NCBI GenBank assembly: GCA_013140715.1
Contig: JABFSG010000037.1
Span: 1-46,013, forward strand
Length of the DNA stretch: 46,013 bases
DNA from: Nitrospiraceae bacterium
GTDB lineage: Bacteria > Nitrospirota > Nitrospiria > Nitrospirales > Nitrospiraceae
Direction: 5' to 3'
Every line of letters begins with the position of its first letter. Within the stretch, counting starts at the first letter, position 1. Both the position numbers and the translations under genes were made by a program. Shown here piece after piece: positions 1-46,013 of the stretch. The notes beneath the pieces were generated by a model. That model ran no database searches. It was not told the DNA's origin and saw only the letters and a program-made list of their open reading frames with translations.

Positions 1-48
1 ACCTTGACCTCAACCTGCCTTACTCGCTGTGACTTTGTGATCTTGGAA

Positions 49-951
49 TCAGCACCAGGCGCCAAGGCGGCAGCTCACAAAAGATTGGCTCAACGATGCG
101 GCGGAAGGAAGGCGGAAGGATGCAGTCGGGGCGGAGGGGATCAGTCCGGCGCTAAGGCTTGGCCGATTCTCCGACGGGGGGCTTGCAGGTGCCTGAGGGG
201 TGGATGGGGATTCGGTCTTCAGGGCCAGCAAGGTCGGGGGATTCTTCCCGCCGATTTTTGCGAGCAGGCTCTTTCCTTCGTTGGAGTGAGCGGAGTCAGG
301 ATACTTCTCTGCCAACAGTGTCAGCTTTTCGCTTGCCCAATCGTCTGCACCAAGATCATGGTAGCTAAGTGCCAGAAAGTACAGGGCATCCGGTGCCACC
401 GACTTGTCCGGGTACAGTTTCATGATTTGTTCGAAACGGTGCGCAGCGGCTAGATACGATCCCCGCCGATAATAGAATTCGCCCACGAATAGATGTGTCT
501 GCGCGAGAAGGTCATGGCATTCCTGTATCTTCTGGAGTGCGGGGCCGTCATAGCGGCTTCCTGGAAAGGTTTTCCGCAGCCGTTCAAAGGCTTCGAGGGC
601 TTTCTGAGTGGGAGCCGGGTCGCGCTGGATCCCGTTGGTTAGTTTCATCTGACTTTCTCCGATTCGGAACTCCGCGTAGGGAGCCAGAACGTGGGTGCGA
701 TGGAGATCGAGGAAATGGGTATACTCGACGATGGCCTCCGTGTATTCCTCTTTTTCGAAAAAGGCCTCTCCTCGCTTCATGATGACGTTGGGATCGTAGT
801 TCTTTTTAACCGAGTCGCCCAAGAAGATCTGTTCGTCTGTGCCGCTCAGGGCTTTCTTCGCCGTATTCTGAGTTTTGGGGGCGCTGGAACAGGCGGAGAT
901 AAGGCAGAATAGGGCCAGGCAGAGGCCGACAGCTCCTGTATATCGCGCCAT
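49..951 (-). CDS. BamD/YfiO-like TPR lipoprotein
   Basis: Predicted outer-membrane lipoprotein of about 300 residues, resembling the BamD (YfiO) component of the beta-barrel assembly machinery. The N-terminus is a lipoprotein signal with lipobox LISAC, putting the lipidated Cys at residue 21. The body holds TPR-like helical pairs, such as the stretch from RGEAFFEKEEYTEAI and a second from FYYRRGSYLAAAHRFEQ. A tail of roughly 60-70 residues rich in Pro and Ser follows and is longer than usual for BamD. I placed the start at the Met opening the signal peptide; an in-frame Met ten residues upstream (981) is possible, and neither has a clear ribosome site. It is divergent from fabH. Another TPR lipoprotein role, such as CpoB-like, cannot be excluded. 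Confidence 0.78.
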   Translation of the reverse strand: MARYTGAVGLCLALFCLISACSSAPKTQNTAKKALSGTDEQIFLGDSVKKNYDPNVIMKRGEAFFEKEEYTEAIVEYTHFLDLHRTHVLAPYAEFRIGESQMKLTNGIQRDPAPTQKALEAFERLRKTFPGSRYDGPALQKIQECHDLLAQTHLFVGEFYYRRGSYLAAAHRFEQIMKLYPDKSVAPDALYFLALSYHDLGADDWASEKLTLLAEKYPDSAHSNEGKSLLAKIGGKNPPTLLALKTESPSTPQAPASPPSENRPSLSAGLIPSAPTASFRLPSAASLSQSFVSCRLGAWC

Positions 952-1107
952 AGTAGTCAAGATGGGGGAAACTCGTGCCATTATTGGCTGGAAATGTACC
1001 AGGGGCCTGGGGGGAATGCAAGGTATCTCGTTCTGTAAGTTGACCCCTATGGTAGCGAGACCTATAATCCCGCCGACCCTGCAGCACACCACACATTATT
1101 TAGACCT

Positions 1108-2100
1108 ATGATGCGGACGAGAATTATTGGGACTGGTTCGTACCTGCCGGAGCGGGTAGTGTCGAATCGCGAGGTAGGGGCCTCGTTGGGCATTGAGCCT
1201 GCGACTATCCTACGCCTGACAGGGATCCAGGAACGGCGCAGAGCTGCTCCGTCCCAAGCCACTTCGGATCTTGCCGTGGAAGCAGCGAGGCAGGCACTCG
1301 ACGCTGCCGGACTTTCGGCTTCTGAGCTTGGAGGGATTCTGCTCTCAACGACCTCCCCCGATTCGACTTTTCCCTCTACTGCTTGCCATGTTCAGCGCAT
1401 GCTCGGTTGTTCCGCAATCCCGGCATTCGACCTGGCCGCTTCCTGTTCGGGCTTTCTCTATGGGCTTTCGATGGCCGATGCGATGATTCGGAGCGGGCAG
1501 GTGAAGGCCTGTTTGGTGGTGGCTGCGGAAGCGAAGTCTCGTTCGATCGATCCCGCCGATGGCGATACGGCGCTTCTATTTGGCGATGGGGCCGGAGCGG
1601 TCGTGGTCTGTGGCGAGACAGATGCAGGCCTGCTCAGCTCAGGCCTCTTGGGCGTCCGTCTCCACGCGGACGGGTCCCAGCACGGTTTGATTACGATTCC
1701 TGCAGGCGGATCGCGTCGACCGACGACGACAGAAACGGTCGAGACAGGGAGCCATACATTGCGGATGCAAGGGGCGCCGCTCTTTCGTCTGGCGGTCAAG
1801 CGATTGGACCAGGCCATCCGCGAAATCGTGAAAGAGTTCGGTGTCGATGTCCAGGACATCGCGCAGTTGGTATTGCATCAAGCGAACGGGCGGATTCTCG
1901 ACCAGCTCACGAAGCGGCTGGGAGTCCAGCCGGAACGGGTCTGTTCAGTAATCGAACGCTATGGCAATACGTCGTCGGCGTCATTGCCGATCGCCCTCGA
2001 CCACGCAGTCCGTTCTGGAAGGATTCTGCCTCATGACATCGTCGTCCTGGGAAGTTTTGGCGGCGGTGTGACCTGGGCGACAGGGTTGCTTCGTTGGTGA
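1108..2100 (+). CDS. fabH: 3-oxoacyl-ACP synthase III (KAS III)
   Basis: Condenses acetyl-CoA (or another short acyl-CoA) with malonyl-ACP to start fatty-acid synthesis in the cytoplasm. The 330-residue length is normal for the family. The thiolase-fold catalytic triad is visible: Cys113 in AASCSGF, His257 in LVLHQANGR and Asn287 in ERYGNTSSAS. The glycine-rich C-terminal GSFGGGVTWA is also typical. Two adjacent ATG codons (1108 and 1111) can serve as start. No other fab genes follow. The next gene is separated by a perfect hairpin, so it is probably transcribed alone. A specialised KAS III-like role in secondary metabolism is less likely but not excluded. Confidence 0.93.
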   Translation: MMRTRIIGTGSYLPERVVSNREVGASLGIEPATILRLTGIQERRRAAPSQATSDLAVEAARQALDAAGLSASELGGILLSTTSPDSTFPSTACHVQRMLGCSAIPAFDLAASCSGFLYGLSMADAMIRSGQVKACLVVAAEAKSRSIDPADGDTALLFGDGAGAVVVCGETDAGLLSSGLLGVRLHADGSQHGLITIPAGGSRRPTTTETVETGSHTLRMQGAPLFRLAVKRLDQAIREIVKEFGVDVQDIAQLVLHQANGRILDQLTKRLGVQPERVCSVIERYGNTSSASLPIALDHAVRSGRILPHDIVVLGSFGGGVTWATGLLRW

Positions 2101-2135
2101 GAAGGACATGTTACGGCGCTGTAACATGTCCTTCT
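2100..2135 (+). terminator. Perfect 15-bp hairpin after fabH
   Basis: Bases 2100-2114 pair perfectly with 2121-2135 around a 6-base loop (GGCGCT), starting on the last base of the fabH stop codon. Only a short T stretch follows, so this may be a terminator or an mRNA-stabilising hairpin. Confidence 0.65.
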
Positions 2136-2198
2136 TACCTTAGTAACGCCAGGATGAATACTACAATAGCGAATTGAATGGGGTAGAGGAGCGTCGCG

Positions 2199-2819
2199 AT
2201 GTTGTTTGGATTGATCCCTCAAGAAGAAGCCTTTTTTGAACTGTTCAAGCAGGCTGCACATAATATGATCGAGGGGAGCCGTCTTCTGAAGGTGATGATG
2301 GAGGATTTTCAGTCTCCCATTGAGCAGGCCCAGAAAATAAAGGACGTTGAGCACATTGGAGACGGCCTTACGCACGACATCGCTCGTCGATTAAACAAGA
2401 CATTTATTACGCCGATCGATCGAGAAGACATCCACGATCTAGCCAGCGCTCTCGACGACATCCTGGACGTCACGGAGGCGATCGCCGATCGTTTCGTGCT
2501 GTACAAGGTGAAGCAGCCGACCGAGATGTCGATCAAGCTTGCCGACATTCTGTACCGAGCATCTGTGGCTGTGGGGCGAGGTGTGGATCTGCTCGGCCTT
2601 CCGCATCCGGAGATGAAGAAGTGCAGTGTGGAGGTGAACAGTCTGGAAAACGAGGCAGACCGAGTCTCCCGCGATGCGATTTCCGGCCTCTTTGAAAAAG
2701 AAATCGATCCCATCGCGGTGATCAAGTGGAAAGAGATTTACGAGAACTTCGAAGCGGGAACCGATCGGTGCGAAGACGTCGCGAACATCCTTGAGCGGAT
2801 CACGCTCAAACACCACTGA
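2199..2819 (+). CDS. DUF47 family PhoU-like phosphate transport accessory protein
   Basis: A 206-residue all-helical protein of the DUF47 (YkaA/PhoU-like) family. Family members sit next to PiT phosphate permeases and are thought to regulate them. Seen here are the helical pattern with conserved acidic metal-type positions, such as the segment DVEHIGDGLTHDI and the DREDIHDLASALDDILD motif, and the second-half repeat SLENEADRVSRDAI. A good Shine-Dalgarno (AGAGGAG) precedes the ATG. The PiT gene starts about 140 bases downstream on the same strand, which supports the function. Metal binding is inferred from the family. Confidence 0.88.
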   Translation: MLFGLIPQEEAFFELFKQAAHNMIEGSRLLKVMMEDFQSPIEQAQKIKDVEHIGDGLTHDIARRLNKTFITPIDREDIHDLASALDDILDVTEAIADRFVLYKVKQPTEMSIKLADILYRASVAVGRGVDLLGLPHPEMKKCSVEVNSLENEADRVSRDAISGLFEKEIDPIAVIKWKEIYENFEAGTDRCEDVANILERITLKHH

Positions 2820-2825
2820 CAATTC

Positions 2826-2955
2826 GGAAGGCGTGAGGCGTGAAACGTAAGGTGCAAGACGTCATCGTTATGCAGGAAGACCCGTTCGTCCAGTTCCCTT
2901 TTCTTCAATTCCTTACCCCTTGCCCCTCACCCTTCACGTCTTACGCCTCACGAGT
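2826..2955. repeat. GTGAGGCGTGAAACGT-type intergenic inverted repeat
   Basis: The gap between the DUF47 gene and the PiT gene carries a GTGAGGCGTGAAACGT-like arm near 2834 and an inverted counterpart ending near 2953 (CACGTCTTACGCCTCAC). The word family (GTGAARCGT) recurs in other gaps of this window, at 5801, 22120, 31993 and 44766. Confidence 0.6.
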
Positions 2956-2960
2956 CTACG

Positions 2961-3956
2961 ATGCCTGAGCTGACCGGAATATTGCTCATCGTGGTTGTGT
3001 TGGCGCTCCTGTTTGATTTTTCGAACGGCTGGCATGACAGCGCCAACGCCATTGCGACTGTCGTCTCAACAAGAGTCGTGAGCCCGGTGGTGGCGGTGAT
3101 GGCAGCGGCTGTCCTGAATGTGGCAGGGGCCTTCATGTCTACTGCCGTAGCCAAGATGGTGGGATCGGGGATTGTCAGTCCAACGTTAGTTACGCAAGAA
3201 ATGGTCGCGGCGGCATTGGCCGGCGCCATCTTCTGGAACCTCTTCACGCTATTGCTGGGATTGCCGACGAGTTCCTCTCATGCCCTCATCGGTGGATTGG
3301 TCGGGGCTGCGGTGGCCCATGGAGGATGGGATATCGTGAAGTGGTCCGGGCTTCGACCGATATTGCAAGCCATGGTGCTTGCGCCGTTCTTTGGCTTTGC
3401 CATCGGGTTTTTGCTGATGGTGTTGATCAGCTGGGCCTGTTTTCGTGTCACCCGGAGTGTGGCCACCAAGCTGTTCAAAAAGCTGCAGCTTGTGTCTGCT
3501 TGTTTCATGGCCTTCAGTCACGGGTCCAACGACGCGCAGAAGGCGATGGGGATCATTACACTGGCGTTGCTTTCCACAGGGCAGATTTCTTCGAACGAAG
3601 TGCCGGGGTGGGTGATCGCCGCTTGCGCTGTGGCGATGGGATTGGGAACAGCGGTGGGCGGCTGGAAGATTGTCCGTACACTGGGAATGGGCATCGTCAA
3701 GCTGGAACCGGTGCATGGGTTTGCGGCGGAGACCGGCGCCGCGTCGGTTCTGCTGGTGACGGCGTACGTCGGTTTGCCTGTGAGCACGACGCAGACCATT
3801 ACGACGTCGGTCATGGGGGTCGGTGCGATCAAGCGTTTCTCGGCGGTGCGCTGGGGCGTCACCGCAAAAATTCTGTACGCCTGGGTGTTCACACTTCCTG
3901 GCGCCGCGCTGCTCGCGTGGCTCATCTATTATTTGATCGGGCTTAGGTTTGTTTAA
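2961..3956 (+). CDS. pit: PiT family inorganic phosphate transporter
   Basis: Inner-membrane low-affinity phosphate permease, 331 residues, in the normal range for the short PiT class. The two family signature repeats are both visible: FSNGWHDSANAIATVVSTR near the N-terminus and FSHGSNDAQKAMGII in the second half. About ten hydrophobic segments are spread over the whole protein. It follows a DUF47 partner, a standard pairing. Its 3' end overlaps the 3' end of the convergent phoR by 14 bases, so transcription of the two may interfere. The window contains no pstSCAB genes. Confidence 0.93.
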   Translation: MPELTGILLIVVVLALLFDFSNGWHDSANAIATVVSTRVVSPVVAVMAAAVLNVAGAFMSTAVAKMVGSGIVSPTLVTQEMVAAALAGAIFWNLFTLLLGLPTSSSHALIGGLVGAAVAHGGWDIVKWSGLRPILQAMVLAPFFGFAIGFLLMVLISWACFRVTRSVATKLFKKLQLVSACFMAFSHGSNDAQKAMGIITLALLSTGQISSNEVPGWVIAACAVAMGLGTAVGGWKIVRTLGMGIVKLEPVHGFAAETGAASVLLVTAYVGLPVSTTQTITTSVMGVGAIKRFSAVRWGVTAKILYAWVFTLPGAALLAWLIYYLIGLRFV

Positions 3957-5787
3957 CCGGCTGACCGATCTGTTGAGCCGGTAGCCGAACGACGAAACGG
4001 CTGCCGGTCGGAGTATTCCCTTCGACCCAGACCCGTCCGCCTAGTCCCTCGACGATATGCCTGACGATTGCCAACCCGAGCCCCGTTCCGCCTAATTCAC
4101 GCGAGCGGGCCTTATCCACTCGATAGAACCGTTCGAATATCCGCGGGCGATCCTGCTCAGGAATGCCGATACCGGTATCGGTCACGCTCACTTCCACCGC
4201 CGTGGTTATCCCTGGTCGCTCGGTATCGTCTGAAACCGGGTGGGCCGCAACGGTGACGGTCCCTGTTCCAGCGGTATATTTGACGGCATTGTCCAGCAGG
4301 TTCGACAGGACCTGTATCAGCCGGTCTTCGTCGCCGAGCACAGCCGGGAGATCGCCCTCCACGAAGGAGACGAGCCGGTGCCCCTTTTTATCTGCCAAGG
4401 GCTTGATCATGGCCAGCGTTCGTTCGATGGCGCCCTGGATGTGCAGCGGCTCCCGCTTGAACAAGATCTGTCCTGATTCGATCCGTGACAACTGGAGGAG
4501 GTCTTCGAGAATCAGGTTTAATCGGTCGCTTTGTTTGAGAATGATGTTGAGGAACTTTGTGCTGGTTTCAGGGTCGTCTTTGGCGCCATCGAGCAAGGCC
4601 TCGATATACCCCTTAATCGACGTGAGCGGGGTCCTCAGTTCATGAGACACGTTGGCCACGAAATCTTTTCGGATGAGTTCCAGGCGGCGTAACTCCGTCA
4701 TGTCGTGAAAAACCAACACCGCGAATGCGTCGTTTTCTCGATCGTTGGCGGTGACGGAGGCCTCGATATGGAGACGGCGACCGCTTGGATGCAGGAGAAT
4801 TTCGTCTTCTGCATTCATGCGTTTCGTCAGGACTCTGGAGACGAGGGTATCCAGCTGCGGATACCGGAAGACGTCGGAGCAGGGATGGCCCCGTACGTCC
4901 ATTCTGGTGACGTCGAACATTCGCTCCAGTGCCGGATTGATTTGCAGCACGCGGCCTCGGCTGTCCAGGACCATCACTCCTTCAACCATCGAGGTCAGCA
5001 TGGCCAAGAGCTGACCCCGATCCTCTGAGAGTTCATCGATCTTGGTCTTCAGTTGATCCGTCATGTGGTTGAGCGTGTCGGCTAGGAGGCCGACTTCATC
5101 CCGAGATCCGGTTCGAATATGGACCGCATGGTCGCCTTTTGCCAGTTGTTGGGCAGCGATCGCAATTGTGGACAGGGGTTTTGTAATGCTGTGAGCGAGC
5201 CCTACACTCAGTGCGACGGCAATCAAGAATGCAATTCCGAACGCGAGGGCCAAGTTCCGGTGCAACTTGTCCACCTCAAGGTCAAATGCGGTCATCGGCA
5301 AGCCCAGCCTCAAGAAGGCGGATGGGCTTGTTTGGCCAGCACTCAGTAAAGGGATAGCCAGATATAAGGTGCGCTCACCGGTGGTGTGACTTGTGCGGAA
5401 GTCCGTTCCGCGCCCGGTTGCAACGGCCTGTTGAATCTCCGGTCGCGCCAGATGGTTCTCAACCGCCGGGAGATTGCTATCTGAAACAGCGCTGTCGGCC
5501 AACACTCGTCCATCTAGGGCAACGATGGTGACACGTGCGAGGGCCCGCGCGCCAAGGTCTCGAACGGCGGTTTGTAATTGGGGAGTTGGCGACAGAGTTC
5601 CCGATGGCGTCAGAAACGGCTGCAGCCCGTAGGCGACGAGGCTGGTTCGAGCCTCCAGTATCTGGCCCGATTGGGCGATTTCCTGTTGTTCAAGGGAGCG
5701 AACCGCCAAGGTCCTGGCGATGAGAAGTCCACAGGCAAGAACCAGCAGGGTTCCGATCGTGACCTTCCATCTGATGGAGAGTGTCAT
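3943..5787 (-). CDS. phoR: PhoR-like sensor histidine kinase
   Basis: Membrane sensor kinase of 614 residues that should phosphorylate the PhoB-like regulator encoded just upstream. Order of parts: TM helix (about 8-28), a periplasmic sensor region of about 140 residues, a second TM helix, a HAMP linker beginning ITKPLSTIA, a PAS domain (EGVMVLDSRGRVLQINPALE), the HisKA dimerisation helix with phospho-accepting His382 in NVSHELRTPL, and a HATPase_c domain with the N box (LLDNAVKYT) and G boxes (DTGIGIPEQD, GTGLGLAIV). The large periplasmic domain differs from the short N-terminus of enteric PhoR. The pairing with PhoB and PiT supports a phosphate role, but the stimulus is inferred. Confidence 0.88.
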   Translation of the reverse strand: MTLSIRWKVTIGTLLVLACGLLIARTLAVRSLEQQEIAQSGQILEARTSLVAYGLQPFLTPSGTLSPTPQLQTAVRDLGARALARVTIVALDGRVLADSAVSDSNLPAVENHLARPEIQQAVATGRGTDFRTSHTTGERTLYLAIPLLSAGQTSPSAFLRLGLPMTAFDLEVDKLHRNLALAFGIAFLIAVALSVGLAHSITKPLSTIAIAAQQLAKGDHAVHIRTGSRDEVGLLADTLNHMTDQLKTKIDELSEDRGQLLAMLTSMVEGVMVLDSRGRVLQINPALERMFDVTRMDVRGHPCSDVFRYPQLDTLVSRVLTKRMNAEDEILLHPSGRRLHIEASVTANDRENDAFAVLVFHDMTELRRLELIRKDFVANVSHELRTPLTSIKGYIEALLDGAKDDPETSTKFLNIILKQSDRLNLILEDLLQLSRIESGQILFKREPLHIQGAIERTLAMIKPLADKKGHRLVSFVEGDLPAVLGDEDRLIQVLSNLLDNAVKYTAGTGTVTVAAHPVSDDTERPGITTAVEVSVTDTGIGIPEQDRPRIFERFYRVDKARSRELGGTGLGLAIVRHIVEGLGGRVWVEGNTPTGSRFVVRLPAQQIGQPVKQT

Positions 5788-5800
5788 AAGGGACGTGTTT

Positions 5801-5878
5801 CGTTAACCGTTCATCGTGAATCGTTGAAAGATTTCCGGACATTTCTGGCGTTTAATGATTCACGATTCACGTTCTTTT
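5801..5878. repeat. Inverted GTGAATCGT repeat between phoB and phoR
   Basis: The 72-base gap between phoB and phoR contains CGTGAATCGTT near 5815 and the inverse ACGATTCACG near 5866, giving an imperfect stem. It reaches into the last codons of phoB. It belongs to the same word family as the other GTGAA-rich gaps. Confidence 0.5.
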
Positions 5879-6564
5879 AATTTGTACCCCAGGGATTTGA
5901 CCGAAATAATCGCCTCGTTGAGTGAAGGGAGTTTCTGCTTGAGTCTTCGAATGTGGACGTCGACGGTTCTTGTCGTTCCATAGTAATCGTATCCCCAGAC
6001 GGTATTGAGGAGGACGTCTCTTGTCAGGACTCTACCGGGATTGCGCAGAAGGTGTTCGAGCAGTCCGAATTCTTTGGCTGTGAGAGGGACTTCAATCTTT
6101 TTGTAGGAGACTTCGTGTCGTGCGAGATCCATGACGAGATCGCCATAGCGATAGTTGGCTTGCTTGTCGTCCGGCGTCCGCTCAAGCCGTCGAAAGAGGG
6201 CCTTGATGCGGGCGACTAGAGTTTTTGGGCTAAACGGTTTGGTGACATAGTCGTCTGCTCCCAACTCCAGGCCGACAACTGTGTCCGATTCCTCCGCTTT
6301 GGCGGTCAGCATAATGATGGGGAGTAGTGCGGTCTCCGGCGTGGATCGAAGGCGTTTACAGACCTCGATGCCATCGATCTCTGGCAGCATCAAGTCAAGA
6401 ATGACCAAATCCGGTTTCTCCTGCTTTACTTGCCGGAGACCTTCTATACCGGTTGCAGCCGATACGGTTCGAAAACCCTCTTTCTCCACATAGAGTTTGA
6501 CCAGTTGGAGAATATCCGGCTCATCTTCAACGATGAGGACTTTTTTGCTGGCTGAACTTGACAT
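5860..6564 (-). CDS. phoB: PhoB-like response regulator (OmpR family)
   Basis: Two-domain transcription regulator of 234 residues. The receiver has the acidic pair in IVEDEPD, phospho-accepting Asp57 in VILDLMLP, Thr87 in IMLTAKAEE and Lys109 in YVTKPF. The C-terminal half is a winged helix-turn-helix with the OmpR/PhoB pattern (LTAKEFGLLEHLLRNPG and VDVHIRRLKQKL). I start at the Met five residues before the conserved SKKVLIVEDE; an upstream in-frame ATG at 6624 would add 20 residues and has an AAAGG-like ribosome site, so the start is uncertain. It lies immediately upstream of phoR and is probably co-transcribed with it. Confidence 0.9.
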   Translation of the reverse strand: MSSSASKKVLIVEDEPDILQLVKLYVEKEGFRTVSAATGIEGLRQVKQEKPDLVILDLMLPEIDGIEVCKRLRSTPETALLPIIMLTAKAEESDTVVGLELGADDYVTKPFSPKTLVARIKALFRRLERTPDDKQANYRYGDLVMDLARHEVSYKKIEVPLTAKEFGLLEHLLRNPGRVLTRDVLLNTVWGYDYYGTTRTVDVHIRRLKQKLPSLNEAIISVKSLGYKLKERES

Positions 6565-6953
6565 GGCTGGCACCGTGAGACTACGGGGGAGAGGGCAAGG
6601 TGTCAAGACAGGGTGCAAGGGCATGAGGACCTTTCTTTGCTCCCGGAGCGCGCGCCCGAAGACGGGCCTCGCTCGACGGCCGCAGTCGAAAGCTCCTCAC
6701 CCCCTTGCTTGGTCAGCATTGACATGGAGCAGAGAATGCGAATGGACGTGCGGAGTCAGGCGTCCCTAGCCCACCCAGCCTAGGTTATGGTGGAGAGTGA
6801 GGGAGAATATGCACGGGAGACGAGTAGGGGAGAGAGGCGCAGGGCAATTGTATTGACGAGGCCCGCTGCTCTGACGTAATGTGGACGACAGTGATCTGTG
6901 GCAGCGTGGCGTACGAGTACACCCTAAGACCGACTTAAGGAGAGGTGGCGGCT
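6565..6953. other. Gap between phoB and ispH with a partial structured repeat
   Basis: No gene is supported here. Bases about 6627-6680 resemble the first third of the structured repeat found at 45.0 and 45.7 kb, including a GCCCG/CGGGC hairpin (near 6652-6666). The right part holds a weak candidate promoter for ispH (TTGACG at 6853, 18-base spacer, TAATGT at 6877). Confidence 0.4.
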
Positions 6954-7907
6954 ATGAGGATCTATCTCGCCAACCCACGAGGGTTTTGCGCCGGAGTCGA
7001 CCGGGCGATTGATATTGTCGATCTCTCGCTTAAGAAGTATGGGGCGCCGATCTATGTCCGACATGAAATCGTCCATAGCCGGCATGTCGTGAACTCACTC
7101 CGCACCAAGGGCGCTGTATTCGTGGAGGAGTTGGGGGAAGTGCCGGAAGGTTCGGTTGTGATCTTTAGCGCTCACGGGGTTGCCAAGTCTGTCTGGGAGG
7201 AAGCGAATCGGCGGCGGTTGCATGTGATCGATGCGACCTGTCCGTTGGTCATCAAAGTGCATAACGAGGTCAATCGCGACTATACGCAGGGGTATGACCT
7301 TATTCTGATCGGCCATGCAGGCCATCCGGAAGTGATTGGGACGCTCGGGCAGATTCCGGACAAGTTCCATCTGGTCTCTTCGGTGGCCGATGTCGAAAAA
7401 TTGCAGGTCGATAATGTCCACGACCTCTCGTATGTCACACAAACGACGCTGAGCGTGGACGAGTGTCGGGATATCGTCGGCGCCCTCCACAAACGGTTTC
7501 CGAACATCAAGGGGCCGCACCAGGAGGATATCTGCTACGCAACGCAGAACCGCCAGAACGCTGTGAAGGAGCTCTCCAAGCTGGTCGACGTCATTCTCGT
7601 CATCGGCTCCCCGAATAGCTCGAACTCCAATCGTCTGCGTGAGTTGGGGGAGCAGTGTGGGATTGCATCCTATCTGATCGATGCCGCGTCGGATATCAAC
7701 CCAACTTGGCTTACGAATGTGAAAGCGGTCGGGATCACAGCCGGTGCGTCAGCGCCGGAAGTTTTGGTCGAAGAAGTGGTTGCGTACCTCAAGACATTCG
7801 GGACTGCAGAGGTCCAAGACCTGACTGTGATTGAAGAAGACGTTGAGTTTCTTCTTCCGAAGGAACTGATTACCATTGAGTCCTTCAAAAGTTCTGTTGG
7901 AGCTTAG
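6954..7907 (+). CDS. ispH: 4-hydroxy-3-methylbut-2-enyl diphosphate reductase
   Basis: Last enzyme of the MEP pathway, making IPP and DMAPP from HMBPP with a [4Fe-4S] cluster in the cytoplasm. The three cluster cysteines are visible: Cys12 in PRGFCAGV, Cys96 in DATCPLV and Cys194 in [11 protein letters not shown]. The conserved [10 protein letters not shown] and TAGASAPE motifs are also present. The 317-residue length is typical. The ATG at 6954 is chosen because AAGGAG at 6937 is too close to the alternative GTG at 6945. dxs and ispG lie 13-15 kb downstream on the same strand, so three MEP genes are in this window. Confidence 0.95.
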
Positions 7908-7972
7908 ACGGGATAACCCCATCCCTCTCCATCGGCCCTCTCCCCAAATATTGTAGGCCCTTTCCCTCTGCC

Positions 7973-7991
7973 TACCACCGGCGGTATTTTT
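7973..7991 (+). terminator. Short stem with T-run after ispH
   Basis: TACC at 7973 pairs with GGTA at 7982, with extra partial pairing inside, followed directly by a five-T run. It is weak in stem length but correctly placed to end ispH transcription. Confidence 0.4.
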
Positions 7992-8078
7992 CTTTGATTT
8001 TCCTCCAAGGTCTATGCTACAGAACCACAGTCCTATCCCCTTGCATCCGCTCGAAACATGCTACCGAAGGAGTCGTCG

Positions 8079-11000
8079 ATGTATTTGAAATCCATCGAGA
8101 TGGCGGGCTTTAAGTCGTTTGCGGAAGCCCGCATCCAATTTCCCGAAGGCGTCACCGCCATTGTTGGCCCAAACGGAAGCGGGAAAAGCAATGTGGTCGA
8201 TGCGATTCTTTGGGTACTCGGCGAGCAGAGCACGAAGGCCCTGCGGAGCGAGAAGATGGAAGATGTGATCTTTAACGGAACCGAAATGCGAAAGCCTCTC
8301 GGTCTTGCCGAAGTATCGCTCGTAATCAGTGGACTGGATCGAATCCACGTGGATCCCCTATCCGGTCTATCGAGCCAGCTGTCGGAATATCAAGAGCTCA
8401 TGATCACGCGCCGTCTGTATCGGAATGGCGAAAGCGAATATCTCATCAATAAGACCCTGTGCCGATTGAAGGATATCCGGAGCATTCTGCTGGACACCAG
8501 GGCCGGCACCAAGGGCCATACCGTCATTGCGCAGGGGCAAATCGATCAGATTCTGAACGCATCTCCGCAAGATAGGCGCGAATTGATCGAGGAAACCGCC
8601 GGCATCGTTCGGTATAAAAAGCAGAAAGCCGAAACCTTGCGCAAGTTGGACTCGACGCAGCAAAATCTTTTGCGGGTGCGGGACATCATTGCGGAGGTGA
8701 AAAAGCAGCTGAATTCCCTGGAGCGGCAAGCGCGGCAGGCGCGGTCCTATCAGACGTTGCATCAAGAGGCCAAGGGGCTGGAGATCCAGTTGCTGACGAA
8801 CGAATACCGGGTCCTGCGGACGAGGATCGAAGATGTCGAGTCGGAATTGCAGATCTTGGGAGACCGCGAGTCCGAGCAGTCCGCCGGTCTGGCTCGTTTG
8901 AACGCGGAACTTGAGCAGGTCAAGCTCGCAATGGGCATCGCGAGCGAAGCGATCGGGCAGCGGCGGGAGGAACTGTCGAAAATCGAACAGCAACAGGCCC
9001 AGGCGTTGACGGCTGCAGAGGTTGAGCGGAATCGGGAAGAGCTCTATGTGCAGCAGCAGAGTCAGGGGGGGCAGGAACTCGAGCGTCTGACTCAAGAGCA
9101 GAAGCAAGGCGCGACAGAGGCTGCAACTCTTGAGGATGCGCTGGCATCGCTTGAGCGTGAATGTGCGGAGCGGGAACAGGTGTTCGCAACGCTCGACCGG
9201 GAGATGAAAGAGCTGGGAGCGCAACGGTCGGCTGTGTTGGCTGAGGAGGAGCGGGGGCGTCAGGATGTGCTCAACCTGGCCGTATTGGCTGCGAATACGG
9301 AGCAGACTCTGGTGCAATTGGCCGCCCGCATTCAAGAGGCGGCGGATCGTGAAGGCCGGTTGGCTTGCGAACGGGAAGACTTTCGCTTGCAACATACGAC
9401 GGCAACGGAGAAACGCCAGGCGCTCCAACAGGCTTCCCATGGCGCCGAACAATTGGTCGCAAGCCTGCGTCGGCAGCGGCAAGCGGTGGAAGAGGGGAGC
9501 GAACGCCTGTCGTCCGAGTTGGCCGAGGTCGACCAGTTGATATTTCGTCAGTCGGAAGAAGTGGCCGCAGTAGACTCGCACCTCAGGACATTGCAGGGTG
9601 TGCTGCAGGAAGATATGGGTTATGGGCGGCGCGGCGACGAAGAGTCGACGGCGCTTAAAGCCTGTGCCGGAGTTCGCGATGCCATTGCCGAGTGGTTGGT
9701 CGTGCCTTCCGGATGGGACCGTGCGGTGGAAGCGATTTTGGGCGAGCGGGTCAGGGGATGGTTCGTCGACAGTCCCGCTGCAGCTTGTGAGGCGATCGAG
9801 TTTCTCAAGGGGAAGGACCTGGGGCGTGGCACTTTCATCCCTCAGCAGCCTCGATGGGCAGCCGGGGATACGACATCCAGCCAGTGGTGGGCCAGGATGG
9901 AGGGCTCCCCCGGTGTGGTTGGACGTGCGGTCGACATGATCCAGGCAGAGAGCCACCGTGAAGCGGCCCGTAATTACCTCTTCGATCGGATCGTATTCGT
10001 CGATACCTTGAAGGCTGCGACAGCATTGTGGGAGCAACAGCCCAACGCCGCTCCTAACGGACCTATCTTCGTGACGCGTGCAGGAGAAGTTTTGGATGCA
10101 GCCGGGGTGATTTCCGGTGGACAAGCCGGCGAAACGGGAGGGTTGTTACAGCGTCGCCGAGAAGTTCTTCGCCTGGAATCCCAGAGCGGCGCACTGACGA
10201 GGGGCATCGATGAGGGGAAGCAGCGAAGGGAGCGATTGCTGGCGCAGGGACAGGAGTTGCGCGAGCAGAGTCGGCAACTGGTCGAGTCGCTGCGCGACGC
10301 TGAAATGCAGGAGCTCTCGTTGCGAAAAGACGAAGCCGGGCTTCAGCAAGTGTTGGGAGATTTGACTCAGCGGATCGAAACATTGATGAGCGATGCGCAG
10401 CGAGGCTCGGCGGAAGCGCAGCGCCTCGAACAGGAGGTGCGATCCGGCGAAGCGCAACTGGCGCAATGGATGGCGGAGAAGGCCGGTCAGGAAACCGGGC
10501 TCAATCGTGTGCATGAGCGGGTCCGGCAGATCGATCTTCATATGCAGGAGCTTCAACAGCGGTGTACAGAGGCGCAATTGGTGGCGCAGGATATCCGGAC
10601 GACCCGCGAACATCGCCATCGCGATCTTTTACGGATTCAGCAACAGCAACAGGAGGCGGTCGCGCGCATTGAGACCTTGACGCGCCATGTCGGGGGACTC
10701 ACAGCTTCAATTGAACAAAGCCGGACCGAACGTGAGCGCCAGGAGGATCGTTGCCGTGAATTCGGCGAGTCGGTAGCACAGGGGAAGGCTCGGTTGGTTG
10801 AGATGCAGGAGCGACAGGCTCAGGATATGGCGGCGGCGCACAAACTGGATGTCGGGTTGGAGGACGTCCGTCGTTCGTTGTCCTCCCTTCGCGAATCGCG
10901 TATGGAGGTGGAGGTCAGGAAGGCCGAAATTCGAGTGCAATTGGGGACGGTCGAATCCACGCTTTTGGGAACCTACCAAGTCGATCTCGCGACACTGCAC

Positions 11001-11765
11001 GATCGACCCTCCGTGGAGTTGACGCCTGAGCATCCGGCCACTGGGGAAGAGCCGATTCCGGAAAGCCAACCGGCAGTCGATGAGGCTGTGCTACGGGAAC
11101 AGTTGCAGAAGATTCGCGAGAAACTCGATCGCCTGGGGCCGATCAATTTGGCGGCCATTCAGGAGCATCAGGAATTGGATGAACGGTATCGATTCCTGAC
11201 GACGCAAGAACAAGACCTCTCCACGTCCATCGGCTCGCTCAAAGAAATCATTCAGCACATCAACCGCACAACAAAAGACATGTTCGCCAGCACTTTTACC
11301 GAGCTCCAACAGAAATTCAGCGAGGTGTTCGTGAAGCTCTTCCCCGGTGGCCGGGCGGAACTGCAGCTGGTCGAGGCGCCGGCGGATGAGACGGCAGAAG
11401 GGACTGGACCACAGGAACCGGGAGTCGATATCGTGGTGCAACCACCGGGCAAACGCTTAAAGAGCATCACCATGCTCTCGGGCGGTGAGAAGACCTTGAC
11501 GGCAATGGCGTTGCTCTTCGCGAGCTTCCTAATCAGGCCGACGCCGTTCTGCATTCTCGACGAAATCGACGCGCCGCTGGACGAAGAGAACGTCGGACGT
11601 TTTACCGGCGTATTGCGTGAACTTTCTCAAGACGCGCAATTTCTGGTCATCACCCACAGTAAGCAGACGATGGCGATTGCAGACTCGTTGTTTGGAGTCA
11701 CTATGGAGGAGCCTGGTATCTCCAAGGTCGTCTCGGTGAGATTGGGGAACTTGCAGTCGGCCTGA
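8079..11765 (+). CDS. smc: Chromosome segregation protein SMC
   Basis: Structural maintenance of chromosomes ATPase, 1228 residues, which organises and segregates the chromosome, normally with ScpA and ScpB. Both head halves are intact: Walker A GPNGSGKS at residues 30-37, and near the C-terminus the signature LSGGEKTLTA followed by Walker B FCILDEIDAPLDEEN. Between them are two long coiled-coil arms rich in Glu, Gln and Arg, and a hinge around residues 530-690 (for example AILGERVRGWFVDS and GEVLDAAGVISGG). The start with GAAGGAG seven bases upstream is preferred over an ATG 21 bases earlier. No scpA or scpB is in the window. Confidence 0.95.
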   Translation: MYLKSIEMAGFKSFAEARIQFPEGVTAIVGPNGSGKSNVVDAILWVLGEQSTKALRSEKMEDVIFNGTEMRKPLGLAEVSLVISGLDRIHVDPLSGLSSQLSEYQELMITRRLYRNGESEYLINKTLCRLKDIRSILLDTRAGTKGHTVIAQGQIDQILNASPQDRRELIEETAGIVRYKKQKAETLRKLDSTQQNLLRVRDIIAEVKKQLNSLERQARQARSYQTLHQEAKGLEIQLLTNEYRVLRTRIEDVESELQILGDRESEQSAGLARLNAELEQVKLAMGIASEAIGQRREELSKIEQQQAQALTAAEVERNREELYVQQQSQGGQELERLTQEQKQGATEAATLEDALASLERECAEREQVFATLDREMKELGAQRSAVLAEEERGRQDVLNLAVLAANTEQTLVQLAARIQEAADREGRLACEREDFRLQHTTATEKRQALQQASHGAEQLVASLRRQRQAVEEGSERLSSELAEVDQLIFRQSEEVAAVDSHLRTLQGVLQEDMGYGRRGDEESTALKACAGVRDAIAEWLVVPSGWDRAVEAILGERVRGWFVDSPAAACEAIEFLKGKDLGRGTFIPQQPRWAAGDTTSSQWWARMEGSPGVVGRAVDMIQAESHREAARNYLFDRIVFVDTLKAATALWEQQPNAAPNGPIFVTRAGEVLDAAGVISGGQAGETGGLLQRRREVLRLESQSGALTRGIDEGKQRRERLLAQGQELREQSRQLVESLRDAEMQELSLRKDEAGLQQVLGDLTQRIETLMSDAQRGSAEAQRLEQEVRSGEAQLAQWMAEKAGQETGLNRVHERVRQIDLHMQELQQRCTEAQLVAQDIRTTREHRHRDLLRIQQQQQEAVARIETLTRHVGGLTASIEQSRTERERQEDRCREFGESVAQGKARLVEMQERQAQDMAAAHKLDVGLEDVRRSLSSLRESRMEVEVRKAEIRVQLGTVESTLLGTYQVDLATLHDRPSVELTPEHPATGEEPIPESQPAVDEAVLREQLQKIREKLDRLGPINLAAIQEHQELDERYRFLTTQEQDLSTSIGSLKEIIQHINRTTKDMFASTFTELQQKFSEVFVKLFPGGRAELQLVEAPADETAEGTGPQEPGVDIVVQPPGKRLKSITMLSGGEKTLTAMALLFASFLIRPTPFCILDEIDAPLDEENVGRFTGVLRELSQDAQFLVITHSKQTMAIADSLFGVTMEEPGISKVVSVRLGNLQSA

Positions 11766-11821
11766 GTAGGCCAGATCGTCTAAAACATCCATACTTCAGA
11801 GGACTTCCGACTCTCTCTTTC

Positions 11822-11851
11822 TTGACGTCCGAGCAGGGGGTCTGCTATATA
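11822..11851 (+). promoter_or_regulatory. Candidate sigma-70 promoter for the hopanoid/Mla run
   Basis: TTGACG at 11822-11827 and TATATA at 11846-11851 are separated by 18 bases. The site lies about 105 bases before the shc start, in the gap after smc. Confidence 0.55.
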
Positions 11852-11956
11852 CCCCAAGCGTGCAGCTCTCTGGGCATGCGCCCCTAGATTGAACCTTACG
11901 AGGGCTAGATGGGGTGGGGTGCCATTCCTATTTCCGTTGTTCACAGATCGATATAA

Positions 11957-14131
11957 ATGAAACTGATTCGAACACTTCTGGATCGTCTTTCCGATAGTCT
12001 CTTTGTCTCCGTTCCGGAGATGCGCGGGTTGGCGGCTGAACCATCGAACATTCCTCCGTTGCGTCTGGTCTCGGACAAGCCCCTGCTTTCGGCGCCGGTC
12101 GATACTGCGGCCCGTCGCCCAGCCAATCCGATCAGCCAGATGGATGCGCTCGACGATGCGGTCAGGCGCAGTCAAGCCTGGTTTTTATCCAGACAAGATA
12201 CAGCAGAGGGGTACTGGGTTGCAGAGCTTGAAGCAGATACCACGTTGACTGCCGAGTATCTCATGCTGCGGCGGTTTCTCGATCGGGTTGATCCGGAGCG
12301 AGAGCGTCGAGCGGTCCATTATCTCCGCGCCATGCAGTTGCCCGATGGGGGCTGGCCGATTTTCTACGGAGGGCCTTCAGAGATCAGCGCCTCGGTGAAG
12401 GCCTATTTTGCGTTGAAGTTGAGCGGGGTGTCGGTAGATGAGCCCTTCATGGTGCGAGCCAAGGACTGTATCCTCGCGAAGGGTGGAGTTGTACAAGCGA
12501 ATGTGTTTACCAAAATCGCGCTGGCGCTGTTTGACCAATACGACTGGGAAGGCATCCCTCACATGCCGGTCGAGCTGATGCTGCTTCCGAAGGGATTTTA
12601 CTTTAATATCTATGCTATTTCCTATTGGTCCCGCGCCGTTTTAGTTCCATTACTGATTATTTTCGCACACCGCCCGGTGTGTCGGATCCCGCGGGAGCAG
12701 GGGATCGAGGAGTTGTATCTTGTTCCCCGCAAGGAGATCCGTTATTGGAAATTTCCGCCGTTCAATAAAGATCAAAAGTGGTTCACCCCGCACAATCTCT
12801 TTGTCGCACTGGATGCGATGCTGAAGCTCTACGACCGAATGCCTCTCTTGTGGCTGCGCGAAAAAGCGGTGCATCGCACCGCGACTTGGATGTTGGAACA
12901 TATCAAAGGCAGCGGTGGACTGGGGGCTATTTATCCGGCGATGAGCAATTCGATCATAGCGCTGCAGTGCTTGGGGTATCAGGTCGACGATCCCCTGGTG
13001 CGAAAGGCGTTCCACGAAATCGAAGCATTGGAAGTCTACGACAAGGCTTCGATCGGCGATCAACGCGTCGATACACTCCATCTTCAGCCGTGCCACTCTC
13101 CTATCTGGGATACGGCATTACTGCTGAATGCCTTGATCGAGACCGGCATGCCGCAGGATCACCCTTCCCTCCAGAAAGCGGCTGCCTATTTGGTCTCACG
13201 CCAGACACAAACGGTGGGAGATTGGAAGTTCTCGTCTCCCGATGCAGAACCTGGGGGCTGGTATTTTCAGTTTGAGAACGAGCTGTACCCCGATGTGGAT
13301 GACTCGGCTGTGGTGTTGATGGGGCTGTCAAAAATTCAGATGCCCCAGACGACGGATTTACAGCAATCTATTCAGCGGGGGATGAAGTGGGTGCTCGCCA
13401 TGCAGGGGTCCGATGGAGGGTGGGGCGCATACGACAAGGACAACAACCGCATTGTTTTCAACTATATCCCGTTTGCCGACCACCATGCCCTGCTCGATCC
13501 GAGCACGTCAGACTTGACCGGACGCTGTCTTGAGATGCTCGCAGCGCTGGGCTACGATCAGACGCACCCCGCCGTGGCGCCGGCTCTTCGGTTTCTTAAG
13601 CGCGAGCAGGAGGCAGACGGTAGTTGGTTCGGCCGGTGGGGCGTCAATTATATCTATGGCACATGGTCCGTCCTCGCCGGTCTTCATGCGATTGGAGAGG
13701 ATCTCTCGAAACCCTATGTCCGTCGTGCGGTCACCTGGCTTGAATCGAAACAGAATCCCGATGGTGGGTGGGGCGAGTCCTGCTTGTCTTACGGCGATCC
13801 AGCATGGAGCGGAAAGGGCGATAGTACGCCTTCCCAAACGGCTTGGGCCATCATGGGGCTTATGTCGGCAGGGATGACCGATGCCTTCAGCGTCGCTCGT
13901 GGAGTGCAGTATCTGCTCCGCCATCAAACGAAAGATGGGTCGTGGGAAGAGGTCCGCCATACAGGCACCGGATTCCCCCGGGTGTTTTATCTCCGCTACC
14001 ATTGGTATTGTCAATATTTCCCCTTATGGGCCTTGGCGATGTATCGGAATCTGCGGACGCGCGGAAAGATGCGGGCTGATGAAGTACGGCAGCAGGTTCT
14101 CGCGTCCGGGTGTCATCGAGCCGGCCATTGA
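11957..14131 (+). CDS. shc: Squalene-hopene cyclase
   Basis: Cyclises squalene to hopene, the skeleton of bacterial hopanoids, at the membrane surface (also named HpnF). The 724-residue length is slightly above the usual 630-680 because of an extra N-terminal stretch of about 50 residues. The catalytic acid motif DVDD is at residues 446-449 (in LYPDVDDSAV). Several QW repeats are visible, for example QLPDGGWP, QGSDGGWGAYD, QEADGSWFGRWG, QNPDGGWGES and QTKDGSWEE. It starts a same-strand run with hpnG and the Mla genes. A close homologue cyclising another terpenoid is possible, but the hpnG and hpnH genes nearby favour hopene. Confidence 0.95.
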   Translation: MKLIRTLLDRLSDSLFVSVPEMRGLAAEPSNIPPLRLVSDKPLLSAPVDTAARRPANPISQMDALDDAVRRSQAWFLSRQDTAEGYWVAELEADTTLTAEYLMLRRFLDRVDPERERRAVHYLRAMQLPDGGWPIFYGGPSEISASVKAYFALKLSGVSVDEPFMVRAKDCILAKGGVVQANVFTKIALALFDQYDWEGIPHMPVELMLLPKGFYFNIYAISYWSRAVLVPLLIIFAHRPVCRIPREQGIEELYLVPRKEIRYWKFPPFNKDQKWFTPHNLFVALDAMLKLYDRMPLLWLREKAVHRTATWMLEHIKGSGGLGAIYPAMSNSIIALQCLGYQVDDPLVRKAFHEIEALEVYDKASIGDQRVDTLHLQPCHSPIWDTALLLNALIETGMPQDHPSLQKAAAYLVSRQTQTVGDWKFSSPDAEPGGWYFQFENELYPDVDDSAVVLMGLSKIQMPQTTDLQQSIQRGMKWVLAMQGSDGGWGAYDKDNNRIVFNYIPFADHHALLDPSTSDLTGRCLEMLAALGYDQTHPAVAPALRFLKREQEADGSWFGRWGVNYIYGTWSVLAGLHAIGEDLSKPYVRRAVTWLESKQNPDGGWGESCLSYGDPAWSGKGDSTPSQTAWAIMGLMSAGMTDAFSVARGVQYLLRHQTKDGSWEEVRHTGTGFPRVFYLRYHWYCQYFPLWALAMYRNLRTRGKMRADEVRQQVLASGCHRAGH

Positions 14132-14157
14132 ATACTCCGTTGCCGACGTCCGTTGGC

Positions 14158-14955
14158 ATGGAGCACCCCCCTTCAGGATCTGCGGTGAATCCCGTCGCTA
14201 TCTTCGCTGCAACTCGCTGGGAACTCCAGGCCGTTCGCCGTGCACTCGCGATGGATCATATTACAACCATTGCCGGAGTCCGTTGCCATATTGGGCAAAG
14301 AGGGGGCCGCACCTATTGGCTTATTCAAACCGGTGTCGGTCCCAGTGCGGCAACTGCTGTTGCAGGAAAAGTGCTGAAGGCACAGGCCATATCGCTCGTC
14401 ATGTCGACGGGTTTCGCCTGCGCCCTCGTGCCGGCTCAGGTGGGAGACCTTCTCATCGGCACATCGGTGTCTTCCGTGCAGACTGAGGGAGACTGGACGG
14501 TGGGCGCCGATCCTGTGCCCTGCGATGAGACGGTACGGGGAGGGCTTCTCGTTGTGGCGCAGGATGCGGGGTTGGTTGCACGGGTCGGAACCTTCGTGTC
14601 GTCGGAAACCGTGGTCTGTCAGGCGGAGGGAAAGCGAAGGTTGCAACGGCTGACCGGTGCAACTGCGCTGGATATGGAAAGTGCGGCGGTGGCGGCGGTC
14701 GCTCAGGAGCAGGGTCTATCCATGGCGATTGTGCGGACCGTCTCCGATTTGGTGGACGAGGATCTCCCTCTTGACTTCAACCTCTTTCTCAGGCCCACTG
14801 GCTGGGTCAAGGGTATGCAGGAGCTGATCGGCCGCCCTTCCAGCTTCGCGGGGCTGAATCGGCTGCGAAAGCAGAGCCAGGTGGCAGCGGATCGATTGAC
14901 GGAATGGTTTCAGTTCTATGCGGAGACCGACAGTAAATCTCTTCTGTCCAGATAA
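14158..14955 (+). CDS. hpnG: Hopanoid-associated nucleosidase/phosphorylase HpnG
   Basis: Member of the purine nucleoside phosphorylase/nucleosidase superfamily, 265 residues. In hopanoid producers HpnG removes adenine from adenosylhopane to give a ribosylhopane. Visible motifs are TGVGPSAATAVA, the strand VMSTGFACALVPAQVGDLLIG-like core, and ALDMESAAVAAVAQEQG, where the Glu is the nucleoside-ribose contact of the superfamily. It lies directly behind shc. An in-frame GTG at 14110 overlapping the shc end would add 16 residues; I prefer the ATG at 14158 but neither start has a strong ribosome site. Its reaction partner HpnH is encoded at 23.9 kb. A general MTA/SAH nucleosidase is the alternative reading. 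Confidence 0.85.
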   Translation: MEHPPSGSAVNPVAIFAATRWELQAVRRALAMDHITTIAGVRCHIGQRGGRTYWLIQTGVGPSAATAVAGKVLKAQAISLVMSTGFACALVPAQVGDLLIGTSVSSVQTEGDWTVGADPVPCDETVRGGLLVVAQDAGLVARVGTFVSSETVVCQAEGKRRLQRLTGATALDMESAAVAAVAQEQGLSMAIVRTVSDLVDEDLPLDFNLFLRPTGWVKGMQELIGRPSSFAGLNRLRKQSQVAADRLTEWFQFYAETDSKSLLSR

Positions 14956-14969
14956 CCGATGAGTAACCA

Positions 14970-15740
14970 ATGACAAACGTGATTGAACAGTTGGGACAGT
15001 GGGCCGTCGGTCGTGTGCGGGAGATGGGCCGCATGCTGTTGTTTCTGCTGTCGGCTTTTGCCTGGCTGGTGAGGCCTCCGTTCCGGTTCCATCAATTTAT
15101 GAAGCAGCTCCACTTTATCGGATACAAGTCCGTGTTCGTCGTCGTGCTCACGGCCGGATTTACGGGAATGGTGTTGGCGCTTCAAGGCTATTACAGCTTG
15201 CGGAAATTTGGCTCCGAAGGGTTGTTGGGCTCTGCAGTGGCGTTGAGCATGATCCGGGAACTGGGGCCGGTGTTGGCGGCATTGATGGTGACGGCGCGCG
15301 CCGGATCCGCCATGACCGCTGAAATCGGCATTATGCGGATTACGGAACAGATCGATGCGCTCGATACCATGGCCATCAATCCGATGCAATATTTGGTTGC
15401 GCCAAAATTGGTGGGAGGGTTGATCGGGGTTCCGCTGCTCGTCGCGTTGTTCGATGTGGTCGGTATTTACGGCGGCTCCCTCGTCGGAGTGGACCTATTG
15501 GGCGTAAGCGAAGGGGCCTATTGGAACTCGATGGAATCGGCCGTGGAATGGAAAGATGTGTACGGCGGCATTCTGAAGTCGGTTAGTTTCGGACTGATCG
15601 TCAGTTGGGTTTGTTGTTATAAAGGGTTCTATACAAGGCAGAGCGCTGAGGGACTCGGGCGTGCGACGACGGAGGCGGTAGTTCTCTCGTCGGTGCTTAT
15701 CCTTGTATGCGACTATTTCCTGACCTCGGTCTTGCTGTAA
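14970..15740 (+). CDS. mlaE: MlaE-like ABC transporter permease
   Basis: Inner-membrane permease of the Mla/Ttg2 lipid transport system, 256 residues. The family hallmark is the cytoplasmic motif region SMIRELGPVLAALMVTAR followed by GSAMTAEIGIMRITEQIDAL. About five to six hydrophobic segments cover the rest. It starts 14 bases after hpnG and is followed by mlaF, mlaD and mlaC in the same order as in Proteobacteria. No STAS-domain mlaB is seen. The cargo is normally phospholipid moving between the inner and outer membranes; the position behind hopanoid genes makes hopanoid cargo an inference to test. Confidence 0.92.
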   Translation: MTNVIEQLGQWAVGRVREMGRMLLFLLSAFAWLVRPPFRFHQFMKQLHFIGYKSVFVVVLTAGFTGMVLALQGYYSLRKFGSEGLLGSAVALSMIRELGPVLAALMVTARAGSAMTAEIGIMRITEQIDALDTMAINPMQYLVAPKLVGGLIGVPLLVALFDVVGIYGGSLVGVDLLGVSEGAYWNSMESAVEWKDVYGGILKSVSFGLIVSWVCCYKGFYTRQSAEGLGRATTEAVVLSSVLILVCDYFLTSVLL

Positions 15741-15745
15741 TACCC

Positions 15746-16501
15746 ATGATCAGGCTGGTCGGGGTCGAAAAAAAACTTGGTGGACAGCCGGTGCTCCAGG
15801 GAGTCGATCTTTCGATCCCCGTCGGCAAGCTCACGACCATTATCGGCCGCAGCGGAGAAGGAAAGAGCGTGCTTCTCAAGCACATGATCGGGCTTCTGCA
15901 GCCGGATCGCGGCGAGGTGTGGGTCGGCGACGTGGAAATATCCCGTCTGTCTGGGACGCGCTTAAACGATGTGCGCAAACGGTTCGCGATGCTCTTTCAA
16001 GGCGCCGCCCTGTTCGACTCCCTCTCGGTGTTCGAGAATGTGGCCTTCCCGTTGCGGGAGAAGTTGCGCATGAAGGGGCCGGGAGTGACGAAGCGGGTTG
16101 AGGAAAAACTGGGGGAGGTCGGATTGGCGGGGATGGGACACAAGTTTCCCGCCGAGTTGAGCGGCGGCATGCGAAAGCGGGCTGGGTTGGCGCGTGCGTT
16201 GGTCATGGAGCCGGAGATCATTCTTTTCGACGAACCAACGACCGGCTTGGATCCTTTGATGGCGAAGTCGATTCATGATTTGATTGTCACCATGCAGCAG
16301 CGGTTCGGCTTTACCGCAATTATGGTCAGCCATGAAATTCCGGAGATCTTCGGAATTTCCGATTGGGTGGCAATGCTGAGAAAAGGCAAAATTGCCTTGA
16401 TGGCCACGGCCGCAGAGTTCCAGCGGACGACCGATCCGGAAATTCAGGAATTCATTTCAGTCGGTGGAACTGTAGCGTTACCCGGTTCGCTCGCTGGGTG
16501 A
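15746..16501 (+). CDS. mlaF: MlaF-like ABC transporter ATP-binding protein
   Basis: ATPase partner of MlaE, 251 residues, cytoplasmic. Walker A GRSGEGKS is at residues 34-41, the signature is LSGGMRKRAGLARAL, and Walker B with catalytic Glu is IILFDEPTTGLDP. The switch His is in IMVSHEIPE. The LSGGMRKR form with Met-Arg is typical of the MlaF/Ttg2A group. The start at 15746 lies six bases after the mlaE stop; a longer in-frame form overlapping mlaE is possible but would not begin with the normal family N-terminus. Confidence 0.93.
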   Translation: MIRLVGVEKKLGGQPVLQGVDLSIPVGKLTTIIGRSGEGKSVLLKHMIGLLQPDRGEVWVGDVEISRLSGTRLNDVRKRFAMLFQGAALFDSLSVFENVAFPLREKLRMKGPGVTKRVEEKLGEVGLAGMGHKFPAELSGGMRKRAGLARALVMEPEIILFDEPTTGLDPLMAKSIHDLIVTMQQRFGFTAIMVSHEIPEIFGISDWVAMLRKGKIALMATAAEFQRTTDPEIQEFISVGGTVALPGSLAG

Positions 16502-16517
16502 GGGAGGAGCACCGAAG

Positions 16518-16961
16518 ATGGAGAAAACCAAGCTGGAGATGGTGGTCGGTGTGTTTGTGCTCGTCGGCGTCTTGTGCCTTGCGTATCTGTCGATCAAGCT
16601 CGGAAAACTCGAGATGATTGGCGGCGATGTCTACGAAGTTGAGGCGCAGTTCAACAGCGCCTCGGGGCTCAAGCCTGGTTCGACGATCGAAATTGCCGGC
16701 GTCGAGGTCGGCCGGGTCCGAGGAATTACGCTCGTCGAGGACCGTGCAAAGGTAAAATTGGCGGTTAATAAGACGGTGAAACTCTATACGGACACCTTTG
16801 CCTCCATCAAGACGCGGGGCATTATCGGAGAAAAGTTTCTGGCTCTGGCTCCGGGAGGGGGTGGCGATCCGCTCAAACCGGGAGATATGATACGCGACAC
16901 CGAGTCGGGCCTCGATCTTGAGGAATTGGTGAGCCAGTACGTGCACGGCAAAGTGAACTGA
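16518..16961 (+). CDS. mlaD: MlaD-like MCE-domain protein
   Basis: Inner-membrane-anchored substrate-binding subunit of 147 residues. A single TM helix (about 7-27) is followed by one MCE domain (YEVEAQFNSASGLKPGSTIE and IAGVEVGRVRGI), which in MlaD forms a hexameric ring with a hydrophobic pore in the periplasm. The length fits a minimal MlaD without the long helical extension of YebT or PqiB types. A strong ribosome site (GGAGGAG) precedes the ATG, 17 bases after mlaF. Confidence 0.9.
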   Translation: MEKTKLEMVVGVFVLVGVLCLAYLSIKLGKLEMIGGDVYEVEAQFNSASGLKPGSTIEIAGVEVGRVRGITLVEDRAKVKLAVNKTVKLYTDTFASIKTRGIIGEKFLALAPGGGGDPLKPGDMIRDTESGLDLEELVSQYVHGKVN

Positions 16962-16969
16962 CCTAACGA

Positions 16970-17049
16970 GTTTATTTGGTTGAGTTGGGTTGAGCGAAAC
17001 TAACCAGATGAACAAAACAACCCAAATCAATCAAACAAACTAAATAAAC
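16970..17049. repeat. AT-rich inverted repeat between mlaD and mlaC
   Basis: GTTTATTT at 16970-16977 is inverted as AAATAAAC at 17042-17049, and GGGTTG at 16987 as CAACCC at 17018. The arms are runs of TTGGTT/AACAAA words unlike the surrounding GC-rich coding DNA. A similar repeat is at 39600-39714. Confidence 0.65.
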
Positions 17050-17079
17050 CGAATAACATTTTGTACAGACGGAGGAGAC

Positions 17080-17730
17080 ATGGAGATCAAGGGATCTGCC
17101 GCGAGAGAAGCGCAGCGATGGAGTTGGGGCAGCGTCGTAAGCGGGATGGTCGGTCTGCTGTTGCTTGGCGTGGTTGCGGTTCAGCCGGCAACGGCTGGCG
17201 GCGCGACGGATGCCATGAAACACACCATCGACGAGGTGCTCACTACCATTCGGGACAAGGAGCTCAAACAGTCCGGGAAAGCTGAAGAACGCCGGCAGAA
17301 GTTGGAACAGATTGTCGGAGACCGGTTCGACTATCAGGAAATGTCGAGGCGATCGCTGGGCGCTCCCTGGAGTACCTTATCCGATAAGGACAAACAAGAA
17401 TTCGTCGCACTATTTCAGACCCTCTTGACCAATTCGTATGCCGATAAGATCGAGTCCTACTCTGGAGAGGGTGTGAAGTACATTAATGAACGGATTGAGA
17501 ATGATTATGCGGAGGTCAGGACCAAGGTGTTGACGGGCAAGGTCGAAATTCCGCTCGACTATCGTTTGCTCAACAAGGGCGGTGATTGGCGAGTATACGA
17601 CGTGGTGGTGGACGGTGTCAGTTTAGTCAATAATTACCGGGGGCAGTTTTCAAAGATCCTCCGGTCTTCAAGCTATGCCGACCTGGTCGATCAGCTTCGC
17701 AAGAAATCCGATAAGATCAAAGCCCAGTAA
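17080..17730 (+). CDS. mlaC: MlaC/Ttg2D-like periplasmic lipid-binding protein
   Basis: Soluble periplasmic shuttle of the Mla system, 216 residues. It has an N-terminal signal segment (hydrophobic stretch MVGLLLLGVVAVQPATA) and then the MlaC fold with the recognisable FDYQEMSRRSLGAPWSTLS, FVALFQTLLTNSYADKI and later YDVVVDGVSLVNNYRGQF. Strong ribosome site GGAGGAG. It is separated from mlaD by an AT-rich inverted repeat, but the gene order argues for one operon. Confidence 0.92.
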   Translation: MEIKGSAAREAQRWSWGSVVSGMVGLLLLGVVAVQPATAGGATDAMKHTIDEVLTTIRDKELKQSGKAEERRQKLEQIVGDRFDYQEMSRRSLGAPWSTLSDKDKQEFVALFQTLLTNSYADKIESYSGEGVKYINERIENDYAEVRTKVLTGKVEIPLDYRLLNKGGDWRVYDVVVDGVSLVNNYRGQFSKILRSSSYADLVDQLRKKSDKIKAQ

Positions 17731-17747
17731 CCCTCTCCAGGAATTTC

Positions 17748-18950
17748 ATGACAAGACTGCGCGGCCTTGTCGCCGTTGTCATTCTGTTTCTTTCGGCGAA
17801 TGCTGCTGCGTTATCGGGCTATGCGCTGGCCGGTGTCGAATACTTTCCAATTCCATCGGTCTCCACCAGCAAAAATGACGGAAACGATGCCGGGTTGATT
17901 GTCCCGGTTCTGATCAGCGACCCGGACGGGGAGCTCAAGTATCTCATCGCTCCGATGATCATCCGCAATTCTATCGTTGGAACGCGTGGTGCGCTCAATA
18001 TTTTTCGCTATGACCCGGGCGGGCGTGAAATGCGGTTTATCGGGTCCTTCACAGAGCAGATCGAGCGAAAAGTGGTATTCAGTTACGCCGATCCGGCCTT
18101 CAGTCAGGGACGCTACTCGTTGAATTTCGGCGCGTCGTTCTTTAAAAATGCCACGACTCGGTTTTTCGGCCTAGGGCAAGAGACGCCACTGCTGGATCAA
18201 ACGAATTACACCGCGCGAGAAGGGCGGTTGAACTGGCGCTTCGGGATCTACTTGAACGAAGTCACCCAGATTGCCGTCGGCCAGCGGCTCCGCGATGTGC
18301 GTCTGCAGAAGGGCGCGACGGATCTTCCCTTTACGGTCGACCGTTTTCCTACAGTAGATGGAGTGCAGGGAGAGTCGATCATTCTCGGACATAGGGCGAC
18401 GTTTTATTACGATACGCGGGACAGTCTTGTCTCGCCGACCGATGGAATGGCCGTGACCGCTTATGCGGAGGTGAACCAAAATATCCGCAACGGCAGTCAT
18501 CCCATCTATTCCCGCTATGGACTCGAGGTCAAGAAGCTGTTTCCGAGTGAATCGAAGCGCGCCATTCTCATCGTCCGGGCTGACCTGCAGGCGACGATCG
18601 GGACGGAGGTGCCGTTTTTCGAGCAAAGTTCATTGGGCGGCCAAAACAACCTTCGCGGATTCGGCGTCGATCGCTTCATCGACAAACATCTCGTTTCGGC
18701 GAGTATCGAACAGCGAATCCACTTGGTGCGAACGAAGATTGCGGGGGTGACGGCAGATTTTGAGATTGCGCCGTTCTTGGATACGGGGCAGGTTTTCAAC
18801 AGTTTCAAAGACGTGAGCTTCAGGGACTATCGGGTTACGCCTGGTGTCGGGTTCCGCGGGTTGGTCAAACCCAATGTCGTCGGACGCATCGACTACGGCT
18901 ACAGCCGAGAAGGAGGCGCGGTCTTTGCGGGGCTGGATTTTCCATACTGA
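17748..18950 (+). CDS. Omp85/BamA-like surface antigen barrel without POTRA domains
   Basis: A 400-residue outer-membrane protein with a signal peptide (about 1-28) followed directly by beta-strand-rich sequence to the end. The C-terminal two thirds resemble the Omp85 (bacterial surface antigen, D15) barrel: GHRATFYYDTRDSLVSPTDG and the loop-6 type motif NNLRGFGVDRF (LRGF in place of VRGF/Y), ending in an aromatic residue. There is no room for POTRA repeats. It begins 17 bases after mlaC. In the family, such short members are of unknown function. Its position suggests an outer-membrane partner for the Mla run, which is inference. Confidence 0.8.
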   Translation: MTRLRGLVAVVILFLSANAAALSGYALAGVEYFPIPSVSTSKNDGNDAGLIVPVLISDPDGELKYLIAPMIIRNSIVGTRGALNIFRYDPGGREMRFIGSFTEQIERKVVFSYADPAFSQGRYSLNFGASFFKNATTRFFGLGQETPLLDQTNYTAREGRLNWRFGIYLNEVTQIAVGQRLRDVRLQKGATDLPFTVDRFPTVDGVQGESIILGHRATFYYDTRDSLVSPTDGMAVTAYAEVNQNIRNGSHPIYSRYGLEVKKLFPSESKRAILIVRADLQATIGTEVPFFEQSSLGGQNNLRGFGVDRFIDKHLVSASIEQRIHLVRTKIAGVTADFEIAPFLDTGQVFNSFKDVSFRDYRVTPGVGFRGLVKPNVVGRIDYGYSREGGAVFAGLDFPY

Positions 18951-18970
18951 TTTGCTGGGGAGCTATTATT

Positions 18971-19981
18971 ATGGGACGCACGTTATTCGGTTTGGGGCTG
19001 CTCGCCGGACTCCTCGTTCTTGTCTGTGTCCAGCCCTTGCCGGTCAGTGCCGAGGGGTTCGGCCCATTCCCTGTCAGAAACTTCCAGCCGATTCAACAGC
19101 TGGTCTTGAGCATGCCGGGGGATCGCGCGGCTGTCTTGAAACAGGGAGTGGTGGATGTTCGGGTAGAGCTTGCGGAGACCGCCAGTATTTTTAACGATGT
19201 CGGATCCCAGGCCAACGTGACGATGAAATTTGAGACCCTGCGATCCGGTGTATTTCTTCGCTATGGGGCAACGGAGCGGTGGGAGCTTGCGCTGGAAGTT
19301 CCCACGCTCTATCGCAATCGCGGATTCATGGATGGTCCCATCAAAGCAGTAGAGGGGGCAACGACTGGCGTGGCGCCGGCCCGAGACGCATTGGCCAACA
19401 CAGACTATGCCTTCAATATTTCACGCGGCGGACGCACCATTGCGAGCGGGCGGGAAGGAGTTGTCGGATTGGGGGACAGCACAGTGATGAGCAAGTATCA
19501 ATTGTTGCAAGAGGCGGCATGGATGCCGACTCTGTCTATCCGTACGGCGCTGAAATTGCCCACGGGGGACCGAGGCCAATTCTACGGGAGCGGCAGTCCA
19601 GATTTCGGGTTGGGGTTGGCGGCTGAAAAAGGTTTCGGCGGCCGCTGGGTCGTCTATGGCAACCTCAATGGAGTGGTTCCGACAGGCCGTATTGCGGGGC
19701 AGGCGCTCCATCCGACGATATCCGGGCTTCTCGCCGTGGAATATCTCTGGTCGGACAATCTTTCTTTCACAACACAGCTCGATTATTATTCCACGCCTTT
19801 TCATGGTGTCGGCACAAAGGTGCTGGACAAGGGTGTGGTGGAGTCGGTGTTGGGGTTCAGCTACCGTTTCACCCAACGGTTCCTCTGGCAAGGTTACATG
19901 GTCGAAAATCTTGACTTCATCAGAGGGAGCGCAGCAGACTTCACGCTCTCGACCCTGTTGACCTATCGATTTGAGGCATGA
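18971..19981 (+). CDS. DUF3187 family outer-membrane protein
   Basis: A 336-residue protein with a signal peptide cleaved near PVSAEG and alternating aromatic/hydrophobic strands to a C-terminal YRF-type end, as in barrels. The N-terminal FPVRNFQPIQQLVLSMPG and central TALKLPTGDRGQFYGSGSPD match my recollection of the DUF3187 family, which is common next to Omp85-like genes. Function is unknown. It starts 20 bases after the POTRA-less Omp85 gene with GGGGAG upstream, so the two are probably co-expressed. Confidence 0.72.
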   Translation: MGRTLFGLGLLAGLLVLVCVQPLPVSAEGFGPFPVRNFQPIQQLVLSMPGDRAAVLKQGVVDVRVELAETASIFNDVGSQANVTMKFETLRSGVFLRYGATERWELALEVPTLYRNRGFMDGPIKAVEGATTGVAPARDALANTDYAFNISRGGRTIASGREGVVGLGDSTVMSKYQLLQEAAWMPTLSIRTALKLPTGDRGQFYGSGSPDFGLGLAAEKGFGGRWVVYGNLNGVVPTGRIAGQALHPTISGLLAVEYLWSDNLSFTTQLDYYSTPFHGVGTKVLDKGVVESVLGFSYRFTQRFLWQGYMVENLDFIRGSAADFTLSTLLTYRFEA

Positions 19982-20155
19982 GCGGTAAGGGAGGTTCGGC
20001 TGCGAGAGGGGCTAACACCTTGACAACATAGAACTCACATGTGAAACTCACCCCTGCGGGCTCCAAACTGCCACACCGCAGTGCCGAGGCCATCAGGGCC
20101 TAGCTCGCTGCTATAGATGTATGTGTGTAGGTATTGATGCAAAGGAGCATCTACT

Positions 20156-22105
20156 ATGTCGATTTTGAAAACTATTCACAGCCCGGCTGATCTGAAACGA
20201 CTGTCACCGACGCAGTATCCTGCCTTGTGCCAGGAGCTGCGGGAACAGATTATCGGTGTGGTGTCCAACGTCGGAGGTCATCTGGCTTCGAACCTCGGAG
20301 TGATTGAACTCACGGTGGCGTTGCACGCCCTGTTGAATACTCCCAAGGATAAGATCGTGTGGGACACGAGTAATCAAGCCTACGCGCATAAGCTGCTGAC
20401 TGGGCGTCGGGAAGGATTCCATACGCTCCGGCAGTACGGAGGGTTAAGCGGTTTCTGTAAGCGTGAAGAAAGCGACCACGATTCGTTCAATGCAGGCCAT
20501 GCAGGAACCGGCGTATCTGCCGCTTACGGTATGGTCGAAGCGCGTGAACAGTTGAAGCAACGGCACAAGGTCGTCTGTGTCGTCGGCGACGGCGCCATGA
20601 CGGCTGGGATGACGCTGGAAGGGCTGCAGCATGCCGGAGGGCTTGGAAAAGATTTTCTTGTCATCTTGAACGACAATCAGATGTCCATTTCAAAGAACGT
20701 CGGAGCGATTTCCTCGTATTTGAACCGGACCATCACCGGAGACTTCTACGACAAGATGCGGGAAGAGACAGGGCAACTATTAGGGAAAATCCCCCACATC
20801 GGTCAAGACGTACAGAAGTGGGCCCGCCGGGCTGAAGAACTAGCCAAGGGAGCGATTCTTCCCGGACTGCTCTTTGAAGAGCTTGGGTTCAGGTATGCGG
20901 GACCGATCGATGGACACAACTTCGAACACTTGCTGCCCACCTTGGAAAATGTGTTGAAGATGAAGGGGCCCGTGTTACTCCATGTCGTGACGAAAAAAGG
21001 GTTGGGTTATGAGCCTGCGGTGAAGAATCCTGTCTGGTTCCACGCCTGCCCTCCCTTTGTCCGGGAAACCGGTGTCCCTGCAAAGAAAGCCGCGCGGCCG
21101 TCCTACACACAATTCGCGATCGAGTCGTTGGTCAAGCTGGCCCGAACGGACAAGCGGATTGTCGCGATTACGGCCGCGATGTGCGAAGGAACCGGCCTGA
21201 ATATTTTCGAGAAGGAGTTTCCCGACCGGCTCTATGACGTAGGGATTGCCGAGCAGCATGCGGTGACGTTTGCGGCTGGTCTTGCCACGCAGGGCCTTCG
21301 TCCAGTGGTGGCTTTGTATGCCACCTTCTTACAGCGCGCATACGACCAGGTGGTGCACGACGTTGCCACACAGAACCTGCCTGTGACCTTCTGCATCGAT
21401 CGAGGCGGGTTGGTTGCCGAAGATGGGACGACACACCATGGAGCATTCGATTATGCGTTTCTGCGCCACGTGCCGAACATGATCGTCATGGCGCCGAAGG
21501 ATGAAAATGAGTTGCAGCATATGATGAAAACCTGCATCCAGTATGAGGGACCTGCTTCGGTGCGGTATCCGCGAGGACTGAGCTTGGGCGTCGCGATGGA
21601 TCCGGAACCGGAGGCCTTGCCGGTCGGGAAGGGTGAATTGTTGCGCGATGGTACGGACGTGGCGATTGTGGCCATCGGCGTGCCGGTTTCGCATGCTGTG
21701 ACGGCGGCGAAACAGCTTGAAGCAGAAGGTATTTCCACGGCGGTGATCAATGCCCGTTTCGTGAAGCCGTTGGATCGGGACTTGATCGTCGAAGTGGCCA
21801 AGCGGGTTCGATACGTGGTGACGGTTGAAGAAGGTTGCAAAATGGGAGGATTCGGTTCAGCCGTTCTCGAGGCCCTGTCCGAAGGCGGCGTGACCGGTGT
21901 GACGACAAAGATCATTGGATTGCCGGATTGGTACATCGAGCAGGGACCACAGGATTTTCTGCGCGAACGGTATGGCTTGACGGCGGACGGTATCTATCAG
22001 AGCGTTAAAGAATTGATCGATAAGACGCCTGCTGTTTCACGGGAGCAGTTCACCTTTGCCTCATCGTCCGATCGGTTGCCGCACGGAGATGAGCAGGGGA
22101 GCTAG
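20156..22105 (+). CDS. dxs: 1-deoxy-D-xylulose-5-phosphate synthase
   Basis: First enzyme of the MEP isoprenoid pathway: a thiamine-diphosphate enzyme joining pyruvate and glyceraldehyde 3-phosphate. The 649-residue length is typical. The TPP-Mg motif starts GDGAMTAGM and ends near NDNQMSISKNVG, and the catalytic-Glu region IAEQHAVTFAAGLA and the transketolase C-terminal domain (VEEGCKMGGFGSAV) are intact. The ribosome site AAAGGAG lies eight bases before the ATG. ispG follows after an 88-base gap, so the pair may be an operon feeding hopanoid and quinone synthesis. Confidence 0.96.
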   Translation: MSILKTIHSPADLKRLSPTQYPALCQELREQIIGVVSNVGGHLASNLGVIELTVALHALLNTPKDKIVWDTSNQAYAHKLLTGRREGFHTLRQYGGLSGFCKREESDHDSFNAGHAGTGVSAAYGMVEAREQLKQRHKVVCVVGDGAMTAGMTLEGLQHAGGLGKDFLVILNDNQMSISKNVGAISSYLNRTITGDFYDKMREETGQLLGKIPHIGQDVQKWARRAEELAKGAILPGLLFEELGFRYAGPIDGHNFEHLLPTLENVLKMKGPVLLHVVTKKGLGYEPAVKNPVWFHACPPFVRETGVPAKKAARPSYTQFAIESLVKLARTDKRIVAITAAMCEGTGLNIFEKEFPDRLYDVGIAEQHAVTFAAGLATQGLRPVVALYATFLQRAYDQVVHDVATQNLPVTFCIDRGGLVAEDGTTHHGAFDYAFLRHVPNMIVMAPKDENELQHMMKTCIQYEGPASVRYPRGLSLGVAMDPEPEALPVGKGELLRDGTDVAIVAIGVPVSHAVTAAKQLEAEGISTAVINARFVKPLDRDLIVEVAKRVRYVVTVEEGCKMGGFGSAVLEALSEGGVTGVTTKIIGLPDWYIEQGPQDFLRERYGLTADGIYQSVKELIDKTPAVSREQFTFASSSDRLPHGDEQGS

Positions 22106-22117
22106 TGAGGACGTGAG

Positions 22118-22193
22118 TTGTTGAACGTGAAGCGTTATTCGCAAGAAAGATGTGTTGCGGTTCACGATTAACCAAATAACGATTAACAAAGCC
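22118..22193. repeat. GTGAA-type words between dxs and ispG
   Basis: AACGTGAAGCGTTA near 22124 and the later TTCACGATTAAC at 22161 form a loose inverted pair. Same word family as other gaps. Confidence 0.45.
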
Positions 22194-23378
22194 ATGCACA
22201 TTACCAGACGGAAAACTCGGCAGATTCAAGTTGGCAAGGTCAAGATCGGCGGAGACGCGCCCGTGTCCGTCCAGTCGATGTGTTCAACGGACACACGCGA
22301 TGCTGCCGCGACGATCGAGCAAATTCGCCAACTAGAAGCTGCAGGGTGCGAAGTGATCCGTGTCGCCGTGCCGGATGACGAAGCGGCTGCTGCGCTGCCC
22401 AAGATCAAGGCGGCGATGACCGTGCCGTTGATCGCAGACATTCATTTCGACCATCGGCTGGCCTTGAAGGCTGCCGAGATTGTGGACTGCGTGAGAATCA
22501 ATCCGGGCAACATCGGAGCCTGGTGGAAAGTCGAAGAAGTCATCAAGGCTGTGAACGATCACGGTATTCCGATTCGCGTCGGTGTCAATGGGGGCTCGCT
22601 GGAACGGGATCTGTTGGACAAGTACGGCTGGCCCTCGCCGGAAGCGCTGGCCGAATCGGCTCTCAATGCTGTCCATGCGCTCGAAGACGTCGGCTTCACC
22701 AATATGAAGGTCTCGCTGAAGGCGTCGGATGTGCACCATGCGATCGATGCCTACTGGTTGTTTGCACACCAGTCGGACTATCCGCTGCATATCGGTATTA
22801 CAGAGGCAGGAACGGCGATGACCGGAGCCGTCAAGTCCACCATGGGCCTCGGGTACTTACTCTCCCAGGGAATCGGCGATACCTTGCGCGTGTCGCTCGC
22901 GGCCGATCCGGTCGAAGAAGTGAAGGTGGGATTCGAAATCTTGAAGTCGCTCGAACTTCGCCATCGCGGGATCAATGTCATTGCCTGTCCTACTTGTGGC
23001 CGTGTCGAGATAGACGTGGTGAAGCTGGCCAATGAACTGGAAAAGAAGCTCGGCCATATCAAGACCCCGCTGAATGTGTCGGTCCTCGGCTGTGTTGTGA
23101 ACGGGATTGGCGAAGGCAAGGAAGCGGATATCGGAATCGCCGGAGGCGAAGGCAAGGGTATCCTGTTCAAGAAGGGAAAGCTCGTCAGAAAAGTGCCGAT
23201 TGAAGAGTTGATGGACACGTTGATTTATGAAGTCGAGTTGATGGCCAAAGAAAAAGATGCCGAAGGGAATGGGGAAGTCGCGGTCCATTCGAACGAGGGA
23301 TGGGAACCGATGGTTCCGCAGTCGGATCAGCCTTCGACGCTCGGAAAAGAAATTCCGGTCCTCTCCAGTAAGCGGTAG
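22194..23378 (+). CDS. ispG: 4-hydroxy-3-methylbut-2-en-1-yl diphosphate synthase
   Basis: Iron-sulfur enzyme of the MEP pathway (MEcPP to HMBPP), about 394 residues. The cluster cysteines appear in IACPTCGRVEID and VLGCVVNGIGEGKEADIG, and the TIM-barrel part begins RQIQVGKVKIGGDAPVSVQSM. The ATG at 22194 fits the family N-terminus better than an upstream in-frame ATG at 22152 that lies inside the GTGAA-type repeat. The C-terminal 40 residues are a variable tail not needed for the fold. It is downstream of dxs, same strand. Confidence 0.95.
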   Translation: MHITRRKTRQIQVGKVKIGGDAPVSVQSMCSTDTRDAAATIEQIRQLEAAGCEVIRVAVPDDEAAAALPKIKAAMTVPLIADIHFDHRLALKAAEIVDCVRINPGNIGAWWKVEEVIKAVNDHGIPIRVGVNGGSLERDLLDKYGWPSPEALAESALNAVHALEDVGFTNMKVSLKASDVHHAIDAYWLFAHQSDYPLHIGITEAGTAMTGAVKSTMGLGYLLSQGIGDTLRVSLAADPVEEVKVGFEILKSLELRHRGINVIACPTCGRVEIDVVKLANELEKKLGHIKTPLNVSVLGCVVNGIGEGKEADIGIAGGEGKGILFKKGKLVRKVPIEELMDTLIYEVELMAKEKDAEGNGEVAVHSNEGWEPMVPQSDQPSTLGKEIPVLSSKR

Positions 23379-23419
23379 ATCTCTCCTCTCGCCCCTAGCC
23401 TCTAGCCTCTCTCACAGAC

Positions 23420-23425
23420 TATAAT
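23420..23425 (+). promoter_or_regulatory. Consensus -10 box for tRNA-Cys
   Basis: A perfect TATAAT ends 10 bases before the first base of tRNA-Cys. No good -35 is seen at the right distance. Confidence 0.5.
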
Positions 23426-23434
23426 GCCCTCCAC

Positions 23435-23510
23435 GGCGCCGTACCCAAGTGGTTAAGGGAGCAGTCTGCAAAACTGCGATGCAGCGGTTCGACCCCGCTC
23501 GGCGCCTCCA
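23435..23510 (+). tRNA. tRNA-Cys (GCA)
   Basis: Acceptor GGCGCCG pairs with CGGCGCC, the anticodon stem GCAGT/ACTGC encloses loop CTGCAAA giving anticodon GCA, and the T loop is GGTTCGACCCC-like. The CCA end is encoded (23508-23510). The D arm and variable region are of normal length. Confidence 0.95.
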
Positions 23511-23864
23511 TACAGAACAGAGCTCGCTCGACCCCGGAGCCCTTATGATCGTTTTTGGCGGCGGGACAAATCCCTCCAGTGTTTCTCTTCTTCTCCATAC
23601 TGACGGCTTGTTTTATTGAAGCGGAATAAGCCTGTACCGCCCTACAACCATCGGTTCCCTGTCTTATGGAGCAACTTGCCAGGACTCTACTTATGAAGAG
23701 CGTCTTGCAAAGAACGGATAATTTTCGGAGATGGTTCTGCGCATGCAGCTCGGAAGTAAATTGACTGACGATAAAATGGAGTGCTAGAATCTCTCACGTT
23801 TACCACCTGCTACCAGGCCGGTCGCACCGTTACCAATATAGATTGAAAAGAAGGAGAGAGAGGA
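23511..23864. other. Gap between tRNA-Cys and hpnH
   Basis: No gene seen. It contains the candidate hpnH promoter at 23761-23790 and a ribosome-binding GGAGAGAGAGG just before the hpnH start. The rest shows no structure I recognise. Confidence 0.5.
23761..23790 (+). promoter_or_regulatory. Candidate sigma-70 promoter for hpnH
   Basis: TTGACT at 23761-23766 and TAGAAT at 23785-23790 with an 18-base spacer, 75 bases before the hpnH start. Confidence 0.55.
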
Positions 23865-24881
23865 ATGGCCGTTCCACTTTCCCAAATGGCTACTGTCACG
23901 AAGTATGTGCTCACCCAAAAAATGAATGGGGTGAAGCGGTATCCGCTTGTATTGATGCTGGAGCCCTTGTTCCGTTGCAATTTGGCCTGTGCCGGCTGCG
24001 GGAAGATTCAATATCCCGATCATGTGCTGGATAAACGACTCACGCCTGAGCAGTGCTTGGCCGCAGCAGAGGAATGTGGCGCTCCGATCGTCAGTATTCC
24101 TGGCGGCGAACCGATGATCCATCCCGAGATGCCCAAGATTGTCCGTGGACTGGTCGAGCAGCAGCGGTATATCTATCTTTGTACCAATGCGATTTTGATG
24201 GAACGCAAACTCGACGAATATCAGCCGTCTAAGTTTCTGACGTTCAGCGTCCATATGGATGGGCTGAAGGATGAGCATGATTTGGCGGTCTGTCGCGACG
24301 GGGTCTATGACGTGGCGGTGAAGGCGATCAAGGCGGCGCTGAAGCGGGGCCACCGGGTCACGACCAATACAACCCTCTTCGACGATGCCAATCCGGAGCG
24401 TGTGAGGAAGTTTTTCGATGCAATGATGGATCTTGGCGTCGAAGGCATGATGATTTCCCCTGGGTATAGTTATCAGAAGGCGCCGGACCAGCAGCATTTT
24501 CTGAAACGAGAGCGCACGAAAGAATTGTTTTCGCGTATTTTGGGGAGTCCGAAAAAAGGGTGGCAGTTCAATCAATCGCCATTGTTCTTAGATTTCTTGA
24601 TGGGGCGGCGGGAGTATCAATGCACACCCTGGGGCAACCCGACCTATAACGTTTTTGGATGGCAGAAGCCCTGTTACCTACTCCAAGAGGGTTACGCGAA
24701 GACATTTAAGGAATTGATGGACAGCACGGAGTGGGACGACTACGGAACAGGGCGAAACGAGAAATGCGCCGATTGCATGGTGCATTGCGGGTATGAACCG
24801 TCCGCAGTGGAAGATACGTTTGGTACGATGTCCGGGTTCGTCCGGACAGCCAAGTTGACGATGCTCCCCACCTCGCGATGA
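23865..24881 (+). CDS. hpnH: Adenosyl-hopene transferase HpnH (radical SAM)
   Basis: Radical SAM enzyme that joins the 5'-deoxyadenosyl group to hopene (diploptene) to give adenosylhopane, the first step to C35 hopanoids. The 338-residue length is normal. The cluster motif is CNLACAGC with Cys38, Cys42 and Cys45, followed by the SAM-binding SIPGGEPMIH. The C-terminal region has further cysteines (CADCMVHCGYEPSAVED) as in HpnH, perhaps structural. The ATG at 23865 has a GGAGAGAGAGG ribosome site. It is well separated from shc-hpnG, with its own promoter candidate. The downstream 131-residue unknown gene may be linked. Confidence 0.93.
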   Translation: MAVPLSQMATVTKYVLTQKMNGVKRYPLVLMLEPLFRCNLACAGCGKIQYPDHVLDKRLTPEQCLAAAEECGAPIVSIPGGEPMIHPEMPKIVRGLVEQQRYIYLCTNAILMERKLDEYQPSKFLTFSVHMDGLKDEHDLAVCRDGVYDVAVKAIKAALKRGHRVTTNTTLFDDANPERVRKFFDAMMDLGVEGMMISPGYSYQKAPDQQHFLKRERTKELFSRILGSPKKGWQFNQSPLFLDFLMGRREYQCTPWGNPTYNVFGWQKPCYLLQEGYAKTFKELMDSTEWDDYGTGRNEKCADCMVHCGYEPSAVEDTFGTMSGFVRTAKLTMLPTSR

Positions 24882-24896
24882 TTCAGCCCATGAAAT

Positions 24897-24998
24897 GTGA
24901 GCGAGACGGGCTAGACGTTCGCGACAGGCGCGACTCACGACGATGACAGGCCAGATCAGTCCCGCTTTTCTCGCACGTCTCGCGAGTCCCGCGCGAGG
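24897..24998. repeat. Long GCGAGAC...GTCTCGC palindromic repeat, copy A
   Basis: About 100 bases rich in GCGAGAC/GTCTCGC words. A second copy lies inverted at 32029-32137. Shared blocks in order include GCTAGACG, GCGACAGGCGCGACTC and CCGCTTTTCTCGCA, then GTCTCGCGAGTC. The outer words GCGAGAC and GTCTCGC can pair, giving a large hairpin. Confidence 0.8.
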
Positions 24999-25031
24999 AA
25001 CGAGAAACGTTTCACGAACGACGGTCTTTCA

Positions 25032-25427
25032 ATGACCGATACCACGAAACCTAAAAGTGGCGTTGTGGCCGGATCGCTGGAAGGTCGCATATTCAAGCCG
25101 GCATCCTTCGCTGAGCTTGCGGAAGCGGTGGAGTTGGCGTTCGATTATCGCGGCGACGTCACGGTGTCGTTGAAATCCGGCGAGTCTCTCAGCGGGTATC
25201 TCTTCAACCGTCAGGTCGACGGGGTCGACTCCTCTCTCGATATCTTCCCTTCCGACAGTTCTGCGGCGCGACAGATTCGCTACGACCAGATTGTTGCGAT
25301 TGCTTTTACCGGGGAGGATACTGCCACTGGAAAATCCTGGGAAAACTGGATCGCCAAGAAGGATTCTGAGCGACGAGCCGAAATAGAACGGATTGCGGCG
25401 GAAGCTAAAGCGCGAGGAATTGTATAG
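25032..25427 (+). CDS. Small protein of unknown function downstream of hpnH
   Basis: A 131-residue cytoplasmic protein without signal or TM segment. I do not recognise a family. The central part alternates strands (VTVSLKSGESLSGYLFNRQV and QIRYDQIVAIAFTGED), which has the look of a small beta-barrel (Sm/SH3-like), and the last 30 residues form a charged helix (AKKDSERRAEIERIAAEAKA). It sits 150 bases after hpnH, separated by repeat copy A, with no clear ribosome site. A role with HpnH is a guess from position only. Codon use looks like its neighbours, and the reading frame is convincing because of its composition. Confidence 0.7.
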   Translation: MTDTTKPKSGVVAGSLEGRIFKPASFAELAEAVELAFDYRGDVTVSLKSGESLSGYLFNRQVDGVDSSLDIFPSDSSAARQIRYDQIVAIAFTGEDTATGKSWENWIAKKDSERRAEIERIAAEAKARGIV

Positions 25428-25549
25428 GCTCACGCCTGCCGTTCGTATCGAGTTTTCTTATTTCATCCGCCATCCACGTCATCGCAGATGCTCTTCTTCA
25501 AGTGCTTGAAAAGAAGCGTACCTTTCCATCAAGCCCGCCTGTCTGTTCG

Positions 25550-25578
25550 TTGACAATGGGTAGGGGCTATGCTAAAAA
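25550..25578 (+). promoter_or_regulatory. Candidate sigma-70 promoter before the respiratory region
   Basis: TTGACA at 25550-25555, a 17-base spacer and TAAAAA at 25573-25578. It lies 60 bases before the GTG start of the next gene. Confidence 0.5.
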
Positions 25579-25637
25579 TTGCGCGTTAAAATTGGCCATG
25601 GATCGCCCTTATTGTGTGAGACGGACGCAAGCGCCCG

Positions 25638-26207
25638 GTGACCGAAAGAGGCGTCAGTCCGGAGTACGTGAGGCTCAGACAGATCGCACAGAATAGGTCG
25701 CGATGGCGGGAATGGATCCTCGTCATTGCAGTACTGAGTGGGCTCCCTTCGGTCGTATTTGCGACGCATGAAGCCGATCATCGGTTTACAGTGGAAGGGT
25801 TTGTCTGTGGGGCAGATGGAAAAAGCAGCGTCAACATCGATGTATTGGTCAAGGATACCAGGATCTCCTACGGACAGGTCGTTAAGACCGATGGCGATGG
25901 GTACTACAAAGCCGCATTTCACCTTCATAACGATAACCTCGGCGATCCGCTTCTGATTGAAGCCAATGGAGAGCAGCAACAGCAGAAAGTTTCGTTTGAC
26001 CCGAAAGATCTGGAGGCGGAGCGAATCATCCAGGTCAATTTTGGGACCGGCTGCGTACGAGACAAGGGCAACGATTCTTTGTGGCTCTATATAGGATCAG
26101 GGGCTCTGGCCGTAGCAGTCGGCGGGTTCGTTGGGGTCAGAGTGATTCGTTCATGGCGGAAGCAGGAGTTTAAACGCGGAAAGTCTCAGAGCAAGCGTAA
26201 GAAATAA
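25638..26207 (+). CDS. Membrane-anchored periplasmic protein of unknown function
   Basis: A 189-residue protein starting at GTG. It has an N-terminal hydrophobic segment (about 25-42, ending VVFATHEAD), a periplasmic beta domain of about 100 residues resembling carboxypeptidase-regulatory/Ig-like folds (VEGFVCGADGKSSVNIDVLV and KTDGDGYYKAAFHLH), a second TM helix (about 147-170) and a very basic cytoplasmic tail. Two cysteines (FVCGAD and GTGCVRD) may form a disulfide. It is the gene before the cytochrome cluster on the same strand, with a strong hairpin between, so it is probably transcribed separately. Function unknown; an accessory or assembly role is possible. Confidence 0.65.
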   Translation: MTERGVSPEYVRLRQIAQNRSRWREWILVIAVLSGLPSVVFATHEADHRFTVEGFVCGADGKSSVNIDVLVKDTRISYGQVVKTDGDGYYKAAFHLHNDNLGDPLLIEANGEQQQQKVSFDPKDLEAERIIQVNFGTGCVRDKGNDSLWLYIGSGALAVAVGGFVGVRVIRSWRKQEFKRGKSQSKRKK

Positions 26208-26301
26208 CCGAAGCGGTCCGTGGGGCTGATGTGCACCTCGCTGGATCGGTGAATTGAAGTGGCGGGGAGTACGAGTGTCGTTACGGTATTCGTTAGAATC
26301 G

Positions 26302-26345
26302 ACGCTTTTACTGGGGAAGGTATTTCCCAATAAAAGCGTTTTTTT
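26302..26345 (+). terminator. Strong intrinsic terminator before the respiratory cluster
   Basis: ACGCTTTTACTGGG at 26302 pairs with CCCAATAAAAGCGT ending at 26339, with one mismatch and a short loop, followed by a seven-T run. It ends the preceding gene or acts as an attenuator in the leader of the cytochrome c gene 65 bases downstream. Confidence 0.75.
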
Positions 26346-26407
26346 GGTCTTTGTGCGTGGCTGGAACGTCAGCGACGAGGTTGAGGCGAGAGGAGCGGTT
26401 GAAGCTT

Positions 26408-26947
26408 ATGAAACAAAAGGAATGTTTGTTGCTGGCGGTTGCGTTGGGGATGGGGCTTTCCCTTGCAGCCTGTGGAGGAGAAGGGGGGGGCGGGGAAGGA
26501 CCGATCGTTGCGCCGCCGCCGGCTCCTGCCGAGTGGGCCGACAAACATATGCCGGCTGGCTGGTGGACCGATGCGGCCAAATTGGAAGAAGGGCGGAAGT
26601 TATACGCCGGCGAGACAAATCCTGATGTGAATTGTGGCAGCTGCCACGGCAAGGACGGTAAGCCGACCAAGGCCGGCGCCAGGGACTTCCGTGTTACCGA
26701 TCGGATGAAACTCTATTCTGATTCAGTCTGGGCCTGGCGGATCGCCGAAGGGGTTCCCAATACCAAAATGAAGGCATGGAAGAGCAAGTTATCGGAGGAC
26801 GATACGTGGAAGCTCGTATTGTATGAAGCGAGTTACGGATTGCCTGGGAAGGGATGGGATGCAGCAACGAAGTCTTGGGTTGATGCAGCGAGCGTCGTGG
26901 CAGTTCCCGCTGTTGTTCCGGCTGCGCCGGATTCGACTGGCAAGTAA
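26408..26947 (+). CDS. Monohaem cytochrome c lipoprotein
   Basis: Periplasmic electron carrier of 179 residues, anchored by a lipid at Cys22 (lipobox LAAC, followed by a Gly-rich linker). One class-I-type haem site CGSCH is at residues 76-80, with Met121 in PNTKMKAW the likely distal ligand. The ATG at 26408 is chosen for the ribosome site AGAGGAG and the clean signal peptide. The C-terminus is Ala/Val/Pro rich. It is the first gene of the respiratory cluster; a 420-base gap separates it from the first CydA-like gene. It could donate or accept electrons for that complex, or be a free lipoprotein cytochrome. Confidence 0.9.
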   Translation: MKQKECLLLAVALGMGLSLAACGGEGGGGEGPIVAPPPAPAEWADKHMPAGWWTDAAKLEEGRKLYAGETNPDVNCGSCHGKDGKPTKAGARDFRVTDRMKLYSDSVWAWRIAEGVPNTKMKAWKSKLSEDDTWKLVLYEASYGLPGKGWDAATKSWVDAASVVAVPAVVPAAPDSTGK

Positions 26948-27368
26948 GGGTGTTTCAGCTTTGGAGGCTGCTGACCGATATTAATTCAGAAGCTTTGTAC
27001 GTTGAGCCTCTGGGTGGCCTATCGGTCTGTTCGGGGCGCGAGATCTCCTGGCGGTATGAGATACCTGAACGAACCTTTCGCTGCTATGACTATGACTAGA
27101 TCTTCTCGCTGCCCCCGTTTTAGTGCTTGTCGCTGAGTCATCGCGCGGTTCACGGTGAAATGACGCTATTCTGTACGACGCACAAGCTCTCTTACGCCCA
27201 AGGTCTCCGACTGCAAGATAGAGTTGCAGCGAGGAGCTTTTACCGGGGATCCGGGCATGAGAACCATCGTTGGCCGTCTATCGGCGAGCCTGCCGCAGAA
27301 GAGGGGAAGCAGCAGGCAATAGCCTCGATATGGGACGGGCTCTTAGCGGAGAGAGGCGACGAAGTATT
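26948..27368. other. Leader region before the first CydA-like gene
   Basis: No gene is supported in these 421 bases. Only a small hairpin (CTGCAA at 27211 with TTGCAG at 27224) stands out. A promoter for the main respiratory operon is expected here but I cannot point to a convincing one. Confidence 0.4.
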
Positions 27369-29072
27369 ATGAAATTGTGGCAGCGCAGTCTCATCCTCGC
27401 CTGTGCGATGTTGGCGTTGTTCGGCGGCGTGGCCTATGCGCAAGCTCCTGGCGTGTCGCCGGTAGAGTTTCGTTATACGGGAAATCGGACCGCCGTATGG
27501 ATCGTTGCCCAGTTGCACACGCTCTTTGGGGCGTTCGTGCTTGGCGCCCCAATCTTTGTCGTCATCTCAGAATGGTTGGGGCATTGGAAGCAGGACCCCC
27601 GGTACGATCGCTTGGCCAGAGAGGTGACGAAAGTCACGGTTATACTCTTCAGCATGACGGCTGTGACCGGTGGTCTGTTTATCTTTGTGCTCCTCGCGAC
27701 ATACCCGCAGTTCACGACATGGTTCATCAATCAGTTCTATCTCGTGTTCGCGGTCTTCTATCCGGCGCTGTTCATCAGCGGGACCATCGTATTGTACGCC
27801 TATTTCTATACCTGGGATGGCTGGAAGGGTGAGAAGAAAGGGCGCCATATCGTCCTCGGTGTACTCCTGAATCTCATCTGCATGGTCACGATGTTTCTGA
27901 TCAATGGTCCGACATCCTTCATGAACACTCCGCTGAAGGCTGAGGGTATGTCTCCCCAGGATCTTCTCGCCGCCGCGAGCTTGTGGGATAAGATCGCCAA
28001 CCAAAGCTGGATGCCGCTGAATCTTCATCGCATCGACGGCAACGTGGCGTTTGGAGGATTTATAACGGGTTTGATCGCCGCCTATATGTACATGGGGGCA
28101 AAAACGCAGGAAGATCGGGCCTATTATGATTGGATGGGTTTTGTCGGAAGTCTAATCGCCGTGGGCGCGACGCTCTTCCAGCCCTTTACGGGATTGTTGC
28201 TGGCCTATGAGATGTGCGATTACGACTTTTCGTTCTGCCCCTACATGATGGCCGATCAGCTCTCGATGTTCTTCGAAATGCAAGGAGCGATGATCGGACT
28301 GTTATTTTTGGCCATTAACTATTACGGATGGCTCAGCTTAAAACGTGTTGAGGGGGCCGAAAAGGTCCGGATGACGGTTCTGGCTCCCATCGTCATGGTG
28401 GCCTTACCCTTCGTCATGATGGCGGTGATGAACACCTATTGGATTCCCGATCCGAAATCGCTGGCCTTTCTCCTGCCGTTGGTTCTGGCACCGTTTCTTA
28501 TCGGTCGATTCATCCCGCTCACCGTCTCTGCGCGGACTGTCATTAAAATCGGTTTTTTAATGATCATCGTGAGCGATGCGATCTGGCTCACCCCTCACGG
28601 ATTTGCGGCCACTGGCGCCAATATGGTGGCAGGGGTGGAGATCCCGTCCGATTGGGAATTCCTGGGGTCGATGCCGGCGAAACTTTCCGCGATGTTCACA
28701 TTGGTGTTCGTCACGGTCGTCAACTATATTTTGTATAACCGGGTCATCAAGCAAGGTACGATCCTCTGGGGGAAGATCGATTTCGCCTCTCAGTTCGTCT
28801 TGATTGTTCTGGCTTTTATTTCAATCTGGACGATGGGCTTGATGGGCGCCGTCCGTTCGCTGGTAAAGAAGTATTACCACACGTACAGTTTGATGCCCGA
28901 CCTCTCTTCGGAGTCCTTCACGCCGACTCTGTCGTATTCTGCCTGGTGGATTACCGGAATTACCGTCATCTTTTTCGCCGTGGTAAGTTTGGCCGTGATC
29001 GTGGCCCTTCGGCCTTCCAGTTCGAAGAGTCACGCACCCGAAGGCAGCCCCGTGCCTGTCAGGGCCAAGTAA
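27369..29072 (+). CDS. CydA-like multihaem membrane protein, paralogue 1
   Basis: A 567-residue integral membrane protein with about 12-14 hydrophobic segments, distantly related to subunit I (CydA) of cytochrome bd oxidases. The N-terminus is a signal-like helix ending AYAQAP. By eye, His50 (VAQLHTLFGAFVLGAP) matches the CydA helix-I haem ligand His19, His220 (LNLHRIDGNVAFGGF) matches His186, and a Met near 308 (QGAMIGLLF) may match Met393. CydA Glu99 and Glu107 and the quinol-loop GRQPW motif are not found, so it is probably not a canonical bd oxidase. No CydB follows. The start at 27369 has GAGAGG upstream. The next genes are cytochrome c, Rieske and cytochrome b, so an electron-transfer role in that complex is likely. 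Confidence 0.82.
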   Translation: MKLWQRSLILACAMLALFGGVAYAQAPGVSPVEFRYTGNRTAVWIVAQLHTLFGAFVLGAPIFVVISEWLGHWKQDPRYDRLAREVTKVTVILFSMTAVTGGLFIFVLLATYPQFTTWFINQFYLVFAVFYPALFISGTIVLYAYFYTWDGWKGEKKGRHIVLGVLLNLICMVTMFLINGPTSFMNTPLKAEGMSPQDLLAAASLWDKIANQSWMPLNLHRIDGNVAFGGFITGLIAAYMYMGAKTQEDRAYYDWMGFVGSLIAVGATLFQPFTGLLLAYEMCDYDFSFCPYMMADQLSMFFEMQGAMIGLLFLAINYYGWLSLKRVEGAEKVRMTVLAPIVMVALPFVMMAVMNTYWIPDPKSLAFLLPLVLAPFLIGRFIPLTVSARTVIKIGFLMIIVSDAIWLTPHGFAATGANMVAGVEIPSDWEFLGSMPAKLSAMFTLVFVTVVNYILYNRVIKQGTILWGKIDFASQFVLIVLAFISIWTMGLMGAVRSLVKKYYHTYSLMPDLSSESFTPTLSYSAWWITGITVIFFAVVSLAVIVALRPSSSKSHAPEGSPVPVRAK

Positions 29073-29111
29073 GCTGGATGCGGAAGGTCCGCTGAAAGAG
29101 CGAGAATCGGT

Positions 29112-29927
29112 ATGGGGAATATCATCAAGAAGCTGGCGATCGGTCTGGTGATCGGCGGTATACTTGTCGGCGTTGCGAAAGCGCTGGAGTTCCCCTTTGT
29201 GTTTCAGATGCTGTTCCTCGGCTTTGCGATGCTGGGGGCCGGCGTGTTCATACTGCTGGATGCGCCGCCTCTCAGGACGATGAGCGGGGCGAAGTCCGTC
29301 GTCGCTCTCGTGGCTGTCTATATTCTCTTATGCACAGTCTGTATCGCCGGCGCGACTTTTCTCCCACAATTCGACCCTGAAGAAGAAAAGGGGAAGATCG
29401 CAAAAATATTAAAGCCCCAGTTCGAGGCCTCAGAAAAGGGAAAGACTGAGGAGTTGATCGCGCGCGCCAAGGCGCTTGATGAGCAGGTGAAGGCGTTAGA
29501 AGTGAAGCTCATGACTCTGGGAGCAGAGCAGATGGCGAAGGGGCTGTCGACCGGCACTCCTATTCCCACTCCTCCTCCCACCCCGACGACCAACATGGTG
29601 GCCGGAGATTTTATGAAGCTGGGAGAAGAGCAATGGCAGCTGATGGAATGCTACAACTGCCACAAATTGAGGGGTGAGGGGGGAAAGAAGCGCGGTCCGG
29701 AGTTGGATAATATCGGCTCGTTTTTGACGGTCGAAGAGATTCAGCAGAAAATTACAGATCCCAAGAGCTTCATGGCCGAGGGATTCGAAAAAGAGTGGGA
29801 AAAGGGCAGGATGCCCGACAAGTTTAAGGAGCTCATGGAGCCGAAGGACATCCTGGCGCTCGCCTCCTGGCTGGGTTCATTCAAAAATACCTCGGTGAAT
29901 ACACCAAGGCCGATTAAGAAAAAATAG
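29112..29927 (+). CDS. Membrane-anchored monohaem cytochrome c
   Basis: A 271-residue protein with three hydrophobic segments (about 7-24, 28-48 and 64-85), a helical Lys/Glu-rich linker (about 90-145), a Pro/Thr hinge and a C-terminal cytochrome c domain with haem site CYNCH at 180-184 and a likely distal Met in GRMPDKF. It lies between the first CydA-like gene and the Rieske gene, which follows after one base. The hinge suggests a mobile haem head, as in the cytochrome c subunits of bc-type complexes. It may take the place of cytochrome c1 here. Confidence 0.9.
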   Translation: MGNIIKKLAIGLVIGGILVGVAKALEFPFVFQMLFLGFAMLGAGVFILLDAPPLRTMSGAKSVVALVAVYILLCTVCIAGATFLPQFDPEEEKGKIAKILKPQFEASEKGKTEELIARAKALDEQVKALEVKLMTLGAEQMAKGLSTGTPIPTPPPTPTTNMVAGDFMKLGEEQWQLMECYNCHKLRGEGGKKRGPELDNIGSFLTVEEIQQKITDPKSFMAEGFEKEWEKGRMPDKFKELMEPKDILALASWLGSFKNTSVNTPRPIKKK

Positions 29928-29928
29928 G

Positions 29929-30861
29929 ATGCAGCCTCAACTGAAATCGAAAGTCCGCTGTGCGGACCGGGAAGTCGGCGAAGTGACCAAGGTCATCATG
30001 GACCCGCTCTCCCATGATGTCAGCCATCTCGTCGTGTCGATGAACGGGTCAGGCGAACGGCAAGTGTCGATCGGCGCAGTGCAAACTGTGACGGAAGATC
30101 TGGTGCAGCTGCGTTCATCCTCGTCCGAAGTCATCGCGTTGCCGCCCTTCAAGCGCGAGGACTACGTCACGTTGCATGAAGTGGAAATTCCGGGCCTTGA
30201 GCGACATATTCACGTCGAATCGGGTGAAGTTCTGGTTCCGCTCCCTGAACTGGAACGAAACGTGAAGCGAAGGACCTTCTTTGCGAACTTGACCTATGTA
30301 ACGGGGCTCTTTATCGGGCTGCCGCTGGTCTATCCGGTACTGAAGTTTTTGATGAATCCGATGTATGCGTCGCTGGACAACAGATGGCTGAAGGTCGGCA
30401 ACGTCGCGAAGGTGAAGGCGGAGGATGTCGGGACTCAGTTTCAGTACAAGCGCAGGGTGAAAGAAGCCTATATGCCTGAATCTGAAATTGAGAAGAACGT
30501 CTGGGTGGTGAAGGCGACGCCCTCGGTGTTGGAAAAAGTCTACCAAGGGAAGGATATGGAATTCCGGGATTCCGCCGGGAAACCTATCTGGACCAATAAG
30601 AAAGACGTCCCTTTTCTGGCATTTTCCGGCAAATGCCCCCACCTTGGTTGCGGATTTAAATGGCGAAATCACAAGGTGCTCGGACCGGTCTTTCTCTGTC
30701 CCTGCCACTTGAGTATCTACGATGCATCCGGCAAGGTGCTGGATGGTCCTGCCCCACGCTCCCTCGACCTGATGCCGATTCAGGTGTCTTCGAGCGGTGA
30801 AGTGCAAATCATCGATATGGAATTTAAAGCCGGGACCAAGTCCCAAACGCGGATTGTGTGA
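29929..30861 (+). CDS. Rieske iron-sulfur protein with N-terminal PRC-barrel-like domain
   Basis: Rieske subunit of a quinol:cytochrome c type complex, 310 residues. The [2Fe-2S] ligands are in CPHLGC (Cys236, His238) and CPCHLS (Cys257, His260), with Cys241 and Cys259 as the usual disulfide. One TM helix is at about 118-138. Unusually, residues 1-80 before the TM helix form an extra domain that looks like a PRC-barrel (VRCADREVGEVTKVIMDP and later HLVVSMNG). It should face the cytoplasm. The stop overlaps the cytochrome b start, so the two are translationally coupled. The Rieske part is certain; the PRC assignment is by eye. Confidence 0.92.
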   Translation: MQPQLKSKVRCADREVGEVTKVIMDPLSHDVSHLVVSMNGSGERQVSIGAVQTVTEDLVQLRSSSSEVIALPPFKREDYVTLHEVEIPGLERHIHVESGEVLVPLPELERNVKRRTFFANLTYVTGLFIGLPLVYPVLKFLMNPMYASLDNRWLKVGNVAKVKAEDVGTQFQYKRRVKEAYMPESEIEKNVWVVKATPSVLEKVYQGKDMEFRDSAGKPIWTNKKDVPFLAFSGKCPHLGCGFKWRNHKVLGPVFLCPCHLSIYDASGKVLDGPAPRSLDLMPIQVSSSGEVQIIDMEFKAGTKSQTRIV

Positions 30862-31976
30862 TGAGCGACATTCCTCCTTCTGTCGGCCCGCCGGCCACCG
30901 TCGCCGAAAAAATCTTCGCCTTTGTCGATGAGCGGGTGGGGCTGAAGCAGCTGACAGCCAAGATGCTCAATGAGTCGGTCCCTGGCGGCTCGCGATGGGC
31001 CTATGTCTTCGGATCGATTCTGTTGTTCATCTTCATCATGCAGGCCCTGACGGGCGTGTTGCTGATGTTCTACTACGTGCCCACCGCCGACCATGCCTAT
31101 GCCAGTACCCAATACATCATCCATGACATCGACTACGGCTGGTTCCTCCTGAGCTACCATTTCTGGGGCTCTTCGGCCATGGTTGTTTGTGTATTTGCCC
31201 ATATGTCCCAAGTCTTTCTCTGGGGCGCCTATAAGAAACCGCGTGAGCTCATCTGGTTGGTCGGACTGGCGCTTTTTGCCCTCGTCATGGGATTCGGCTT
31301 CACAGGCTATTTACTCCCCTGGGACCAGCGTGCCTTTTGGGCCACGACCGTCGGCGTTGAGATTATGGATAAGGTGCCGGTAATCGGGGATTTCCTGGCG
31401 CGTTTCCTCAAAGGAGGTCCGACGCCGGGACAGATGACCTTGAGCCGGTTTTTTGTCATTCATGTGATGGTCCTGCCGGCAGCTCTAATCGGGTTGGCAG
31501 GGCTGCATCTCTTTCTTTTTCGATGCGCGGGGCCGGCTGGTCCGTTTCGAGGTACGCCGGTGGAGTTGAAGGCGAAGACCGATTATTTTTTTCCGCGGCA
31601 GATTTGGAAGGATGTCGTCGGGATGGCGGTGGTCTTTGCTTGTATCAGTGCGTTGGCCTTCTGGGAACCGGTGGTCTTATTGGACGAGGCGACCCCTGAC
31701 CCAGGCGATTACCATCCGGAACCGGAATGGTACTTCTTATTTATATTCCAGCACCTGCGCCTGAGGATGTTTTCAGGCGAGCTTGGACAGATATTCGGAT
31801 CGATCGTAGGCCCGGGCCTTCTCGGGCTTGTGCTGGTGTTCTTGCCCTTCTTCGACCGCAACCCCGAGCGAAATATATTCAAGCGGCCGATTGCTCTTAT
31901 CGGATGGGTGGTGCTCACGGCTTCGATCCTGTTGTTCACGGTGTCGGCCATTATCAATCGAGAGTTTTTGGACTAG
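30861..31976 (+). CDS. petB: Cytochrome b of a bc/b6f-type complex
   Basis: Membrane dihaem b subunit, 371 residues. Haem ligands are His100 and His114 in the first pair (13 residues apart) and His201 and His216 in the second (14 apart), a spacing known from b6-type cytochromes rather than mitochondrial cytochrome b (13 and 13). The quinol-site motif PEWY is intact in PEPEWYFLF. The polypeptide covers both the b6-like and the subunit-IV-like part in one chain. The ATG lies on the stop of the Rieske gene (a GTG one codon earlier is also in frame). The next gene starts about 280 bases later, after a repeat. Confidence 0.95.
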   Translation: MSDIPPSVGPPATVAEKIFAFVDERVGLKQLTAKMLNESVPGGSRWAYVFGSILLFIFIMQALTGVLLMFYYVPTADHAYASTQYIIHDIDYGWFLLSYHFWGSSAMVVCVFAHMSQVFLWGAYKKPRELIWLVGLALFALVMGFGFTGYLLPWDQRAFWATTVGVEIMDKVPVIGDFLARFLKGGPTPGQMTLSRFFVIHVMVLPAALIGLAGLHLFLFRCAGPAGPFRGTPVELKAKTDYFFPRQIWKDVVGMAVVFACISALAFWEPVVLLDEATPDPGDYHPEPEWYFLFIFQHLRLRMFSGELGQIFGSIVGPGLLGLVLVFLPFFDRNPERNIFKRPIALIGWVVLTASILLFTVSAIINREFLD

Positions 31977-31992
31977 CGGGATGCTGAGGAGC

Positions 31993-32016
31993 CGTGAAAC
32001 GTGAAGCGTGAAGCGT
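31993..32016. repeat. GTGAAACGTGAAGCGTGAAGCGT word repeat
   Basis: Tandem GTGAARCGT words directly after cytochrome b, of the same family as those at 2826, 5801 and 22120. Confidence 0.55.
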
Positions 32017-32028
32017 ATCTTGATATTT

Positions 32029-32137
32029 GCGCGAGACTCGCGAGACATGCGAGAAAAGCGGAACTGGTCGGGAGTTTTATCTTCGCGAGTCGCGCCTGTC
32101 GCGCACGTCTAGCTTGTCTCGCTCGCAGTTCACGAGC
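32029..32137. repeat. Long GCGAGAC palindromic repeat, copy B (inverted relative to A)
   Basis: Reverse complement of this stretch aligns with 24897-24998 through almost its entire length, apart from a middle segment of about 20 bases that differs. It splits the respiratory gene run between cytochrome b and the unknown membrane protein. Confidence 0.8.
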
Positions 32138-32260
32138 GGCGGACAGCGAGAACGGCCTGTTTGAGCATCTTGCTGGTGCATTTCTGTTCCCAACGCTGCG
32201 CAAAAGATGCAGAATGCCTAAACCTTCCGCATTCTCAATTGTCTATCGCTCGGTACCGGT

Positions 32261-33265
32261 ATGAACGAGACAATGTCTCCTACAAAGCTCGGGCTCGGGA
32301 TTCTCTGGCCCGCCTTCTGGACCGGTTTGCCGATCAAGCTTGCCCTAGCGGTACTCTTTCTATCGTTTGGGATCGTGCACTTTGAAACCAGGATCGCCCT
32401 TGCATTTTTGATGCTCCTGGCAAGCCCTGTGACCGTGTTTGCGCTGCCAACGATTACTCTAGGATTGGACTCACAGATTGGTGAAGGCGCCGGCATCGCG
32501 TTATTGTTTCTGCTGGCGATTCCGATCGATATTTGGGCGCTCAGGCTTGTGGGGCGAACATTTTTCCTTGAACATTGTCGGCGCGAGCCGCCGGCCAAGC
32601 TGGGGCTGACCCTCTGGTGGAAGTGTGCATTGGTCGGCGCCATCTTTTTACCGATCCTTTGGGTGGCTCAGGGTGCGATTACCGATGCTTCGATTTCTGC
32701 CGCCCATTCGTTGTTTGAAGGTGGTCTTCTGGAAGGAACTCCTATTGCAGAGAGAATCAGTATCGAGCTGACCCTCTGGGGCACTGTGGCTACAGGAGCG
32801 CTTCTGGGGTTTCTCATTCTCGGCCTCTCGCTTGTGGGGCGGATGATTCGAGGCACGGTACAGTTGGCGCCGCATGCTTCGGACAATTATGAAAGGTTGA
32901 TCACTCGTTGGGATCTGATGCGGGTACCGGCAGATCAAGGGTTGCTGCTTACCGTATGTTCCTGCGTCGCGATAGTGTTGTCCCTCCTTTTCTGGTCTTC
33001 TCTTCCGCAGTTTACGCCGCATCCGCACGAATGTTGCAAGAAGGTCGAAGTGAAGGCCGAACCGGAATTCAAACCGCTCGAAACACTGAAAAAAAATGAA
33101 AATACGATCGCACAGCTTGCAGCACGGGTTGAATTTTTGATAGAACAGCAGGCGGTCGCCGAGCTGGATAAGGAAAAGAGCAAGAAAAAAGGCGAGACAG
33201 GCAACGAAGCAGTGAATGAACCGGAGGCAACAGTGCCGGTTTTGCCTGGCGCCGTGAAACCATAA
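32261..33265 (+). CDS. Unknown membrane protein with C-terminal His/Cys cluster
   Basis: A 334-residue protein with about six TM segments (roughly 13-40, 45-68, 76-96, 118-138, 166-192 and 226-246). Right after the last helix comes HPHECC (His254, His256, Cys258, Cys259), which could bind a metal or form disulfides, then a predicted coiled coil (about 270-310) and a charged Lys/Glu tail. I do not recognise the family. It is followed by the second CydA-like gene after a very short gap, so it belongs to the respiratory operon and may be a complex-specific subunit or assembly factor. A short ATG alternative (32273) is possible. Neither start has a clear ribosome site. Confidence 0.72.
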
Positions 33266-33290
33266 CGTGGGAGATGATGAGGTGAGGGCA

Positions 33291-35153
33291 ATGCAACATC
33301 AGGGTGGATGGATTCAGCGGCTTCTCCAGATCGGCAGAGATCATGGAGGAACGCTTTCAATGCTCGTGATGGCAGCGGGCCTTCTCAGTCTTCCAGCGCT
33401 GGCCTTTGGAGCAGATGCCACACCGCCTGCTCCTGTCGAGTATCGTGACGTGCCATACGTCGGCAGCCGGAATGTGATCTGGGTTATTGCGCAACTCCAT
33501 TTGCTGCTCGCGGGGTTTGTGCTGGGAGTGCCGCTCTTCGCCTGGATATGCGAAGTCGTCGGCTGGAAGGGTGGCGAAAAGCGTTACGATAAACTCGCCA
33601 AGGAGTTTACGAAGCTTCTGACCTCCGCCTATTCCACGACCGCGCTCTTCGGCGCCATCCTGCTGTTTCTGCTGATCGGGTTTTATCCCAAGCTGATGAA
33701 TTATCTGAGCGATATTTTCTTTCCGTCGTTTATCGTCTATTGCATCCTGTTCTTGCTCGAGACTGCAACATTGTATCTCTATTGGTATGGCTGGGACACG
33801 ATGCAAGACGGCGGCAAGAAGACCTTTCATATTTTCCTCGGCTTCTTGCTCAACTTCTTTGCCTTCTTCATCATGATCATCCCCAACTCCTGGGCGACGT
33901 TCCAATCCAGTCCGGTGGTGCTTGCCGAGGGTTCGGATATTGCCCGAGCCTGGGCCGCAACGTGGAACCCCACCTGGTGGCCGGTGAACATTCACCGCAT
34001 CATTGCGAATGTGGTGCTCGGCGGCTACATCTGCGGTGCCTATGCCGGGATTCGCTATCTATCTTCCAAGACGCCGGAAGAGCGCAGCCACTACGACTGG
34101 ATGGGGTACGTTGGGAATTTCATCGGGGTCTTCGGTCTGTTGTCGCTTCCCTTTGCCGGCTACTGGCTCATGCGTGAAATCTACCAGTACAACCAGCAGA
34201 TGGGCATCACGCTCATGGGGGGATTTCTGTCGTGGTTGTTCATTCTGCAGGCCATGCTTATCGGCGTGCTCTTTCTCGGATCGAACTATTATTTCTGGAT
34301 AGGGATGACCTATCGCATTCCCGGGTCCGATCTGAAATATAAGAAGCAGATGTTGGCGATGTTGGTCGCGCTGCTGGTGTGCCTGGGTATCTGGATGACG
34401 CCCCACTCACTCGTAGCCAGCATGGAAGAAGCGAGAAAAATGGGGGGAAGCCACCATCCGCTTCTCGGTGTTTTCGGCGTCATGTCGGCCAAGATGACGG
34501 TCGCGAATCTCATGATCCTCGTTACTTTCATGAGCTTCATTATGTATTGGAGGGCCGGCAAGCAGGAAACAGCGGGCTGGGCTACGGCGGCGAAAGTATT
34601 TATGGGGCTCGTACTTGCCGTTTCTGCGATTGCGGTCATTGTCCTCGGCGTGTGGGGCTATTTCGTCCCGGCGATCATCCGCATCAACTACTTCTCTACG
34701 TCGCAGGTGTTGGTCGTGCTCGGTGTCATGCTGACGATCACTCCACTGACGAGCATTCTCTTGAAGAGCGCTAAGACCACGAGCGAAATGGTCTGGGGCG
34801 TAATGCCTCCCCGTGCCGGCTATTCTCTCGTACTCAATGCGATCATGATCATCCTCTTGATGACGCTGATGGGTTATGCACGGTCGTCGTCGCGCGTCCA
34901 TTGGCACGTTTATGGTGTGCTCCGTGATACGTCGCAATATGCCTATTCGCCTGCGCTTGGCTACGCATCTGGAATCATGGCCCTGTGCACGTTCCTATTC
35001 TGTATGATTGTGGCCTTCATCTTCTGGGTCGCCACCATGGGCGATAAGGCCAAAACACCTGCCGTAGCCAGTAAGGCGGGATTGCCGCACGGGCTCCCGG
35101 CGATGGCAGGCGGGTCGAATGCGCTGGATGAACCGAAGACAAGCAAATTCTGA
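33291..35153 (+). CDS. CydA-like multihaem membrane protein, paralogue 2
   Basis: A 620-residue membrane protein, paralogous to the one at 27369. Shared landmarks are His70 (IAQLHLLLAGFVLG), His235 (VNIHRIIANVVLGGY) and the motif MTPH later on. Unlike paralogue 1 it keeps a Glu (Glu157 in CILFLLETATLY) at the position that aligns with CydA Glu107. GRQPW is absent. The N-terminus has a signal-like helix ending ALAFGAD. The ATG at 33291 with GAGGTGAGG before it is preferred over a GTG 24 bases earlier. It is downstream of the unknown membrane protein and followed by two membrane-anchored cytochromes c. Function as an oxidase is unproven. Confidence 0.83.
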   Translation: MQHQGGWIQRLLQIGRDHGGTLSMLVMAAGLLSLPALAFGADATPPAPVEYRDVPYVGSRNVIWVIAQLHLLLAGFVLGVPLFAWICEVVGWKGGEKRYDKLAKEFTKLLTSAYSTTALFGAILLFLLIGFYPKLMNYLSDIFFPSFIVYCILFLLETATLYLYWYGWDTMQDGGKKTFHIFLGFLLNFFAFFIMIIPNSWATFQSSPVVLAEGSDIARAWAATWNPTWWPVNIHRIIANVVLGGYICGAYAGIRYLSSKTPEERSHYDWMGYVGNFIGVFGLLSLPFAGYWLMREIYQYNQQMGITLMGGFLSWLFILQAMLIGVLFLGSNYYFWIGMTYRIPGSDLKYKKQMLAMLVALLVCLGIWMTPHSLVASMEEARKMGGSHHPLLGVFGVMSAKMTVANLMILVTFMSFIMYWRAGKQETAGWATAAKVFMGLVLAVSAIAVIVLGVWGYFVPAIIRINYFSTSQVLVVLGVMLTITPLTSILLKSAKTTSEMVWGVMPPRAGYSLVLNAIMIILLMTLMGYARSSSRVHWHVYGVLRDTSQYAYSPALGYASGIMALCTFLFCMIVAFIFWVATMGDKAKTPAVASKAGLPHGLPAMAGGSNALDEPKTSKF

Positions 35154-35217
35154 ATGATGAATTTGGAGTGTAGCGCGGCACTCAGGGCCAAGCGTTCCTA
35201 ACTGCCCGAGGGGATAT

Positions 35218-35844
35218 ATGAGCGAAATTGTCAGACTACAGTTGATTGGTCTTAGCGTGGTTGGGGTGGGCATTCTGGCTCTCCTCTTCATTCGCGGCAC
35301 GTTCATCCGAGTCGTCGGATTTGTCGCGATTATACTGGGCCTCTTCACGCTCGTTTCATTGTCGATTCCGCAAATGGCGTCCTTGCCACCGATTGAAGAA
35401 AAGTTCGACATTGCCACGGTCAAAACACCGACCGACATGGCGACCATCGGGCAGAAGATATTTTTCAGTAAAGGCCAGTGTGCGCTCTGCCATACGATTG
35501 GCCCCAGTGAATCGGCCCGCTGCCCAGACCTGAAGGGGATCGGAGCCAAGTTAAGCCGTGAGTTTCTGTATGAAAGCTTGACGAATCCCCAGGCCTATAT
35601 CTACCAAGACTATCGTGTGGAGGGCATGGCGAAGGAATATCCGGCCACGATGCCCTACATCAATAAGAATCCCATCGGGCTATCCAGGAATGAGATTCTC
35701 GCGGTGATCGCATTCTTGCAGCAGATGAGCGGTGAGCCGATTTCTATCGCTGTATCTGAGCTAGGAACGCCGGAGCCGGCCCCTGTCGTTCCGGCGCAGA
35801 AAGCAGCCGAGTCCAGTCCAGTAGCCGTGGCGCAAGCGCATTGA
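35218..35844 (+). CDS. Membrane-anchored monohaem cytochrome c
   Basis: A 208-residue protein with two hydrophobic segments (about 7-25 and 31-51), then a cytochrome c domain with haem site CALCH at 88-92 and a distal Met probably in PATMPYIN. A Pro/Ala-rich tail follows. The start at 35218 has a GAGGGG ribosome site. It comes 64 bases after the second CydA-like gene and 10 bases before the next cytochrome c, so it is co-transcribed with both. Confidence 0.9.
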   Translation: MSEIVRLQLIGLSVVGVGILALLFIRGTFIRVVGFVAIILGLFTLVSLSIPQMASLPPIEEKFDIATVKTPTDMATIGQKIFFSKGQCALCHTIGPSESARCPDLKGIGAKLSREFLYESLTNPQAYIYQDYRVEGMAKEYPATMPYINKNPIGLSRNEILAVIAFLQQMSGEPISIAVSELGTPEPAPVVPAQKAAESSPVAVAQAH

Positions 35845-35854
35845 GGAGGAATGT

Positions 35855-36574
35855 ATGAAGGGTGCATTGGTCACGCCGGTCATTGTGATGGTGGTTGTCT
35901 ATTTGCTGTTAAAGTTTGTCGTGCCCAATATCCCTGGCTCTGCGCCGCTGCCCTTCAGCGTCATTATTCTCTATATGATGCTGACCCTCTCAGGGATTGG
36001 AATGTTTTACACACTGAGCAAAGATTCCAAAGACGCCTTCTGGGGCCCGATGGAACGGTTTTTGACAGGAGAAAACATCGGTGGAATGCAGGCGTTGCGC
36101 TGGGGCCTCCTGATTTTGTTCCCACTACTTGTCGGTTGGCAAACCTATAGCAGTACGGCGGTCAGCGATCAGCCTCCAGGGGAAAACCGGACGATTCATC
36201 CAGCCCCGCCAGGTGAATATGCAGGCTTGTCGAATCCAGTGGCAAAGACACCGGACGCGATCCAACAGGGGAAGGGTTTTTATGCCGCCTATTGCTCTCC
36301 CTGCCACGGTGGAAACTTCGATGGTAAGGGCCCTGCTGCAAGAGGGTTCAATCCTCCCCCGGCAAACTTCGCCGATCCAACGACAATCGCTATGCTCCAG
36401 GAGAGCTATCTTTTCTGGCGCATCAAGAAGGGTGGCGTCGGACTCCCCATCGAAGGGATGCCCTGGAAATCCGCGATGCCACGCTGGGAAGTCGAACTTC
36501 CGGACGAATGGATTTGGAAGATCATCATGGGCGAGTACGATGGAGCGCATCAATCACCGAGGACGTGGGAGTAG
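35855..36574 (+). CDS. Membrane-anchored monohaem cytochrome c
   Basis: A 239-residue protein with three hydrophobic segments (about 6-24, 34-53 and 80-97), followed by a cytochrome c domain with haem site CSPCH at 147-151 and likely distal Met in IEGMPWK or SAMPRWE. TGAGGAGGAA provides a strong ribosome site; an out-of-frame ATG four bases earlier is ignored. The N-terminal helices resemble those of the cytochrome c at 29112 in arrangement. It is part of the same operon. Confidence 0.9.
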   Translation: MKGALVTPVIVMVVVYLLLKFVVPNIPGSAPLPFSVIILYMMLTLSGIGMFYTLSKDSKDAFWGPMERFLTGENIGGMQALRWGLLILFPLLVGWQTYSSTAVSDQPPGENRTIHPAPPGEYAGLSNPVAKTPDAIQQGKGFYAAYCSPCHGGNFDGKGPAARGFNPPPANFADPTTIAMLQESYLFWRIKKGGVGLPIEGMPWKSAMPRWEVELPDEWIWKIIMGEYDGAHQSPRTWE

Positions 36575-36715
36575 GAGAGCGGGAAAACCGTTTTCGTCGC
36601 CTACAGCTCATGTCTGTTTGCAAAGTATGCGCGACCCAGCGGCGCTCGTTCGGTATGCATCGTAGAAGGCGCTAGCTCAAGCCGTAGAGCAGTGAGGAGA
36701 GAGAGGACAGAACTT

Positions 36716-37582
36716 ATGAAACGTGGATTGAATCAAATCCTTCCGAGCGCCATCGCGAGTGTCGGGCTGATTCTAGGATGTTTGATTGTGCAGCCGGTTT
36801 TCGCCGAAGAAAAAACTCCGGCGAGTGCACCGCCGGAATCAGCATCGGAGAGCAATGCGGTTAGCGCTTCGTTGGTGAAGGGTAGCCTGCCGACCGACGA
36901 TCCGACAGCGGCTGTGTGGAACACCGCGGCCCAGGCGAGATTTCCAATGTCGCCTCAAGTCCATTGGCCGAACCGAATTTTGGATGCCACAGTCAAAGAT
37001 TTGAACGTGCGTGCCTTGCACGACGGTACGAATGTCTCCATTCTGCTGGAGTATGCAGATCCGACGGAAGATGCAGACGATGCAGCCGCGGTTGAGTTCA
37101 TGGTCGGCGACAAAAAAGCTCACTTTGCGCATGGCCAACCGATGGCGCAGGTAGAAGGCGGTCCGGTCAATATCTGGTTCTGGAGGAATAAGGACGCCAA
37201 AGGCGTCGATATGAATGCCATGGGTTTTGGCACACTAAAAATACAGGAGCACCAGGACGTCCAGGCGAAAGGCGTGTATAGCAACGGTACCTGGAAAGTC
37301 GTCTTTACGAGGCCGCTCCTCACCGGACATCTGGAAGAAGATACGCAGATTGAAATGGGCGGCTTTATCAATATCGCCTTCGCCGTCTGGGACGGCAAGA
37401 AGGACGTCAGCGGAGGGATCAAGGAGAAGGGATCTCAAAAGGCCGTTTCATCCTGGTGGAATTTCCGTGCGGAGGCACCTCCAAATTATACCGGCTATTA
37501 CTATGCAGCCATCGCGGTCGGCCTGGCTTTTGGATTTCAGTTTTTCCTGATCCGTAATCTCAAGAAAGGGCATCGAGCATGA
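36716..37582 (+). CDS. Ethylbenzene-dehydrogenase-gamma-like haem b protein (NxrC-type fold)
   Basis: A 288-residue exported protein with a signal peptide (cleavage near PVFAEE) and a domain resembling the haem-b-binding gamma subunit of ethylbenzene dehydrogenase, the family to which NxrC of nitrite oxidoreductase also belongs. Landmarks are RFPMSPQVHWPNRILDATVK, a beta-rich core (RALHDGTNVSILLEYADP) and GGFINIAFAVWDG. Unlike soluble gamma subunits it ends in a TM helix (about 262-281) with a basic tail, so it is anchored. The ATG at 36716 has a purine-rich ribosome site. The next gene overlaps by four bases. No molybdopterin catalytic subunit is in the window, so it appears to serve the respiratory complex here. 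Confidence 0.82.
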   Translation: MKRGLNQILPSAIASVGLILGCLIVQPVFAEEKTPASAPPESASESNAVSASLVKGSLPTDDPTAAVWNTAAQARFPMSPQVHWPNRILDATVKDLNVRALHDGTNVSILLEYADPTEDADDAAAVEFMVGDKKAHFAHGQPMAQVEGGPVNIWFWRNKDAKGVDMNAMGFGTLKIQEHQDVQAKGVYSNGTWKVVFTRPLLTGHLEEDTQIEMGGFINIAFAVWDGKKDVSGGIKEKGSQKAVSSWWNFRAEAPPNYTGYYYAAIAVGLAFGFQFFLIRNLKKGHRA

Positions 37583-38604
37583 AGGCGGCCCCCTTATACG
37601 TAACGGGAGTGGTGGGTGCACTGATTGGCATCGGGGCCTTGGTTGCCGGGGGCTGTGCCAATGAGCAGCAGGCGAAGGGGCATGAACTGTATGGCCACTA
37701 CTGTTCGCACTGTCACGGTGATTCTGGGCGCCAAAACGAGGGATACAATTGGTCTTCGATGCCGGATCCGAAGCCCAAAGATCTCACGAACAAGTCAGAA
37801 ATGAGCACACTCAAAGACAAAGACATCTTCGATACGATTTACCGCGACATGAAGGACACGGGGGAAGGGGGCGACGAAATCGGTGACGACGAATTCGGCG
37901 TGCCCACCATGCCGTCGTTCAAGTACACCCTGTCGGAAGACGAGATATGGGCCATCGTCGGCTATGTCCGTGGCCTCCACGGCACGAAGTTAGAGTTCAA
38001 TGTCGAAGAGCGGAAGAAACAGTTGGCTGCAGCACTCGTCACAGCCCAAGGCAATTTGGAGCAGGCCACGAAGACCTATGAGGAGGCTGAAAAGAAAGCC
38101 AACGAAGAGGCCGAAAAGAAAAATGTGGATGTCGATGATGCAGCCTATGCCAATGAATTGGCTGCCATGGCGAAAGCGAAAAAAGAACTCGATGCAGCGC
38201 AAGCTGGGCTGAATAATTTTACGGCAAGACCTGGAAAAGGGGTGAGTATAGCCAGGCCAGATCTCACCGTGAAGCCGGCGGATGTTCCGAAGTTGGTAGA
38301 GCTCGGCAAGCGATACTATGAGGACAAGTATGGCTGCAACGGCTGCCATGCTATCGGCGGTGAGGGGGGTAAGGTCGGGCCAGCGCTTGATCGCGCAGGA
38401 TTCAGATTGAACCCAACCTGGGTCTATCGGTGGCTGAAGAATCCACAGGCAATGAATGCGGAAACTAGGATGCCGGCGCTCGGGCTGAGCGATGCCGATG
38501 CCAAGGCTGTGACGATGTATCTGACGACGTTACGCGCGGCTGGGAACCCTGAGGGTTCGTCCAACAAGCCGGAAGAGGCTCCGCCGGCCAAGCCGGAGAG
38601 TTGA
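37579..38604 (+). CDS. Dihaem cytochrome c lipoprotein with coiled-coil linker
   Basis: A 341-residue lipoprotein (lipobox AGGC, Cys26) with two cytochrome c domains. The first haem site is CSHCH at 42-46 with Met in PTMPSFK; the second is CNGCH at 253-257 with Met in TRMPALG. Between them, residues about 140-212 are a Lys/Glu/Ala-rich coiled coil, an uncommon linker that may hold the haems apart or make contacts in the complex. The start overlaps the preceding gene by four bases (ATGA), so the two are translationally coupled. It is the last gene of the cluster. Its stop is two bases from the convergent ubiA stop. Confidence 0.92.
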   Translation: MKAAPLYVTGVVGALIGIGALVAGGCANEQQAKGHELYGHYCSHCHGDSGRQNEGYNWSSMPDPKPKDLTNKSEMSTLKDKDIFDTIYRDMKDTGEGGDEIGDDEFGVPTMPSFKYTLSEDEIWAIVGYVRGLHGTKLEFNVEERKKQLAAALVTAQGNLEQATKTYEEAEKKANEEAEKKNVDVDDAAYANELAAMAKAKKELDAAQAGLNNFTARPGKGVSIARPDLTVKPADVPKLVELGKRYYEDKYGCNGCHAIGGEGGKVGPALDRAGFRLNPTWVYRWLKNPQAMNAETRMPALGLSDADAKAVTMYLTTLRAAGNPEGSSNKPEEAPPAKPES

Positions 38605-38606
38605 AC

Positions 38607-39506
38607 TCAGAGCAGAAATCCCGCGACTATTCCGATAAAGACAGCGACTCCTACCCACACATGTTGCTGAAACATGTGAAAGGCGGTGGGAGTCGTGACG
38701 GTTTGCCTCAGCTGCAAGGCTTGTCTCACGCACCATAGGCCGATCGCAGCGAGCGCTCCATAATAGATCCAGCCGATGTCGGCGAACCAGCCAGCCAATC
38801 CCAGCAGCAGCAGCATGGCGCAGAATACTGTGCCGACAGCGATCCACGTCGAGGAACCGAACAGCAACGCCGAAGATTTCACGCCGATTCGGCGGTCGTC
38901 ATCCCGATCCTGTAACGCATAGATCGTATCGTAACCAATTGCCCAACAGACCGTCGCAGCGAACAGACACCAGGCCGGGGCTTCAATCGTTCCACGCGAC
39001 GCGGTCCAAGCCATAATCGTGCCCCAGCCGAAGGCGATTCCCAAAATGGCTTGGGGGATATGGATAATGCGTTTGGCGAAAGGATAGGCGCCGGCCAAGA
39101 GGATAGCGATGGGACTCAGAAGGATTGTGAAGGGATCGAGGAACAGTACGAGTATTCCGGCCAGTACGAGAAAAAAAGCGAAGACGAGCCAGGCATGTGT
39201 GGGGCTGAGTTCGCCCGATGCGAGTGGCCGGACCCTTGTGCGGGTCACATGGCGGTCGAAAGATCGATCCGCTAAATCGTTTAGGACGACTCCTGCACTG
39301 CGCATCACAAAGGACCCGATGGCGAAGATGGCGAACAAGTGCAACGGAGGCATGCCGCGAGTGGCCAAGACCAAGGACCAGAGTGTCGGGAGCATGAGTA
39401 GCCAGGTCCCAGTCTGGCTCTGGAGACGAATGAGTCGGCAGATGGCCGACCAGGAAAGTTGAGGCGACAAAGGCGGCCCTGACTCCGCCGAAGAAGATTC
39501 GGTCAT
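38607..39506 (-). CDS. ubiA: UbiA family prenyltransferase
   Basis: Integral membrane aromatic prenyltransferase of about 299 residues. The two Asp-rich motifs are present: NDLADRSFDRH with RTRVRPLASGELS, and DRDDDRRIGVKSS, both needed for Mg-diphosphate binding. About eight or nine TM segments follow the UbiA pattern. It resembles 4-hydroxybenzoate polyprenyltransferase, but organisms that use the futalosine menaquinone route have a similar enzyme (MqnP), which is the main alternative. The ATG at 39506 is used; a TTG nine bases upstream is possible. It is convergent with the cytochrome operon with no room for a terminator between them. Confidence 0.9.
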   Translation of the reverse strand: MTESSSAESGPPLSPQLSWSAICRLIRLQSQTGTWLLMLPTLWSLVLATRGMPPLHLFAIFAIGSFVMRSAGVVLNDLADRSFDRHVTRTRVRPLASGELSPTHAWLVFAFFLVLAGILVLFLDPFTILLSPIAILLAGAYPFAKRIIHIPQAILGIAFGWGTIMAWTASRGTIEAPAWCLFAATVCWAIGYDTIYALQDRDDDRRIGVKSSALLFGSSTWIAVGTVFCAMLLLLGLAGWFADIGWIYYGALAAIGLWCVRQALQLRQTVTTPTAFHMFQQHVWVGVAVFIGIVAGFLL

Positions 39507-39599
39507 GGGGATCAACTTAGCCGAGGGCTGTTTGGGCTGTCAACGAGGCAAAAAGCGTGGCGCGTGAAGCGCGAGTTGGCTGGTTTTTCTTGTTTATTT

Positions 39600-39714
39600 G
39601 GTTTGTTTGGTTGAATGAGATTAGCCACATAAGAAAGATCGCTGGGTGGTGTGTTTAAGTGTCTTTCGTTTCTTTAATTCAGGTCGAAGAAACGTACTCG
39701 GAACCAAACAAACC
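39600..39714. repeat. TTTGTTTGG inverted repeat
   Basis: GGTTTGTTTGGTT at 39600-39612 is perfectly inverted at 39702-39714 (AACCAAACAAACC), with about 90 bases between. It resembles the AT-rich repeat at 16970 in word content and lies in the gap between the divergent ubiA and caspase-fold genes. Confidence 0.7.
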
Positions 39715-39753
39715 TGGCCGAGTTGTGCTCATTGGGTGCTTTTCTGTATAAGA

Positions 39754-41658
39754 ATGATTGTGCAGGTCATTGATTCAGCGCGTCATTCCATCTTGCTTCG
39801 TGCAGCCGCAGGGGTTGTCACGGGGCTCTGTATTGTAACCTTGATGAGCTGTGGGCTCTTCTCGAATCGCGGCAGCGCGAATCTCGGATCCAATCTTCCC
39901 CTCACCGTCCAACTTCGACCTGATTCCGGTATCGTCGGGGCGCAGCTTACCTATCGGGATGCGTGCGGTCAGAAGCAATTCTTGCCGATCGGCTCTCCCT
40001 TGCAGGACATGCTGAAGCGAAAGACAGGCCGTGTGTTTGAAAGGGTCTTGACGGATGAAACCGGATCCCTGTCGGCTCCCGATGGGTATGTCGATACATC
40101 GTTGGGTCCGGCCTATGTCGATCTTCTCATCCCTCGAAAGGTCGACAAAAGCTACCCTGCCACAGTCACTCTGGGATTGGACTTTGCATACAGGGCCACC
40201 GATGGAAGGGTTCTCTACAGTAAGAAGATTCAAAGCATCGGTCGTGGAGAAGTCAATGTTACTGCTGCCTCCTGTGAGGTGAAGGGGCTCGATGCGATTG
40301 CTCAGGAGGCCATGGATTATGTGACGGATGGTATGGCCAATCAACTCGGGACATCCAACAATATTATCGATGCCGCTCAAGCACGCAAGGCTGCCGGTCC
40401 CCAGGCAGCCGCATATACGAGACCGGCAGTTGCAGCGCAATCGGCTGTAGCCGTACCTGTGCCGGCTTCAGTGGATGGGTCTGCCACGGTGATATTTCGG
40501 GCGATTGTCAGGACCGAAAATCACAATCAGGTGCTCCATGCCGGTGAAGCAGTTGTGATCGAAATTGAAATCAAGAATGAAGGGCCTGGAATAGCACGGG
40601 CGGTTGAATTGTCGGTGGCTGCTACGCCGCCCTTGATCGAGGGGATTCCGAGCATAGTATCCGTCGGGGATCTGCAGCCCGGCGAGGTGAAGCGCCTCAC
40701 GTTGGACGGCAAGGCTGGAAGAGTCAAAGATGCAATAGAGGCGGAGCTGACGTTGACAGTGGGAGCCGGGTCTCCATCGGTTCAATTGCCATCCCCCAAG
40801 AAGTTTGTAGTGGCGACGAAGCCTGAATCCGATATGAAGGCTGTGGCACTGCCGATGGATGTGGATCATTTGCCGAAACAGACCGGCCTGCTCAAACAAC
40901 CCAAGGCCGTCGGCATTGTCGTCGGGGTGGGCCGATTTCGGGAAAGCGGTATTGCCAAGGTTAAGTATGCGGTACGGGATGCGGAAGTGATGGCTGCGTA
41001 CCTCAAATCGATTGGAGGGATTCCTCCCGAGCGTGTACGTACACTTCTCGATACCCATGCTCTCAAGGATGACCTGACGGAAGTCTTGGAAGAGTGGTTG
41101 CCCAAGCAGGTAGACCCTGCCACCGTGGTCTATATCTCAATCGTAGGAAGAGGAGTGGTTGAGTCCACCACCGGCGCAGTGTCGGTGATGTTATTCGACA
41201 GTACTGCCGCGTCCGGTGCGCGGCTCTATTCGCTCCGTCGGCTGCAGGACTCCTTGGCATCATTGCCGATCCGGCAAGCAGTGGTGATGCTCGACCTCTC
41301 ACTCGAACTGGCACCGGGCAGGGAGGTAGTAGATGGAGTGGTTCCCTTATGGGGACAGGGGGGAAGCGGGAAAGAAAAGATTATGTGGATGGTCGGCAAC
41401 CAGGTAGTCAAGGAGAGCAATAGTTATGACCCAGGCCGGCATGGACTCTTTACCTATCAATTACTCAAAGGCCTTAGTGGTGCGGCCGATCTCGATAGAA
41501 ACGGTACCATTCTGGCCGGCGAACTCTGCGCCTATACCAAGGGGCAGGTATTCAAGGTAGCCCAGGAGCAGTATGGTAGTGGGCAGGAACCCCTCTGTTT
41601 TCCGAGACCTGGCCAAGGGGCTTCGGTCCGGTTGCAGCCAGTTGCCCGGTTCAAATAG
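39754..41658 (+). CDS. Lipoprotein with caspase fold lacking the catalytic dyad
   Basis: A 634-residue lipoprotein (lipobox LMSC near residue 32). Parts in order: an N-terminal beta region (about 45-190), a Pro/Ala linker, an Ig/CARDB-like domain (about 250-360, with VIEIEIKNEGPGIARAVELSV) and a C-terminal caspase (C14) fold starting KAVGIVVGVG near 384 and continuing through YAVRDAEVMAAYL. Where caspases have the His of a GHG motif it has Arg466 (IVGRG), and where they have Cys after LDA it has Ser516 (MLDLSLEL). It is therefore probably a pseudopeptidase with a binding role on the envelope. The caspase match is by pattern. An upstream in-frame start (39646) is less likely. Confidence 0.72.
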   Translation: MIVQVIDSARHSILLRAAAGVVTGLCIVTLMSCGLFSNRGSANLGSNLPLTVQLRPDSGIVGAQLTYRDACGQKQFLPIGSPLQDMLKRKTGRVFERVLTDETGSLSAPDGYVDTSLGPAYVDLLIPRKVDKSYPATVTLGLDFAYRATDGRVLYSKKIQSIGRGEVNVTAASCEVKGLDAIAQEAMDYVTDGMANQLGTSNNIIDAAQARKAAGPQAAAYTRPAVAAQSAVAVPVPASVDGSATVIFRAIVRTENHNQVLHAGEAVVIEIEIKNEGPGIARAVELSVAATPPLIEGIPSIVSVGDLQPGEVKRLTLDGKAGRVKDAIEAELTLTVGAGSPSVQLPSPKKFVVATKPESDMKAVALPMDVDHLPKQTGLLKQPKAVGIVVGVGRFRESGIAKVKYAVRDAEVMAAYLKSIGGIPPERVRTLLDTHALKDDLTEVLEEWLPKQVDPATVVYISIVGRGVVESTTGAVSVMLFDSTAASGARLYSLRRLQDSLASLPIRQAVVMLDLSLELAPGREVVDGVVPLWGQGGSGKEKIMWMVGNQVVKESNSYDPGRHGLFTYQLLKGLSGAADLDRNGTILAGELCAYTKGQVFKVAQEQYGSGQEPLCFPRPGQGASVRLQPVARFK

Positions 41659-41709
41659 CGCTGGTAGGCTGATTTCTCATCTCCTATCTGCCGTTGAACG
41701 AAAAAATCC

Positions 41710-41738
41710 TTGAGGCGGAGAAAAAACCCGTGTAAGTT
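41710..41738 (+). promoter_or_regulatory. Candidate promoter for tRNA-Thr
   Basis: TTGAGG at 41710, a 17-base spacer and TAAGTT at 41733-41738, ending 18 bases before the tRNA. Confidence 0.35.
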
Positions 41739-41756
41739 GTGAGAGCTTACGCGAGA

Positions 41757-41832
41757 GCCGGCGTAGCTCAGTTGGTAGAGCAGCGGTTTCGTAAACCGCA
41801 GGTCGTCCGTTCAATCCGGATCGCCGGCTCCA
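41757..41832 (+). tRNA. tRNA-Thr (CGT)
   Basis: Acceptor GCCGGCG pairs with CGCCGGC, the D loop is AGCTCAGTTGGTAGAGC, the anticodon stem GCGGT/ACCGC encloses TTCGTAA giving anticodon CGT, and the T arm has the GTTCAATC loop. CCA is encoded (41830-41832). Confidence 0.95.
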
Positions 41833-42419
41833 AACCGCACTTCATGTGTGCCGTCGCAGTCAATCCTATCTGGGTGGCGGTACATCACCTCGGCAGGCGT
41901 AGAACTTTCAGAAGCATACAGCAGTCTCAGAAGGTCGAACCTGCATAGGTTCTATATCTATACAAACCAATCATCCTTCTTCTAGCGGACCTACGATCTC
42001 TCGCAGACTTTCATGACAGGAAAAGGAGTTGGAGTCTCATCTATAGGGGACTGCCCCTATTCCTGTAATGAATTTTCTCCTTACTTTTTAGCTAGTTATA
42101 CCTCTCGTGCCGATGCTGCTCTCTGCTCGATCCTTCTCAATTAAACTACCGGTCCAGGAACAGACAAATTCGGCATCTTGCCCCCCCCCTTCCGAGTTAC
42201 TTCCTTCGGGTCTTTTGCCCTGCGGCTATTGCCGTTATGCTTCTTCTATCAAGATGCGGTTGATTAAGTTCATCTGGTGTCTCATCCAAGCAAACAACCA
42301 GATGAGCTAGGTTAACCGGACAAGCTGCCAGACCTAATCGTGGTCTTCATACGATGACAGGCTCTTCAGCATCCTGCTGGAGCCAAGGTTTACGGGATGG
42401 AACAACAGGAGGGGACATT
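41833..42419. other. Gap with a nested hairpin
   Basis: No gene is supported in these 587 bases. ATAGGGG at 42043 pairs with CCCCTAT at 42054, and CAGGAA at 42017 with TTCCTG at 42060, forming a nested stem. A run of nine C is at 42181. The rest shows nothing I recognise. Confidence 0.45.
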
Positions 42420-42665
42420 ATGGATTGCAGACGCTGTCAGGGAATGATGATTGAAGCTCATTACATGGATATGGAGGGGACCTATGGGTTCTCGTACATG
42501 AAAGGCTGGCGCTGTCTGAATTGCGGTCATGTGGCGGATGCCATCATGGAGGCGAACCGTCGCTTACAGGAAGCGGCCATCCATGCGCCGATGCACAAGA
42601 CGCCTGAGTACGAGCGGGAGGCTGCGCAGCTCGAAGTCGAAACATGTACAAGGCTTGCCGCGTAA
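42420..42665 (+). CDS. Small zinc-ribbon protein
   Basis: An 81-residue cytoplasmic protein with two CxxC pairs, CRRC at residues 3-6 and CLNC near 33-36, that should bind one zinc. The remainder is a charged helix (AIMEANRRLQEAA). No defined family known to me. The ribosome site AGGAGGGG precedes the ATG at 42420. A receiver-only response regulator begins 69 bases downstream on the same strand, so the two may be co-expressed. Function unknown. Confidence 0.78.
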   Translation: MDCRRCQGMMIEAHYMDMEGTYGFSYMKGWRCLNCGHVADAIMEANRRLQEAAIHAPMHKTPEYEREAAQLEVETCTRLAA

Positions 42666-42733
42666 CCAGGGGACTCTCTGTACGCTCGCGAGTGTTATCG
42701 TCCCGGCACTGGACGAGAGGGGAGATCTGTGCC

Positions 42734-43096
42734 GTGGCCTTGATTCTTGTCATTGATGACGACGAGCATATCCGTGCACTTCTCCGTACCGTCCTTGAGG
42801 CGGCCGGGTACGAGGTCATGGAGGCTCCCAACGGTCGTATTGGGCTTGAATTGTACCGGCAAAGCCAGGCGGATTTGGTCATCACAGATATTTGCATGCC
42901 CGAGCTGAATGGGTTGGACGTGATTTTGGAGCTGACGCGCGGATTATTGGACGCCAAGGTGATTGCGATTTCAGGCTCACAAGGAGAACAGAGTTCCTTG
43001 AGTGTCGCGAAACTGTTAGGTGCGCACCAGACGTTCCAGAAGCCCTTTAGCATACAGCAGTTGCTGGGGGCAGTGCGGTACGAATTGGCCCATTAG
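42734..43096 (+). CDS. Single-domain response regulator
   Basis: A 120-residue receiver domain with no output domain, as in CheY or Spo0F types. The acidic pocket is IDDDEH, the phospho-acceptor Asp is in VITDICMPELNG, the Ser switch is in IAISGS, and the Lys is in FQKPF. The GTG at 42734 with AGGGGAG before it fits the family N-terminus (ALILVIDDDE). No histidine kinase is adjacent, so the partner is unknown. It follows the zinc-ribbon gene. Confidence 0.88.
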   Translation: MALILVIDDDEHIRALLRTVLEAAGYEVMEAPNGRIGLELYRQSQADLVITDICMPELNGLDVILELTRGLLDAKVIAISGSQGEQSSLSVAKLLGAHQTFQKPFSIQQLLGAVRYELAH

Positions 43097-43293
43097 CAGA
43101 CTGTTGAAGCAGTCCGTCGGCTTCACTCTCACGTCGTTCAGAGGGCTTCCTCCTTCTTGAATTGTTTTTCAGCACTTTGTGTACGGTGCGCTGTCCTCTC
43201 TCAGGTTTGCTGGCTTCATCCTTGCTGAATGGCTCCTTGCCAAAATTCGAGAAATAGTTGGCTGGATGGTCCAGAGACGCTAGCATACGGACC

Positions 43294-43797
43294 ATGCAGA
43301 AACACCGCATCATCACCGGTCTTGTGCTGGCTTTGGTGACCGCCTGCCCGTCTCTCTCATGGGCCGATTTTTCTGCGAGAGTTGTGACTGTCCATGAGGG
43401 CGATCGTCTCACGATTCGTCACAGTGGGCGAAGCGAGACGGTTTATCTCAAAGATATCGATTGCCCGGAACTCAAGCAGCCCTATGGAAAGCAGGCCAAG
43501 CATGTGACGGCCGCTATCGTCGGGAACCGCGACGTGGTCGTTCGAGCGCTCGCGCGGGACAAGCAGGGCCGGATGTCGGCAGAGATTCTCCTCCTTCCAA
43601 ACGGACCGAATGTGGGGCGTGAGTTGGTGAAGGAGGGGTTGGCCTGGTGGCAGAAGGCAGGTTCCGGTGATCCGAGTCTCGGAGACCTCGAAGAACTTGC
43701 CAGGGCCGAGCATAGGGGCCTCTGGTCGGAGCCAGATCCAGTGCCGCCCTGGAAGTGGAAAGCCACTAAGAAGACCAGCCGGAAGTATTCGAACTAG
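43294..43797 (+). CDS. Secreted SNase-fold (thermonuclease-like) protein
   Basis: A 167-residue exported protein with a signal peptide (cleavage near LSWADFS) and the staphylococcal nuclease fold: VVTVHEGDRLTI, DIDCPELKQPYGKQAK and DKQGRMSAEI, then GRELVKEGLAWWQK. Compared with SNase, the Glu of DxPE (Glu43 in SNase) and the Arg of the GR motif (Arg87) are kept, but the catalytic Arg35 position reads Tyr in TVYLKDID. Nuclease activity is therefore uncertain. The C-terminus ends in a basic tail. The ATG at 43294 begins the signal peptide. Confidence 0.85.
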   Translation: MQKHRIITGLVLALVTACPSLSWADFSARVVTVHEGDRLTIRHSGRSETVYLKDIDCPELKQPYGKQAKHVTAAIVGNRDVVVRALARDKQGRMSAEILLLPNGPNVGRELVKEGLAWWQKAGSGDPSLGDLEELARAEHRGLWSEPDPVPPWKWKATKKTSRKYSN

Positions 43798-43902
43798 CCT
43801 TTTCCCTTCGCTATACCCGAGATCTCTCATTTCCTCTGTATCGTCCCTCACCGTGCCCGAAAGGGTGCGTATTGCATAACGCGATATTGGCTCGTTATGG
43901 CT

Positions 43903-43942
43903 GGCCCCTGCCTGAGACAGAATGTTTCAAGCAGGGGCTGGG
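43903..43942. terminator. Long hairpin between convergent genes
   Basis: GCCCCTGC at 43904 pairs with GCAGGGGC near 43932, extending inward with TGAGACA/TGTTTCA (one mismatch and one G-U pair) to a three-base loop. It lies between the convergent SNase-like and OmpA genes. There is no T-run, so a bidirectional terminator is only likely. Confidence 0.5.
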
Positions 43943-43950
43943 ATACTGCG

Positions 43951-44745
43951 TTAACTGCCGGAAGCCGGATCGGCTGTCGAGGGATCGGCAAGGGAGGGTA
44001 GTAGATTGTCCATCAGCGCGCCATGGCTTTCTGTGTGGCTGTTCTGATCATTCTTCGATTGGATCGGTTCGGTAGTTTGCGGCTCCGTAGCGACAGTGGA
44101 AAGGATCATATGGTCCTTCCCGATCTTGCGGATTTCGAGATGCACCCGCCGATTCATGTTGCGGCAGACGTCGCTATTATCGAGACAGAGTACGCCATCT
44201 TTTCCGAGACTCACGACTTTAATCTGATGTTCCGCCACGCCGGCATTGACTAACTCCGTCTTTACAGTCTCAGCCCGCTTCATTCCCAGTTTCATGTTGT
44301 AATCGGTCGATCCCTGCCGGTCTGTATAGCCCTGGACAAGAATGCCGAGGTCTGGATCCTGCTTTGCCAGGTTGGCCTGTGTGGCCAGAATCGCCTTGGC
44401 TTCGTCTGTGAGCCCCTTGCGACCCACCTCAAAATAGAGGTCGGTATGGATGCTGTCCAGTTTGAAGCTGGTCGTGGGGGCTGTCTGGTTATGCACGATC
44501 GGCTTGACTGGCGGGATCGTGCTGGTCTTGAGCACATGGGCGATGTGATTGTTGGCCAGGGGCTCAGTCGAGGCCTTCACGGTATAAGACTGGTCCTGCC
44601 CTGAGTAGTACCAGAAGGCTCCGATGACGATGGCAACGGCCATGACCAGCCCGCCTATGAGATAGACCTCCTTGCTGTCCTTACTCGGCCCGACAATGGT
44701 GGGAGAAATATTGCCTGATGAAACCGACGATGCTGGATTCTGCAT
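43951..44745 (-). CDS. OmpA-domain protein with N-terminal TM helix
   Basis: A 264-residue envelope protein with one TM helix at about 27-48 and a C-terminal OmpA-like peptidoglycan-binding domain. The domain starts near FKLDSIHTDLYFEVGRKGL and has the classical VQGYTDRQGSTDYNMKLG and the later NRRVHLEIR. A low-complexity tail of about 50 residues follows, rich in Ser, Thr and Asp. It resembles PAL/MotB-type anchors rather than OmpA itself. The ribosome site AAGGAGG is eight bases before the ATG. No flagellar or Tol genes are nearby. Confidence 0.88.
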   Translation of the reverse strand: MQNPASSVSSGNISPTIVGPSKDSKEVYLIGGLVMAVAIVIGAFWYYSGQDQSYTVKASTEPLANNHIAHVLKTSTIPPVKPIVHNQTAPTTSFKLDSIHTDLYFEVGRKGLTDEAKAILATQANLAKQDPDLGILVQGYTDRQGSTDYNMKLGMKRAETVKTELVNAGVAEHQIKVVSLGKDGVLCLDNSDVCRNMNRRVHLEIRKIGKDHMILSTVATEPQTTEPIQSKNDQNSHTESHGALMDNLLPSLADPSTADPASGS

Positions 44746-45217
44746 GGTGCGATCCTCCTTCTTCGTGAAACGTGAAAGGTTAAAAGTTTTAAGACCTGCT
44801 CGGCTTCGGCTCTGAGTTACCTCCTTTCCAACCGTTTGCGCTCTGCGCCGATGGGCCAGTGCTTGAGCAACCGGAATGCCGGTGTTTCGAAGAGAAGGAA
44901 GCGAAGAGGAGTTGAGGAAAATTCAGGGGTTCAGAAGGTGAGGAAGAGGCGCGTTTGATGCGGGGAGGTTTGAACCTGCATGGGATGCGGGGATGGACCC
45001 GCAAAGACATGGGGCCTGATGACCTTCTGTGCTCACGCAACGCGCGCCCTCAGAAGGGCTTCGCCTGGGCTAATGGCACGTCTCGGCGTGCCAGTGGGTG
45101 GGCGGGTGAGAAAATTGCGCGCAGTGGAAGGTCAATCAGTCCCCATCCCTGAGAGGTAACGAGCTAGCTTGGAAGGAGCAATTATATTTTCGATGCGTGC
45201 AGTGAAGGACGGTCTGG
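44746..45217. other. Gap between OmpA-domain gene and hicA, with a GTGAA word and repeat copy 1
   Basis: No gene seen. A GTGAAACGTGAAAG word is at 44766, and the structured repeat copy 1 spans 45020-45134. The remainder near 44900-45000 is purine-rich without clear coding signs. Confidence 0.5.
45020..45134. repeat. Structured repeat, copy 1
   Basis: About 115 bases bounded by the perfect inverted ends TGACCTTC (45020) and GAAGGTCA (45127). Two inner hairpins are seen: GCCCT/AGGGC (near 45046-45059) and TGGCACG/CGTGCCA (45074 and 45087) around a TCTCGG loop. Later shared words are GGGCGGGTG and TTGCGCGCAGT. Copy 2 is at 45706. Confidence 0.8.
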
Positions 45218-45403
45218 CTAGGGCTTCGGAACTTCTAAGTCTTTGCAGATCTTGTGAGCGAGGAAATCGTTGATCTCTCGATGGCGGGGCACGGTTGACG
45301 TTTTTCCGGCAGACCGGTTCACGTAGACACTATGACTTCCGCCTTCACGAAGGAGCTGTACACCGTGGCGTTCGAGGTGACGAATCAGATCGATCCGTTT
45401 CAT
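45218..45403 (-). CDS. hicA: HicA family toxin (mRNA interferase)
   Basis: A 61-residue protein of the HicA double-stranded-RNA-binding fold, with catalytic His24 in REGGSHSVYVN and the later VPRHREINDFLA typical for the family. HicA toxins cleave mRNA independently of ribosomes. It overlaps the upstream hicB by four bases, so it is translationally coupled, with antitoxin first. The length matches the family. It looks intact. Whether it is active here is not shown. Confidence 0.9.
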   Translation of the reverse strand: MKRIDLIRHLERHGVQLLREGGSHSVYVNRSAGKTSTVPRHREINDFLAHKICKDLEVPKP

Positions 45404-45621
45404 GAAATGGAGGCGAGAGGCTCACGGATCACGATCTTATTTCCGAGAGATTCTTCTGCTAATGCACGGTTCGACTCCAATACCAACTGGACAGCCTCTT
45501 GAAGGTTGGTCCGGGCTTCATCAAGCGTGTCTCCCTGCGTGTTTGCGCCGGGTAATTCTTCGACAAACCCAATATACCCCTCTGGCACTTGTTGGAAAAC
45601 AGCGGTCAATTGTTCCTTCAT
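45400..45621 (-). CDS. hicB: HicB family antitoxin, short form
   Basis: A 73-residue HicB/UPF0150 protein that should bind and block HicA. The family core is visible: EGYIGFVEELPGANTQGDTLDEARTNL. The protein ends soon after the RNase H-like core with no room for the C-terminal RHH or HTH DNA-binding domain found in longer HicB proteins, so self-repression may differ. The start at 45621 is set by the ribosome site AAGGAG; a longer upstream extension to 45984 runs through repeat copy 2 and is rejected. Confidence 0.88.
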   Translation of the reverse strand: MKEQLTAVFQQVPEGYIGFVEELPGANTQGDTLDEARTNLQEAVQLVLESNRALAEESLGNKIVIREPLASIS

Positions 45622-46013
45622 AGCCGTAGTCTCCTTACGCGCGAAGTATAGCAGAATGAATAGGCCCTTCCCACTTTCTGCCAGAAGAAAATGGGGAGAG
45701 AGTGGCCAGGTGCCCTTCTTGCTCGCAGAACGCGCACGGTGAAACTGTGCTCGCCTGGGGCAAGAGCGTGTCTCGGCGCGCTCGGGGTTGGGCGGGTGGA
45801 AAAGTTGCGCGCAGTAAAGGGCGACCTGGCTAGTCCCCCTGCAGTGAAGATAAACGACCTTTAGGTGTGTGGATAAGCGCAGGCGGTTGCAGTAGACTTG
45901 CCCACAACAGACTACTGAGGGTGTACTGCTTGGCCTTAAAAGCAGGTTGGAGCAGAACTTGGGAAGGAAGTCGAAGATTCGCATCTTATGCCGATCCGTC
46001 TAAACATTGTTAG
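45622..46013. other. End of window after hicB, with repeat copy 2
   Basis: No gene is supported. The structured repeat copy 2 spans 45706-45829. The last 180 bases show no clear feature. Confidence 0.5.
45706..45829. repeat. Structured repeat, copy 2
   Basis: About 124 bases with ends CCAGGTGCCCTT (45706) and AAGGGCGACCTGG, inverted with one inserted base. Inner hairpins GCACGGT/ACTGTGC and GAGCGTG/CGCGCTC keep the position and TCTCGG loop of copy 1 but have different stem bases. Same orientation as copy 1. Confidence 0.8.

Follow-up and report, generated by a model that had tools for sequence, protein, structure and literature searches.

A conserved Nitrospira gene cluster that probably combines a bc complex with a putative cytochrome c-fed oxygen reductase

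Eleven adjacent genes of a Nitrospiraceae genome combine a Rieske/cytochrome b core with CydA-like proteins and a series of cytochromes c, which raises the question of what respiratory function such a combination serves and whether the system has been described before. The genes lie in a stretch of 46,013 nucleotides (the window), which corresponds to contig C49 in a genome of 3.58 Mb and 99.74% completeness. Since ammonia monooxygenase subunit A (amoA) is encoded in the same genome, its source is most likely a comammox Nitrospira, i.e. a complete ammonia oxidiser, and the nearest named relative in the collection is Nitrospira sp. CG24E (98% identity in CydA-like 2). All eleven same-strand genes listed in a preliminary description, with the families given there and with some of them overlapping or only bases apart, were found at 26408-38604 on the + strand (Table 1). 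Five of the products are c-type cytochromes with six CxxCH haem motifs in total, while the others are two CydA-like proteins, a Rieske protein, a cytochrome b, a family-less membrane protein and an NxrC/EbdC-like haem-b protein. We consider it probable that they represent a conserved Nitrospira complex III plus complex IV locus, composed of a bc complex and an oxygen reductase of the OR-N type fed by cytochrome c, with an entry point linked to nitrite oxidoreductase (NXR).

Table 1. Genes of the cluster, with positions in the window
Product	Position	Strand	Features
c1, mono-haem cytochrome c, predicted lipoprotein (LAAC signal)	26408..26947	+	PF13442/PF00034, 1 CxxCH
CydA-like 1 (bd-like_1 / OR-N1 type), ~13 TM	27369..29072	+	PF01654 residues 39-284; H49, H219 invariant
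c2, mono-haem cytochrome c	29112..29927	+	PF00034; CxxCH and Met invariant; directly before Rieske
Rieske [2Fe-2S] protein	29929..30861	+	PF00355
Cytochrome b	30861..31976	+	PF00033/PF00032
Membrane protein, family-less, ~6 TM and charged coil-like tail	32261..33265	+	
CydA-like 2 (bd-like_2, putative complex IV, Nide0901/OR-N2 type)	33267..35153	+	PF01654 residues 68-310
c3, membrane-anchored mono-haem cytochrome c	35218..35844	+	PF00034; 1 CxxCH
c4, mono-haem cytochrome c, three N-terminal TM segments	35855..36574	+	PF13442; CxxCH, M180, M208 invariant
EbdC/NxrC-gamma-like haem-b protein (alt_nxrC_1 orthologue)	36716..37582	+	PF09459 over cut-off
c5, dihaem cytochrome c with coil-like linker	37579..38604	+	PF13442 and PF00034; 2 CxxCH

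Some of the genes are tightly packed. The distance is at most 1 nt between c2 and the Rieske gene and between the family-less membrane protein and CydA-like 2, and overlaps are found for Rieske/cytochrome b and NxrC-like/c5. The cluster also contains wider intervals (421, 284 and up to 141 nt); several transcripts are therefore possible, and the genes may belong to more than one transcription unit. Scans for promoters and terminators gave no usable signal. The 284-nt gap between cytochrome b and the family-less membrane protein (31977-32260) contains several inverted repeats with arms of up to 28 nt. CydA-like 2 starts with GTG at 33267 and has an alternative ATG at 33291, while an alternative GTG start is located at 36692 for the NxrC-like gene. 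Isoprenoid and hopanoid genes flank the cluster on both sides (window 6945-23378 and 38607-39515), encoding LytB, squalene-hopene cyclase, DXS, GcpE and a convergent UbiA, and a Mla-type transport set is also found among the surrounding genes. Further downstream (39646-41658) lies a gene for a 670-residue protein with no Pfam match, whose C-terminal half appears caspase-like by eye; it is located downstream of the cluster in most Nitrospira loci as well.

Gene order was compared among 80 loci fetched with CydA-like 2, 52 of which were long enough to hold the whole cluster. All 11 genes occur in the same order and on the same strand in each of these 52 Nitrospira loci (span 10.6-12.3 kb), for instance in N. 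defluvii (L030) and N. moscoviensis (L045), and the arrangement is hence conserved far beyond chance. The complete order was also seen in L155-L157, three genomes representing two other families of Nitrospirales. In L158-L160, three genomes from two more families of the class, it is likewise kept, with a much shorter family-less protein; one of these class-level loci, L160, keeps the order with a fusion and insertions. The order looked broken in L034, but this was due to c2 cross-hitting c5 at the end of a contig. Behind the cluster, 65 loci showed a UbiA prenyltransferase gene in convergent orientation. We regard the cluster as genuine, functionally coherent and ancient in this class. The claim of the preliminary description that there is one conserved functional unit built around a quinol-linked bc core is thus supported by the complete order in the Nitrospira loci, and the outcome named there as contradicting it, an order confined to one genome, did not occur.

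The same eleven genes, in identical order and strand, are known as the CIII_1/bd-like_1/bd-like_2 (CIV)/alt_nxrC_1 cluster of N. moscoviensis and as the Nide0901 region of N. defluvii, the latter from Luecker et al. (2010) as cited by later papers. Mundinger et al. (2019) described complex III_1, bd-like_1, bd-like_2 (putative complex IV), alt_nxrC_1 (NITMOv2_0740) and several cytochromes c in N. moscoviensis, reported that all cluster genes are strongly transcribed, and put forward a supercomplex of complexes III and IV with possible contact to NXR (PMC6606698). Both CydA-like proteins have been assigned to the OR-N1/OR-N2 CydAA' terminal oxidase subunits (PMC12342949). The cluster is therefore already described and does not represent a new system, as had been supposed. 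We found no structural difference from the N. moscoviensis cluster, but the comammox genome has no canonical CydAB, whereas N. moscoviensis possesses two (PMC6606698). From the N. defluvii match and the published descriptions, we infer that CydA-like 2 is the orthologue of NIDE0901. Experimental confirmation is lacking, as remarked in PMC10839748.

The bc core retains the expected ligands. In the Rieske protein, with a single TM segment predicted behind the first ~120 residues, the CxH..C and CxCH cluster ligands (C236-x-H238..C241 and C257-x-C259-H260) are invariant among 67 orthologues. Cytochrome b, the sole PF00033 match in the genome, consists of a b6-like N-terminal half fused with a subunit-IV-like C-terminal half, and its nearest solved chains are cytochrome b6 and bacterial cytochrome b. 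Its four haem histidines (H101, H115, H202 and H217) are invariant in the orthologue alignment, and the Qo motif PEPEWY (PEWY type) is present with W291 and Y292 invariant. The Rieske and cytochrome b ligands thus resemble those of the cytochrome b6f/bc1 complexes. However, the cluster adds several cytochromes c and the family-less membrane protein, and the b6f-specific haem ci cysteine is absent from cytochrome b, where Val occupies the aligned position. A candidate for the cytochrome c subunit of the core is c2, in which TM helices at the N-terminus are combined with a charged, coil-like stretch.

The family-less membrane protein gave no match in Pfam and NCBIfam searches, and its AF2 model (pLDDT 71.7) retrieved nothing from the PDB at E<=0.001. 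It was detected in 163 of the 186 class genomes searched, and among the genomes listed from the same taxonomic order as the window, only 4 gave no match to it. Cross-hits of c3 to the profile of this protein stem from one fused ORF within the profile: in L028 (7122-10352), a single ORF of 1077 residues covers the family-less protein, CydA-like 2 and c3, and it may be genuine or may result from misassembly.

For both CydA-like proteins the PF01654 match stops after the N-terminal half. Profile alignment against canonical CydA worked only within the N-terminal half of CydA-like 2 and failed for CydA-like 1, and the C-terminal halves could not be aligned reliably, so that the ligands of a third haem or of copper lie outside any claim made here. 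Within the alignable half, H78, H243 and E165 of CydA-like 2 are aligned with H19, H186 and E107 of CydA (E. coli numbering). The equivalents of both haem-ligand histidines (H19 and H186) are also kept in CydA-like 1. The RQPW (GRQPW) motif of quinol oxidases, which belongs to the C-terminal half of CydA, was seen in none of the 127 sequences of the two orthogroups, which include 63 CydA-like 1 orthologues. CydA-like 2 is conserved at >=97% in 379 positions over 64 sequences, while its predicted structure (pLDDT 48.5) was too poor to use. Both orthogroups are separated from canonical CydA in a tree that was built without the published OR-N reference sequences (Murali et al. 2021). The canonical CydAB quinol oxidase shares with these proteins the N-terminal helices carrying the H19 and H186 equivalents, but the cluster's proteins have no CydB, no RQPW motif and extra helices. 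Like the OR-N type CydAA' (PMC12342949, PMC10839748), the cluster pairs two CydA-like proteins that have neither a CydB partner nor the RQPW motif, and cytochromes c are encoded next to them; the OR-N assignment is made here by gene content and residues, outside the published reference tree, and reduction of O2 is putative.

The rule that CydA depends on CydB is not valid within the OR-N group, and the genome has four CydA-like genes, two in the cluster and two on contig C36, with no match to CydB (PF02322) anywhere. No COX1 (PF00115) was found in the cluster proteins, nor any over the family cut-off in the genome. A 452-residue COX1-like membrane protein on contig C85 (L122, 1066-2421) scored 34.3 bits against a cut-off of 34.8 and had no NCBIfam match and no PDB sequence match; on these grounds it was given less weight as a candidate for the real terminal oxidase. 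One of the two CydA-like genes on C36 (L123, 6923-18629) heads a module in which it is joined by genes for a dihaem c, for a monohaem c and for an NxrC-like protein with two haem motifs. This module is homologous (paralogous) to the second half of the cluster and corresponds to bd-like_3/alt_NxrC_2 of N. moscoviensis (PMC6606698).

With four CydA-like genes and the sub-threshold COX1-like protein in the same genome, CydA-like 1 and 2 might have lost their O2 chemistry and persist only as electron wires or anchors, O2 being reduced instead by bd-like_3/4 of C36 or by the COX1-like protein of C85. The presence of bd-like_3 in anaerobic anammox bacteria (PMC6606698) has been counted in favour of such a loss, but it also makes bd-like_3 itself less plausible as an oxidase. 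The COX1-like protein, moreover, has the missing matches noted above, and the extreme conservation of CydA-like 2 together with its kept haem-ligand equivalents argues against a loss of function, so we regard this explanation as very improbable.

Another explanation, proposed in the preliminary description, is a single complex mainly for reverse electron transfer, in which nitrite electrons would pass through the bc core and the CydA-like proteins into the quinone pool. The bc core is quinone-linked, reverse electron transfer through complex III has been proposed for Nitrospira (PMC12324825), and a quinone-reducing role has been suggested for bd-like_3 (PMC3578206; PMC6606698). Such a role would, however, leave the genome without any other recognised terminal oxidase, and CydA-like 2 is the protein put forward in the literature as complex IV; the missing RQPW motif in both CydA-like proteins also speaks against it. 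We judge it improbable as the main role, since the cluster holds a putative terminal oxidase, and this presence points to reduction of O2 with cytochrome c electrons as the main expected role. Reverse feeding of the quinone pool is retained as a possible mode of the bc core.

The NxrC-like protein has a signal peptide and a C-terminal TM, and matches PF09459 with 78.2 bits (cut-off 33.3), while its TIGR03477 match (111 bits, E 4.6e-32) falls under the cut-off of 169.85. A hint to the partner of CydA-like 2 comes from five class-level genomes outside Nitrospirales, where a single ORF of about 775-831 residues joins homologues of CydA-like 2 and c3 (L160-L165, two of these loci being from one genome). 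In the tree, these fusion proteins branch as the sister group of the unfused Nitrospirales orthologues, so that the fusion counts as indirect evidence; on its basis c3 is proposed as the likely direct electron donor to CydA-like 2. In most fusion loci, two MrpD/NuoM-like proteins (PF00361) adjoin the fusion gene, as seen in L162-L165, and a different, split-type Rieske/cytochrome b pair is found near it in L162 and L163. L160 (3836-18308) is a hybrid locus, which has the whole gene order of the window with an ATP-synthase-c-like gene (9641-9970), and it also carries the fusion and two MrpD/NuoM-like proteins (12435-15902). Clusters TO_1 to TO_4 of Ca. Manganitrophus are similar in combining bd-like proteins with cytochromes; TO_2 has two MrpD-like subunits, as in L162-L165, and TO_3/TO_4 contain parts of complex III or ACIII-like complexes (PMC9040806). 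In contrast to them, the cluster in the window has no MrpD-like genes.

The association of the CydA-like 2/c module with a different bc complex in L162 and L163 is consistent with two or more separate complexes that are merely encoded together, one being a bc complex (c1 to cytochrome b) and another an oxidase/NXR-docking module (CydA-like 2, c3, c4, NxrC-like and c5). The paralogy of the second half to the bd-like_3/c/c/alt_NxrC_2 module on C36 and the 284-nt gap after cytochrome b fit this division, whereas the full 11-gene order kept at the order level and, in two families, at the class level, and the strong transcription of all genes in N. moscoviensis (PMC6606698), argue for a common unit. 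We consider separate complexes a real, though somewhat doubtful, possibility. At the other extreme, all 11 products could form one obligate III-IV-NXR-docking supercomplex, in which nitrite-derived electrons would enter at the NxrC-like protein and be shared out, some going to O2 by way of c3 and CydA-like 2 and others to the quinone pool by way of a reversed bc core, with the OR-N pair, without CydB, as a cytochrome c-fed bd-type oxidase of a biochemically uncharacterised kind; this seems unlikely to us.

For the complex III plus complex IV locus that we prefer, the Rieske/cytochrome b core and its attached cytochromes c would mediate electron exchange of the quinone pool with cytochrome c, running forward with ammonia-derived or other low-potential electrons or in reverse with nitrite-derived ones. 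High-potential electrons from nitrite oxidoreductase may enter through the NxrC-like haem-b protein and c4/c5, and would then be passed to the membrane-anchored c3 and on to CydA-like 2 as the site of O2 reduction, the CydA-like pair without CydB (OR-N1/OR-N2 type) being the putative oxygen reductase. This electron path, the reduction of O2 and the assembly into a single supercomplex are inferred. The data favour a main function in O2 reduction with cytochrome c as the electron source, because the 99.7%-complete genome has no CydB and no haem-copper oxidase above cut-off, only one cytochrome b match was found, and a c3 homologue is fused to CydA-like 2 in class-level relatives.

Nitrospira are globally important nitrifiers, most of which have no recognised haem-copper oxidase, and this locus is the published candidate for their O2 respiration. 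The comparative evidence presented here, namely the order-wide conservation, the cytochrome c fusion in relatives and the lack of any other recognised oxidase, strengthens the assignment as an oxidase and singles out c3 and CydA-like 2 as the pair of most immediate interest.

Follow-up and report, generated by a model that had tools for sequence, protein, structure and literature searches.

The window, by which we mean the whole stretch of 46,013 nucleotides of a Nitrospiraceae contig that was analysed, encodes a lipoprotein with a caspase fold in which the catalytic His and Cys are replaced by Arg466 and Ser516. The protein is probably an accessory, modular and non-proteolytic pseudo-orthocaspase that serves as a binding module and rides with periplasmic electron-transport machinery. 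Bacterial pseudo-caspases have so far been tied mainly to phototrophs, without a settled molecular role. A genus-wide dead caspase that is under purifying selection, carries one fixed residue pair and has a known address in nitrifiers offers a clean case for the role of a caspase fold that does not cut, and its locus supplies natural domain deletions for comparison (Ig-caspase, N-caspase, N alone or none). The features of the gene and its surroundings are listed in Table 1.

Table 1. Features of the pseudo-caspase gene and its neighbours, with positions in the window
Feature	Position	Strand	Basis
Respiratory cluster: cytochrome c, Rieske, cytochrome b, bd-like oxidase, cytochromes c, ethylbenzene-dehydrogenase-type (alternative NxrC)	29112..38604	+	Pfam
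UbiA prenyltransferase gene, divergent upstream neighbour	38607..39515	-	PF01040, E 9.4e-59
Pseudo-caspase lipoprotein gene, 634 aa	39754..41658	+	Open frame; start shared by relatives
Signal peptide and lipobox (LMS-C33)	39754..39852	+	Sequence by eye, Cys conservation
N-terminal alpha/beta domain, residues 46-218, outer-membrane-lipoprotein fold	39889..40407	+	AlphaFold model, structural match
Ig/CARDB-like domain, residues 243-357	40480..40824	+	Strand pattern in model; CARDB in relatives
Caspase-fold domain, residues 385-632	40906..41649	+	AlphaFold model, Foldseek, VIA, NF047832
Arg466 codon, catalytic His position	41149..41151	+	Alignment with intact paralogues, metacaspase profile
Ser516 codon, catalytic Cys position	41299..41301	+	Alignment with intact paralogues
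EF-hand-type loop D579-x-[D/N]-x-[D/N/S]-G-x-[V/I]-x3-E590	41488..41523	+	Residue conservation, helices in model
tRNA-Thr (CGU), downstream neighbour	41757..41829	+	Rfam tRNA

Caspase fold and replaced dyad

Upon re-reading of the open reading frame, the gene coordinates and the residue numbering used in a first-pass annotation of this DNA proved correct. The start codon is backed by conservation, the closest relatives also opening with MIVQVIDS- at this position. A pseudogene was ruled out, as the frame is open in relatives at 31-90 % identity and dN/dS lies between 0.12 and 0.31 for all three domains in the three pairs compared. With the 90 %-identical relative, values of 0.12, 0.28 and 0.13 were obtained for the N-terminal, Ig and caspase domains, respectively; two other pairs gave 0.16-0.31, and the caspase domain ranged from 0.13 to 0.26 over the three pairs. 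All domains are under purifying selection.

The caspase-fold landmarks recognised in the first-pass annotation, which had proposed a comparison with metacaspase and orthocaspase folds by structure prediction, are borne out by an AlphaFold model of the full protein built on a 77-row alignment (mean pLDDT 81). Residues 381-632 of this model matched the MALT1 paracaspase in VIA with a Z score of 23.7 (rmsd 3.0, 218 aligned, 13 % identity), ahead of metacaspases and caspases, which scored about 20-21, and the best Foldseek E value to MALT1 was 1.1e-10. The match extends to residue 632, close to the C-terminus of the protein. The NCBIfam model NF047832 (caspase, EACC1-associated) was found over residues 388-594 with an E value of 5.9e-7, far under its curated cut-off, and together with the MALT1 match it places the domain in the caspase-hemoglobinase fold. 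PF00656 (Peptidase C14) was not reported for the window protein at E<=10 and stayed below its gathering score; it detects 10 of 30 family members, with a best E value of 4.2e-10. MALT1 and the metacaspases, at about 13-16 % identity, are the closest solved folds. MALT1 likewise combines Ig and caspase domains, albeit with the Ig domain after the caspase domain in MALT1 entries ('caspase-IG3') and before it in the window protein. Conservation is highest in the caspase domain, whose median identity to the window protein is 0.50, compared with 0.38 and 0.40 for the other two domains.

Unlike MALT1 paracaspase and the metacaspases, which carry the His/Cys dyad, the window protein has Arg466 in the context VYISIVGRG and Ser516 in VVMLDLSLE. 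In an alignment with intact paralogues from related genomes, these columns are those of the H of (S/A)GHG and the C of DSCFSG, so that the two replacements named in the first-pass annotation are confirmed. Solved yeast-type metacaspases, aligned with a profile of the window protein and its paralogues (E 1.4e-4), place their SGHG at this His column. The loss is common to the relatives, a point on which a check of homologues had been proposed: among 81 rows (the window and 80 named loci), 80 have Arg and one has Asn at position 466, and position 516 is Ser in 75, Thr in four, Ala in one and missing by truncation in one, Ser or Thr thus occupying 79 of the 80 rows with a residue. When the 248 positions of the caspase domain are ranked by entropy, from the least variable upwards, Arg466 comes 24th and Ser516 37th, which argues that the dead site is constrained and is not drifting. 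Of the neighbouring acidic residues, D514 is Asp in 71 and Glu in six rows, and D409 is kept in 77 of 77; their equivalents in MALT1 presumably bind basic P1 residues. The protein lacks the His-Cys dyad of an active orthocaspase of Peptidase C14 and, with a p20-type caspase domain and a substituted dyad, probably belongs with the pseudo-orthocaspases. As judged from the sequence, His/Cys proteolysis appears to have been lost, which is strongly supported.

A different Cys/His pair in the active site, which the first-pass annotation had named as a finding that would contradict it, was considered and rejected. The conserved Cys residues are 33, 71, 174, 592 and 615 and the sole invariant His is 563, and by sequence none of the possible pairs seems to fit the site, His563 being invariant in intact paralogues too and Cys592 and Cys615 being absent from several rows. 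It is also highly improbable that the protein is still an enzyme, with Arg466 and Ser516 as a new catalytic pair. Both residues are nearly fixed and Ser is a possible nucleophile, but Arg would be a poor general base, Thr and Ala occur at position 516, and the proteins of family f2, at the same locus, have Asn or Ser combined with Ser or Ala.

The caspase domain has also kept a 12-residue loop of the EF-hand type (D-x-[DNS]-x-[DNS]-G-...-E), which is flanked in the model by helices 565-577 and 588-607. D579 and E590 are present in 77 of 77 rows and G584 in 70 of 77. The loop is common to the intact paralogues, and calmodulin-like chains were seen among weak profile matches; it may bind calcium.

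Lipid anchor, N-terminal domain and Ig domain

The lipid anchor, the Ig/CARDB-like domain and the caspase domain listed in the first-pass annotation were all recovered, while an N-terminal domain resembling outer-membrane lipoproteins and the conserved locus had been missed. The signal peptide and lipobox, judged by eye and by conservation, are those of a lipoprotein: Cys33 directly follows LMS and is kept in 78 of 81 alignment rows, with two gaps and one Gly. Cys33 is followed by a residue other than Asp. At E<=1, 24 of the 30 members scanned matched CARDB, the best with 1.4e-5 but the window copy with just 0.15; the label Ig/CARDB-like is a fair one.

When modelled alone (pLDDT 93), the N-terminal domain matched XCC0632/DUF330 (2iqi) with a VIA Z score of 11.8 (rmsd 3.3, 143 aligned), followed by CsgG (Z 11.2), PelC (10.5) and LptE (about 9.5). 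It thus shares the fold of the PqiC / ABC-transport auxiliary lipoproteins, other lipoprotein families lying within about 1-2 Z. This fold recurs in outer-membrane lipoproteins. Identity to the PqiC-like/DUF330, CsgG, PelC and LptE proteins is about 8-14 %, and no caspase domain was named in these matches. In alignment A2, from which the partial sequences L065, L126, L127 and L128 were left out (A3 additionally lacks L092, L098, L100 and L121), C71 and C174 are invariant. Disulphides may form between C71 and C174 and, in most members, between C592 and C615. Through its lipid anchor, the protein would be held at the periplasmic side of the outer membrane, a placement suggested by the lipobox, by the residue after Cys33 and by the fold of the N-terminal domain.

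The same fold raises the alternative that the protein assists lipid or envelope transport at the outer membrane, as PqiC or LptE do, and that its caspase and Ig domains are docking modules. Retention of the N-terminal domain alone at two loci (L275, L291) is in line with this, but two other loci (L287, L288) have the Ig and caspase domains without it. A Pfam scan of the window protein gave no match to PqiC / ABC-transport auxiliary lipoproteins, which were likewise absent among 30 members, and LptE was matched in only one of the 30 members scanned (E 0.012). No recurring transport gene was recognised beside the locus, where the recurring downstream clusters were identified in part. A transport accessory is, on balance, decidedly unlikely.

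Some 22 kb upstream of the gene, at 14970-17730, genes are located that by eye resemble an Mla/MCE lipid-transport operon, an observation worth recording given the PqiC-like N-terminal domain.

Paralogues and known pseudo-orthocaspases

Caspase-profile matches were found in 143 open reading frames, 115 with an N-terminal and/or Ig domain and 28 without either. Both His and Cys are present in none of the 115 (neither residue in 109, His with Pro at the Cys position in five, one truncated) versus 23 of the 28, the other five having His only, in a comparison that counts reading frames distinct as letters, near-copies of one species included, and takes its dyad-bearing side largely from 20 regions hand-picked out of the match list. 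Dyad loss follows architecture. In a tree of 76 caspase domains, to which long-branch warnings apply, the group of the window protein forms one clade (100/99); groups A, B and f3 were joined with 87/40, and the main intact group received 92/98.

Several variants were seen among the paralogues. Full-architecture or Ig-caspase proteins on L161, L162, L166, L168 and L171 have retained His, the Cys being replaced by Pro. Other paralogues, 368-374 aa long, combine N-terminal and Ig domains without a caspase domain; they are encoded on L193 and L194 (G088 and G081), with further profile matches on L169 and L170. On L142 (G041), three caspase genes with an intact dyad lie near each other, and one N-terminus is by eye that of a lipoprotein with ankyrin-like repeats.

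The genome from which the window derives contains two more dyad-less paralogues of full architecture, C100 (Leu/Ile) and C38 (Val/Ile). Caspase folds dimerise, and the protein could pair with an active caspase-type protease and so regulate it, as c-FLIP does with caspase-8. Other genomes of the genus and family do encode intact paralogues, with lipoprotein-like N-termini of their own. In the window's genome, however, PF00656 was found at three places only at E<=0.001, one of them with an intact dyad (C59) and, by eye, no signal peptide at its N-terminus; the C9 protein (L151) is exported by eye and has kept His but has Ala at the Cys position. Pairing is very unlikely here because no active exported partner was found in this genome. 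Together with L173-L176, the C9 protein belongs to a separate caspase-domain group with F[VA]GHAG, including the His, and with the Cys replaced by Ala or Gly.

A survey of bacterial pseudo-orthocaspases lists in its main text 862 such proteins, mostly from Alphaproteobacteria and Cyanobacteria, with YS, YA, FS, QC, HA and YN as common dyad replacements and a proposed link to photosynthesis; 'Nitrospir' does not occur in this main text (PMC6426788). Deletion of SyOC in Synechocystis was reported to raise oxidative-stress tolerance (PMC7889975). As described in these two texts, pseudo-orthocaspases such as SyOC resemble the window protein in having a caspase p20 fold with both His and Cys replaced, Ser being common at the Cys position. 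Those of the Tyr-Ser type also have an extra N-terminal part with an export signal, and, like the window family, pseudo-orthocaspases are common throughout a lineage that has membrane electron transport (PMC6426788, PMC7889975). The window protein differs in having Arg for His, a replacement absent from the common pairs listed there, and in its lipid anchor, Ig domain, lipoprotein-type N-terminal domain and Nitrospirales host. For caspase homologues of Nitrospirae, a dyad conservation of just 57 % was given in 2012, and dyad loss had thus already been seen in the phylum; the accessible text describes no family, locus, Arg/Ser pair or architecture (PMC3501461). Dyad-less bacterial caspases (PMC6426788, PMC3501461) and the low dyad conservation in Nitrospirae are therefore already known; the first-pass annotation does not mention the published dyad-less proteins. 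New, within the literature searched, are the Arg/Ser lipoprotein family with its fixed pair and architecture, its locus and the dropout of domains. Among titles and abstract starts of the literature on Nitrospira caspase-type proteins, no paper on the window protein was recognised.

Locus and proposed role

The pseudo-caspase gene is divergent from the UbiA gene and lies outside the operon of the respiratory cluster, of whose nine genes seven were scanned and six had a Pfam match. In 72 of 74 loci, the next gene upstream is a divergent UbiA gene. One exception, the Nitrospira contig L058, has a second UbiA copy adjoining the gene; here, cytochrome c and UbiA genes are doubled in tandem upstream of the pseudo-caspase. 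The alternative NxrC-type gene lies upstream in 63 of 64 loci and the bd-like oxidase in 58 of 59. In a separate count, the latter was found in 56 of 59 loci, versus 17 of 44 for the best single protein cluster downstream; tRNA-Thr(CGU) lies downstream within 1.5 kb in 66 of 68 relatives. In family f2 (L195-L198), the gene order is unchanged at 31-33 % protein identity.

All named relatives are from Nitrospira, Nitrospiraceae or Nitrospirae/Nitrospirota, and a profile of the N-terminal domain matched 53 of 198 genomes of the phylum, all within the order of the window (47 of its own family and six of family f3). An orthologue is present in 26 of 31 genomes of the same genus. Among the others, G023 has the first 26 codons at a contig end, the contigs of G004, G015 and G029 stop before passing UbiA, and in G027 the roughly 940 bases that follow UbiA, 110 N included, gave no match. 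Two further genomes of the family, G216 and G249, have just the start of the gene, at a contig end.

Between UbiA and tRNA-Thr(CGU), most loci contain the N-Ig-caspase gene. Natural deletions at the same spot have left Ig-caspase (L287, L288), N-caspase (L289, L261) or the N-terminal domain alone (L275, with 217 aa, and L291), and in L276 and L278 about 200 bases separate UbiA from tRNA-Thr. In the f3 loci (L247-L257), no relative of the pseudo-caspase was found between UbiA and tRNA-Thr, the tRNA being within about 1.4 kb of UbiA in 11 of 11; bd-like oxidase, alternative NxrC, cytochromes, UbiA and tRNA-Thr are all kept in this family. Since domains drop out at the locus, no single one of them is indispensable, and since the cluster persists without the gene, the gene is accessory to it. 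In four f3 loci (L250, L252, L253, L254), a small open reading frame, antiparallel to the orientation of the pseudo-caspase and with sequence in common such as IRH[TS]W or GDWMIVVA, was observed at its spot.

A function deduced from synteny alone was dropped, the contrast between upstream and downstream conservation being weakened by the conserved tRNA-Thr and by the f3 block without the gene. With the whole block up to tRNA-Thr conserved, the neighbourhood is weak evidence of function. Sites next to tRNA genes often take up inserted DNA, and with f3 lacking the gene in an otherwise retained block, a respiratory link is no more than possible.

From its gene content, the cluster in the window would correspond to a region of N. 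moscoviensis reported to be highly expressed and to contain complex III, bd-like oxidase 2 and alt_nxrC_1, for which a complex III-IV supercomplex was suggested; the accessible text has no word beginning with caspase or lipoprotein (PMC6606698). This proposal and the fixed position of the gene beside the cluster in two families would suit an assembly or stability factor dedicated to the complex III, bd-like oxidase and alternative-NxrC machinery. Against it stand the position of the gene outside the operon, its absence from the locus in L276 and L278 and f3, which has the machinery but not the gene. A dedicated respiratory role is possible, but such a factor is unlikely, and f3 counts against an essential role.

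We favour an accessory envelope protein with a binding or sensing role, which is supported by the fixed replaced residues, the purifying selection, the conserved EF-hand-type loop and the outer-membrane-lipoprotein-like N-terminal domain. The caspase domain would act as a binding module, possibly tuned by calcium. Since Arg466 and Ser516 are fixed, the site may have been kept for binding, with the former active-site cleft, lined by these two residues, holding a protein or peptide ligand without cutting it. The protein would accompany, and may help to organise or monitor, the adjoining periplasmic electron-transport machinery, which can presumably exist without it. A more specific version of this proposal makes it the respiratory counterpart of the photosynthesis-linked pseudo-orthocaspases: an outer-membrane receptor whose Arg/Ser pseudo-active site would bind a peptide or protein from the periplasmic machinery of nitrite oxidation and oxidase, its affinity being set by calcium at the EF-hand, and whose N, Ig and caspase modules would have been discarded one by one, at one locus, by different lineages. 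This version is speculative and rather unlikely.

Near tRNA-Thr, several assemblies (L006, L007, L014, L015, L022 and the contig ends of G023, G216 and G249) stop inside the gene or about 220-380 bases past it, as if this site carried repeated or variable inserted DNA.
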